Notes under the pieces: generated by a model
The model's input: only the letters and a program-made list of their open reading frames with translations
The model's database searches: none
Told to the model about the DNA's origin: nothing
Position numbers and translations under genes: made by a program
Shown: in pieces, positions 1 through 64,000 of the stretch
Layout: every line of letters begins with the position of its first letter
Numbering within the stretch: position 1 is the stretch's first letter
DNA from: Bolinopsis microptera
Lineage: Eukaryota > Ctenophora > Tentaculata > Lobata > Bolinopsidae
Reading direction: 5' to 3'
Length of the DNA: 64,000 nucleotides
Assembly (NCBI RefSeq): GCF_026151205.1
Contig: NC_087075.1
Coordinates: 10,958,303 to 11,022,302 of the forward strand

Positions 1-865
1 GATCAATATTTGCATCACCCAGGAAGACTATCTGCTTTCTGGAGTGTCTATCAAGACCCCTGAGCACGTTTTCAAACTTTTCAAGGAATTTTTTAGGGCT
101 TGTGGATGGCGAGCGGTAGAAATTTACGATGATTTTTGTCTTATTTCCGTTTTTAAAATTGTTGATTTTAAGCAATTGAAATTCTCCGCAAGTAACTTCT
201 TCTGGACTCAGATTGAGTTCGAGTTCCTGTATTTTATCGTAATCACAAACGCGTTTGTTAACATAGAGCGCAAGACCACCTCCTTTTCCAGATTTACGTG
301 CAGGTTCTTTGATAAAGGGCTCGTAAAACTGTTCGATTTCAATGTCGTTCAGACCATTAGGAAGATTAGAAATTTTACAGTTGGTTTCATTGAGGCAGAT
401 GAGGTCAAATTTGGAGAATGTTTCTATTTCTTCACTAAAATTTGAGATATTCTTCACGAGTGATCTTACGTTTAACGAAAGTATCTTAAATTCGCGATTG
501 CTAGGGGTCTTGATATTATCAGGGTGTTGGTACTTACAGCTAACCAATATCTCCGATATACAATTGTTGAGATCGATTTCGCTGGAATCTATTTCATCAG
601 TAAGTTCGCCTATTTGATTCAGTACGTGAGAACGAATATAGGGGTTAAAAGTGGGGGTTATTGTATTGTAATTATCATTAAGTTCATAGGAAGTTACTCT
701 ATAGCCAGGTATTAGGTTTAGACAGCATGTAATACAACCAAGATAATCTTTGAGGCATTTTTTATGAACTGGTTTGTCACATACAGGACAAATGAAAACA
801 TTTCTAGGAGCATAAGACCACCCGAAGCAACTTGAGCATTGTGATTTGAAACTAGGTTCAACCAT
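1..865 (-). CDS. CR1-like LINE ORF2, N-terminal part (zinc finger + AP endonuclease), cut by left edge
   Basis: Open from an ATG at 865 (complement) to the left edge, about 288 codons with no stop. Residues ~9-45 hold a Cys/His-rich finger (CSSC, CPVC, KKC, CITCC) of PHD/RING type. Residues ~150 onward are an AP-endonuclease-like domain: LNVRS, then ICLNET (metal-binding Glu), then IVFLGDANID near the edge, equivalent to the GDFN box. CR1-clade elements are known to carry PHD-like fingers and APE domains. The RT domain would lie left of the window. Reading frame is intact over what is visible. It belongs with the esterase fragment at 1382-1861, so the element lies on the minus strand with its 5' end near 1.9-2.1 kb. 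Confidence 0.8.
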   Translation of the reverse strand, partial: MVEPSFKSQCSSCFGWSYAPRNVFICPVCDKPVHKKCLKDYLGCITCCLNLIPGYRVTSYELNDNYNTITPTFNPYIRSHVLNQIGELTDEIDSSEIDLNNCISEILVSCKYQHPDNIKTPSNREFKILSLNVRSLVKNISNFSEEIETFSKFDLICLNETNCKISNLPNGLNDIEIEQFYEPFIKEPARKSGKGGGLALYVNKRVCDYDKIQELELNLSPEEVTCGEFQLLKINNFKNGNKTKIIVNFYRSPSTSPKKFLEKFENVLRGLDRHSRKQIVFLGDANID

Positions 866-1381
866 TGTTCAAGATGTGTAAATACCAGATATCTGTGAAT
901 AATTAAGTAAGATATTAAATAGATAAGAGTGTATAGTATGGTGTATAGAATAGCTTGTACAGTCTAAGAATATGTATAAAAAGCTAATGTGTGTGCGTGT
1001 GAATGAATGAGGAATAAACTGTGTGCTGAGAAAGCGTAAAGATGAAAAAGAAAACTTGTTAGACCTACCTATCAAGAACTATACAGCTCTGTGTGTAGAT
1101 AGAATCGTAACGTAGTCTACAATATTACAATATTACGATAGCGGTACTGATTTCAGAACTATTCTAAAGTGTTTAAAAAACTCGGGCAAGAATTCTAGTA
1201 ACTTACGATAAGCTGATAAGAGCACGGGCATGACTATATATTTTCATGCGAGGGTTTCCATTATAACCATAAGATGTAAGCTATAATCCCTTAAAGATTT
1301 TGTAAAAATTTTGTGAAAATTTTGGCGCGGCAAGTATAAGTAGTAGGCTGGGGTACGGCTTTGTGAGTTTGTATTTAACCG
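866..1381 (-). other. Spacer between the two LINE ORFs
   Basis: About 515 bp between the esterase ORF and ORF2. There is no convincing coding sequence: a 68-codon minus frame at 869-1075 has biased composition and no recognisable motif. It is long for an ORF1-ORF2 spacer and may include decayed ORF1 sequence. Confidence 0.4.
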
Positions 1382-1861
1382 TTAGTTACCAGGCAAGAGC
1401 GAGACAAACTCCCGCCTTAATGGCCAGTGCTTTCGAACTTTCTCGCTTCGCATAGAGAGTTTTTGAACACCGGTCACCAGACAGTTAGCTATCTCACTCT
1501 TGGGCAGCTGAGTAATGTGAATCCCATTTCCAGATCTATCTAAAATCTCAAACCCTTTGTTAAATATCACACTACAAATATGGTGGGAGTCGAAAAACCA
1601 AAAGTTACGATTTTCGATCAGACTAAAGTCAAACATGCAGCGGTTAAACAAATCAACCTCCTTATTTAACCATGCAAATCTCGTTCTAAGAAGGGAGTTG
1701 AAAACAAACACTGTTTTTGGATATCTAGCAAACAAGTAGTTAAAATTGTCCCTAATTTCACGGGAAAGTGTATAGCTTCTATGGTCATATCTCGACAAAT
1801 CATTAATACCGGAAGATATAATCACATAATCGCAGTTTTCAAAAAAATTTTCAAACTTCAT
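1382..1861 (-). pseudogene. CR1-like LINE ORF1 fragment: SGNH esterase-like domain
   Basis: A 159-codon minus-strand frame from ATG 1861. Residues ~11-22 read CDYVIISSGINDLS, matching the block III GxND motif of SGNH/GDSL esterases. Near the C-terminus is SGNGIHIT, matching the block V DxxH region but with Asn where the catalytic Asp is expected. The block I GDS(L) motif is not found upstream: an in-frame stop sits about 25 bases before the ATG, and the 91-codon frame at 1861-2136 shows no GDS motif. Esterase domains are known in ORF1 of CR1-like elements. Read as a truncated or decayed ORF1, or a second exon-like part of it. Confidence 0.65.
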
Positions 1862-2583
1862 TAAGAGATATTTATAAGCGTATTACGGGAGAATAAAGGA
1901 GACAATATAACGATTGGAAATATTAAGCCGGGTGTATACGGCAGTATGGATGAATTTAACAATGACTCTCGCTGACTCGCTCGTGTGCTGTCAACAATAT
2001 ATTCTAAAAATGAGAACATTGTTCCATTGACCATTTTTGTCTCTATGTTCTTGTTGGTCTTGTGCAAACACCAACTGCAAACATAAAATAAAAAGGAATG
2101 AGCTACAAAAATCAATAAATTAATGACATGCAACAAAAATTTACGGAAAAAAGATTGGACTGTCAGAACTTGTATTATTACTATAGAAGTTGCTATGGTG
2201 ACCGAGACTCCTAAAGAACACTACATAAAAACTGAACAACACTACATCAAAATAAGAGCCATCTTTTAACTGAAAATAATTACATTTGGATGATAATTAA
2301 CTTTTATTAAAAAATGATAGCTGAAAAATATTTGATCGGTTAATATTATGTATCGGGTAAAAATTGGATTGCAAAATTGCTGATAGGTAGAAAAAGTGAG
2401 TGACTAAAACCATGGCGGCAACGATTATTTACGCTGAACAAATTTCAGTCGGCAAGGTACATAATTATTTAACAGTTAACACATCAAACAAACTGCCTCC
2501 CAAACAAACCTGCACAACAGGAGAGTGTACCCGGCCCCCTCCCCTCAACAAACTGCCTCCCCAACAAACTGCCCCCCCCCCCT
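1862..2583. other. Intergenic; remnant of an LDLa exon start and C-rich sequence
   Basis: No complete gene is seen. At ~2510-2527 a short stretch repeats the first 18 bases of the LDLa exon at 2887-2904 (it reads Cys-Thr-Thr-Gly-Glu-Cys), then runs into C-rich repeats (AACAAACTGCCTCCC). This suggests the exon was split by the C-rich/MITE insertion that follows. Confidence 0.4.
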
Positions 2584-2585
2584 CC

Positions 2586-2850
2586 CAGTGGCGTAACGTT
2601 GCCTGTTGGCGGCCCCCCCGAAAATGCGCCTCCTTGTTGACGTTGCACCCCTCCCCTTTTGGCGCCCCTCACTAAAATTGAATAAATTAGGTGATTTTAG
2701 AAGATACGCCGGTAAAATCTCTAAAAAAGTGTGTTTCTAGAGCAAAACGCGCAGTTTTGCTAGTAGTAGTACCTCAGTTAAGTTTTTCAAAATTGTTCCA
2801 CATTCAAACGACGATTTTGCGCCCCCCTCAGATAGCCCCCCCCCCCCCCC
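2586..2850. mobile_element. hAT-like MITE, right end missing (copy A)
   Basis: Begins CAGTGGCGTAACGTTGCC and matches the intact MITE at 32401-32687 through its AT-rich core (GGTGATTTTAGAAGATACGCC region). The right terminus is replaced by a poly-C tract. The left terminus coincides with the tandem duplication boundary. Confidence 0.7.
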
Positions 2851-2884
2851 GGCCCCCTCCCCTCAACAAACTGCCTCCCCATAG

Positions 2885-3953
2885 GTGCACAACAGGAGAG
2901 TGTATAGACCTGCGTAAGTTATGTGATGGTAAATGTGACTGTTTGGACGAGAATGTCTGTGAGGATGAAACTCTCCTCTGTTCTGATTCTCCTTTCCAAC
3001 AACAGTTCCTATTGGTGTCAGGTCAGTTTTGTTTAATCCCAATTACGCAATACGCATAGTATATTGTTCTCGGGTTGCTATAGAGTTTTTATGGTATTTG
3101 AGCAGTTACCACGAATAACATTATGGTTGTTTTCTTTGATTTGTTGTAAGTTTATGGGTTACTACCTCAGTGTTTGAGTTAGTAGTTTTATTTAAATTTC
3201 TAATTTTTAAAACTGCCCTTTTGTTTTTAGAGCAAGCTGAAGCAGCGTTAGAGAAAGCAGTTGAAAAACTAAAAAAAGCTCTTCAATCAGGTAACGAAAC
3301 ATACGTCTCTCAGCTGTGAGTCGTTCTTTTGAGACCAGCAAAGGATCTCCGTCTCTTATCTTGATAACAAGATTTTATTTTTCCATGCCCATGGTCGCCT
3401 GTTAGAAATATTGTTAAATTCCAGTTTCACAAACAGTCAGTATATCATGACTTATCTCAAATCCTTAATTGTTTTGTAATTTATTTTTTATTTATAACTC
3501 GTTACTTGCACTATACTGAACAACTTACACTATTCAAACACTCAAAATAAGACACGATCGAATTTAAGGTAAGTTAATAGAAAAAGTAAGATCACAACTT
3601 GAAACGGACTACATTCAAAGTTACAACAAAGAAGGCAGGAGTCCGAGCACATTAAAACGATGACCTCACACTGTCACAGATAAAAACGTAGATAAGACCG
3701 GCGTGCGTAAGTCTAGTACTACTACTAGCAAAACTGTGTTTATGGGTTACTAACTCAGTGTTTGATCTTGAGTTAGTAATTTTATTTACATTTCTCATTT
3801 AAAAAACTGCCCTTTTTAGAGATTTTAGAGGAAGCTGAAGCAGCGTCAGAAAAGAAAAGAGAATCTCAAGTATCCTCCTCAGCAGACAATTTTGAAATTG
3901 CCCTTAGCTTCGTGTTGTTCATTACATATGGATTATGCTACATTTTGGACTAG
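2885..3953 (+). CDS. LDLa / coiled-coil / C-terminal TM protein, 3' exons, copy A
   Basis: Three exons, phase-consistent: 2885-3021, 3231-3290, 3820-3953 (stop). Exon 1 encodes one LDL receptor class A module: six Cys in CTTGEC..LCDGKCDC..DENVCED..LLC with acidic calcium-cage-like residues. Exon 2 is a charged Ala/Glu/Lys-rich helix (EKAVEKLKKALQS). Exon 3 continues a charged helix and ends in a hydrophobic segment (FEIALSFVLFITYGLCYIL) directly before the stop, as in a GPI-anchor signal or a tail TM. The 5' part, including any signal peptide, is not found; the region before exon 1 is a MITE and poly-C. Likely a small cell-surface protein; function unknown. Confidence 0.6.
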
Positions 3954-4435
3954 ACTTCTCCCTTACAAATATTTTTTGCCCAAATGAACTCATCAGTACA
4001 TTTTGCAAGGAGAAAATGTTTTCATCACAATATTACTGTTTGTCGGCCAGGCTCCTTGCCATGTCGGACGAATCCATTTTTCGGTACAATTTGGAAAACC
4101 TGCACTCTTAAAGTATCTGTTCATTCAAGAATGAGTCGTATATTTTGATGAATTTTGTGAGTGTTCATATTTAGTCTTACATCTTGACAGTTGAAAATGT
4201 GACTTGTTATGTTTTAATGTTTAATACAGATATAAATTTCTGTCCATTGCATGGCCATCTTGATCTCTTTGATTTGCTATTCGGTCTGATTTGACTAAAA
4301 AAGACTTAGTACAGAAATAACAAGTGAAGACACCCTCTCAATCTTTAACTCATATTTCCATTTCATTGATACTTTTCAAAGTTAATGGTTCGCTTTTAGT
4401 AACCTAAAGTTCCCTCGTATAACCTAGGAATTAGG

Positions 4436-4883
4436 ATGGTTATAGTTGTACTACTTCTCTTCTCCTCGATAAGACTGAGTCACCCTGCTCCTCCCGATCC
4501 TGCTCTTATAAAACAAGCTCTCAAAACATTCGAGGTTTGCTGTTTTTAATTACTTACTGCTGTAATTACAAGTTTTTTATTTGTAATTACCATGCTGTAA
4601 TGACAATTTGATTAACTGTGTTGATTATGGTATTATGTGCATGTTGTGTACGTTGACCAAGATTTCTACCCTAAAAAGTATTATTTCCACACTATAAAAT
4701 ATTATTTCGCGTTATTTTATAAGAATACATCAATTATATTATTTATAATCTAAAATTGACTTAATTTATCCATTTATCATATTTTCCAGAGCATGCGGTC
4801 AGTGTATCTGGATCTTGGAATACTCCCATCCGAGATAAGCAGTAGAGTTGATAACTTTGTTCGCAACTATGTCCGCTATGTTG
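4436..4883 (+). pseudogene. 5' fragment of the pseudo-protease gene (exons 1-2), copy A
   Basis: Exon 1 4436-4534 (signal peptide, MVIVVLLLFSSIRLS start) and exon 2 4790-4883 match exons 1-2 of the complete gene at 6803. Exon 3 is absent: downstream comes the second LDLa copy. Splicing exon 2 (phase 1) to the LDLa exon at 5259 would be out of frame and stop within about 8 codons, so this copy can only give a truncated secreted peptide. Confidence 0.75.
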
Positions 4884-4955
4884 GTATGCTCTTATGCTGT
4901 TTATACTTTAGATATATTCTGTATACACTAATAGTCTATATTTGACGATTCATCC

Positions 4956-5215
4956 CAGTGGCGTAACGTTGCCTGTTGGCGGCCCCCCCGAAAATGCGCC
5001 TCCTTGTTGACGTTGCACCCCTCCCCTTTTGGCGCCCCTCACTAAAATTGAATAAATTAGGTGATTTTAGAAGATACGCCGGTAAAATCTCTAAAAAAGT
5101 GTGTTTCTAGAGCAAAACGCGCAGTTTTGCTAGTAGTAGTACCTCAGTTAAGTTTTTCAAAATTGTTCCACATTCAAACGACGATTTTGCGCCCCCCTCA
5201 GATAGCCCCCCCCCC
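4956..5215. mobile_element. hAT-like MITE, right end missing (copy B)
   Basis: Second copy of the element at 2586, with the same truncation and a longer poly-C tail. It starts within two bases of the duplication junction. Confidence 0.7.
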
Positions 5216-5258
5216 CCCCCCCCCGGCCCCCTCCCCTCAACAAACTGCCTCCCCATAG

Positions 5259-6320
5259 GTGCACAACAGGAGAGTGTATAGACCTGCGTAAGTTATGTGA
5301 TGGTAAATGTGACTGTTTGGACGAGAATGTCTGTGAGGATGAAACTCTCCTCTGTTCTGATTCTCCTTTCCAACAACAGTTCCTATTAGTGTCAGGTCAG
5401 TTTTGTTTAATCCCAATTACGCAATACGCATAGTATATTGTTCTCGGGTTGCTATAGAGTTTTTATGGTATTTGAGCAGTTACCACGAATAACATTATGG
5501 TTGTTTTCTTTGATTTGTTGTAAGTTTATGGGTTACTACCTCAGTGTTTGAGTTAGTAGTTTTATTTAAATTTTTAATTTTTAAAACTGCCCTTTTGTTT
5601 TTAGAGCAAGCTGAAGCAGCGTTAGAGAAAGCAGTTGAAAAACTAAAAAAAGCTCTTCAATCAGGTAACGAAACATACGTCTCTCAGCTGTGAGTCGTTC
5701 TTTTGAGACCAGCAAAGGATCTCCGTCTCTTATCTTGATAACAATATTTTATTTTTCCATGCCCATGGTCGCCTGTTAGAAATATTGTTAAATTCCAGTT
5801 TCACAAACAGTCAGTATATCATGACTTATCTCAAATCCTTAATTGTTTTGTAATTTATTTTTTATTTATAACTCGTTACTTGCACTATACTGAACAACTT
5901 ACACTATTCAAACACTCAAAATAAGACACGATCGAATTTAAGGTAAGTTAATAGAAAAAGTAAGATCACAACTTGAAACGGACTACATTCAAAGTTACAA
6001 CAAAGAAGGCAGGAGTCCGAGCACATTAAAACGATGACCTCACACTGTCACAGATAAAACGTAGATAAGACCGGCGTGCGTAAGTCTAGTACTACTACTA
6101 GCAAAACTGTGTTTATGGGTTACTAACTCAGTGTTTGAGTTAGTAATTTTATTTACATTTCTCATTTAAAAAACTGCCCTTTTTAGAGATTTTAGAGGAA
6201 GCTGAAGCAGCGTCAGAAAAGAAAAGAGAATCTCAAGTATCCTCCTCAGCAGACAATTTTGAAATTGCCCTTAGCTTCGTGTTGTTCATTACATATGGAT
6301 TATGCTACATTTTGGACTAG
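5259..6320 (+). CDS. LDLa / coiled-coil / C-terminal TM protein, 3' exons, copy B
   Basis: Exons 5259-5395, 5605-5664, 6187-6320. Sequence is essentially that of copy A and all splice sites are kept. No upstream exon of its own is visible: the preceding same-strand exons are the truncated pseudo-protease 5' end. Expression would need an upstream promoter or trans-splicing; otherwise it is a duplicated fragment. Confidence 0.5.
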
Positions 6321-6802
6321 ACTTCTCCCTTACAAATATTTTTTGCCCAAATGAACTCATCAGTACATTTTGCAAGGAGAAAATGTTTTCATCACAATAT
6401 TACTGTTTGTCGGCCAGGCTCCTTGCCATGTCGGACGAATCCATTTTTCGGTACAATTTGGAAAACCTGCACTCTTAAAGTATCTGTTCATTCAAGAATG
6501 AGTCGTATATTTTGATGAATTTTGTGAGTGTTCATATTTAGTCTTACATCTTGACAGTTGAAAATGTGACTTGTTATGTTTTAATGTTTAATACAGATAT
6601 AAATTTCTGTCCATTGCATGGCCATCTTGATCTCTTTGATTTGCTATTCGGTCTGATTTGACTAAAAAAGACTTAGTACAGAAATAACAAGTGAAGACAC
6701 CCTCTCAATCTTTAACTCATATTTCCATTTCATTGATACTTTTCAAAGTTAATGGTTCGCTTTTAGTAACCTAAAGTTCCCTCGTATAACCTAGGAATTA
6801 GG

Positions 6803-9800
6803 ATGGTTATAGTTGTACTACTTCTCTTCTCCTCGATAAGACTGAGTCACCCTGCTCCTCCCGATCCTGCTCTTATAAAACAAGCTCTCAAAACATTCGA
6901 GGTTTGCTGTTTTTAATTACTTACTGCTGTAATTACAAGTTTTTTATTTGTAATTACCATGCTGTAATGACAATTTGATTAACTGTGTTGATTATGGTAT
7001 TATGTGCATGTTGTGTACGTTGACCAAGATTTCTACCCTAAAAAGTATTATTTCCACACTATAAAATATTATTTCGCGTTATTTTATAAGAATACATCAA
7101 TTATATTATTTATAATCTAAAATTGACTTAATTTATCCATTTATCATATTTTCCAGAGCATGCGGTCAGTGTATCTGGATCTTGGAATACTCCCATCCGA
7201 GATAAGCAGTAGAGTTGATAACTTTGTTCGCAACTATGTCCGCTATGTTGGTATGCTCTTATGCTGTTTATACTTTAGATATATTCTGTATACACTAATA
7301 GTCTATATTTGACGATTCATAACGACACAATTAATGAATTAATTGATTTTGTTTAAAAATGTTTCCCCAAATTTCCAATTAATAAGTGTACTATTTAGTA
7401 AAACTCTGTCCACCACACAGAGATAGATAAAATAAACGGTAAGACGTTCAACACGGGTCTGAACTCCATAGCCCTGCTGAGTGACCTGGAGTTACAGGAG
7501 ATGTTCGGGGTAGTCCCTGACAGCAGCTCCTTCCACTCCTTCCAGGTGTTTGTTAGTTTGTTAGTTTGTTTGTTTGTTAGTTTGTTAGTTTGTTTGTTAG
7601 TTCGTTAGTTTGTTAGTTCGTTAGTTTGTTAGTTTGTTAGTTTGTTAGTTTGTTAGTTTGTTAGTTTGTTAGTTTGTTAGTTTGATAGTTTGTTAGTTTG
7701 TTAGTTTGCCGGTTTGTTGGTTTGTTAGTTTATTTAATTAGTTTGTTCGTTTGTTAGTTTGTTAGTTTGTTAGTTTGTTAGTTTGTTAACTTTTGCTAGT
7801 TTGTTAGTTTTTTAGTTGTTTAGTTTGTTGGTTTGTTAGTTTGTTAGTTTGTTAGTTTGTTAGTTTTTTAGTTTGTTAGTTTGTTAGTTTGTTAGTTTGT
7901 TAGTTTGTTAGTTTGTTAGTTTATTAGTTTGTTAGTTTGTTAGTTTGTATTTTTATTAGTTTGTTTGTTTATTAGTTTGTTTATTAGTTGTTTTTTTTTT
8001 GGTTTTTTGTTTGTTTGTTTGTTTGTTTGTTTGTTTGTTTGTTTGTTTGTTTTTTTTTTGGTTTTTTGTTTGTTTGTTTGTTTGTTTGTTTGTTTGTTTG
8101 TTTGTTTGTTTGTTTGTTTGTTTGTTTGTTTGTTTGTTTGTTTGTTTGTTTGTTTGTTTGTTTGTTTCACAACTTTCCACAACTTTATGTTATCATTTTA
8201 TTTATTATTTATCATATTTACAATTTTCAGAGGGATGATCAGGTGTCCAGTAAAGTAAACGAGTTGGAAGTTTTAAAGTCGAAGATCGGAGAGGATCGTT
8301 ATAACCAAGCTGCTGTCGTATTCGCTGTTAGTTTACATTATTTAATTGATTAATTAATTAATTATTCAACTACTGCGACACTTACAATGTGGTTTTCGTT
8401 CATTTTACTCTTCGCCCGCAAAGGACTATTTAAAATCAAGTTTATTCACCGTATTTCATATTATCACAGCCATTCCCTATTTTCATTTCTAAAACCTTTT
8501 ATTTCTCTCACTTTTGGTCCTTATTTTCATACCTCACTCATCTCACTTCAGCGATTACGACCATACTACAAAAAGCTCGGTGTAGATCACAACAACCAGA
8601 AAACACGTCTAGCTCAGTTTATTGAAGGCTACAATCAACAATTCTATGGTGCGCAAAAGTTTCCAGCTTACCAGCTTAGTGTTCTCATGACTCTCACTCA
8701 TCTACGCTGGATTACAATTAGAGATAATTACCGCTTGTTCATTTTAACTATTAATACAATCTTTCGTTAAACAGGTCATATAAAAGGTTCTAGCTTGGAC
8801 GAGATAGCAGCCAAAGCGGCATCAAAAAAGGACGTTATAGGATTACTTGGAGTCAAGGAGATAGAGCCCAAAATTTACTTAGACGAGGTTAACATTAAAT
8901 GGACCTAAGTTCTCAATTTCTCATAATTTTACCTTTTTTACGATCTGCAGCGACTGAAAGAAAAATGAGAAAGTAGCTTCAGGAATTATTCTTTCTTCTT
9001 AAACTTAAAACAAATGAACACAAATAAATCATGTCAAAATAAACCAATCAACATATTTTTTCATTCTCACTTTAACTTTAAGTCTTGATCTTGCAATCTT
9101 GACTGTAAATTGAATCATCTTATCACTGAACTATTCAATTTCATCACTTCATCACTCTCGTCTCCTAGGAATTGTCTGATATCTCGCACGGTGATAAGAA
9201 GGTTCCAGAACCCGATAGTGCCGGACGTCACGAAAAAACCGTTTATTTTGACGATATTGGAGAACTCCTGAAATCTGAGCATTACCATAGCAATACTGTT
9301 AAGCAGTGCGAGACAGCTATCGCTAACAAAACTTGCGCGGTAATTTTTTTCTGAAGATTATTTGTTTGAATCTTTGGCAACTTTAAGTTTAAGTAATTAT
9401 GTCAATCTGCATATTATCTGGACATAGATTGAATTAGGTTGAGTTTATCAACCATTTAATAGTATTCAATAAGTCAAAACCATTAAAAATACAGGTGAAC
9501 AAAGACAATCTGGGAAGAGATGAATTTACAGGCAAAAATTACAAGTGTTTGAATGTTCGCATGAAGTTTCGCTGCTTGGAAAACGAGCTTGGAATCCCGG
9601 GCGAGTTCAGAGATTGGGAGAAATGGGGCTATGTCAGATCTCTCCTACATTACAGGGTCCGTTGAAAATTTATCGCGTGGTTATAATTTGGCATTAACAG
9701 ATCTTTAATAGCAATTAGCAGTTGCATGGTCTGTGATTAGAGGGAAAAGTGAAAACATTGATCTGTGAGGAAATTTAGAACGTTGTGGGTTCAGGGTAAT

Positions 9801-12800
9801 AATAAGTAACCGTTTCCAGTCTGCCACGACGATGCCAGCTGGGTGGGCTCACACAGCATCTCAGATAATGGACATGTACCAGCAGATATACGCTAAAATT
9901 GTCACCTACTACAGACGAGATCTTACTGATTTTACTCACGTGAGTCTTTATTTTCATTCTGTGTACAGCAAAACCCCGATTTACTGCACCCCGATTTACC
10001 ACACCCCGATTTACTGCAATCCCCGATTTACCGCGACCATTTTTCCCCAAATAGGGCTTAACATACATACTGTAAACAATTGAAACTCCGATTTACCGTA
10101 AACCTCGTTTTATCGCGGCTTTTACCCTCCTCCCAAACTCCGCGGTAAATCTTGGTATTACTGAACTTCAAGTATTGTAAAGATTCTTGGTATAGTGGCG
10201 TTTTTAATGTTATCTGGCTCCTTATCAAAAGGTAGGGAGTTCAATCCCCAGCCTGAATTACCATTTGTTATTGAGAGATGGAGGGCTAAACTCGTGAAGC
10301 GCAGCCCTGGAGAAATAATATAGTCTAGCCTTGGTAAGAACATTTATTTTTTTTAAAGAATTAAAAAACAACAAACAAAATTTGTTTGTCGTTTTTATCT
10401 TTTAAAGATCATAATTTTTCAGCTGCTGAACTGTGTGTACGCAACTAACGGATTGGGGAGAGGTTCTCCTCAAGCAGCATTCCAGTACATCAGTGAAGTA
10501 AGTTATACTTAAAATAGGTAGGTCAGCAGCGCCGATGGGAATGGTGGACCACACTAGGTTGGGGGGGCGAACTTTGTTTGTGCGATTTGTTTTGACATTT
10601 TTGGTCAGTGTTGGATGGTTACTGGTCGATGGTTACTGGTCAATACAAGCGCTGTTACGAATTAGAAAAAATATGGTTCACCTCTCCACCATTATCCAGA
10701 TCTATTGTATCTTTCCTTTTCACTAAAAGTTTTTTTGGGTCTCGTTCGGGGATGGACAAGTTTATTTAAAGATTTAAGGCAAGCCTAGCTTTGCTTACAC
10801 TTTACAGCCAGTAGAGCTGAACCAGAATAATGATAAATTAATCTTGTAACCACCATAGAAGCCAGTAGAGCTGAACCAGAATAATTACAAATTAATCTTG
10901 TAACCAGTAGAACTGAGCTAGAATAATGACAAATTAATCTTGTAACCACCACAGAAACACGTTGTCCCCAAGTTCTCTTCAACAGAGGTCCCTGTGAACT
11001 GTCGAGACAGAAAGAAAAAAACCGATGATTGTTCGGATTACAAAGATTATATCAAAGATATGTTGATTGATAAAAGTGGTGGTATCTTCTACAAGTACCT
11101 TTATTTGTGGGATAAAAGCCGGAAGGGAATGAAAAATGAGTTTTGTTATAGTAACAGCATGGTGTTTGAGCCTAGTAAAACTTCTATTCCGGGTAAGTCG
11201 GATAAATTATAAGCAGCAGATAACCAGCTTGATCTGTTGATTTTAACTAAGAACTAAAATCACAGTGCTGGCAAGCACGACCGTTGCATTTATTGTGGGT
11301 ATACTATGTACCCCATTTACTATTATACCCCCTTTACTATTATACCCCCTTTACTATTATACCCTCTTTGGTACACGTTACAAGCCTCTTTCGTGCACGC
11401 GAAGCGTGCACTCCGGCGGAGGCTAGGCGGCGGCCGAAGGCCGCCGCCTCCGGCAGGAGTTTTTCAGACATTAAGACTCATCGGAAGTCGTTCAGCAGAT
11501 TTATTTTAGTTCAAAACATTCTAATTTGATGTCAAAGATGACAGGAATAAAAAATAGTTATGTTGAGATTTTTAAGAAATTTGCATAAAATACTCGCCAG
11601 CACTGTTATACGAAATTCGGTAAAAGACCCAAAATCGCCATATTCAGGTGCCTTAAAAACCATGTTAAAATTGAGTTAGAGATCTGAAATTTTTCAGGGC
11701 GTCTAGACGTTGACCAAATCGACTGCAAAAAAAGTTTCAGGTTTCAGGAACATCGGGAAGTGGGTTTTCTAGAACCCCTGTTTTATGACAGATTGTCGTG
11801 ATATATACATATATACATATTCAGGGATAGACGCTTTGCCAGTCAATTGTAGCCTGTATTTAATTGTCCATAGATTCAAAAGTATAAAAGATACAGCCAT
11901 TTCCGACCACAGGTCTTGAAAATAATTGTTTACACTTTAGTTTACATTGTACAAACAAATTATTTGACGTCATGAACACCCTTTGATGACGTCATCAAGT
12001 TAACCGTTTTTAAAACTTGATTTTTGACAAAGTGATAACTTTTAAAAATGATTTTACACCATTAAAAAGTAATTGTATTCAAAATCTGAGGAAATTTTCA
12101 CATTAGATAATTGTTCAAGCATTCTGAAAATCTACCGGAAAGTTTTTCTAGCTTGCTCCTTCATAAAGATATTCGTCATTGAAGTTTGTGCTTTTTTGAA
12201 GAATTATTTTATAAAAACGTCAATTTTGCGATTTAGTATTCTCTGGTGTTGGGCCATGCCTTGGGTTGTGGAGCTCAGTTCTGCTTCCTATAGGTATAAA
12301 TTGTGCATTAGGCTAGTTTTAAAGTTGAAAATAGAAAATTTGCACACGTGGGGACACGCCCAAATTGATAGAAAATCGCTAAAATCACTGAAAATTGCTG
12401 TTTTCGTCATTTTCTGTCAACTTTAGAGTGCCGTTGTGATTACAATTCTTCTTGAAATACTTTGAAACTTTGCATGCTTATCAAACTATATATAAAACAA
12501 TTACATGCAAAAATTTACGGCGATTCAATATTGGATGCGCACGCAACGTCCGCTCAAAGTTTGCACGCGCGAAAGGTGAGAATTTTGCTCATTCGTGATT
12601 TCCAACAAATTCTGCTTTGCCACGACAGTTTAATGTCATTATATATGAATTTAATGCCAACTTGAATGAGTATTAAGTGGCATATTCAGTCAGTGATCGA
12701 CCGATATGCTTACCTAAACACAAGGAAATGTTTTTAAAGGAAAAATTTCGAAATCGTTGAAACTTCCTCCTTATTAATGAAGATATCAGTTTATATTTCG

Positions 12801-15800
12801 ACTTTATAAAGTACCCTGACATTATAATCAAAAATAGATGATATTTGACAAAAACCCATAATCATGGGTAGAGTGGACCGCTGCCAGTGTCTCTCTTTCC
12901 CAAACAAAAGGAAATGATATTAATTTGATTGACCGTTCTCAAATGCAAAATGATACCGAGAATGAAATCGGTCGCTCGCTTTTCCCTTACATTTACAATT
13001 GTAATAGACTATGAAAAACTACCCAAAGGCAGCTGTACTCGGCAATAAAGATTCAATAAACTTCAGCAGTAGTAACTACCACCTTTACCCCGAAATACTA
13101 GGTATCGACCCGAACACAACCCAAAGAGATTTTTACAGCATCTGATTGATGTAATTAATCGAAAATTATTACAATTCGAAAGCCGTGAATGAATGGGAAA
13201 AGCGAGCGACCGATTTCATTCTCGGTATCATTTTGCATTTGAGAACGGTCAATCAAATTAATATCATTTCCTTTTGTTTGGGAAAGAGAGACACTGGCAG
13301 CGGTCCACTCTACCCATGATTATGGGTTTTTGTCAAATTAATTATAAAAATAATGCACACTGATATAATTATGTTTTAGGTACTTCATAAAACTCTTAAA
13401 ACTGGTCCTGATTTTTAACACTTCCTGTGTCTGAAACAATGCTTGTTGAAATATTTTTGATGAGAAACTTTTTATCCCCGCAGATGTGTCGTTTTTGCCC
13501 GGAAAAGCCTACATTCAGTTTGCCGACACATCAAAAGGTAAGAACTTGAACTTTCTTCTTCTTAAGAACTTGAACTTATCTACTTCTTTAAAATGCCTTT
13601 ACCTTGCATTACAAAGAATATTAAGAGGAGCAGACTGAAAGTTGGAACTTTATTTCTTTTTTATAAGCACTCAATTGATCAGCCTATCTATCAGTTGAGG
13701 TTTGGACTGAATCAGATGGAGGAAACGCCCTCACGTTTCGTGGATCCGTTTACGGTGAGAACATTGCAAAACCGCTTCTCTACAAGAAAGGACCCTTAGC
13801 AGTAATGATGTCTGCCTGCTACGAGATATTCGGATATACGGACGGGATTTTCGACTACGATTGTGCGAAATCTTTACACCGATATTTACCACAATGGGTA
13901 AAGAGTTATAATTTTCTTTTTCTTTATTTTTACGAGTTTAAATTCTTTCGTTACTGTAATACAACAAATCATTTTAGATGTTACAGATAAGTATGAATTA
14001 TGAATAATTATTATTGTCTCCCTGGAATATGTCCTGTTATAGAAGGTTAAATTTCATATCAAATCTCTAATATTCTGCCCATGACACTACTACGTCTCCA
14101 ACAAACTCTATCAAATCAGGTTACGATAGTATCGTACGGTACCACTTGGTTTGGAACAGTCCTACCCAAGCTTTATAGTGTCAGCAATACTTTTGGTGTG
14201 GACTATCCGACTGTGTTGAAGTAGAATATTTATTTTAATTTCATGATGATATTGTAGTTATAGTGGTAGTTATAATTGTACACTTTTCTAGGTCTATGCG
14301 CCTCAGTTGGAAAGTCAAATAATGCAAAAATATCAAATGTAAAATACATATAATATCTATAAATCAACTTAATCTTCAAATACCTAAAATGAGCTGCCAT
14401 CTGGTTAAAGTTGAGCGAATAATACAAGTGTTAAATACATAAATGAATTTATATAATATAATGCTACTTTCAGGGTATCTCGTAAAGATAAACACACCAT
14501 TATATGGGACTCATTTGTGCTACCAAGAGTGACGCCAAGTGTGACGCCATATAAAGATTCTCTGAGTTGTACGAACGGAGGAATATATTATCTCACTGAT
14601 GAAAATGATGGCAAGTGCTACTGTCCTATGGTGAGTCAGTTTGTGTCTTGTGATTGTGTGTTGAATCTTCTCGACATGACGGAATTAATGTCCCACTTTT
14701 AGTTAATCTTGTCTTTTTATTCTGGTATTTCTTTACAGCCAAATGTTGTTTTGTACGATTTTATGTACGACAAAGATGTAGGACATAATTTACCGTTTTA
14801 TTTTTCAGAATAAAAAAGGTCAAAGGTGTCCAGATGAATGTGAACTGACCTATCTCACTGATGGAAATGATGGCAAGTGCTACTGTCCTAAGGTGAGTCA
14901 GTTTGTGTCTTGTGATTGTGTGTTGAATCTTCTCGACATGAGTATGACGGAATTAATGTCCCACTTTTAGTTAATCTTGTCTTTTTATTATGGTAATCTG
15001 GTATTTCTTTCTATTCGCCAATCTTTGAATTGGAAGCGCGGCTTTTATCTCACCTCACGCTTCACAGCCAAATGTTGTTTTATACGCTACAAATGTACTA
15101 TTGTACTAAAGATGCAGGACATAATTTACCGTTTTATTATTCAGAATAAATACGGTCCAAGGTGTCAAAGTGAAAATTCAGAATGTGAACTGACCTATCT
15201 CACTGATGGAATTGATGGCAAGTGCTACTGTCCTAAGGTGAGTCAGTTTGTGTCTTGTGATTGTGTGTTGAATCTTCTCGACATGACGGAATTAATTTCC
15301 CACTTTAGTTAATCTTGTCTTTTTATTCTGGTATTTATTTTTATTCGCCAATCTTTGAATTGGAAGCGCGGATTCTATCTCACCTCACGCTTTACAACCA
15401 AATGTTGTTTTATACGCTACAAATGTACTATTGTACTAAAGATGTAGGACATAATTTACCGTTTTATTTTTCAGAATAAATACGGTCTAAGGTGTGAACT
15501 GACCTGTGAACTGACCTGTGAAAACGGGGGACAGGTCTCCCGTGGGAGCTGTGAATGTGACTGTAACGGTCAGTTCTACGGGAAACGCTGCCTTAAAAAG
15601 TGCACGTGCAAGAATTCTGGGAAGTGTGACGCGCATGGCAACTGCATCTGTCACAGACAGATAAGTTGGGGGACACAATGTGAGAACCGGTGCGAGTGTC
15701 AGAACAACGGTTACTGCCACAACGACGGCTCCTGTGAGTGTATGGCCGGATTTAAGGGACCCAAGTGTTCTGGAACATGCGCTAAAAAGTGCCAGTCCCC

Positions 15801-16065
15801 TAAAGTGTGTCTGTACTCCAACTCGCGCACAGAGTCCGGTGATCAAATCAAGGAGTTCTGTGGGTGCCCACACGGCTTCTACGGAGAAGGCTGTCTCAAC
15901 AGAGTGGACTGCCATCACAACGCAGAGGGGAGAGAAGGCAACTCAGATCTCTGCAAAAAACTGATGGGTAGAAATAGGTGTAATACTGATGAAGCGATGA
16001 AGCAGTGTCCCCATGCCTGTGGGCATTGTCTGACTCTTGATGTAGCTACTGAGTTTGATATGTAG
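6803..16065 (+). CDS. Secreted I29/papain-fold pseudo-protease with EGF-like and ShKT domains (18 exons)
   Basis: Exons: 6803-6901, 7157-7250, 7421-7545, 8231-8326, 8552-8678, 8775-8887, 9169-9339, 9495-9656, 9820-9939, 10423-10497, 10955-11192, 13484-13537, 13695-13897, 14120-14220, 14474-14630, 14809-14892, 15145-15237, 15475-16065; 2,703 bases, 900 aa, phases agree at every junction. Signal peptide ~1-16. Residues ~50-100 resemble the cathepsin I29 propeptide (INGKTFNTGLNSIALLSDLE). Residues ~312-590 follow the C1A papain order: FRDWEKWG (DWR region), MPAGWAHTAS at the CGSCWAFS site (catalytic Cys becomes Gly337), LLNCVYATNG..AAFQYI, GPLAVMMSACYEIFGYTDGI, then PQWVTIVSYGT at the NHAVxVGYG site (catalytic His becomes Gln558). 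The acceptor before exon 14 is weak. EGF-like Cys-rich repeats follow, and a six-Cys ShKT module ends the chain. A long extra segment (~107-300) is unassigned. Probably non-enzymatic and extracellular. Confidence 0.75.
7553..8167. repeat. GTTA/GTTT tetranucleotide array
   Basis: Intron 3 of the pseudo-protease gene: about 400 bp of mixed TTAGTTTG units, then nearly pure (GTTT)n from ~8000. It gives spurious Val/Cys/Leu/Phe and Lys/Gln/Thr frames. The array starts 8 bases after the exon 3 donor. Confidence 0.9.
9965..10150. repeat. Short CCCGATTTAC-type repeats in intron 9
   Basis: Five or so imperfect copies of a CCCGATTTACYGC unit, then related CCTCGTTTTATCGCGG. No gene. Confidence 0.5.
10804..10955. 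repeat. Three ~50-bp tandem repeats in intron 10
   Basis: Unit contains AGTAGARCTGARCYAGAATAA and AATTAATCTTGTAACCA, repeated three times directly before the exon 11 acceptor. Confidence 0.75.
11263..11605. mobile_element. MITE with CAGTGCTGGC terminal repeats
   Basis: Starts CAGTGCTGGC and ends GCCAGCACTG, a 10-bp perfect terminal inverted repeat. A larger relative lies at 49881-51760. The interior holds TACTATTATACCCC repeats and a GC-rich inverted patch around 11400-11455. No clean target duplication is visible, so superfamily is open. Confidence 0.65.
12846..13340. mobile_element. Long-TIR MITE (~145-bp inverted arms)
   Basis: The left arm (from TTTGACAAAAACCC) and right arm (ending GGGTTTTTGTCAAA) are near-perfect inverted repeats of about 145 bp around a ~200-bp core. 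A fragment of one arm recurs at 51780-51905 and a degraded whole copy at ~57840-58340. Confidence 0.8.
14474..15475 (+). repeat. Tandemly duplicated EGF-like exon units
   Basis: The 3' half of exon 15, exons 16 and 17 and their following introns are tandem copies of ~250-330 bp. Each exon carries YLTDxxDGKCYCP, a GTGAGTCAGTTTGTG donor region and a CGACATGACGGAATTAAT intron segment. The exons are symmetric (phase 0), so copies add modules without a frameshift. Confidence 0.85.
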
Positions 16066-16089
16066 TGTTTATAGCAGGACCGACTGACC

Positions 16090-16335
16090 GAGGGACAATT
16101 TTTGACCGAGGGCGAGGACTTATTCGACCCCTAAACCGAGGAATGACTATTTTGGCCGAGGACTTAGTCGACCCCTAAACCGAGGAATGACTATTTTGGC
16201 CGAGGACTTAGTCGACCCCTAAACTGAGGAATGACTATTTTGGCCGAGGACTCAGTCGACCCCTAAACCGAGGAATGACTATTTTGGCCAAGGACAAGTC
16301 AAAATGGCCGAGGTCGCGGGGCTCGGTCGACCCCT
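16090..16335. repeat. ~59-bp minisatellite (GAGGAATGACTATTTTGGCC unit)
   Basis: Four imperfect copies containing GACCCCTAAACCGAGG and TTTTGGCCGAGGAC, just after the stop of the pseudo-protease gene. A corrupted copy lies at ~61260-61540. Confidence 0.85.
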
Positions 16336-16633
16336 GGTTCAGAGCCGAATTTTACGACAAAATTGGTTGTCTCTATCTTTATATTTAGTGTTATTTTTCA
16401 TCAGTACATTCTGATTCATCTTTGAAATTTGTATATTTTCCAAAAATCAATTGAATATTTCTAGAGTTTTGTATTCGAGGAGTATGAATGAATTAAAACA
16501 CTTGACTCCATCCCTCTCAAAAATGTAATTAAATACTTACGAAGACAGATGATGACAAAGAAATTGTAAATGACACAGTGACACCTAAACGATTAATACA
16601 GATTACTTCAAGCATGACAGTTGACCACAGGTA

Positions 16634-19600
16634 ATGATACTGGACGGATCATTTCTCCTCCTCCTCCTTCTTTTTCTCAGAACTATTCACACAAAAGACT
16701 TCTACTTTTATGCTGATGTTCGCTGGGACAATGTAGACCACTTCAAATCCCATCCCGAAACGATCCCATACAATCACGGTCTACGAATCATCCCCGCACT
16801 TCATGTGGCACTAGAAAAACTGAAAGTCCTGCACCTCTGGTCCGCCTCTCCAAAAGTTAACGGATATGTCACAGACAATTTCTTCTACCGGAGTAACTCA
16901 GAATTCTTAGCATCATGTAGAACAGTGAACAACACTAATGGTAACTGGGATAAACCCTGTTATCTCCATGCTAACTACGATGTCGGATTCTGCTCGCCTG
17001 AAGAACTCACTCCTGCAGATGCCTCTGTAGCCACGCTCCACTGTAAAAATAATCCTCCCGAGGACCACGTGTTCTCTTTTTTGTCCAATCAGACTAACAC
17101 ATCGTCTGTTAGCTTGCCCATGCTCCCCGAGGGAAGTGAGATAAAGCTTGTTCTTCCTGATGGCACCGGACTATCTCAATCTCACCGGGAGGATTTTAAC
17201 AATAAATTTAGCGAGGAAGAGCTTTCAGACAATATCTCTCTGAAGGAGATGAATGTGAGGATAAAGTTTATAGCTTGGCTTTTAGGGGACGAGTTTGCTG
17301 GAATTGTTGGGTCCACTGATAATGCTTATAATTCTGCTCTGATTTCCAGACGGCTGGGTGTTCCGAACATTGTACCGTCTGTTACAGATAGTAAAGGTAT
17401 GCTTTGCAATTAGTGTGATATACAAATTATTACTATTTTCCTTGGCGATATCGCTATTTTAAGTTTTTTATCAATACATTCAAGATTTTAAGGGATTCAA
17501 ATATTTCTCCATTTCATAGTTGGGAGCAACCGTTTATAGACCACCCATACAATATATAAGTACTTAATTCATAACCTTATCAGAACATTTCATTGATCAG
17601 GATGGATTAATATATTATTTTCTAAATAATGCCAATAATATCAAATTATAAAATCTGTAAGTCTGCAGGAATGTGGCCGCTCAGAAGTGATGCTAACTTC
17701 GAGTCTGGTATACTTGATAACAGTTTAGTTCTTGGTTATGAGGATTGGATGATACTGGACATGTTAACTTTCGTAAGTGACCTACCCAGCCATAATTAAT
17801 ATTTTATAAGCGCGAATTAAATCTTTTCTTCTTTTTAAAAGGTACCATGCACTTACATTTTGTTTATAATTACCCTTGCCTAATGCTTATCATTACCACC
17901 ATATAATATATGCGATTGAACATTATCCCTGCTTAATGCTTATCATTACTCCTGCTTGTTATTACCCCAGGATTATCCATTACCCCTGCTTGTCATAACC
18001 CCATGATTATCCATTACCCCTGCTTGTTATTACCCCAGGATTATCCATTACCCCTGCTTGTTATTACCCCAGGATTATCCATTACCCCTGCTTGTTATTA
18101 CCCCAGGATTATCCATTACCCCTGCTTGGTATTACCCCTGCTTGTTATTACCCCTGCTTGTCATTACCCCAGGATTATCCATTACCCCTGCTTGTCATTA
18201 CCCCATGATTATCCATTACCTCTGCTTGTCATTACCCCAGGATTATCCTTTACCCCTGCTTGTCATTACCCCAGGATTATCCATTACCCCTGTTTGTTAT
18301 TACCCCAGGATTATCCATTACCCCTGCTTGTAATTACCCCAGGATTATCCATTACCCCTGCTTGTTATTACCCCAGGATTATCCATTACCCCTGCTTGTC
18401 ATAACCCCAGGATTATCCATTACCCCTGCTTGTCATAACCCCATGATTATCCTTTACCCCTGCTTGTCATTACCCCAGGATTATCCATTACCCCTGCTTG
18501 TCATTACCCCAGGATTATCCATTACCCCTGCTTGTCATTACCCCTGCTTGTCATTACCCCATGATTATCCATTACCCCTGCTTGTCATAACCTCAGGATT
18601 ATCCATTACCCCTGCTTGTCATTACCCCAGGATTATCCATTACCCCTGCTTGTTATTACCCCAGGATTATCCTTTACCCCTGCTTGTCATAACCCCATGA
18701 TTATCCATTACCCCTGCTTCTCATAACCTCAGGATTATACAATAGTCAATATACATTACCCTGGCCCTGCATATCATTACCCCAGAAACTGTACCCCACA
18801 TCTCCAGATAATCAGTGAAGCTGGTTGGTCAGGAGGCTCAATGCAGATACTCCATGAGTCTGGGTACAGTGAGCGGCTCGCTTTGTCAATACGATCAAAC
18901 TTACAAGAGGAGTTGGAGAAGAGAGTTGGTGTGGGAGATAATATCAGGATTACTAAAGATATGTATCTGGATAGGATCTCAACTTGGGATTATTACGTAC
19001 CTGTTAGTGAGAGGGGATCTGTAGAGGATGTTCATTTGTTGCTGGATTTTATTCCATCTAGGACAAGAAGTAAGTTTTTAACTATGTTATTTAATCTTTT
19101 TATCACCTATTTCAAAGTTTAAGCAGGCTGTTAGCTTGTAAGATTACTATAAAGATCTTGAGCATCTAAAATAACTAACTTCTCTTTTATGTCTATTCAT
19201 TTCAGTCATCCTCATCCTCGGAAAAGAAGACTTCATCAGACATACTCTTCAAGAACTCCACCTTCGTAACATGTACAAAAGAAACATCACGCACTCAAGC
19301 AATTTTGATCACACTGACGAGGGAATACCTGACGTAGATGATATTGAAGGATATTATCAGTTTGGTATCGTGATAATACCTGATAACGGTGCACCGTGTG
19401 GGGATATGATCCGACCCTATAGCGGAGGAGCTAGTGAGACTGAGAATATTATCACTCAAGTATTGGATGTGAGTCAGAGATTGAGGATTAATACGGGATA
19501 GCAATAGTGTACTACAATCACTGGGAAGTTTCCTGTGATTCAATTTTACTTATATTCTTTTATCTTAACTTTTTGTTTAAATATTTCTAATCTGTTCTGT

Positions 19601-22600
19601 TTTAAATTGTTTGATTATTTTATTTTTAGGGCGCGTTTTTGCTCTGCCACAATGCACATAACCGGAATACCTGGCGCTACAAAAACCCAACATCAATGTC
19701 AAATGACGGGAGTAACTCTCCTGGTAAGTTTAGGTGGAAACTAGACCCTCCTTCAATGAACACGTTGACACATTTTGACGAGGGTATCGGGGAGGAGAGT
19801 TACAGGCTGAACAGGAGATATTTGGTCAGGGAGGATGAACTGACTTGAAGAACTGGAATATTTTTGAGTTAGCTGGTTTGATATTTTCCTAGATATAAGA
19901 TGATTCGCTGGTCTTATCTGCTGGATGTAATTGTTTGGGCAAATATAAACTTTTTTTAACATTTTTTTTTTAATTTAAAAAAAAAACTTGAGTTCTTCAT
20001 CAGAACTCAAACGTTCAGACAAATTCTCAAAATTATTATTTTCTGTACATTAGTCTGAATAGTCAAGGGACTATAAATAATGTCAGAATTTTATTCTCAC
20101 ATTCCTTTCTTCAGAGAGGAATTCAGAGAACAAGCCTCGTCCGCACTAGGATTCTTGTATCCACCGGATCAATCTGTAGGTCAACTTAATCTTCTAGTTT
20201 CGTTTATGATCGGGGGGGGGGGGGGGTAATGACTACTTTTGGGGACTTGGGGAATTACGTCAATTCCCCATGATTTTTAGTCCCCATTAGTCCCCAAAAG
20301 TCTCCATTAGTCCCCATTTAGATTTCAAAAAATCTGGCTTCTCCAGACCAGATCGTAAACTTCTCAAGACTGAAGTCTAGAATATGTATAAATATGGTCA
20401 CTGGACATTCCTGACTTCTTGGGAGCTACTTGAGGGCTGTTAGAGTACCTCAGGTTATTAAACTAACTTGAAAACCATAAATAACTGTCAAAAATTCTGG
20501 GGACTTATGGGGACAAATGGTGAATTACGTCAACGAGTCGAGTCCCCACGACTTTTAGTCCCCATTAGTCCCCAAAAGTCTCCAGTGGTAGTCATTTACC
20601 CCCCCCCCCCCCCCCCCCTTATGATCCTATGATCTCAAACTGTATCGTTATGATTCAATTTAAACTTCAGAACTTGTTAAACGTCTACCGAACCAAATAG
20701 TTTAGATTTCTTTTTTGCCTCTTAAGATTTCTATCCTGATCATGATTTATTTTCACTCAAAACCATTTCGCACTCCTAATAGTAGTCTGCAGGTGTCAGG
20801 TTTAGCTGGATTCGCACACGACTCCCTCATTTGGGGAATGTTCACCGCTCTTCTCAACAGAAACCACCCCAACTTGTTCGTCTCCAGATCCGGGGAGTTC
20901 ACTCTTGTTAATCTGTACAGTGACGGAACAACTCATCCTAATACTAGGAGTTATCCTACTGCTGATATGAAGCCTATTGGGTGGCCTGGTTAGCATTTGT
21001 TGTTAATTAACTTAAAACTCAGATCCATTAGATTATATCTTTGGAGCATGGCAGTCATGTAACGAAATAAAATTAGTATGCCTTTCAAATTGAAACTTTA
21101 ACAAATGAACAGTTTTATAATAATTTGTAAAACATGCAAAATGCAAACGATATTCGCGAACATGATAATTAATTATAATTAGTACAATAATTAATTATAC
21201 TTAATTATAATAATTGCAGGTATGTTTGGTGTGGAGAGTCCGCCTATATCAGAGTACAACACAACACATGTCATGAAGAATTCTTCCTTCCTGATAAACG
21301 ATGGCCCGTGGCATGACATTGTTAACAGATACACTTTCAAGGATAATAGGTTAACATCTTAATATTACAGGGATGATAGGTTAACATTTTTAATATTACA
21401 AGGATAGCAGGTTAACATTTTTAATGTTACAAGGATAAAACGCTAAAATTTGTAATAGAACAAAACTTAAACTGAGTAATTAATTAATTTCTTTACTCAG
21501 GCCATTTGGTAGTGTACCTCACAGAATAAAGATATTTCAGGATGGCAAATGGAAGGTAAATATTTGAATACCATACCTCCAATTTCAATCAATTTGTTAT
21601 ATAAACATTTAATTTAAGGAGTTATTCTAACGGAACAATCCAATTTCACAACTCATATTACTAAATTATAATGAGCTCCTCCAGATCAAAAACCCACTCA
21701 GGCTCTTGCGGGACTCCTGCCTCACAGAAGAAAAAAAGAACGGGACAGTAGAAACTATGAGCAGGAAGCGGCGAAGTTGTCTTCGGAGTTACACTTCGAC
21801 TCCTTTGGGAATAGTTTGGAAACTGGCGTGCCTTTGTGAGTTTAGTTATTTAGTTAGTGTTTAGTTAGTACATGATATCTAGTCCGTATTTAGTTAGTGT
21901 TTAGTTAGTGGAGCATCAGAATTCTGTGATATAATTATTATATTATCAAGTCTTCATTGATTTAAGATATTACACCGCATTTCAGTTGTGACATGTAAAG
22001 TTTTTTTACTTGGGTTTGCATAATGTTTTACTTTTAAAATTATTAATTAATAATTCCACTAGTTACGACAAGTACAAGTTTATCCGTTATTCACGAGCTG
22101 AACAAGGTCATATTATTGCTGACGAAACGTCATGTGGATACGATCACCTCATTTGTTACTGTTAGTAAATAATTTTTTTACTTGTTCTTAAATTTCTTGT
22201 AGTTAAATTGCTTAAATTACAACGCTCTGAATCCTAATGCAAATGCATGTGTCAGATTGTTGTAGAACAATTAACGGATTAACCGGTAGCAAGCTTTTGT
22301 CCATCCCTTTTAATAGTACCATTTTCTGAGTGAAATAATCTATGATTCACTCCAGGGAGACGTAGGATTAAATGGATAATCACGATCGCTACCAGTGGAT
22401 CTGTGGGGGCTATTTTATTGTTTGGACCTCTGATATACCTGTTCTTTCGGTGGAGAAAATTCAACACTGAAATCAACGCCATGCGATGGCGTTTAAAGGA
22501 CTCGGAGGTGACTTTCAGTAAGTTGTAATTATCAATATGTTATGTCTGGAGCTTTATCACAGATCGGTTGGAAGAGGTTTTAAAGCTAGATGTTTAATGA

Positions 22601-25600
22601 CAAATTGATTGAGACTGATAATAGATAATGCCAACGTGAAGGCTAACATAATAAAACAATTGAAAACATCAAACCTACACTATATCAAACTATGTTACAG
22701 GATATCAGTACACGGATGAACAATCCGCCGACTCAGATGCCTGCAGCAGTTCGAGTGAAAGTTCAGATGAGTCTATAACAAATATTGAAGCAATTGACGG
22801 GCTCATTATGCCAACTCTTACCATTAGAAAAGGATCAGATCATGTTCCTAATCGATTAGGAATCGATTATAATCGGAGAAAGTCCAACTTCTCTGGAGTG
22901 AGAGATAGACGAACAATGCCCACGGCCTCGGCTGCTGGAAATTGTCGGAGAAAATCATATTTTGTTAAGAATGATCCACCAGGCAGTTTTCTGAAACTTA
23001 CTAAGAATAACGAGGTTTTTAAGCAGCTTGCTGTTTTATTTTCATATAACATTACAGACTCATATCACTACTATCCGCATTATATCCGCATTTATTCTTA
23101 ATGTGCAATCGGCACACGTATATACTGGGTTATTTCGGAGGTTTCTGATATTAGGATAATTGTTGTAGGCTAATAAACGTTAACAATCAGGGATCCACGC
23201 TCTCAGTTGAATCTGAAGAGGACACTAGAGATTACATTTACACTGATTTAGCAGTGTATAATGACCATGAGTGGGCTGCTAAGGAACTCTCTCGTGCTGC
23301 TACTTATATTATTAAAGGAAGTGGTAGAAACTTCAGGATTGAAATGAAGGAGGTGGGTAAATATATTAGTAGAAACTTCAAGCTTGAAATGAAAGATGGT
23401 GGTCAATATATTTGTTTACTGCGTCCAAACATGAAAGTGTTGGCTGATATGATAAAATATCCACTGCCCTTGGTGAATTTTATTGATTTCCAATAATAGA
23501 TGTAAATAATTTTTCAGTTACTTGAACTAAAGCACAAGAACCTCGCTAAACTGTGTGGAGTTGTGTACAATAATAACCTTGCTAACTACATGTTCCTATC
23601 ACAATACTGTAAAAGGGGCTCCCTCAAGGTTGTATTCTCTGTAGTTATGCTATAGATATTCAGTCTCTCAAACCTCAGAATCACTGCCACATGTCAAAAG
23701 ATATGCTTCACCTCCCCACCAGAATCCATATCTACAAATCCAATACTAAGTTTACGTTAGATAACTAATCACCTTAAAAATTATCAGAATGTTCTGGAAG
23801 ACAAGGACTTTATATTCGATCTGGAGATCAAGCTGAGTTTCATCTGTGATATGATACACGGTATGGAATATCTACACAACCACACGAGTATTGGATCCCA
23901 TGGTTACCTCAAGTCTTCAAATGTTGTGGTTACTGGATGTCTCACCGCTAAAATAGCTGACTTTGGAACCTTGTGCAGGTTATTGTGATTGCGTAGGTTT
24001 TTTGAAATGCAATAATATGATGTAATGATAGCAACTGGTAACTGGCGAGTAACAGAGAGAGAGTTGAGGAGGTATTTCATCTGAAATAACACCCCTCAAA
24101 TTCCCGCTAGCTCAGCTAGCGGTAAAAATAACATTTTGTGGCTCCAGGGTAACGGACACAGAAAAGTTGGAGGAGCTTGGTGAAACTTCAGCTAACATCC
24201 ATTCTATGTGGTCAGCCCCGGAGATATTGAGAGAGCAGATTCAGCAATCTGTGTTTGGTAAGATCGTGGTTTAGTTTATTAAGTTTAGGTTTAGTTTAAT
24301 TTAAAATTAGTTGTTATTTGAAATGGTGTCATATTATATTTGTATAACTATGACGACCTGTTGTGGATAGTTTCAGACTAGTGCCATTATTTGTTTGGAT
24401 TTATACGATTATCAAAATACATATAATGGACAATGGTGCTGGCTACACTAAAACTACACAAACGAATATTTTTTAAATAAGTTTCGCACAATGCATAATA
24501 CATTATAATGTATTATTATTACAGTGTATATATATAATACACTGTCTGAAAAGGTAACTTATTTACTTTTAACTGTAGATGATCTTCTCAGGGACCAAGG
24601 AAGGAGATGTTTATAGTTTTGGTATAATATGTCACGAGATATTGGAGTATAGTGGACCTTTCAACACACATGACCATCATGGACTAGATGCACAGGGTAA
24701 GAACTAATAGTTTTAAAATGGTTATTAGTCGAGGAGACGACGTGACCAAGCCGAGGTGAAATGGAATGTCCCACGACGGAGATCGAGACTAGCTTGCAAA
24801 CTTTCGAAAAAGCCGTCAAAGATCATGATTTCAGCTCAGCTAAAATTTACTATATAACTCATTTCTCACACCTAATTTCTCATACCTACCTATTACCAGA
24901 AGTAGTGACTCTAGTAAGAAAGTGTCACTCCAAGTCCCCGTACCGGCCTGCGTACAGCGTGAACCCCAACATGGAAACCAAAGAACGAACAGCTGTCAAC
25001 ATGTCTCTCCAGTGTTGGAGTGAGGACCCGGAGGAGAGGCCTAGTTTTAAGGGTCTACTCCGCGGCAGAGTCCCTGATATTACGAGTATCAGGTCAGTTG
25101 TGTGTGTGAAAGTGAAAGTGAAAGTGAAACTTAAAGCTTGAGGCTCCTTTGAATTATATGTGCAATATGCAATGTTAGAAGTTGTACCTTATGAGATCAA
25201 CAATTTCAACATATTCACCAAACTGGTAATCTTTTTTTGCTCTTATGAGTGGGTCAATCATTTATTTTTAATTGTAGTTGACGAAATGAGAGTCTCCACT
25301 CAGTGTGTTAAAACATAATTCTTAAAGAATTATGTTTTAACACACTGAGTGGAGACTCTCATTTCGTCAACTACAATTAAAAATAAATATTCACCAAACC
25401 CAGGAAATCAGTTGTTGAACATGCCCTGGAAACAGTAAAGAAGTACAGCAAGAAAAAAGAAAAGAAGATCTCGCAGCTGGATTCTGAGTTGAGATCGATA
25501 AGAGGCGATATTGGACGGCTTCGACTGCAGATTCTGCCTTGGTAAAGAACTTTTGTTGTAATAATTACGTAATTAAATAAGATATGTATTATATATATTA

Positions 25601-26983
25601 TCGAGGGCTGTGTGACCATTTAGACCATGTCAATTTAATCAATATATTCATCCATCGATTAACATTGTAGCTTAAAAGTGAAGTAGACCCGATATTTAAG
25701 AAACAATTAATACGAATTGCCTTCTCCCTGACTGCAATCTTCTTCAGGGAAGTAGCTGAGAACATCGAGGAAGGTATTTATCCGGGAGTTGAGTCACTAC
25801 TGTCCTCATCTATAATGTGCATAGAGATTACTGGTTGGTATTTCAACTATTTTAATTATTTAACTATTTTAACTATTTTGACCATTTTAACTAATTTAAC
25901 TATTTTAACTTGACCGTTCATTTATTTATTATCAATTATCTACTTATCTCGATAATATTATATAATGATCTTAAGGAGGATTAGAACTACTAGAATCCGG
26001 TGTATCATCCAGAGATGTTTGGGCGGCACTTCAAGCTATAAGGGACGAGATATATAGCTTTATCAATTACTACCCTGGATTATTTTGTGTGAGTTTCATT
26101 AATGTTCATTGATTTGATGACTAACATGTTATTCCTAGGCAGTTTCTAGCTCTGAACTATAGGATATGGTATCCATGCCAGTTATTTAAAGGTTTTCGAA
26201 TATAAATTCTGCTAAAACAATAAACATTCCTGATCAGTTAAATCAGTTAGATCTAAGTTACTAGCTTTAATTTGTATGAGTTTATATAGTCTGTTGTTCT
26301 GTTGGAAATTAAACTTAGTAAGTGTCTCCCAGACACTAGCAACAGAAAGCCTGTACGTGATAATAGCTAACGGAGATAACCAGTACAGAGATAACGTGAC
26401 GGTAATACTGCGCCAACTCTACAAGGAGCTGGTAATATTTGTTAAGAAGTTGGGGCTGCCTAGGGGGAGGCTGCGGGTCAGAGCTGGCATGGACTCAGGT
26501 GGGAACTTGTTGTCTTAATTATTAGTTAATTAGATAATTAATTATTTATTTAATTAGTTAATTAATTATTTTGTTAATTAGTTAATTAATTATTTAGTTG
26601 ATAAGTAGAGTTATAAATTGTTAGTAAGATACAGGAACTTGCTTGATAAACTACATAACATTCATCAATAATCAATATACTTTTATAAATTATTCTGCCT
26701 TCACACAATCTAAAACTCGTTATCAATCGTCCACATTCCTGAACACAATATCTCAGGGTGCGTGGATACAGGCGTAGTCGGAGACCAGGTTCTTTCTTAC
26801 CAGATTTTTGGACCTGTCTACACGATCGCTGATATGATGCGGAGTAATGCTGATCCAGGGAAATTATTAGTGTCTGAAAACTCTAAAAAGTTGCTTAAAT
26901 CCGATAATTTTAAAGAAACAGGAGCGTATAAATATAGGCATAGTGTGTACTATCAGCCTGGCCAGAATTTGATAGCGTCGTAA
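16634..26983 (+). CDS. Receptor guanylate cyclase-like protein with degenerate cyclase domain (24 exons)
   Basis: Exons 16634-17396, 17669-17772, 18808-19069, 19206-19468, 19630-19723, 20087-20175, 20793-20988, 21220-21349, 21501-21555, 21702-21835, 22063-22160, 22356-22517, 22701-23014, 23191-23352, 23518-23628, 23788-23978, 24148-24257, 24592-24696, 24900-25092, 25404-25541, 25748-25833, 25976-26088, 26333-26498, 26757-26983; 1421 aa, frame kept throughout. Signal peptide 1-20; ANF-receptor-type ligand domain (FAGIVGSTDNA, ISRRLGVPNIVPS); TM ~736-760; Ser-rich juxtamembrane exon; kinase homology domain with ELKHKNL, YCKRGSL, HGYLKSSNVVV (no HRD Asp), KIADFG; coiled coil ~1180-1225; cyclase domain 1226-1421. 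There FSDIVGFT reads CIEITGGL (Asp to Glu1251), ETIGDAYM reads TLATESLY, and NTASRM reads TIADMM, so metal-binding Asp and the Asn/Arg pair are lost. Probably a catalytically dead receptor. Acceptors of exons 10 and 23 were set by phase and are less sure. Confidence 0.8.
17925..18740. repeat. ~34-bp minisatellite in intron 2 of the receptor gene
   Basis: More than 20 copies of CCCAGGATTATCCATTACCC / CTGCTTGTCATTA, with T/C and M variants. It lies immediately before exon 3 and yields spurious open frames of up to 146 codons. Confidence 0.95.
20212..20618. mobile_element. MITE with poly-G/poly-C ends, 8-bp target duplication
   Basis: Flanked by TTATGATC at 20204-20211 and 20619-20626. Ends are (G)nGTAATGACTAC and its inverted form; the interior carries AGTCCCCATTAGTCCCC blocks. 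The paralogous site near 62430 lacks the insert and has a single TTATGATC, so the boundaries are shown directly. Lies in intron 6 of the receptor gene. An 8-bp duplication fits hAT. Confidence 0.85.
25261..25387. repeat. Near-perfect 127-bp palindrome in receptor intron 19
   Basis: Arms of 63 bp, 25261-25323 and 25325-25387, around a single central base (ATTCTTAAAGAAT). The flanks carry a direct repeat ATATTCACCAAAC (25210 and ~25387). Confidence 0.9.
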
Positions 26984-28855
26984 TTCCTTTTATTCAGTAT
27001 TTGAACTTGAAAAATTTTAATTTTAAGTTTTTAAATTTTTTAGTTATATTGTCTGATCTTGTATTGTATTTTTTCATTATAACGTAATTCTTTACCTTGT
27101 TGAAAGTGACCAGATTGTCAATAGATATGTCTCCAACGATATCATGTGTGGAAAGTGGATTGGAACCGACCTGTACCAAACCTTTTTTTAAGTGCGTACC
27201 AAAGAGGTGAGGCCTAATAAGAGACAAGTTAGGGTAGAATTTCATGGTGGTAGTAAAGCAGCAATTATCTCATTTGCATTACAAAAAAACTTGGTTCAGA
27301 AGGTCAAAGGTGATTGATCTGATTGATTGAGAAAAAAGTTTCCAAAAATATGTGGGTTTTTGGAACGCGCGAGAAATAATTAGTATACAAACAAATAAGT
27401 TTTTCATTTACTTTGACATAAAGTTCCGCGCGTGCAGAGCTTCTACAGCAGGGTGTCAGAATTATTGGCGTGTTTGAAATTTTATGTGTATTTTATGATG
27501 AAATCAATATTTTTCGACGAGTCATAACTTTACAGTTTACTTCTGAATATCAGAATTACAAAATTCGTCTGAAATTTTTCAGAACTTTGTGTTGATGTAC
27601 CTCAAAACCCATAATTTAGGCCGTTATTTAAAGGGTCGATTCCATACTTGGTTAGATTTACGAAGGAGTAAGGGATTTGTGTGTAATTTTTTCTGAAACA
27701 TACAGAAAACTATAGATTTTATAAAAGCTCCCTTTCTCCTCTAACTGACGCAATAAAATATAGTTGGAAGGACTCATCCCGGAATTCAGGGGAAGCAGCC
27801 AAAGGCTTCAAGTCCAATAATCCAAATTTGTCTCTTTCGTCGTGATTATCGACGAAATTTAACTTCTTTCAGACTTCGTTTTTAAACTGAACTGTAGTAT
27901 GAAGGATTATCTCTCGAATGATCAAGACTCCATAGGAAACTAACCCTCAGAAGTCAAGTAATGATCGTTTCTAAAAGCTTGGGTAAGCTACAATTTTACG
28001 CAAAATTGTCTACTGTCACAATAATTATGACACCCTGGCCCCTGCTATGCTGTACTAGAGGCTAGCTCTATTAGTTATATTATTTTACTGTTTGTAATTG
28101 TATTGACTAACCTGCCGTGCTTGAATTTTGACGATTAACCCTATGTCATGCGGGGTGATTCGGAATCAGCTTTCGAAAATGCATGGCGATGGAGGACTTG
28201 AAATTGAGGTCCCACTGCCGCGGATTTTATCCGGCTGATGATACTGGAGTGCGGTCAGCCCACTGCCCAGTAGTGCAGATGCACTACTGGGCCTCGCCGA
28301 GTTGCGAAGGATTGACATCGTGAATCAAGGTCAACTCCAGGCAGTATCCAAGAAGCCAGACCACTTGATTCACGATGTCAATCATTCGCAGCTCGACGAG
28401 GCCCAGTTCGATAGTTATAAGGGTTAAGGTTACTGCTTAGAAATAGAGAGTATTCATGTACCTTAAACCCTTATTACTCTATCCGTAATCCTCACCCAAA
28501 ATATGTCTTAGTGGTGGGACTTGTTGGATACTGCCAAAGTTTCAATCATCACTGAATCTATCTATTTTATATTTAATGTGGATAACAATTCAATGAACAA
28601 CATTGTTGGATGATAATTAATCACTCTACACTCGACTGTCACGTGACGAAAACGCCGTGATTTCATTGGTTAACCTGATAACGCGCCGCAGATCTCTATG
28701 AACACAAATTATTCATCGCGCGTGCAGTAAACTCAAATTAAGTCCTTATTTGTTACCGAAATTCAGACTTTCGACAAAACTGTACCATAATAATATGGAT
28801 TGGTCGAAAATCGAGTGTTTTAGCGAATAACTTATAATATATTTTCAATTTTCTC
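26984..28855. other. Intergenic, no gene recognised; hairpin at 28287-28409
   Basis: No supported coding sequence; an 83-codon minus frame at 26994-27245 shows no motif. At 28287-28409, arms of ~45 bp (CCTCGCCGAGTTGCGAAGGA and its inverted form) enclose ~35 bases. Near 28608 is the start of a repeat (GGATGATAATTAATCACTC) that recurs at 51438. Confidence 0.5.
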
Positions 28856-29942
28856 AAGATCTGACCGATAGATTTTCTTTAAACTTTTGAAATAGTTACA
28901 TGGTTATATGGCGGATAATGTGTGAGAGTTTTGGAGAAATTCTATGTGCCAAACTTGAGATATGACTTCAAACACAAGAAAATATCTTCAAATTGGCGGT
29001 TTCTAACGGAAATCAGGCATATATTTCAAGATATGACTGATAGATTTTCTTTAAACTTTCCAGATAATTACATGGCTATATGACGGATAATGTGTACGAG
29101 TTTGGGAGAATTTCTATGTGCCAAACTTGAGATATGACTTCAAACACAAGAAAATATCTCCAAATTGGCGGTTTCTAACGGAACACAGGCATATATTTCG
29201 AGATCTAACTGATAGATTTTCATTAAACTTTCCAGATAGTTACATGGCTATAAGACGGATAATCCGTGCAAGTTTGGGCGAATTTCTATGTGTCAAACTT
29301 GATATATGACTTCAAACACGACAAAACTGTACCATAATATGGATTGTAAAATCCGGATTGGAGTATTATTTATGAGTCGCATTGTTGTAATGTATTCTGG
29401 GTAAAATTATCTTTATCCCGGTTGTTGCGACAAGTAAAAATGCTCTTATTAGGGAAAGGAGATTACTCGACGTTTCAATGTAACTACATCGTATTCATGA
29501 TCTCAAATTATTTGTTATATAGTAGTGTTGAAAGTATTAAAATACTTTCAACACTACTATATAACAAATAATTTGAGATCATGAATACGATGTAGTTACA
29601 TTGAAACGTCGAGTAATCTCCTTTCCCTAATAAGAGCATTTTTACTTGTCGCAACAACCGGTATAAAGATAATTTTACCCAGAATACATAATATGGATTG
29701 GTCGAAAATCGAGTGTTTTAGTGAATAACTTAGAATATATTTTCAATTTTCTCAAGATCTGACCAATAGATTTTCTTTAAACTTTTGAGATAGTTACATG
29801 GTTATATGGCAGATAATATGTGAGAGTTTTGGAGAAATTCTATGTGCCAAACTTGAGATATGACTTCAAACACAAGAAAATATCTCCAAATTGGCGGTCT
29901 CGGCGGAACACAGGAATATATTTCAAGATCTGACTGATAGAT
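28856..29942. repeat. ~173-bp satellite-like repeat units split by a palindrome
   Basis: Units starting AAGATCTGACYGATAGATTT occur at ~28856, 29029, 29201, 29755 and 29927. The first three are in tandem; a ~300-bp palindrome and a partial duplication separate the rest. The last unit runs directly into the RT fragment. Confidence 0.75.
29391..29689. mobile_element. ~299-bp palindromic MITE-like element
   Basis: Arms of ~149 bp, essentially perfect, meeting at AAAGTATTAAAATACTTT near 29540 with no loop. Termini are TGTATTCTGGGTAAAAT and inverted. Flanking TAA on both sides fits a 3-bp target duplication of PIF/Harbinger type, but that is too short to be firm. Confidence 0.7.
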
Positions 29943-30270
29943 TTTGCAGATGACATGGCTGTACTGGATAACAGCGAGGAAGGTCTTCAAGAAACAACTG
30001 ACCTTTTGTGTATGTATGGTGCCCAGGGAGGTCTCAGAATCAATGGTAAAAAGACTGAGGCTATGGTCATTGGTAAAGCAACCTCTCAACGGCCATACAC
30101 GAAAGAAGCCACAGTGAACATCACTGTTGAAGACACGCCAGTGCAGCAAGTTAGTGACTTTACGTACTTAGGTACAATTATCTCCAGCGACGGTACTATC
30201 GACCGTGAGCTGTCAGCTAGGATTCAGAAAGCTTCCGGAGCCTTCAATCAACTGAGTAATATATGGAATA
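29943..30270 (+). pseudogene. LINE reverse transcriptase fragment (FADD box to thumb)
   Basis: Reads FADDMAVLDNSEEGLQ (RT catalytic box, xADD), GLRINGKKTEAM, then FTYLGTIISSDGTIDRE and ARIQKASGAFNQLSNIWN, the usual order after the active site in non-LTR elements. There is no N-terminal RT sequence: the frame emerges from satellite repeat. It is cut at its 3' end by the pogo-like element inserted at 30271. Confidence 0.8.
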
Positions 30271-30582
30271 CCTTAGGTGCAAAAAATTTAATGCCGAAAA
30301 ATTTCAGCTAAACTCAAAACGCGGACGAAATTTTCCGGCATTAAATTTTTCGTCGACGAAATTTTTTAACGACGAAATATTTGGGACGCCTACTTTTTTG
30401 GTATTTTTTGCATCATTAAATTTTGAAAGTTAAAATTGAGTACATACGAATTAATTCAACTTCAGTTAATAATCTAATTTTGAATGATTCATATTTCATA
30501 CAGTATAAGAATTGAAACATTTCATACCAAAATGATCATAATATCGTAATACTAATATCATAACATTTCTCGCCATCTAATT

Positions 30583-32028
30583 CTACATTAAATCCGCGAA
30601 TGGATCCAGTTCACTGACAAAGTTTTCAGAGGCGGCATCGGTTATTCCTGCTTTGGAAAACCCTTTAATTATGTCGTCTTTTCTAGTTGATAGAAAGTTG
30701 TAGGTGTCTATGATCCATTCTGCGTGGAGCTTCTTTATCTTGGAAATCCTTGTATCGACGTCAATGTTGTCCTGATTAATACCAGCAGCTAGCTGTGTAG
30801 TAATACAGGTCGCGTAATACTTCTCATACTGGTCTCTCATGTGGCTCTTTACTAAACCATTAATCGAAACGTCCAATGGTTGAAAAATATGCGTCAAATT
30901 TGGAGGCACCTTTTGGACGATCATATTGAGAGATTCATACAGTGTTAACACTTCCTGAGTCTGCTGCCCCCTGAATACGTCCGATATTATTAGGCTCTTC
31001 TGTTCAGGAGGCAATCCGAGCTCTTGTTTCGTCTTCTCGATATAAGGAGCCAGTATCTTCAATACGTAATCTTTTGAAGTGTTCTCGTTGGACCAGTGGT
31101 TTGGAGTCATAGTCAGATGAAAGCCAGTGGGAAACTGAACCCCTTTCGGCAGACAGCGGTTCGTCTTTCCCTCATAAATAAGTTGAAATGGCAACAACTT
31201 CCCCGAAAGTGTGACCGCAAGATTTCCCGTGATTTGACGCTTGTCTGAACTTCCTGCTATCGGGACTATTGATGATCCCCGCGGAGCCATGGTTCTGCTG
31301 CTGACGCTTACGTACTTAAGCGGTGTTTGATCGTGATTAATGATCAAATCTTCGGGGATTTTATGCTCTTTAACGATTTTATTGATATCACACTGGAAGC
31401 AAAGTTTTACTTCGGATAAGACACCCTCTGGCACAGGAAGTCGGGCTGTTGTGGCTACTCTTTTTACGAGCTTGACTTTCTTCCTCCTCTCATAATGATA
31501 GAGAATTTGCCTAGAGGACTCGTATGCCACTTCGTAATTAGAGTTGGGCTGTAGTTGTTTGAGAACCCCTTTCAAAACACCTCTGATGACACAACCTTTA
31601 ACGATGGCCCCTCGCAACCGCAGGACATCCAAGATCTCTAGCACTTTATCAATTACAGTATCTGGAATGAGCGTTGGACGGCCTCTTTTCTTGGTTTCTA
31701 ATTCATTTACAATCAGGTCTCTCTCAATACTGCTCAGTTTGTCGATCATCAACTTCTTGAAGGTCTGAGCAGTCTGACGGGTTAAGCTGGGATGTTGCTT
31801 CTTAAAGTGCTTCGCTGCGGCAACAGCACCATGTACCCTCGCGTAGTTTCCTATATCTGCTCTATCTTTAGCCGTCCACTTGTTATACTTTCCTTTCTGC
31901 TCAGCTTTCGCTATTTCCTTGTTTACAGCGGCTACGAACTGGGGTGTATTTGCAGGTAAATCATTCGAATCCAGGTTTACAGGGACACCGAAGAAGTGAC
32001 GAATATCGGTTCGTGGCATCGAAGACAT
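30583..32028 (-). CDS. DDE transposase, pogo/Tigger-like (DDE_1 superfamily)
   Basis: 481 aa from the first ATG (32028, MSSMPRTDIRHFFGVP); the frame stays open upstream to 32109 without an ATG. Order: N-terminal HTH-like region with KYNKWTAKDRADIGNY; central helices with KKRGRPTLIP; catalytic core with LIINHDQTPLKYV (first Asp), SLIISDVFRGQ (second Asp) and VPPNLTHIFQPLDVSINGLVK, the usual tail before the third acidic residue. Acts in the nucleus on the element's own ends. Full-length and without internal stops, so recently active or selected. Assignment to pogo/Tc1-mariner rests on the core motifs and TA duplication. Confidence 0.8.
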   Translation of the reverse strand: MSSMPRTDIRHFFGVPVNLDSNDLPANTPQFVAAVNKEIAKAEQKGKYNKWTAKDRADIGNYARVHGAVAAAKHFKKQHPSLTRQTAQTFKKLMIDKLSSIERDLIVNELETKKRGRPTLIPDTVIDKVLEILDVLRLRGAIVKGCVIRGVLKGVLKQLQPNSNYEVAYESSRQILYHYERRKKVKLVKRVATTARLPVPEGVLSEVKLCFQCDINKIVKEHKIPEDLIINHDQTPLKYVSVSSRTMAPRGSSIVPIAGSSDKRQITGNLAVTLSGKLLPFQLIYEGKTNRCLPKGVQFPTGFHLTMTPNHWSNENTSKDYVLKILAPYIEKTKQELGLPPEQKSLIISDVFRGQQTQEVLTLYESLNMIVQKVPPNLTHIFQPLDVSINGLVKSHMRDQYEKYYATCITTQLAAGINQDNIDVDTRISKIKKLHAEWIIDTYNFLSTRKDDIIKGFSKAGITDAASENFVSELDPFADLM

Positions 32029-32400
32029 ACTGCAGCGGTTACAAACTGTGATGTTTCCTGCAACTGCACACCAACGTATACAACAGAACAAGGGTAGAAC
32101 TACACTCAAAGAGAAGGGAGCCCGATTCGATACTTTCTTTTACAATCCAAGATATTTGTGAACGTGATTGAGATACCCGTCTTGATGTTTGAGATCAGGG
32201 ATCATTGCTGAGACTTTTGTCTGCATAAAAAACGCTAAAATTCCAGAGAAAGTGTGAAGCTGCATGATCAAGCTTAATGGCCAGGTTCCAAATAAAAATG
32301 TACGTACAAATGAGACTAATATAAGATTTCTGTAATCTGATTTCTATGCGAGTACTGGCTTCTTCCTAATTAACCGGAGCTCACAATTCCGCCTTTTCAC

Positions 32401-32687
32401 CAGTGGCGTAACGTTGCCTGTTGGCGCCCCCTGCCGAAAAGGCGCCCCCCTGTGGGCGCCCCCTCCCCTTTTGGTGCCCCTCCCTAAAATTGAACAAATT
32501 AGGTGATTTTAAAGAATACGCCGGTAAAATCTCTAAAAAAGTGTGTATCTAGAGCAAAACGCGCAGTTTTGCTAGTACTTTAGTTAAGTTTTCGAAATTG
32601 TCCCACATTCAAACGACGATTTGGCGCCCCCCTAAGACGGCGCCCCCCTGCACAGCGGGGTCAGCAGGGCCTTTCGTTACGCCACTG
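32401..32687. mobile_element. hAT-like MITE with perfect 8-bp target duplication
   Basis: 287 bp from CAGTGGCGTAACG to its inverted end CGTTACGCCACTG. Flanked by CTTTTCAC at 32393-32400 and 32688-32695. Same family as the truncated copies at 2586 and 4956. It sits between the transposase and the HIRAN-like ORF of the pogo-like element. Confidence 0.95.
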
Positions 32688-32703
32688 CTTTTCACACTAG
32701 CAA

Positions 32704-33405
32704 TTGTTTACGTTCAAGTTCGTGTCAGTAGAAGCTGTTTTTAAAACTGTTATAGCCAGTCGTGGCTTTCATGTTTACATGAAATCGACATGGCCGAAGC
32801 CGGATCTTAGCGACAAGCTCAAAGTTCAACTGGATAAAGATAACAATGACGACCCTTTTGCGGTAGCTGTTATTAAGATCAATAACACGAAAGATAAATC
32901 AGCAGCTGGAGAAGTGGTGGGACACCTTCCGAGAGAAATAAGCAGGCATGTTCATTTCTTCATAAAGTTAGGCGGGAAAGTCGATGTCTCTGTTTATGAT
33001 GTTAAATTACATAAAAGTTTGACAGCCTTGAAAGGTCTTGAAATACTACTGAATGCGTCGTTCAGAATCTCTGGGGCGAAAAAATTCGCAGTACTCGAGA
33101 GGCTTAAAGATCACATAGAGAGCAACTATAAAACACCTGTTAGAATTGTTGGAGTAGAAGAGGACGCAGCAAACAACTCTTCGGATAAAGCTGATGAAAT
33201 GGAGGCAGGAGCGAAGGTAGACAGCAATTCTTCCAACAACGCTACAGTATCAGGAGCAGAAGCAGTGAGCAGTTCTTTGGACAAAGCTATTAATGAAGGA
33301 GTAGTCAGAAATTCCCCGGACAAAGTTGATAAGGTTGTCTACTACCAAATTTCTGACGATATAAGTAGCTCCGACTGTTCTGATTTAGAAGTAATTTTTG
33401 ATTAA
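32704..33405 (+). CDS. HIRAN-like domain protein carried by the pogo-like element
   Basis: Open after a stop at 32698-32700; no ATG until 32779, which lies inside the conserved start (RGFHVYMKSTWPKP). Residues ~20-105 resemble the HIRAN-like pattern: FHVY, LDKDNNDDPFAVAV, GEVVGHLPREISR, FFIKLGGKVDVSV. The C-terminal 70 residues are acidic, Ser/Asn-rich and repetitive. HIRAN domains bind DNA 3' ends in HLTF-type proteins; genes of this kind are often found beside transposases. The ORF starts just after the hAT MITE, so a short 5' exon or the true start may have been displaced by that insertion. Confidence 0.65.
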   Translation: MFTFKFVSVEAVFKTVIASRGFHVYMKSTWPKPDLSDKLKVQLDKDNNDDPFAVAVIKINNTKDKSAAGEVVGHLPREISRHVHFFIKLGGKVDVSVYDVKLHKSLTALKGLEILLNASFRISGAKKFAVLERLKDHIESNYKTPVRIVGVEEDAANNSSDKADEMEAGAKVDSNSSNNATVSGAEAVSSSLDKAINEGVVRNSPDKVDKVVYYQISDDISSSDCSDLEVIFD

Positions 33406-33569
33406 TTTATTTTGAAATATATGTTTTATTGGTTTCCTAAATGTCTAAATTTGACAAAAATAGGACGAAATATTTCGCAGACGAAAAGTTTTGTGAGCAA
33501 TTGACGAAATTTTTCGGACGAAATATTTCGGAATAGTTTTTTTCGCGACGAAATTTTTTACACCTAAGG

Positions 33570-34057
33570 TATGCATATTTGTGGGCACACACCTTGCAAC
33601 CGATGCGCTCGCGTAGGTACGTACGTGACGCGCTCAGACGATTAACAAAATAGCGTTTAGCGACGCGCCTTCCATACAATAAAGGCGGTATACCACGTCA
33701 GCAATTGCCCAATCTTACAGCTTGTTAGGTTGCTTGCAAGTTGCAACACCGTAGTATGGCCATCAAGCAGCAGATCACTGAGGATGGCACAAGACACGAT
33801 TGAGGTACTCAAAGTTCTATTCCCAAAGAAACCTTTGATAAACGGAAAATCATCAGAATATAAAAAGAGATTTTGGAAGATTTTTGAAGAGAAGCTTTTC
33901 TGCCGTCCACTTGACCGAAATTTCGCGGTTTTTACTGAAATATTTACCAGTGACCATTGAATAATCAGTCCGATAGGACATTTTCAAATTTAGAGATAAG
34001 TTTAACTCTGGATCATTTGCATCTGATTCTCATAAAATGTGAAAGATCTCATTATAG
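33570..34057. other. No gene recognised
   Basis: A 76-codon plus frame (33730-33960) has no motif I know. The LINE RT interrupted at 30270 does not clearly resume here. Confidence 0.4.
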
Positions 34058-34228
34058 GGGGTCGTTCACATATTACGTAATCAGCTGAGTGGGGGGGGGG
34101 GGGGTTCCGAATGATTACGCTAGTGTAATTTTGACACAATAGCTATGTGTAAAACTGATTACGGAGGGGGGGGGGGGGTAAAAATGTTCCAAAAAATGAT
34201 TACGTAATATGTGTGTGAACGACCCCTT
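34058..34228. mobile_element. Palindromic MITE (GGGGTCGTTCACATATTACG ends)
   Basis: ~25-bp near-identical terminal inverted repeats with internal poly-G runs. Same family as 36008-36172, in the opposite orientation. Lies just downstream of the sedoheptulokinase-like gene. Confidence 0.8.
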
Positions 34229-34299
34229 ATTACGGATTTAGCAGAGACGATTAAAAAAAATCAAGTTTAACTATATAATATCACTATAATATGGAATAT

Positions 34300-35595
34300 T
34301 CACTTCATATTATCTAAATCAAATAGAATAGCACCATAAGCCGCAGTAACATCTTTATCAAAGAGCACAAAATCCCCCATAACTTCTCTCAAATAATGCT
34401 GCAAGATCGGCCTCTCCGCTATTCCAACAGCATACAAAGTATCAAAGTTAGTCTGGACACCACCCATCATTTCACACAAATTCTCTACAACTCCTCGTAA
34501 AACAGCAGCACTAATGTCTCCAACTGTAAAATTATCTGAAGTCACATTTGAAAAACTACCAAATGTGCCCGTATCGTGACGTTCCCCAAAAAAGACGGGA
34601 CAAACCCTTAAATCTGTGTTTCTTTTCTCGTAGGCTAACTCCATAACAGTGTCGTAATGAAGATCAGCGGTTAGTGAGGAGAACAGTTTAAAAACTATCT
34701 CCATTGAGTTCCCTCCGTTAAGTGACGCAGCAGTTACCAAGTTATATTTATCCGTGTACAATGTACGACGAACCGAGACTGGTAGATCCCCAAAATCATC
34801 ACATTTTGTAGTGTGAACTATTTGAGAAGCTGTACCGTAGTTGAAAACTCGCCCTGAACTCGCTCCTAGTACTGAATACGCTGAAGCTTGTAGGTCACCA
34901 ACGGGAATGAAAACTTGGGCTCCTTTTTGGATGCTGAACTTTTCGTTGACAACACAACCTATTATGTTTCCATTGTTCACTATTTTGGGTAAGTTTATTG
35001 TAACCCCGGCTGTATTTAAAGCTCTGTTGTCCCAGTTTCTTGTTTTGTCATTAAATAACCCCCAACTCTGAGCATTATGATCGCTGATAACACCCTCCCT
35101 TAAACCACACAGCACGAACACTAAGTAATCTGCTACAGTCCCACAGTGTTTATACTTCTTCAGTTCGGAGGGTGTGTTCCGTGCAAGCCAAGCTAGAGTA
35201 GCGCTACCATACCCCGCGTGCAGATCATCACTAAACTCAGAATAGCTCCTGATCTCTCTGAGAAAGTCGTCAGAACATCGGTGGTCCTGCCACGTGACCA
35301 GGGTAGTTGTGTCGTGCTCATCATTCCACAACATGACACCGTGCATTTGGCAGCACACTGACACTGTGTTTACGTTTAGAATGAGCGCACCGCTCTTTTC
35401 AGCAAGTGCAACAAGCGCAGTGCGTACTGCACTCAGAATGCGCTGCGCACATTGCTCGTGTTTGTTGTCACTGGAGATTATATCAGCAGTGTGGACTTGT
35501 TTGGTGTGTAAGATTGTAGAGGGAGAAGAAGAGGGGTTGGAGAGGAAGCAGCATTTTATAGAGGTGGTTCCAATGTCAATACCTACACGTGACAT
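34300..35595 (-). CDS. SHPK: Sedoheptulokinase-like FGGY carbohydrate kinase
   Basis: 431 aa, single exon, ATG at 35595. SHPK phosphorylates sedoheptulose to its 7-phosphate in the cytosol, linking to the pentose phosphate pathway. The N-terminal phosphate loop is VGIDIGTTSIKCCFL; VCCQMHGVMLWND matches the conserved QMHG region of the family; VADYLVFVLCG and SDHNAQSWGLF are typical of SHPK. The second FGGY domain has FNYGTASQIV and SLNGGNSMEI. The adenosine-binding GGGSAxxN region reads AVGIAERPILQ, a diverged form. Shorter than the ~478-aa human protein. No introns, unlike the plus-strand neighbours: either real compaction or an old retrocopy. No stops or frameshifts. Confidence 0.85.
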   Translation of the reverse strand: MSRVGIDIGTTSIKCCFLSNPSSSPSTILHTKQVHTADIISSDNKHEQCAQRILSAVRTALVALAEKSGALILNVNTVSVCCQMHGVMLWNDEHDTTTLVTWQDHRCSDDFLREIRSYSEFSDDLHAGYGSATLAWLARNTPSELKKYKHCGTVADYLVFVLCGLREGVISDHNAQSWGLFNDKTRNWDNRALNTAGVTINLPKIVNNGNIIGCVVNEKFSIQKGAQVFIPVGDLQASAYSVLGASSGRVFNYGTASQIVHTTKCDDFGDLPVSVRRTLYTDKYNLVTAASLNGGNSMEIVFKLFSSLTADLHYDTVMELAYEKRNTDLRVCPVFFGERHDTGTFGSFSNVTSDNFTVGDISAAVLRGVVENLCEMMGGVQTNFDTLYAVGIAERPILQHYLREVMGDFVLFDKDVTAAYGAILFDLDNMK

Positions 35596-35633
35596 GACAC
35601 GTGACGACTATGTGCTGTGCATAACAACACGTG
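35586..35633 (-). promoter_or_regulatory. Cluster of three CACGTG E-boxes at the SHPK-like start
   Basis: CACGTG at 35586-35591 (inside the first codons), 35598-35603 and 35628-35633, each within ACACGTGAC. bHLH-ZIP factors (USF/Max/MITF-TFEB types) bind this motif. Three in 48 bp at a start codon is far above chance; function is inferred. Confidence 0.5.
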
Positions 35634-37235
35634 ACATTTGCTGCTGGAGTGGGGTTTACTGGATTACGCTCAATACTATTATGATTCTCATTTTATTCAT
35701 GAATGTATTATTTGACACGCAGAATTTACTACTTACCCATGTTACTGTTTGGCTACAAACATGCATGCTTTTTAATTTAATAGGCTTAATTAAGTCATGA
35801 GAAATAATAGTGTAAATTAATAATACTGCAGTGTTTGTAGTAACCGGCTAAGATGGCGAGATTGCTAAATAACAATGTTGTGATATTTACTGCAGGAGTA
35901 AAAGATACATTCCTCTGGAGACTTTAAATACATTCTGCTACAATGTGGATATGAATATTCAATTTGTATGTGGTTTATTTTCAAACCACATTACTTCCGG
36001 TCTAGTTAGGGGTCGTTCACATATTACGTAATCATTTTTTGGAACATTTTTACCCCCCCCTCCCCTCCGTAATCAGTTTTACACATAGCTATTGTGTCAA
36101 AATTACACTAGCGTAATCATTCGGAACCCCCCCCCCCCTCAGCTGATTACGTAATATGTGAACGACCCCTTATAAAATATAAATGTCAGTCTCAGATTGT
36201 TTGATGTACATTTTTATACATGATTTCTTTTAAAGTGTATCAACCAACAAATGTATATTGTTATGTATATGTTACATTATGTATATATGGTACATTTCTT
36301 TATTTCTTACCAGGGATCAAGCCATACTTAACTTTGACAATAAAAGTCCTACAATATGTTCTACATCTACAATTTAGTCTCGACTAATATAGATCATTTT
36401 GGCCCACCTACTATCAAATCTAACAGAAGGTTCAAGTTACTGATTAAAGTTCTCAAAATGTATGTTAAACTTAGAGTTCACGGTATAGCATGGAGTGCGT
36501 CCATTATATAACAATAATATAATAGCAATATAATGTAAAAGTGGTTCTCTTAGCTGTATAGTGTAGTTATAAAAGATTGCGACCCAAAATACCCTAATTT
36601 ATCTTATGCAACAATAGGCCCAATAGGATCACCTGATTGGATTTATAGTATTGCTGGGGTTTTAATGAAGATTAGTCTTGAAGTCATCCTCCAATATTAT
36701 TATATACACTTATTATTCATCATTAACGTATATTTTATGGTTTACAAACTCATTTGACTTTTGAGGAAGCCTCGTTTTCAGAAAATTGAACAATCTTCAG
36801 ACACAAATTTGCGATAGCATTATTCCTCATGATTTATTTGATAGGAAGAGTGAGGACCATTCCACTGGAGAACTACTGACTGCAGCTCCTGCAACACAAT
36901 GAAATTTTCGCAATTGAACAAGCTGTACAGCTAAAACATTTTTCTTTATTTACTTAAGCAAATATGTAAGCTAAATCATGATTATATAGCTAACAGTGAT
37001 ATAAGAAAGAAAGAAATATTACTGGTGGTTAAATTGTTATATTTACAAGTTTTAATTAATTAACAGCTTTTCAAAATATTCAAACAAATTAGTGAAAATT
37101 GGATGCAACTAAAAGCAATTAAAAGCAATTAAACTGAAGAAAAGAAAAGAAAGAAATCAGTCTTGCATTTCTGGCTCTGAAAAATGACAAATATTTCAAA
37201 TAAAACATACCTCAGATTGTTAAAATAACACAAAT
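35634..37235. other. Intergenic between two minus-strand genes
   Basis: AT-rich, no gene recognised apart from a MITE at 36008-36172. It should contain the SHPK-like promoter and the 3' UTR of the SLC22-like gene; a minus-strand AATAAA is near 36945. Confidence 0.4.
36008..36172. mobile_element. Palindromic MITE, TTA target duplication
   Basis: Same family as 34058-34228, reversed. Flanked by TTA on both sides (GTCTAGTTA and TTATAAA), fitting PIF/Harbinger-type insertion. Confidence 0.8.
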
Positions 37236-38798
37236 CTATGCTTGACTAACAGCAAAATGGCTCTCATCATCATCTGACTCACTGTCCAATAATCTAACAT
37301 GATCCCCAGCTCTCATCTCAATAATGTTAGACTTAACCTTGCCCTCCACCAAATCTTTCATCTCTGACAGAGTCCCCGGTAGTAATTTACCGTGAGTCTC
37401 CGGCATCCAGCGGTACATAACAAAACACATGAAAGAAGACACAAGGATGGCAGTAAAGTTGATATCAGGACTGACTTTATTGGCCACAATCACAAAGGGG
37501 GCCATGATACTGCCAATTCTAGCAGTGCTGGAACAAATAGCAAGACCACTGCCACGAACATTGGTCGGTAGAACTTCTGAAGTGTACAAGTAGATGGTTG
37601 TGAAGTATAGATCAGCTATCATTCTGCCTGCGAGGGCTGATATTTTCGTGATGTTAAAGCCAGGGAATATTTCCTTTTTATATGGAATCATACAGAAGAC
37701 AGCTGACACCACCATACCAACATTGCAAGCACGCAGAAAAGAAACTCTCTTCATTCGCTTCACACCATAATAATTTATAGGGCGATTTACCAAATCAATG
37801 ATACAAATGATAACCTGGTTCATGTAAAGATTTCCAATGAGATCCCCCACATTGAAGCTAAGCCCCCAGTAACAGAACGAAGCAGTCAGCCACGAGAACA
37901 AGAATATTATTGTTGTCCTCCTGGTGGATTTTGAGAAACTAAACAAAGCACTTACAGTGTCATCAGCCTTAGTCTCTATAGGGTCTATTTTCTCTTCTAA
38001 CAGAAACTTAATGTTGTTAAACTTTGCGATATACGAGAGGGTTTTCTTAGTTTCTTCCTCCCTATTATTGACTTGTAACCACAGCGGGCTTTCTGGAATC
38101 CAGACAGCGATTATCAAACCAAAAAACAGGCCAGGCACAATTAAAAGAATACAAATGAGTGCAAAGTTCTCGATGTAATAAGAGAGCATAGCCCCATATA
38201 ACATGCCAATGGAGAATGTTTCGTTGTGTATCTGACAACCAAGGTTGCGCAAGCGGCCAATAGTGAGCTCTGATTGGTACACATATATTGCTCCAATGAA
38301 CCCTGACATAAACCCTGTCAGGGCATGGGCCACCCCAAATACTCTGAAGTCAGTTTTACTTCCAGCATGCATCAGTACAGTGAAGCAATATACAAATATC
38401 CCAATCCATATACATTTGTGCCTGCCAAACTTGTCCATAACTTTGCCACCAATTAGTATTCCAATCATAAAACCAAAGAAGTAGCTGCTGCTTATGATGC
38501 TGAAATAGCCCTCATAACCACAGTAAACTTTATAACTCTTCAGAAATTTGTCTGTTGCTTTAGATGCTGGGGAGTACCAATCAGCATCTGTTAAGTTTGT
38601 TTGTTCACAAAGATTTTTCTCTGGGTCACATTGGTCGGTGAGACACTGCCAGCCTTTTGTTGAAGTGAGAAACGTAAGAAACAGAGGAACACCACCATTG
38701 GTTAGTAGTGTCAAGGAAATTACCATCATCGTGAAGTATTGGAAAGGTGGATATTTCCTGAGGTTGATCTTCTCGACCAGTTCTCCTAATTTTGCCAT
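37236..38798 (-). CDS. SLC22-family organic ion transporter
   Basis: 520 aa from ATG 38798 (MAKLGELVEKINLRK). The frame is open to 38861, but an acceptor (CTTTTACTTTCAG) lies just 5' of this ATG, implying a 5' UTR intron. Major facilitator with about 12 TM segments. After TM1 is a large Cys-containing extracellular loop with an N-glycosylation site (NLTD). MFS motif A is GGKVMDKFGRHK; AVWIPESPLWL is the SLC22 signature after TM6; SSTARIGSIMAPF is the late-helix signature. The acidic C-terminus (DSESDDDES) is cytosolic. Plasma-membrane uptake or exchange of organic cations, anions or carnitine; substrate cannot be called. No coding introns. Confidence 0.9.
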   Translation of the reverse strand: MAKLGELVEKINLRKYPPFQYFTMMVISLTLLTNGGVPLFLTFLTSTKGWQCLTDQCDPEKNLCEQTNLTDADWYSPASKATDKFLKSYKVYCGYEGYFSIISSSYFFGFMIGILIGGKVMDKFGRHKCIWIGIFVYCFTVLMHAGSKTDFRVFGVAHALTGFMSGFIGAIYVYQSELTIGRLRNLGCQIHNETFSIGMLYGAMLSYYIENFALICILLIVPGLFFGLIIAVWIPESPLWLQVNNREEETKKTLSYIAKFNNIKFLLEEKIDPIETKADDTVSALFSFSKSTRRTTIIFLFSWLTASFCYWGLSFNVGDLIGNLYMNQVIICIIDLVNRPINYYGVKRMKRVSFLRACNVGMVVSAVFCMIPYKKEIFPGFNITKISALAGRMIADLYFTTIYLYTSEVLPTNVRGSGLAICSSTARIGSIMAPFVIVANKVSPDINFTAILVSSFMCFVMYRWMPETHGKLLPGTLSEMKDLVEGKVKSNIIEMRAGDHVRLLDSESDDDESHFAVSQA

Positions 38799-39392
38799 GA
38801 TCACCTGAAAGTAAAAGTAATTGAACAATGTATCAATATCTTGCTTTTCCCCTGAAGTCACACATCAAACAGCTAGAATAAAGGTGATACAAATGGTGTA
38901 CAAATTCAATCATAAACCATTGGTGGTTACATTTCATGAAACATAAGCTGACATTTGTTGAGACACTCTTCGATATTTCACATTATATATAGCTTGTAGG
39001 ATTTATAAGATCATTAACAAATGAGACAGAGGTTTGCTATGCTGTTAAACAGTCAGACAAAAATTGGCTTTCCTCCGTCAAGCCCATGAATTGGTAGTCA
39101 GGAAACTTAAGTGAATTGCAGATTTACAGCCCTGAATCTGACGAAGCTCATACATAACATTAAATAAATAAATACAACATTTATAAACCGCCTTATAGCT
39201 AAATCATATAACTCGATATAATTTAATCCTGGAGATAAACTCCAGTGCTTTCTAAAGCGGCTCTTACATTAACTGAGCTTAGTTTAATTGAAAATTAGAC
39301 ATGACAAGTTAATATTATTGATTGAGATTATTGGTGACTAGATAATAACTGTAACTATCTTTACTCCATTTAATTGTTAATTGCACAATGCA
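38799..39392. other. 5' flank of the SLC22-like gene
   Basis: Probably a 5' UTR intron and promoter. No other gene or clear motif. Confidence 0.4.
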
Positions 39393-39981
39393 CAGAGGCG
39401 GCTCGTGGGAGCTGGCTGGCAGTTTTGTTGGGGGTCCAATCGATGGACTGGGGGGAGGGGGGCTTGGGAGCCGGCTCAAGCTGATCCCTCCAAACTACCG
39501 ATTACATTACACACAGGGCCTTGTAAATGTAATGTGTAACACTTTACAGGCGACAGCAAACAAAAACAAAAACTTATATCATGGGTGAAACAGGACACCA
39601 CACGTGTACGATCTCAGCCGCGCAGTATCACAACAGTCAATGGTTCAAAGGGTCCTGGACCCCCAAATCGAGGCAAATCATAATAGATTACCTGTAGTGG
39701 GATGCGCACGATGTGCTTTGTAACGTTTACAATTAACTATGTGTTAAAACTGCGCAGCTGAGTAGTCCAGAGGTAGGATTGGACTCCCTACAACACAAAA
39801 TTTCACGAAGATCATGCGTGCCCTTACATTAAAACGTATGATAGTAAACGAAGACCTTTATATTGCGATTTGTTATTTCCTAACACTATTACTAATTACT
39901 ATTTCTATTTTAAGCACCAGCCACCAGATAATAATTTAAAGGCGTCCACGGACGCCTGGACGCCCTCAATAGCCGCCTCGG
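39393..39981. mobile_element. hAT-like MITE, 8-bp target duplication
   Basis: 589 bp, CAGAGGCGGCT to inverted CCGAGGCGGCT, flanked by ACAATGCA at 39385-39392 and 39982-39989. No coding capacity. Confidence 0.8.
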
Positions 39982-39989
39982 ACAATGCA

Positions 39990-40396
39990 CATCTATGTTT
40001 AACATAGTATGTTATTGCACCACACTGCATGAATTCAAAAGCGATCTAAGCATTTTAAATAGCATTTACAGCATCGTGAGAATTTTTGACGGAACCAATG
40101 ACGAAATACTCTGCAATAAACAAATCAAAACATTTTTGAAATTGACCTGAGAAAATAGGTAAGAAGCGAATAATAATTCGTATAGCGCTCGATTTCTATC
40201 GTCGATTCAATTTTCATGCGTAGGACGAGTGCGCGGCGTAAAATCGAAATCCTGATGATTGTTAACGGTGCGGGTTATATTCATTCAATTTAATGATTGT
40301 TTGAACTATCAAGATATAATATAATGATGCAAGGGTTGTAGTGCTTTGGTGCTTATGCATTATGATGATACACGTAAATACTATTACTTCGTACTT
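39990..40396. other. No gene or repeat recognised
   Basis: AT-rich sequence with no ORF above background. Confidence 0.4.
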
Positions 40397-40402
40397 GTGA
40401 AT

Positions 40403-40548
40403 AGTAGTATAGTGTCATGGTTTGGAGCCCCGTTTGAGCTCTATCCGAGACACATTTTAATAAAATGTCATTTTAGCACAGTTGACTAATCTGCCACATT
40501 TTAGCCGGAGGTTACAAGTTCGAATCCCAGTCGGAGTCGTTCTCCAAT
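40403..40548 (+). other. tRNA-like (Pol III box) sequence at the arm terminus
   Basis: Begins TAGTATAGTGTCATGG, like an A box. About 100 bases on is GGTTACAAGTTCGAATCCC, close to a B box (GGTTCGANTCC). The mirror copy is at 44625-44770. It does not fold convincingly as a whole tRNA. Could be a tRNA-derived SINE fossil or chance. Confidence 0.3.
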
Positions 40549-41751
40549 GTGGTTATATTATTATTTTACACATTTTAGCCTAGTTTAACCCATCAAGCAA
40601 TTATCTAACCCTACATTATGCGATACAAAGTATCAACTAAATACATTATCACACAGCAGAAGTCGTTAAATGAATAGTGTACACGTTCACATACAATTAC
40701 ATCAGTTTTCTATCGACATTATTAACATCTGGTTCAAGGCGACCTCTGCAGTACAATGTACTGATAAAGGGATATAGTGACTTATGTGCTAGCTAAATTT
40801 AACTAGAGTGTACAGTTTAGGACAACACCTGGTTGATATGGTAACGTAATGAGAAAGCACTTTTCAGGACGGTTACTCAATAGTACCAAGATTGTACCGT
40901 CATTGTAAAGTAAAGTTACGGCAACAGCTGTGTTTGTACTTGACAGATATTTGCTTAATTTAAGAACCAAATAAAACTAAAGTGAATTGATAAAAATGTG
41001 ACTTTCTTAAAAGAAATACGTGTCAACAAAATGTAGAAGCTGATAAATATATAGTGTCAAGTGTACTCGATCACGTATTACACTGACTGTTTGATATGAA
41101 ATGTAATTTATAGAGAGTACTTACAGGACGGTTACTTTACAGCCTCAAGAATCATATGTTATTGTATAATAGCCATAGACCTAACTTACAGAATAGTCAC
41201 GGTAGCAGCTGTGCAATGTATTTGACTAAAATCTCTTGTCAGGACTGGTCTAGATATTTTATATTTTCTACAATTATATCAGTAGATCTCAACAAATTAA
41301 ACAGTGTGCGAGGAATTTTTAAATATAATAACCAATGAAAGATAGTGTTAATTCTTACCTCAATTAGTGGACCGTCCCTTTACATTAGAACTCAGTGTTT
41401 GTCTTTGTTAAATATCTTGATAAGGTATAATTACGAACATGTGCGTGTTTTACTGGACAGTCTCTATCTTCTTCATATCTTGAGGTCTTAGCTTTAGGTA
41501 AGTTACAACTGGATCAAAGTTGTTTTGTTTAATTTTATGCTCAAGGTTCGCACTATTCTGCTTTGTTATATTTGAGTTGTCGTATATCAGCATAGTATTT
41601 TAGTACAATATTGTAGAAATCATACCCGTAAATATTTGCTCGGTATCTGGCAGCAGTTCATCGATTTATGTTCCGTGTTCTGTTTCCTGGTATTTTGTGA
41701 GCGGAATATTTTCTTGAGTAGGATAAAATGAAATCCGTCACCTTATCTTAC

Positions 41752-42185
41752 ACAATACTGAATACTGAATGAATACTGAATACTGAATACTGAATGAATA
41801 CTGAATGAATACTGAATGAATACTGAATACTGAATGAATACTGAATGAATACTGAATACTGAATGAATACTGAATACTGAGTGAATACTGAATACTGAAT
41901 GAATACTGAATGAATATTGAATACTGAATGAATACTGAATGAATACTGAATGAATACTGAATGAATACTGAATGAATACTGAATGAATACTGAATGAATA
42001 CTGAATGAATACTGAATACTGAATGAATACTGAATGAATACTGAATGAATACTGAATGAATACTGAATACTGAATGAATACTGAATGAATACTGAATAAA
42101 TAATGAATGAATACTGAATGAATGCTGAATGAATGTTGAATAATGAATACTGAATAATACTGAATAATATACTGAATACTGAATG
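41752..42185. repeat. GAATACT-type minisatellite in the left arm
   Basis: Tandem ATACTGAATGA/ATACTGA units. The mirrored array is at 42972-43420. Slight copy-order differences show the arms have begun to diverge. Confidence 0.9.
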
Positions 42186-42971
42186 ATATTTATGATCTAT
42201 TATTTTTAAAGTTATAATGTATAATGTAGACAAGGAAACACACGTTTAGATTTTTGAAGATAACTTTAACTAAACTATATTCAATAACTCTATATATCCA
42301 AATACTTATCTCAATAATTATCAACGTTTTGGTTATAAAATTCAAAAATCTTCCTGACGATATATTTGTGAAAGTTTAAGAAGCTTGATGATAATATTTT
42401 TGTTCTCGTTCAAAAGGCTAAAATTTTGACTCTATCTAGCGCAAATACACCCATTTTTCAGTGCTTTAATCTATTTTTAGTAACACTATTATATATGTCT
42501 ACTCAAGTTACGACATGAACTCAGTGCAAACTGCACACCTGTTTCAAATACGTCTGCAACTAAGAATTCTTGTGCTGTAAGTTAAGAAATTACCGCAGAT
42601 GTTATTAGGTGTTAAAGCATTAGTGTTACTAAAAATAGATAAAAGCACTGAAAAATGGGTGTATTTGCGCTGGATAGAGTCAAAATTTTAGCCTTTTGAC
42701 TGGAGTTAACACGACTACTAGTCTATCTGATGTCAACAAACTAATGAACGAGAACAAAAATATTATCATCAAGCTTCTTAAACTTTCACAAATATATCGT
42801 CAGGAAGATTTTTGAATTTTATAACCAAAACGTTGATAATTATTGAGATAAGTATTTGGATATATAGAGTTATTGAATATAGTTTAGTTAAAGTTATCTT
42901 CAAAAATCTAAACGTGTGTTTCCTTGTCTACATTATACATTATAACTTTAAAAATAATAGATCATAAATAT

Positions 42972-43420
42972 CATTCAGTATTCAGTATATTATTCAGTAT
43001 TATTCAGTATTCATTATTCAACATTCATTCAGCATTCATTCAGTATTCATTCATTATTCATTCAGTATTCATTCAGTATTCATTCAGTATTCAGTATTCA
43101 TTCAGTATTCATTCAGTATTCATTCAGTATTCATTCAGTATTCAGTATTCATTCAGTATTCATTCAGTATTCATTCAGTATTCATTCAGTATTCATCCAG
43201 TATTCATTCAGTATTCATTCAGTATTCATTCAGTATTCAATATTCATTCAGTATTCATTCAGTATTCAGTATTCATTCAGTATTCAGTATTCATTCAGTA
43301 TTCAGTATTCATTCAGTATTCATTCAGTATTCAGTATTCATTCAGTATTCATTCAGTATTCATTCAGTATTCATTCAGTATTCATTCAGTATTCAGTATT
43401 CATTCAGTATTCAGTATTGT
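42972..43420. repeat. AGTATTC-type minisatellite in the right arm
   Basis: Inverted counterpart of 41752-42185. Encodes only a repetitive artefact frame. Confidence 0.9.
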
Positions 43421-45006
43421 GTAAGATAAGGTGACGGATTTCATTTTATCCTACTCAAGAAAATATTCCGCTCACAAAATACCAGGAAACAGAACACGGA
43501 ACATAAATCGATGAACTGCTGCCAGATACCGAGCAAATATTTACGGGTATGATTTCTACAATATTGTACTAAAATACTATGCTGATATACGACAACTCAA
43601 ATATAACAAAGCAGAATAGTGCGAACCTTGAGCATAAAATTAAACAAAACAACTTTGATCCAGTTGTAACTTACCTAAAGCTAAGACCTCAAGATATGAA
43701 GAAGATAGAGACTGTCCAGTAAAACACGCACATGTTCGTAATTATACCTTATCAAGATATTTAACAAAGACAAACACTGAGTTCTAATGTAAAGGGACGG
43801 TCCACTAATTGAGGTAAGAATTAACACTATCTTTCATTGGTTATTATATTTAAAAATTCCTCGCACACTGTTTAATTTGTTGAGATCTACTGATATAATT
43901 GTAGAAAATATAAAATATCTAGACCAGTCCTGACAAGAGATTTTAGTCAAATACATTGCACAGCTGCTACCGTGACTATTCTGTAAGTTAGGTCTATGGC
44001 TATTATACAATAACATATGATTCTTGAGGCTGTAAAGTAACCGTCCTGTAAGTACTCTCTATAAATTACATTTCATATCAAACAGTCAGTGTAATACGTG
44101 ATCGAGTACACTTGACACTATATATTTATCAGCTTCTACATTTTGTTGACACGTATTTCTTTTAAGAAAGTCACATTTTTATCAATTCACTTTAGTTTTA
44201 TTTGGTTCTTAAATTAAGCAAATATCTGTCAAGTACAAACACAGCTGTTGCCGTAACTTTACTTTACAATGACGGTACAATCTTGGTACTATTGAGTAAC
44301 CGTCCTGAAAAGTGCTTTCTCATTACGTTACCATATCAACCAGGTGTTGTCCTAAACTGTACACTCTAGTTAAATTTAGCTAGCACATAAGTCACTATAT
44401 CCCTTTATCAATACATTGTACTGCAGAGGTCGCCTTGAACCAGATGTTAATAATGTCGATAGAAAACTGATGTAATTGTATGTGAACGTGTACACTATTC
44501 ATTTAACGACTTCTGCTGTGTGATAAATGTATTTAGTTGATACTTTGTATCGCATAATGTAGGGTTAGATAATTGCTTGATGGGTTAAACTAGGCTAAAA
44601 TGTGTAAAATAATAATATAACCACATTGGAGAACGACTCCGATTGGGATTCGAACTTGTAACCTCCGGCTAAAATGTGGCAGATTAGTCAACTGTGCTAA
44701 AATGACATTTTATTAAAATGTGTCTCGGATAGAGCTCAAACGGGGCTCCAAACCATGACACTATACTACTGTGAATTCAACTATTTATTTGGATCAAAAC
44801 GTCGCGTCGCCGCTTCGACGCGCATTTAACGGGTGGTACTCGTAAAATATCTGTTCCATACTCCATCTGTCCAACTCGGCGCGCGTCCTGGTAGGTTGTA
44901 AACCTACAAACGCGCATTTGCATTATCTGCAATTATATTTATATTATGTATATAAGGTTGCTAGTTCAATACCCGCCATCGGCAAAACCAACCTTGATGA
45001 TTTGAG

Positions 45007-45049
45007 CCATACTGATGAGTCCTAATAGGACGAAACACTGTGTCTATGG
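45007..45049 (+). ncRNA. Type I hammerhead ribozyme
   Basis: Stem I CCATA (45007-45011) pairs with TATGG (45045-45049). Core CTGATGA (45012-45018); stem II GTCC/GGAC with loop TAATA; GAAA (45032-45035); short 3-bp stem III ACA/TGT with loop CTG; cleavage triplet GTC, cutting after C45044. All conserved core bases are present. Such minimal hammerheads are known from Penelope-like elements, and this one lies ~210 bp before the RT frame on the same strand. Confidence 0.92.
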
Positions 45050-45051
45050 AT

Positions 45052-45058
45052 ATTTATA

Positions 45059-45119
<61 letters not shown>
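45052..45119. repeat. (TA)n microsatellite
   Basis: Nearly pure TA dinucleotides right after the hammerhead. Confidence 0.95.
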
Positions 45120-45121
<2 letters not shown>

Positions 45122-45242
45122 TTCCACAGACACTTGCATTTTGATGTTTACTTTCACCTCTGCATCTTTTGTTTATACCTTATGATTGAATGAGACTTAC
45201 TCACAAATTTCCCATCTCAGTATTGATCTATTGAGTTTGTAG

Positions 45243-47699
45243 CGTATATATGACGCTTTGCCCTTGGCTATACGAGATGCTTTCCGAAAAATAGCTCACA
45301 TCACCTCCACTTACAATGAACAGTTGGACTACTTCAGAAACCAACCTGATCGTCTGCGGAGTGACCACAGAGCTAAGAACGAAGCCCTCGACCTCGTAGA
45401 ACTATATGGGCACCAAATCAAAGCCGTCCATGATAGAGACAAGAAACACACCCTGCAAAGCAAACTAAACAAACTGTCAGCAAATATAACTGAAAAAGAA
45501 CCACTGATCATTAAGAACAAACCCAGGGTAACATACAATATTGGCAATGTCGAACTAGAAGAACCAGCTGTTTCACTACTATCTAAAGGCCCAAAATTTG
45601 CAGTGCTAGACAACAGTAAATCGGGACTTAAGAGAAAACTTGAGGAAGCAGAAGTAGGGTTGGAACGTTATGCATATGCAGTGAGATGGGCCCCATTCTT
45701 ACCACTACCAGACACTGATAAGACGGCCACACCCCTGGATCTGAGGAACCCTGAAAAGCGTAAATCCCAACCTCCTCCGCGTCACCCAAAAACTGAGACG
45801 AAACTAAGAGACACAAAAGTTCAGATACTGAATGTGTATAAACAACATCAGCGGTCTAATCCACAACAGACTAACATCACTGAAGATGAAGACAAGGCAC
45901 TTAAGGAGCTGAAGAAGAATAAAAACCTAATAATAAAGCAGTCGGACAAGGACAAGCAATTCGTAGTCGTGCCTACAGATGTGTACAAAGAGCACGCGAA
46001 AGAAATGCTTGAAGATACCTCCACATACCAAAAGGTAGTTAAAAACCCGCTCCCAGCAATGATAAGTGATATCGAACTTTTATGTGAACACCTGATAGAG
46101 AAATACCCTAAACTAGAAGGAGTTGAACCTTATTGTCCAAGATTACCTGAGTTTTATGGTACATACAAGACACACAAGAAAATCAATCCACCCCCACTAC
46201 GACCAGTAACATCACAAGTTGACTCACCAGGAGAGAGACTTGGACATGCTACCAACCACATCTTGAAACAAGCCCTTCAGTATGTACCTGTTCACCTCAA
46301 AGACTCCACTGAGGCCCGACAGCGACTGCAACAATGCTCAATAAACTCCAATCACATGCTCATAACAGCCGATGTGAAGAGCCTATACACCAACATCCCA
46401 CTGGAACATGGAGTCAAAGTGGTCTCAGACTTTATCAAACATCACAGGGATAAAATCGATATGCTTGGGATAGAACACCTTGACTTTGTCACTATGCTGA
46501 AAACCGTGACTCAGTCTGCATATTTTAGATTTGATGAACAATACTATAGACAAACGGAAGGACTAGGGATGGGAGTAAAACCAGCCCCACCATTTGCCAT
46601 CATATACGTATACTTGACAGTAGAGAAACCATTACTGGAACAAGATTTCACATACAGTGAAGCTGAACCAGGAGATAGACCATCAAATCTCATGCCTGTG
46701 TATTGCTGGAACAGGTATGTTGATGACTGTATCACTATAGGGGAAGGAACAGAAAATGACGTCAGTCAACTCTTTAAGTATGTTAACACGCTTAACCCGA
46801 AAATTCAGTTCACATATGAAGCTAACCCTAAACAAATAGACTTCTTAGATCTCACTATCCACTTGCAAGAGAACTCAGATAAACCACAATTCGAACTCTT
46901 TATAAAACCGACAAGTTTGGGCATATTCCTCAACTACAACTCTGGACATCCGAGAAGTACTATTATGAATAGTGCTAGGAACGAGTTGTTAAGAGCAGTG
47001 AGAAATGGGTCTACAGACGAATTCAAACAACGTGGTGTAGATAAAATCAAAGACATGTTACTCTCCAACGATTTTACACCCAGTGTTATAGAGAGGTTGA
47101 CGAGGGAAATAAACAAAGATAAACCACCTAACCAGACACGACTGAGAATCACACAGTACCTAAGCCTCCCATATGTTAATGAATACCACAAACGGAAAGT
47201 ATATCAGATTCTACGTCAAAATGATCTATTGGACAAAACCAAAGTATCATTTTATCCGGACAAGAAACTGGGAGAAATACTCACTAGATCAGCACTACAC
47301 CCTACACCATGTAACAAACAGAGTGCTTCAAAGTGCTATGATTGTGATGATCTATGTATGCAGAAGAACATAGCGTACAAACTGACATGCAATATCTGCA
47401 ATGCAAAGTACTGTGGTGAAACAGGCAGGTTCAAACGCAACAGATGCTGGGAACACCTAAAATCTGTAAGGAATAAAAATAACAAGACAGCCATGGGGAA
47501 ACATTACCTCATGTCACACCCTGAAATAAAAGAAATTCCTATCGAACCATTTAAATTTGAAGTCCTCAAAGTATGTAAGGATTATGCAGACCGAATGATC
47601 TGGCAATCACTGTATATCAAGCAGTTACTTCCTAAAATAAACACTCAGCTCTCACCTGAAGCAGACTCGTGGCAAAAGACCACATGGGCTATTATGTAA
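45243..47699 (+). CDS. Penelope-like reverse transcriptase with GIY-YIG endonuclease
   Basis: 818 codons open from 45243 to the stop at 47697-47699. There is no ATG near the start: the first in-frame Met lies ~250 codons in, within AKEMLEDTSTYQ, so the N-terminus is spliced, non-AUG or lost. N-terminal domain ~1-240 is basic. RT core ~270-560: ITADVKSLYTNIP (box A), GLGMGVKPAPPFA (box B; the usual GxxMGxxxSP is altered to KPAPP), NRYVDDCITI (box C). The C-terminus has the Cys-rich linker KCYDCDDLC then a GIY-YIG module, IAYKLTCNICNAKYCGETGR..CWEHLKS. Makes cDNA by target-primed reverse transcription. No frameshift or stop. Confidence 0.9.
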   Translation, partial: RIYDALPLAIRDAFRKIAHITSTYNEQLDYFRNQPDRLRSDHRAKNEALDLVELYGHQIKAVHDRDKKHTLQSKLNKLSANITEKEPLIIKNKPRVTYNIGNVELEEPAVSLLSKGPKFAVLDNSKSGLKRKLEEAEVGLERYAYAVRWAPFLPLPDTDKTATPLDLRNPEKRKSQPPPRHPKTETKLRDTKVQILNVYKQHQRSNPQQTNITEDEDKALKELKKNKNLIIKQSDKDKQFVVVPTDVYKEHAKEMLEDTSTYQKVVKNPLPAMISDIELLCEHLIEKYPKLEGVEPYCPRLPEFYGTYKTHKKINPPPLRPVTSQVDSPGERLGHATNHILKQALQYVPVHLKDSTEARQRLQQCSINSNHMLITADVKSLYTNIPLEHGVKVVSDFIKHHRDKIDMLGIEHLDFVTMLKTVTQSAYFRFDEQYYRQTEGLGMGVKPAPPFAIIYVYLTVEKPLLEQDFTYSEAEPGDRPSNLMPVYCWNRYVDDCITIGEGTENDVSQLFKYVNTLNPKIQFTYEANPKQIDFLDLTIHLQENSDKPQFELFIKPTSLGIFLNYNSGHPRSTIMNSARNELLRAVRNGSTDEFKQRGVDKIKDMLLSNDFTPSVIERLTREINKDKPPNQTRLRITQYLSLPYVNEYHKRKVYQILRQNDLLDKTKVSFYPDKKLGEILTRSALHPTPCNKQSASKCYDCDDLCMQKNIAYKLTCNICNAKYCGETGRFKRNRCWEHLKSVRNKNNKTAMGKHYLMSHPEIKEIPIEPFKFEVLKVCKDYADRMIWQSLYIKQLLPKINTQLSPEADSWQKTTWAIM

Positions 47700-47965
47700 A
47701 TGTCATCATAATATATGTACGTGGCACCCTTTCAGTTTCCCCGAAAATGTTAGGGAGTAGGAAGCTATTTTCGTTGCTGCTCTGTGTACGTTGGTCTAGC
47801 TCTCAAATATTGGACAGTTCTAGATTCTTTGGCCTAACATCTATCTTTTGCTTTAAAAATTTTCTACCGCTTAGAATCTTTCCATTTATTTTTAATGTTT
47901 CTCAGAGTTTTATGTATTAATTTTGATATTTACCAGGTCACTATGTAACAAAGTTTTTGTTCCGC

Positions 47966-47998
47966 CTTGAAGAAGCCATGGGGGCGAAACGTCGGCAA
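47966..47998 (+). ncRNA. Hammerhead-like remnant in the 3' pseudo-LTR
   Basis: CTTGAAGAAGCC..GGGGCGAAACGTC resembles the CTGATGA-stem II-GAAAC core with two core changes and no clear stem I. Probably inactive. Confidence 0.4.
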
Positions 47999-48230
47999 TA
48001 ACGTGTGTTATTTGTATTCAATTCAGAGGAGATTAGCCAATTTCAGTATTGATCTATTTTTGTCATGTTTTTAATTTACTTCATAGAACAGTTATTTTAA
48101 TAAACTTGCTTTCAGAATGCGACATGTAAAGATTACACAATCGATAGCTTAATGTGAATTTCGTGTTTTACTGTTTCACTGAATGTCTCAAATATATATA
48201 TATCATGATACATTTTATCATGTACATGTT

Positions 48231-48925
48231 TGACGGATGTTACTCGTCTAAATTTCTTCTAAGTAGCGCGCGCGGGCCGCTTTCTTCTCGAAATATTACA
48301 TATAAGCTCGAGGCAATTACTGCCTGCAAGTGCTACCAAGTAGATATAGCGTGCGCCGGATTAGTCCATTAACAATCGACAACCCAGCAAAACTTACCGG
48401 ATGGCTGTGTTACTAGCTAGAGGTGGTTGTTTTTCAATAGCACGTGTGTCAGCGCGCGCGTGACGTCATGTTCACTGATCGCACGCGTGAATGGTGAATT
48501 ACAATCTGCAATCTGGAGTCATAACAACAACATTATTTTGCAAAGTTAAAAAGCTGCGATATTTAATTTGGCTCAAAATCATACTTTTCAGGATAATTCA
48601 AAATTTACGTTGTCCCAAATTGTGCTCCTGGGGAGCTTGACCATTGTTAATGCTCTGGCCCGGCGCGCGCTACTTCGTAGCTCGTGCCGTCGAGAAGAAA
48701 GCGGCGCGCGCTACTTCGAAGAAATTTAGACGAGTAACATCCGTCAACTGGGGAGCTAACTTTAGTTTAACGAGACGGACATTTTGTTGACGGATGTTAC
48801 TCGTCTAAATTTCTTCGAAGTAGCGCGCGCCGCTTTCTTCTCGAAATGCCCGATGGCAAGAGCTACGAAGTAGCAAGAGCTACGAAGTAGCGCGCGCCGG
48901 GCCTGATCATTAACAATGGTCAAAC
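48231..48925. repeat. Inverted-repeat element(s) with GTAGCGCGCGCCG motifs
   Basis: GACGGATGTTACTCGTCTAA occurs at 48231 (+), inverted near 48735, and at 48786 (+). The 48640-48925 part is a palindrome bounded by ACCATTGTTAATG and CATTAACAATGGT. GC-rich CGCGCGC runs contrast with the AT-rich surroundings. Probably a foldback MITE plus a partial copy. Confidence 0.65.
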
Positions 48926-49189
48926 ATTTTGTTGAAAACCAAAACTTTCTTTCTCTTTAATATTTACTTCCGAAGTTAGGCCCCTAACGGTAAGGTTTTC
49001 TGGGAATGGCTCCAATAAATTTGATATATTATGTTGCCTCAATTTTAACGGGTGATACTAGTAAAATATCTGTTCCATATAATATAGTAGGTTGTAAACC
49101 TACAACCTCAATTACAATATCAAATCAATCACAAATCAGCTTCCCAAAAATTAACTATCAATCAGCTATTATATATATATTTATTTATT

Positions 49190-49375
49190 ATATATATTCG
49201 AACTGTCCTTGTATGGTAGCTCTGACATTTGACCGTGTGGTGGCCATCTTTATGCACAGAACTTTTTTCACGAAGTGGGCTTGTATAGGAATCTGTGTAG
49301 CCGTGTGGTTACCTCAGGTCTCCTTTCATGCTGCTGGTTCATGGTGACGATGTTCACAAACGAGGAAACTAGTGT
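49190..49375 (+). pseudogene. Rhodopsin-type GPCR fragment (TM3-TM4)
   Basis: CPCMVALTFDRVVAIFMHRT matches end of TM3, DRY-like box (DRV) and loop 2; WACIGICVAVWLPQV matches TM4 with its Trp. The frame stops after 49347, while a shifted frame (CCWFMVTMFTNEETS) runs to a GTAAGT donor at 49374, suggesting a frameshift. Flanked by TA and GA microsatellites. No other receptor exons seen. Confidence 0.45.
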
Positions 49376-49387
49376 AAGTATTAATTA

Positions 49388-49611
<224 letters not shown>

Positions 49612-50669
49612 GAGTTTGAGATGAGCGCCACATTTTACACAAGTATACTGTATTGTACAACATTTCAGATGGAGTACAGGAGTACTACTCCAACTAGATC
49701 ATCGTTGCCAGAGTTCCTACAAAAATCTATGGCTTCGAACAGTTAGATTTGTTGCTCTCGTGTAAGCACCTTTCTCACTTATCATACTCATGTACTCCAT
49801 CATCATCTAATATGATGATGATAGTGGACATCATCATCATATTATTATTATAATGACTTATTTTTCTTGGTTACTATCACAGTGCTGGCAAGCACGACCG
49901 CCGCCATTATAGTTATACTCACTAATACTATTTACTCCGGGCTATACTATTATACGGTATAATATACCCCCTTTACTGTTTTTTTCCAGGCATTAAGACC
50001 AATGCACAGTGCTGTGAAATTCGCACTAAACGTATTATTCGAATTAAATTTGCATACGATTTTTTTTTCTGAAATTGCAGCATTTAAAAAAATACAGTAG
50101 TTGTTTCACGATAGTTCAAAGTTGGTTTTTTGTGGTGGAATATTGCCAAAACACATAAGTATAACATGTGCTTCCCGCAACACGTTCGTGGTTACTGGTT
50201 AGCGACTAGCGTGGGTACTGACCAAGATCGCAAGGGGTTAAATTTAGCTCATACCGGAAGACATTATGGAGTAATAGTAATACTAATAAACTTGAAATCA
50301 CTTAATTTCCTCCACAGTCTACTTGTCGAGATTTTTAAGTTCGAGACTTGAAGTATAACGTCACATATCCAACTAGATTATAGATTATAGACTCGAGAAT
50401 GCTGCAATTATGCTGCGCTATCCCACAGCCGCATTTTTACCGAATTTTCTGCGCATTTCTAGGCGAATTTAACAGCCCTAAAAATTAAAACCTGAAGTAG
50501 TAAATTGGCGAATTATTTGCGTATTTTTTGAGAACTCTAAATGCGCCGTATTTTTTGACGAATATTTGTCGAATTTACGGCCTTGATTAAGACCTATCGA
50601 ATGTCGTTCAGCTAGCAGGCATATTTTAAGTTCAAAATATTCTAATTCAATGTCAATTTCTAATTTGAC

Positions 50670-51388
50670 TTGGTTCCCTTCTATAAGAAGGCCCACATAC
50701 TCCCTATAGACCAGCGAATCTTCTTTAAAGTTTGTCTCTTAACCCAAAAATCAGTTCACGGTACTGCACCTGGTTACCTCAAAGCATTACTGGATTTGGA
50801 TGTAGTGGATACAGAACTCTCAAACACTGTGACCAGGTCGAAAAGACCGGATGACCATCTCATGCTCAAGATACCAAAGAATAAAAGGTCCAAAGTTGAT
50901 GACAGACAATTCAAGCCATGCAACGGTTGCATGGAACTCTCTTCCGCTGATGTTGAGAAGTATTACTGATACCAACTGTTTCAAGCGAATGTTAAAGAAT
51001 CATTTATATAATCAGTTCTGATGTTTTTTCTTTCCATTGTCTTCACTTTGCAAGACACGTTGGCTTTTATTTTTTACCGCACTCCATTTTATGTCTTGAT
51101 GTCTAACTTTCTAGGATCTGTCTCTTTCTCGATTGATTATGTCACTGTACCTTTATTATACCTACATGTATTGTATGGTTTCTGCTTCTATTTAGTTTAG
51201 TGTGGTTTACAATAAAAGATGTTTTAATTTTGTCTTTGCCTTATGATGAGTTATACTTTGTTCACGTTTACACATTTGCTCACATCACTTACAGTCAGCC
51301 GCTCTGACATGGTTAACCACCTTCCTTGTGTTGTTGGTTAATCATATGAGCGGGATATAAATACCTCATTTCATTTCATTTCATTTCA
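50670..51388 (+). pseudogene. 5'-truncated LINE: RT C-terminus and (ATTTC)n tail
   Basis: FYKKAHILPIDQRIFFKVCLLTQKSVHGTAPGYL matches the C-terminal LHWLPIxxRIxFK..KALHGxAPxYL motif of non-LTR RT proteins (shown here as two halves: ILPIDQRIFFK and SVHGTAPGYL). A ~400-bp 3' UTR follows, ending in ATTTC repeats at ~51365-51388, typical of a target-primed insertion. Confidence 0.8.
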
Positions 51389-51437
51389 AAGATGAAAGGA
51401 ATAAGAAATAGTTATGTGGAGGTTTTTAAGAAATTTG

Positions 51438-51702
51438 GGATGATGATTAATCACTCAGCACTCTAGACTCGACTGTCACGTGACTTTTTCAACCCGTTCT
51501 CTAGCTGGCCCTGAACGACTATTCGAAACCCTAACCCTCTATTTCTAACCTCTTAGTCTTATCTGATCCCAACCCTGACCCTAACCCAATCCCTGGCCCC
51601 AACCAGCGTCTGAAAATACATCGATTTAAGTTGGTTTCAACTGTCGGGGGCCCTTTTAGAAAAATCTTCAAGATCGACTGTAGAGTGATTTAGCACGCTC
51701 GA
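51438..51702. mobile_element. Small element with 8-bp target duplication
   Basis: Flanked by GAAATTTG (51430-51437, 51703-51710). The related site at ~11570-11580 has one GAAATTTG and no insert. Ends share CACTCTA..CTCGACTG with inverted CGACTGTAGAGTGA. Its start matches 28608. Confidence 0.65.
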
Positions 51703-51779
51703 GAAATTTGCGTAAAATACGCGCCAGCAGTCAGCACTGTTAGTGTTATACGGAATTATAACAATGCTGGCGTAAAGCC

Positions 51780-51905
51780 AGCGACCGATTTCATTCTCGT
51801 TATCATTTTGCGGTCATTCAAATTAATAACATTTACTTTAGGTTGGGAAAGGGACACTGGCAGGCGGCAGCGATCCACTCTACCCAATTATGGGTTTTGG
51901 TCAAA
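51780..51905. mobile_element. Single-arm fragment of the long-TIR MITE
   Basis: Diverged copy of the right arm of 12846-13340 (GCGACCGATTTCATTCTCG to TTATGGGTTTTGGTCAAAT). Confidence 0.75.
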
Positions 51906-52093
51906 TGATTTATACAATATAGAATTCAGTACGGTCCAAACAAAACTTTAAATATTAAGTTTTTTTGGAACTTGGAAATTTATTGATGGTCTCTTAATGG
52001 TCGCTGAAGGGTCGCTTTAAAAGGACCCTTGTTAGGGACCTTTAATTCCATAAATGCATTAACGATGAGAACTTCCAATTATTGATGTTTCAG

Positions 52094-52196
52094 AAGTGAT
52101 AATATGTCGAACAAAACACATTCAGAATTTGTGGTTAAAACAGACGCCTGTGTTCAGGGAGACTTTCCAAATATTTGTGCCTTTCGCCTCATAAAT
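52094..52196 (+). CDS. Orphan candidate exon
   Basis: Between TGTTTCAG and GTAAGT is an open phase reading SDNMSNKTHSEFVVKTDAC then VQGDFPNICAFRLIN. It contains two Cys and an NKT glycosylation site, as in a secreted module. No family recognised and no adjoining exon found. Confidence 0.3.
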
Positions 52197-52589
52197 GTAA
52201 GTTCGCACGTGGGTAAATGTGATAGTCCCTTAAACTAATAAGATATATTCTGGGACAAGTAAACCACTATATGACAATTTGTATCACTGAATAGTGAATA
52301 ATAGGCACAGTTTACAGTTATATGACCACTGCATGGCATAAAAAGACCAGCGCAAAATATTTCCAGTGCAAAATTTTCCAATGATTGCGTTGATTTCGTG
52401 TCACATATATACTTCATAGTTCATCGGACTTTCTTTGGTCAGACATTACGTGGGCGCTAGAGGGCTTAGCGGTCACGCAATCACCGCCCGAATAAGGTCC
52501 GGTAAGGTCCGATAACATTAAAGCTTGATGATTTTTCTATTTCAGGGAGGGACCCTGGCGTTGGTTTTTTTTTAAAAAAATTAACCCTT

Positions 52590-55500
52590 TAAAAAATAGT
52601 TTGTTAAGTTTGTTAGTTGGTTAGTTAGTTAGTTTATTGTTTGTTTTGTTTGAGTTCGTTTGTATTTTTATTTAGTTTGTTTTGAGTTTAAATTAGTTTG
52701 TTATTAGTTGTTTTTTTTTTGGGTTTTTTGTTTGTTTGTTTGTTTTGTTTGTTATGTTTGGTTTGTTTGTTGTTTTTTTTTTGGTTTTTTGTTTTGTTTG
52801 TTTGTTTGTTTGTGTTTGATGTGTTTGTTTGTTTTTTAATTGTTTGTTTGTTTGTTTGTTTGTTTTGTTTGTTTTTTTTGTTTGTTTGTTTGTTTGTTGT
52901 TTACAACTTTCACACAACCTTTATGTTATCATTTATTTAATTATTAGTCATATTTACAAATTTTCAGAGGGATTGATCAGGGGTCCAGTATATGTAAAAC
53001 GAGTTGGAAGTTTTAAAGTCGAGTCGGAGAGGATCGTTATAACCAAGCTGCTTTCGTATTCGATGTTAGTTTACATTATTTAATTGAGATTAATTAATTA
53101 ATAAATTAACTACTGGACACTTACAATTGTGGTTTTCGTTCATTTTACTCTCGCCCGCAAAGGACTATTTAAAATACAAGTTTATTCACCGTATTTACAT
53201 ATTATCACAGGCCTTTCCCTATTTTCAGTTCTAAAACTCCTTTTAAGTTCTCGCACTTTTGGTCCTTATTTTCCATACCTCAATCATTTCGTCACTTCAG
53301 CGAGTACGACCATACTACAAAAACGCTCGGTAGTAGATCAAAACAACCAGAAAAACACGTTTCTAGCTCAGTTATATTGAAGGATACAATCAACAATTCT
53401 TTGGTGCGCAAAAGTTTCCAGCTTAACGCTTAGTGTTCTCATGACTATCACTCATCTACGCTGGATTAATCAATTAGAGATAATTACCGCTTGTTCAGTT
53501 TTAACTTTTAATACAATTCTTTCGATAAACTGGGCATTATAAAAGGTTCTAGCGTGGACGGTGATAGCCAGCCTAATGCGGCATCAAAAAAAGGACGTTA
53601 TAGGATACTTGGAGTCAAGGAGATAGAGCCAAAAATTTAATAGATAGACGATGGTTAACAGTAAATGGACCTAAGTTCTAAATTTCTCATAAGTTTTACC
53701 TTTTTTACGATACTGCAGCGAATGAAAGAAAAATGAGAAAGTTGCTTCAGGGAATTATTCTTTTCTTCTTAACCTTAAAACACAAAATGATAAAACACTG
53801 AATTCATGTCAAATAAACCAAATCAACTATTTTTCATCTCACTTTAACGTTTAAGTCTTGATCTTGCAAAAAATCTTGAATGTAATTGATCATCTTATCC
53901 TTGAACTATTCTATTTCATCACTTCATCACTCCCGTTCTCACTAGAAATTGTCTGATATCTCGCACGGTGATAAGGAAGGTTCCAGAAAACCCGATAGTG
54001 CCGGACGTACACGAAATAAAACCGTTTATTTTGACGATATTGGAGAACTCCTGAAATCTGGAGCAATTACCATAGACAACTGTTAAGTAGCAGTGACGAG
54101 GGACAGTATCGCTAACAAACTTGCCGGTAATTTTTTCTGAAAGGAGAGAATTTGTTTGAAATCTTTGGCAACTTTAAGTTTAAGTAATTATGTCAATCAG
54201 ATTTTATCTGGACATAGATTGATTTAGGTTGGAGTTCTATCAACCATTTAATAGTATTCAATAAGTTCAAAAACCATTAAAAAATAACAGAGTGAACATA
54301 GGACCAATCTGGGAAGAGATGAATTTAAAGGCAATTTTACAAGGTTTGATTGTTTCGCATCATGAAGTTTCGCTGCATTGGTAAATCGAGCTTGGAATCC
54401 CGGGCGAGTTCAGAGATTGGGTGTAATGGGGCTAAGTCAGATCTCTCCTACATTACAGGGAAGCCGTTGAAAATTTTTCGCGTGGTTTATAATTTGGCAT
54501 TAACAGTGATCTGTAATGTAGCAATTAGCAGTTGCATGTGTCTGTGATTAGAGGAAAGTAGAAGAAACATTGATCTGTGAGGTAATTAGAACGTTGTGGC
54601 GGGTTCAGGGTAAATATTAGTAAACCGTTTCACAGTCTGGCCAAGACGATTGCCAGCTGGGTGGGCTCACACACGCATCTCTGATAATGGACATTGTACC
54701 AGGCTGATTGATACGCTAAAATTGTCACCTAACTACAGACGGAGATCTTACTGCTTTTACTCCACGTGAGTTTTATTTTCATTCTGTGTTAAAGCAAAAC
54801 CCCGATTTACTGCACCCGATTAACCACACCGATTTACTGCAGTCCCCGACTTTGACCGCGACCAATTTTCCCAAATTAGGGCTCTAACTGTACATTCTTG
54901 TAAAAACTATTGAACTCGATTTACCGTAATACCTCGGTTTTATCGAGGGCTTTTACCCTCCTCCCAAACTCCGCGGTAAATCTTGGTATTAATGAACTTC
55001 AAGTATTGTAAAGATTCTTGGTATATAGTGGCGTTTTTATGTTATCTGGATCCTTATCAAAAGGTAGGGAGTTCATTCCCCAAACAAAAAGCCTGAATGA
55101 CCATTTGTTTATTGAGAGTGGAGGGGCTAACTGTGAAGCGATCAGCCCTGGTGTAAAATAATAGTCTAGCACTTGGTTAAGAACGATTTATTTTTATTTA
55201 AGAATTAAAATAACAACAAACAAAATTTGTTGGTCCGTTTTTATCTTTTAAGATCTTAATTTTTCAGATGACTTGAACTGTTGTGTACGCAACTAACGGA
55301 TTGGGGAGAGGTTCTCTCAAGACAGCAGTCCAGTACTCTGTGAAGTAAGTTATACTTAAATTGGTAGGTCAGCAGCGCCGAAGGGAATGTGGTGGACCAC
55401 ACTAGGTGGGGGGGCGAACTTTGTAGTTGTGCGGATTTTGTTTTGACATTTTTGGTCAGTGTTGGATGGTTACTGGTCAGATGGTTTACAAGCCAGGGTC

Positions 55501-58500
55501 AATTCAAGCGCTGTTACGAATTAGAAAAAAATATGGTCAACTCATCCCACATTATCCAGATCTTTGTATCTTTCCTTTTCCACTAAAAAGTTTTTTATGG
55601 GTCTTCGTTCGGGGATGGACAAGATTATTTAAAGATTAGGCAAGCTAGCTTTTGCTTACACTTTATTGTACAGCTGAGGGTAGAGCTGAAACCAGAATTA
55701 TGAGTAAATTAATCTTGTATCCACCTAGGAAGCAGTAGAGTGAACCAGAATAATTACAATATTATCTTGTGTAACAGTAGAACCTGAGCTAGAATAATGA
55801 CAAAATTAATCTTGTAAACCACTACACAGAAAAATCTCGTTGTCCCCAAGTTCTCTTCAAACAGCAAGAGGTCCCGATGTGAACTGTTCGAGACAGAAGA
55901 AAAATAACGATGATTGTTCGAGAATTACAAAGATATATCAAAGATATGTTGATTGATTAAAAAGTGGTGGTATCTTCTACATGTACCTTTTTTTAGTGGA
56001 TAAATGCGGAAGGCGGATATGAAAAAATGAGTTTTGGTATATAGTAACAGCACAGGTGTTTTGAGCCTAGTAAAACCTTCTATTGACCGGGATAAGTCGG
56101 ATTAAATTATAAGCAGCAGATAACCAGCTTGATCTTGTTGATTTTATACTAAGGAAATCTAAATTCAACTGTTGCTGCAAGCACGACCGTTGCATTATGG
56201 TGGGCTGTATTACTATGTACACCATTTACCTATTTTAACCCCTTTATATTATACCCCCTTTTACTATTATACCCTCTTTGGTTTACAAGTTACAAGCATC
56301 TTTTCGTGCACGCGGAAGCGTGCACCTCCGGCGGAGGCTAGGTGGGCGGATCACGAAGGGACCGCCGCACAGACTCGGCAGAGAGTTTTTCAGACATTAA
56401 GACTCTTCGGATGTCGTTTCAGCAGATGTATTTTTTGTTCAAAATCATTCTAATTTGATGTCAAGATGGACAGAAGAATAAATAGTTTATGTTGAGGATT
56501 TTTAAGAAATTTGCTAATATAATTACTCGCCAGCACGGTTATACAGAAATTCGGTTAAAAGACCCCAAAATCGCCATATTCAGGAGCCTTTAAAAACAAT
56601 GTTTAAATTGAGTTAGAGATCTTGAAATTTTTCAGGGGTCTAGACGTTGACCAAATCGAATGCAAGAAAAGTTTAAGGGTTTCAGGAAAATCGGGATGTG
56701 GATTTTCTAGAACCCCTGTGTTTTATGACAGATAGTGTCGTGATTATACATTATACATATTCAGGGATAGACGCTTTGACCAGTCATTGTAGCCTGTATT
56801 AATAGTCCATAGATTCAAAAGTATATGATCACAGCCATTTCCACCACAGGTCTTGAAAATAATTGTTTTACACTTTAGTTTTCATTGTACAAATAATTTA
56901 TTTGTACGGTCATGAAACCCTTTGAATGGAGTCATCAAGTTAACCGTTTTTTAAAACTTGATTTTTGACAAAGTGATTAACTTTTAATTGATTTTACTAC
57001 ACATTAAATTGTAATTGTATTCAAAATCTGAGGAAAATTTCACCATTAGATAATATTGTTCAAGCATTCGAACATCTTCCGGAAAGTTTTTCTAGCTTGC
57101 TCCTTCATAAAGATAAGTAGTACATTGGAAGTTTGTGCTTTTTTGAAGAATTATATTTATAAAAAACGTCAATTGTGCGATTTACGTATTCTCTGGTGAT
57201 TGGGCCATGCCTTGGGTTGTGGAGCTCCGTTCTGCTTCCTATAGGTATAAATTGTGCATTAGGCTAGTTTTAAAGTTGAAAATAGAAAATTTGCACACGA
57301 GGGGACACGCCCAAATTGATAGAAATTTCGCTAATAATCTCACTGAAAATTGCTGTTTTCGTATTTTCTGTCAACCTTTAGAGTGCCGTTAGTGATTTCA
57401 AATTCTTCTTGATATACTTTGAAACTTTGCTTGCTTATCAAACTATATATAAAACAATTACATGCAAAAAGTTAACGGCGATTCAAATATGGATGCGCAC
57501 GCAAAGTCTCCCGCTCAAAGTTTGACACGCGCGAAAGGTGAGAATTTGAGCTCATTCGTGATTTCAAACAAATTCTGCTTTGCACGACAGTTTTATGTCA
57601 TATTATATTTGAATTTAATGCCAACTTGAATGAAGTATTAAGTGGTAATTATTCAGTAAAGTGATCGACCGATATGCTTTCCTAAACAACAAGGAAATGT
57701 TTTTAAAGAAGAAAAATTTACGAAATCGTTTGAAAACTTCCTTCCGGATTAATGAAAGTTTCTGTTTATATTATCGACTTTATAAAAGTACCCTGACATT
57801 ATATTCAAAAAAATAGATGATATTTAGACAAAAAAGACCATTAATAATGGGTAGAAGGGACAGGCCTGTGTACTATCTTTTACCATAACAAAACGGAAAT
57901 GATATTAATTTGTTTGACACGATTCTGTCAATGCAAAATGATACCGAGAATGAATATCGGTTTCGCTCGCTTTTCCCTTAATTTACAATTGTAAATTAGA
58001 CCTTTGAAAAAACTACCAAAGGCAGCTGTACTCGGCACTATCAGATTCAATTAACTTCAGCAGTAGTAACTCCACCTGTTCCCGCGATATACTAGGTATC
58101 GACCCGACAAAACACCAAAGAGATTTTTAACAGCTTCTGATTTGAATGGAATTAATCGAAAATTATTTCTTATTCGAAAAGCCGTGAATGAATGGAGGAA
58201 ATGCAGTGCGTCCGATTTCATTCGCGGTATCTTTTTGGCATTGAGTAGAAACGGTCTATCAATTAATATCATTTCCTTTTGTTTGGGAAGAGAGACACTG
58301 GGCAGCGGTCCACTCTACCATGATTATGGGTTTTTGTCAAATTAATAGTATAAAAAATTAATGCACACTGATATAATTATGTTTTTGGTTCTTCATTAAA
58401 ACTCTTTTAAAATGGTCCTGAATTTTTTAATAACTTCCTGTGTCTGATACAATGAAGTGTTGAAATATTCTTGATGATGAGAAACTTAGATTATACCCGC

Positions 58501-61500
58501 AGATGTGTCGGTTTTTGCCCGGAATAAAGGCCTCACGTTCTGTTTGCGAAACTTCAATATGGTAAGAAACTTGAACTTTATTACTTCTTAAGAACTTTGA
58601 ACTTATCTACTTCTTTAAAATGCTTGACCTTGCCTTTACAAAGTATATTAAGAGGAGCAGACTGAATGTTGGTACTTTATTTCGTTTTTTTAAGCACTCA
58701 ATTGATTCAGACTATCTTTCAGTTAGAGGTAGTTGGACTGGAATCAGATGGGAGGAAACGCCTCACGTTGCGTGGTTCCGTTTACTCAGGTTGAGAACAT
58801 GTTGCAAAAACGCTTCTCTTACAAGAAAAAGGACCCTTAGCAGTAATGTGGGTCTGCCTGCTACGAGTTTTTCGGATTATACGGACGGGATTTTTCGACT
58901 ACGATTAGTGCGCAAATCTTTACACCGATATTTACCACTATGGGTAATAGGAGGTTAATAATTTTCTGATTTTCTTTATTTTTACAGATGTTTTAAATTC
59001 CTTTACGTTACTGTTGTATACTATCATAAGCATTGTTAGATGTTACAGTGGTATAGTATTATGAATAAATTTTTATGTCTGCCTGGTAATATTGCCTATT
59101 ATAGAAGGAGCAATTGTCATATCAAATCTTAATTTTCTGCCCTGAACTAACTACGTATCCAACAAAACTCTATCAAAATCAGGTTACGTTAGTATCGTAG
59201 GTTACCACTTGTTTGGACAAGTTCCTACCAAGCTTTATAGTGTCAGAGCATTACTTTTGGTGTGGGACTATCGACTGTGTTGGAAGTAGAATATTTTATT
59301 TAATTTCATTGATGATATTGTAGTTATTGTACGGTAGTGAGAATAATGGTACACTTTTCTTAGGGTCTATGCGCCTCAGTTGGAAAAGTCAACTAATGCA
59401 AAAAATATCAATGTAAAATTACATATAAATATTATAAATAAATTAATCTTCAAATACCTAAAATGAGCAGTGCCCACTCTGGTTAAAGTTGAGCGAATAA
59501 TTACAAAGTGTTAAGAACATAAATGAATTATATAATAATATAATGCTACTTCTGGGTATCTCAGTAAAAGGATAAACACACCCATTAATTATTTCGGGAC
59601 TCATTTGTGGCTACCATGAGTGACGCCAAGTGTGACGCCTATAATGATTCTCTGAGTTTGTACGAACGGAGGAAAGATATTGTACTCACTGTGGAAATGG
59701 ATGGCAAGTGTACGTCTAAGCGTGAGGTCAGTTTGTGTCATGTGTTTGTGTGTTGAATCTTCTCGAGGGGACATGACGGAATTAATGTCCCACTTTTAGT
59801 TATTCTTGTGCTTTTTTTTTGGTAATTTCATTTATAGCCAAAATGTTGTTTTGTACGATTTATGTACGACATAAAGATGTATTTGGACATATTTATAACA
59901 GATTATTTTTAGAATAAAAAGGTCAAAGGTGATCCAGTGAATGTGAAACTGACTATCTCACTGATGGATATGATGGCTCAAGTGCTAGTAGAGACCTTAA
60001 GGTGAGTCCAGTTATGTGTCTTGTGATTGTATGTGTTGAATTTCTCGCATGAGTTATGACGGAATTAATGTCCCACTGGTTGATAATCTTGTCTTTTTAT
60101 TTGGTAATCTAGGTATTTCTTTATATTCGCCCAATCTTTGAAATTGGTAAGCGCGGGATTTTATATCACTCACGCTTCACTCAAGACCTAATGTTGTTTT
60201 AATACGCTTACAAATGGTCTTGTGTAACTAATGCTGCTGGAATAATTTACCGTTTATATTATCAGAATAATGAACGGTCAAGGTGTTCACACAGTGAAAA
60301 TTCAGAATGTGAACTGATCTATCTCACTGATAGGATGATGGCAAGTGCTTCAGTCCAGATGGTGAGTCAGTTTGTTGTCTTGTGATTGTGTGTTGACAAT
60401 CTTCTCGACAATGACAGGAATTATTTGTTCCATTTAGTTAATCTTGTCTTTGTTTTCTGGTATGTATTTTTATTCGCCAATCTGTTGAATTGGAAGCGCG
60501 GATTCTATCTACCTCACGCTTTACTCAACCAAATGTTGTTTTTACGCTAGAAAAAGAACTATTGTACTAAAGATGTAGGACATAATTTACCGTTTTTATT
60601 TTTATGAATAAATGCGGTCTATAAGGTGTGAACGGACCTGTGAACTGACATGTGAAAACGGGGGACAGGTCTCCCGTGGGAGATGTGATGTGACTGTTAT
60701 CGGTTCCAGTACTACGGGAAAACGCTGCCTGTAAGAAAAGTGCACGTGCAAGAATTCTGGGACGTGTGGAGCGCCATGGCAACTGCCAATCTGTCACAGA
60801 ATCAGATAAGATTGGGGGAAGTACAAGTGAGAACCGGTGCGAAGATAGAGTGTCGAACAACGGTTACTGCCACAAACGAGGGGCTCCTGTGAGTGGTGTA
60901 TGGGCCGGATTTGTAAGGGACCCCCAAGTGTTCTAGGAAACTTGCGCTAAAAGTGCTAGTACCCCTAGAAAGTGTGTCGGTACTCCAACTCGCGCACGAG
61001 TCCGGTGATCTAATCAAAGGAAGTTCTTGGGTTGCCCACACAGGCTTCTACGGGAGAAGGCATGTCTCAAACAGGTGACTGCCTTCTGACAACGCAGAGG
61101 GAGTAGAAGGCAACTCAGATCTCTGCAGAAAAAAAACTGAGGGTAGTAAATAGGTGTAATATGATGAAGCGTTGAAAGCAGTGGTCCCCATAGCCTGTGG
61201 GCATGTCTGAATCTTGGATGTAGCTACTGAGGTTTGAATGTGTGTTTATAGCGGGACCGACTGAACGGGGACCATTTTTTGACGAGGGCGGGAGACTTTT
61301 TCGACCCCTTAAACGAGGAAATGGAATATTATGGCCGAGGACTTGAGTCGACCCCTACTAAAACCGTGGAATGTAACTATTTTGGCCAGAAGGAATTTGT
61401 TCGACCCCTAAAATGAGGTATGACTTTTTTGGCGAGGAACTCAGATCAGACCCCTAAACCGAGGAATGAATAATTTTGGGACAAGGACAAGTCTAAATGG

Positions 61501-61545
61501 CCCGAGGTCGCGGGGCGTCGGTCGACCATGGTCAGGAGCCCGAAT
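52590..61545 (+). pseudogene. Indel-riddled second copy of the pseudo-protease gene region
   Basis: Collinear with 7560-16355 from the GTTT array through all exons from exon 4, both MITEs and the post-gene minisatellite. One-to-few-base insertions or deletions occur roughly every 10-25 bases in exons, introns and repeats alike; net length is ~5% longer outside the contracted GTTT array. Reading frames are destroyed everywhere: for example the ShKT-coding end, the EGF exons and the DFTH exon at ~54770 are only recognisable piecewise. Even spread across coding and non-coding DNA argues for uncorrected long-read sequence rather than natural decay. If so, a real paralog or the other haplotype lies beneath. 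Confidence 0.85.
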
Positions 61546-62280
61546 TTCCAGATCTCAGAAGGGCTAGTAGTCAGCCACCCGTGGTTTGCGTGGAATTAAG
61601 ACCTACGAGTGTCTTTCTTGATGGTAGAACAACATGATACTGATAATTAATGTCGTGGTTCAACTTCCGAGTGGGTCGTTATTGACCCAGTTGATCGATT
61701 TTAAAATTTAAATCAACGTACAGGAGTAATGACCAAGATATAACATGTTTTTATACTAATATTTGTAAAAGTTTGACAACATTATATTTAATTAATCAAT
61801 TTTGTGGTCTTAGTGGGTCGCTAATGACCCATTTAACCGATTTTTCGCAGTTTATGATGATTATCACTTGCTGAGAGGCGATTTTGAACTTATGATGTCA
61901 TGCTTTAGGCTGAATTCAAGAAGTTACATGGACATATGTAGTAATAAGCAAGTGAGCCGAGTGGGTCGTTAATGACCCAAATTCTTTATTTTTAAAAAGT
62001 TAGAGTCACACAGTATTGACCATATGTTTTTAACTTATGCTTTTTATTTTATTTTATCCTAACGTCTTTGTTTCAGAAGTTAAAGCCGAAAAACCGTGAT
62101 GGGTCGTTTGCGACCCGGACGAGTGGGTCGTATGCGACCATAGCTGTATCTTTTAAAGTAAACGAGATACAGATTAGCTTTTTTGGATATCTCATTTTTG
62201 CTGTAAAGTGACCTAGTGTGTTAAACGGCATCAAAATCGGCAAACTTTAAAACTCGTCGTCCCTAATGGGTTAGTATGAA
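61546..62280. repeat. Repeat with five GGGTCGTTAATGACCC-type palindromic boxes
   Basis: Boxes near 61675, 61829, 61964, 62101 and 62124, 25-150 bp apart in AT-rich DNA. The right edge abuts the resumed receptor-gene copy at ~62268 (GTCCCTAATGGGTTAG). Possibly part of a DNA transposon; termini unclear. Confidence 0.5.
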
Positions 62281-62307
62281 CAGTCAAGGGACTATAAATA
62301 ATGTCAG

Positions 62308-62799
62308 AATGTTATTCTCACATTCCTTTCTTCAGAGAGGAATTCAGAGAACAAGCCTCGTCCGCACTAGGATTCTTGTATCCACCAGATCAATCTGTAA
62401 CTAAATCTTCTAGTTTCGTTTATGATCCTATGATCTCAAACTGTATCGTTATAATTCAATTTAAACTTCAGAACTTGTTAAACGTCTACCGTACCAAATA
62501 GATTAGATTTCTTTTTTGCCTCTTAAGATTTCTGATCATGATTCCAGATTCATTTTCACTCTCAACCACAAAACCATTTCGCACTCCTAAAAGTAGTCTG
62601 CAGGTGTCAGGTTTAGCTGGATTCGCACACGACTCCCTCATTTGGGGAATGTTCACCGCTCTTCTCAACAGAATCCACCCCAACTTGTTCGTCTCCAGAT
62701 CCAGGGAGTTCACTCTTGTTAATCTGTACAGTGACGGAACAACTCATCCTAATACTAGGAGTTATCCTACTGCTGATATGAAACCTATTGGGTGGCCAG
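62308..62799 (+). pseudogene. Duplicate of receptor exons 6-7
   Basis: Exon 6 copy 62308-62396 and exon 7 copy 62604-62799, with splice sites kept and a few substitutions (first Phe to Cys; NRNHPN to NRIHPN). The intron lacks the MITE found at 20212. No exons 1-5 or 8-24 follow: a LINE begins at ~62840. A fragment, or the edge of a paralog. Confidence 0.8.
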
Positions 62800-62839
62800 G
62801 TTAGCATTTGTTGTTAATTAACTTAAAACTCAGATCCAC

Positions 62840-64000
62840 TTTATTAATAATAAAACAAATATTTAATAAAACAAATATTTATTTTTACGGCACAATCAAA
62901 CAATATCAATAATAAATAAATCAGGGGAGGTTTGAAGAGGTTTCAAGTGCCGAAGGCCACTGCTTATCTTTAGGATTTGAGAGTGACCTGTGCTTAAAAC
63001 CCCCTCAACCATCCACTACGTCAATATAATACTTATTATACAAATATAGAAAAATATAATTATCTAAGCTAAAATTGCTTATTGGTCTAGTTTGGTGACA
63101 TAGGAGAGCCCAGTTGAGTTTTAGTTTAGGTTTATGTTTTAAATCATAGTTTGAAAGGTTAGCCATGTTTCATGGCAGAGAGAGATATCATGTGTGCAGA
63201 GCCGTACCAGATGTAGAATTTGAGATATAATATAGATTAGTTACCATATATTAGGGTCACCTCGATTTTGGAGGGATAGCAAGTGCTTTTTAAGGTTAGA
63301 TTTAATAATACCTGACGAGGCTGATAAGTCTGAATTTTTGGAAGAACCCGGGATTATTATCCCATCTACATTAGCATCACATATTTCGAATACATAGGGG
63401 ATGAGATCATTCCATATTTTCGTAGAGGTGTACAAAAAGTTCTGTTGGGAGATATCTAACCTCAGTAATGGGACAATAAGACGAAGTTTTTCATTTCTAG
63501 GACAGAACTTGAAAAGATCTTTAATCGACTGGGGGACATCAAATTTAAGAATTTTGAATAGCTCCATAAATGTATGGTACATGTGCAGATTCTCCAGGTT
63601 CATAATTTTCTGCTCAGTGAATAGCGGTTTAGTGTGTTCAAGACAGTAGTTCTTTTTAGCCATATGTATATGGCTAAAAAGAAACGAACATATATATGTT
63701 CGTTATAAGTTCTTGAACGTGCACAGGTTAAGTAGTATTCTTTATGATCAAAATTGGGAATGTTACCAAATAGCAGTCGTATACATCGTTTTTGAATAGC
63801 AAAGATTTTATTCAGCTTATGTTTAGGGATCCCACCCCAGCAACTTATACAATAGCTAAGATGTGACATAAATAGAGCATTGTATAGTTTCAAATATTCA
63901 GATTTGGGAATGAATTTGCAAATTCTCTTAATCGATACAATACTGGAGTTCAGCTTTAAAGATAAATGATTAAGATGTGGTTCCCAACATAGCTGTTCGT
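62840..64000 (-). pseudogene. CR1-like LINE 3' end, RT C-terminus, cut by right edge
   Basis: Minus frame open from the right edge: QLCWEPHLNHLSLKLNSSIV, then YLKLYNALFMSHLSYCISCW and IFAIQKRCIRLLFG, the usual region after RT box D in CR1/jockey-type elements. It shifts frame at ~63660 within a 34-bp palindrome, then continues (AKKNYCLEHTKPLFTEQK, NFLYTSTKIWNDLIP) to a stop at 63241. The 3' UTR 62840-63240 ends in AACAAATATTT repeats. May be the same family as the LINE at 1-1861, but the parts do not overlap. Confidence 0.8.

Follow-up and report, generated by a model that had tools for sequence, protein, structure and literature searches.

TIN-ag-RP was reportedly presented by Wex et al. in 2001 as an inactive cathepsin with EGF domains, and the scabies mite cysteine proteases described as inactive are presumably the family known as SMIPP-C. 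TINAG and TINAGL1 (TIN-ag-RP, lipocalin-7) are described as extracellular proteins in which an inactive cathepsin-type domain is combined with EGF domains, and the TINAG family as having a cathepsin B-like domain and an N-terminal somatomedin-B domain (PMC2976702). A cysteine protease family of the scabies mite is likewise described as inactive (PMC5956821). The window analyzed here, a stretch of 64,000 nucleotides from the ctenophore Bolinopsis microptera, harbors a gene whose predicted product shares with TINAG and TINAGL1 an inactive cathepsin-type domain, EGF domains and, probably, an extracellular location. In contrast to those proteins, its C1A domain scores best to cathepsins S and K and not to cathepsin B (best single-sequence score of 16.2 bits for cathepsin S, versus 1.6 bits for cathepsin B), and its EGF-like modules come after the C1A domain and are accompanied by a ShKT-like tail. 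A Pfam scan of the protein returned no match to somatomedin-B. On the features tested (cathepsin B-like domain, somatomedin-B), the protein would therefore fall outside the TINAG family. Compared by description, the scabies mite family resembles this protein in consisting of inactive cysteine proteases, but it is multicopy and belongs to a parasitic mite.

The original prediction had proposed an 18-exon gene at positions 6803-16065, and the model rebuilt from the raw sequence agrees with it. The gene lies on the + strand and runs as a single open frame from the ATG at 6803 to the TAG at 16063-16065, with GT-AG boundaries in all introns and phases that match throughout. Exon 1 (6803-6901) encodes the start codon, a hydrophobic, signal-peptide-like N-terminus and the beginning of a first I29-like module, the remainder of which is carried by exons 2 (7157-7250) and 3 (7421-7545; together 7157-7545). 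A second module, perhaps related to the first, spans exons 4 (8231-8326), 5 (8552-8678) and 6 (8775-8887; together 8231-8887). Exons 7 (9169-9339) and 8 (9495-9656), covering 9169-9656, encode a linker followed by the start of the C1A domain (GEFRDWEKWGYV). This domain continues through the active-site helix region in exon 9 (9820-9939), a middle part that includes a long insertion in exons 10 (10423-10497) and 11 (10955-11192; together 10423-11192), and a right half in exons 12 (13484-13537) and 13 (13695-13897; together 13484-13897). Exon 14 starts at 14120 and has a preferred end at 14220 and an alternative end at 14148, yielding products of 900 aa (long form) and 876 aa (short form), respectively. 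Exon 15 (14474-14630) closes the C1A domain and encodes the first EGF-like module; further EGF-like modules are encoded by exons 16 (14809-14892) and 17 (15145-15237; together 14809-15237) and by exon 18 (15475-16065).

Coding potential was assessed against a codon-usage reference built from eleven open frames of the same genome (nine C1A loci, a transporter and a sugar-kinase-like gene). In-frame codon usage resembled that of these other genes, with a total of 260 bits over introns for the short exon 14 model. When exons were tested singly, 10 of 17 (exons 3, 4, 6-11, 13 and 15) reached p ≤0.01, with scores of 18.6 bits for exon 7 and 16.3 bits for exon 8; the p values of exons 11 and 13 are flattering, since the null windows used for them were not as long as the exon itself. 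The signal of exons 1, 2, 5, 12, 14, 16 and 17 was individually weak and did not reach p 0.01. Exon 18, which was scored without a null, contributes 97 of the 260 bits in frame; since its other two frames score 57 and 31 bits, part of this value reflects composition.

Hydropathy at the N-terminus reaches 3.69 over 9 residues, and beyond residue 22 no 19-residue stretch averages above 1.08. The start of the protein thus looks like a signal peptide, which suggests secretion. The I29 propeptide-like region that had been predicted to follow it was recovered weakly: Pfam Inhibitor_I29 (PF08246) gave no match, module 1 scored 5.6 bits against our own five-sequence I29 profile (1 of 1,000 shuffles scored higher) and module 2 alone scored -0.6 bits. 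Exons 1-3 and 4-6 align locally over 34 residues with a Smith-Waterman score of 45, a value reached by 15 of 5,000 shuffles, and both modules present a phase-0 intron followed by a phase-1 intron. One and the same module may be present twice in these two groups of exons.

For the C1A domain scanned alone, Pfam Peptidase_C1 (PF00112) scored 25.7 bits (E 1.4e-5) with the short exon 14 and 25.4 bits with the long one, relative to a cut-off of 20.7. The match appears only when the domain is isolated, and none was returned for the longer sequences scanned (the whole 876-aa protein and a 624-aa sequence). Our own profile of seven C1A enzymes scored 17.8 bits (short form; best of 1,000 shuffles, 5.6) and 17.5 bits (long form; best of 1,000 shuffles, 4.4). 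In end-to-end alignments to 16 C1A references identity ranged from 16 to 25%, the highest being with cathepsin S, and the C1A landmarks appear in order across several exons. Judged by profile, the domain is very divergent, yet it is a real C1A domain. The catalytic substitutions anticipated from the sequence were both recovered. The place of the catalytic Cys, within the position of CGSCW, reads PAGWA, with Gly337 encoded by GGG at 9841-9843, and the place of the catalytic His, within the position of (N/D)H(A/G)V, reads PQWV, with Gln558 encoded by CAA at 13892-13894. The Gln of the original prediction may have been another one, just before 14120 and intronic in the 18-exon model; there is no His either way. 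The Cys-His pair that defines an active enzyme is thus replaced by Gly337 and Gln558. In the alignment, what we take to be the oxyanion Gln is apparently lost as well, and the presumed Cys22-Cys63 pair has been lost together. With Cys, His and apparently the oxyanion Gln gone, the data support a putatively non-catalytic domain which, by profile, is C1A-derived but would not be an active C1A peptidase.

The C-terminal part of the protein is rich in cysteines, with 42 of the 52 located in residues 619-900. The EGF-like repeats proposed for this region were readily detected (EGF_TEN, E 5.1e-07; SCARF1, E 3.4e-07), although the EGF_TEN match of 30 bits falls under that model's own curated cut-off of 65. 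The modules, of which about seven were counted by eye, resemble those of SCARF1 and teneurin types. Exons 16 and 17 lie inside a tandem array (14772-15517) in which the unit, an exon plus an intron, is about 330 bp long. The proposed C-terminal ShKT domain (15910-16029) stood in part. The last six cysteines fit the ShKT framework ending in C-x3-C-x2-C, with loop lengths unlike most, and the stretch scored 13.5 bits against a native ShKT profile, built from 22 stretches chosen by cysteine pattern from loci of the same genome; this score was reached by none of 2,000 full shuffles and by 8 of 2,000 cysteine-keeping shuffles. Pfam ShK (PF01549), on the other hand, did not match the protein up to E 1, and a genome search for ShK up to E 1 reported no site within the window for the 150 of 235 candidates that were scored.

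The setting of the gene was examined across the whole genome (264,652,675 bases in 232 contigs). Peptidase_C1 yielded at least 154 matches when each exon was counted separately. A minimum of 22 reading frames, matched by eye on contig, strand and frame length among the matches listed, contain both C1A and ShKT, so the association of papain with ShKT is ordinary in this genome. In a Pfam analysis of seven fetched C1A frames, four combined C1A and ShK in one frame: L034 (I29-C1A-ShK), L003 and L007 (C1A-ShK) and L060 (C1A with seven ShK stretches). The other three comprised L057 (C1A with two kringle stretches and I29 below cut-off), L058 (C1A with I29 and ricin-type lectin matches, both below cut-off) and L059 (C1A with I29 near cut-off). 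Mosaics of C1A with accessory domains are common in this genome. The C1A-ShKT frames share with our gene the succession of a C1A part and ShKT, but they are single open frames as opposed to 18 exons and have no EGF among their Pfam matches at E 0.01; moreover, L034, L003 and L007 retain Cys, His and Asn, and L060 shows CGSCW. Similarly, L057 and L058 have a C1A domain fused to other domains (kringles and a weak ricin-type lectin, respectively), but that domain is easily recognized (176-178 bits) and the accessory domains differ. Across the C1A stretches of 29 fetched loci, taken at E 0.001 and excluding the window's own L009-L033 as well as L035 and L056, the catalytic Cys was kept in 33 of 34, the His in 29 of 29 and the Asn in 29 of 29, a threshold at which a C1A domain as degenerate as the one described here would be missed. 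Since these residues are nearly always kept in the stretches checked, their loss is unusual in this genome. The exception among them, L055, reads CGSFW, and L058, outside this count, has also lost the catalytic Cys (CGSSW).

A search of the whole genome with the 876-aa protein returned 25 matches at E ≤0.01, every one of them inside the window, and hence no close paralogue outside it; a tblastn search against 30 fetched loci gave a best, unconvincing E of 0.15, and exon 18 had no match in viral_contigs. As a limited test for C1A and EGF together elsewhere, the 18 EGF_TEN matches in the genome included none near C1A among the matches listed. The original prediction had considered the architecture an unfamiliar one. 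This holds for the whole combination, which is not described in the titles or abstract openings of the open-licence PMC literature searched, whereas C1A with ShKT is common in this genome and TIN-ag-RP/TINAGL1 already unites EGF domains with an inactive cathepsin. The unusual part of the architecture is the dead, EGF-bearing form, which recalls TINAG/TINAGL1. If the assignment is true, the gene offers, besides the TINAG proteins of vertebrates, a non-bilaterian example of a cathepsin that became a secreted, EGF-bearing protein without enzymatic activity, in a genome with a large C1A set and many accessory domains. The mosaic C1A repertoire (ShKT, kringle, perhaps lectin) merits a systematic look.

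A chance resemblance to C1A, with an unrelated fold in the middle of the protein, would be in line with the purely local match of our own profile (in pieces of 5.7 and 10.6 bits) and with a phmmer search of the domain against PDB sequences, in which an unrelated protein ranked first (E 0.014) and cathepsin K reached E 0.7. We nonetheless consider it very improbable, given that the Pfam score exceeds the curated cut-off, the score of our own profile was unreached in 1,000 shuffles and the landmarks are ordered along several exons. More weight, but still little, is given to an error in the gene model that would have fused two genes or transcripts, a C1A-like one with a stop shortly downstream of exon 13 or in the first part of exon 15, and a second one encoding the EGF and ShKT part. 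The model is weakest where exon 14 joins exon 15: among 14 GT donors tried from 14120 to 14260, 10 terminate the protein early, at 565-603 aa, and three of these use the frame with a YLVK stretch. Four donors preserve the EGF frame, however, including the better-looking site at 14220 (GTAGAA), and the EGF exons have neither a start codon nor a signal peptide of their own in this model. The Asn of NSWG (Asn582, 14186-14188) requires the long exon 14. Similarity of the C1A tail was equalled by 33 of 2,000 shuffles for the long form and by 13 of 2,000 for the short one. Neither tail is strongly supported and both ends appear possible, the long one fitting better by eye. A shifted reading, YLVKINTPLYG, which resembles YWLVKNSWG, was rejected because it reaches a stop codon.

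Because the catalytic residues are lost and EGF- and ShKT-like modules are present, the protein probably binds rather than cuts. The reading we favor, with evenly balanced confidence, is that of a secreted protein acting as an extracellular binder or scaffold, in which a degenerate part resembling procathepsin L, made up of one or two I29-like modules and of a C1A domain that lacks both the catalytic Cys and the catalytic His, is combined with about seven EGF-like modules and a ShKT-like tail. The protein would be secreted, its C1A-like domain would fold as papain does and peptide hydrolysis would not be possible. Binding could then take place at a surface provided by the C1A cleft and the propeptide-like part, with the EGF/ShKT part acting as spacer and anchor. 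Such a role is likened to that of TINAG/TINAGL1, where EGF-like domains accompany an inactive cathepsin domain outside the cell, and binding is proposed by analogy only. The lectin-like or inhibitor-like role suggested in the original prediction is possible. The main rival is an inhibitor or decoy, in which the I29-like modules and the dead C1A domain would bind the animal's active C1A proteases, or their inhibitors, and thereby keep the numerous cathepsins under control. Inhibition of C1A proteases by free I29 modules is known from the CTLA-2 type, the C1A set is large, and the genome encodes elsewhere a secreted-looking protein of 326 aa (L054) with two I29 matches, at 25.5 bits (above the cut-off of 24.4) and 23.4 bits (below it), and no C1A among the matches listed; the I29 similarity of the present protein is weak, however, and we regard this rival as rather unlikely. 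A bolder version, in which the gene would belong to secreted "double-propeptide" pseudo-cathepsins that form a ctenophore class of their own, not yet described, with two I29-like modules and the dead C1A domain forming a built-in cathepsin inhibitor or decoy and the EGF/ShKT part a tether in mucus or matrix, seems improbable to us. We likewise doubt that the gene is a former active protease now adrift, with a frame still open merely because the loss is recent. Its missing catalytic residues and high divergence would suit decay, but an identity of 16-25% to C1A proteins and the lack of a close active paralogue in the genome imply a divergence that is big for a recent loss, and 876-900 codons remain open with gene-like codon usage. 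The absence of relatives outside the window also indicates that the gene is not the fresh wreck of a neighbor.

Within the window, the segment 7885-16352 is found again at 52597-61547; the alignment of the two spans 9,093 columns and includes 372 mismatches and 646 gap openings. The indels are mostly single-base and insertion-biased, with a density in exons close to that in introns, and the 338 mismatches of a second alignment comprised 306 transversions and 32 transitions. A frameshifted, paralogous pseudogene was considered for this copy and rejected, since the indel profile and the excess of transversions are those of read error; we interpret it as unpolished reads derived from the same locus. 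This noisy copy also carries GGG at the Gly codon and has CTA, not a His codon, at the other catalytic position. Exons differ from this copy almost as often as introns do, but most of the mismatches stem from read error, and the copy is therefore unusable for measuring selection. Two further duplications were observed in the window: a near-exact 2.4-kb tandem duplication (2583-4953 and 4953-7320, 99.4%), which doubles exons 1-2, and the segment 40403-42412, which recurs inverted at 42745-44770 (99.0%).

Elsewhere in the same genome, the catalytic cysteine of the C1A (papain-family) domain was found to be replaced at locus L055, where the motif reads CGSFW, and at locus L058 (364-2340), where it reads CGSSW; L058 also presents a weak Pfam match to a ricin-type lectin. 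At another locus, L060 (555-3389), the encoded C1A protein is 945 aa long, and a Pfam scan identified seven ShK stretches in it. By eye, the linkers of this protein are rich in Thr and Ser. At locus L054, positions 3118-4095 (G000:C4:4010117-4011094) encode a secreted-looking protein of 326 aa. The Pfam profile of the propeptide-type I29 domain matches this protein twice, once slightly above the curated cut-off and once below it (25.5 and 23.4 bits versus 24.4), and none of the C1A matches listed by the genome profile search lies in this protein. The L054 protein may be a free-standing double propeptide inhibitor.

As assembled, 2583-4953 and 4953-7320 constitute a tandem duplication of a 2.4-kb unit (99.4% identity), which generates an extra copy of exons 1-2 of the cathepsin-like gene upstream of that gene. 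In a self-comparison of the window, 62271-62838 matched parts of 20050-21027 with ~94% identity and few gaps. The same comparison revealed 52597-61547 as a noisy duplicate of 7885-16352, rich in insertions and transversions; from its sequence, this region looks like unpolished long-read data incorporated into the assembly. An inverted repeat of ~2 kb (40403-42412 versus 42745-44770, 99.0% identity) is possibly a read-hairpin artefact.

The next gene downstream (16625-27000, + strand) presents, by eye, exons resembling the ligand-binding part of a receptor guanylate cyclase; a Pfam scan identified a kinase match under the cut-off at 24746-25141 and no matches in the three other pieces scanned. 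Single-frame genes assigned via Pfam encode an FGGY-type sugar kinase (34300-35607, - strand), a sugar/MFS transporter (37236-38864, - strand) and a DDE endonuclease (45243-47699, + strand), and a single-frame reverse transcriptase gene (30583-32139, - strand) appears Penelope-like by eye.
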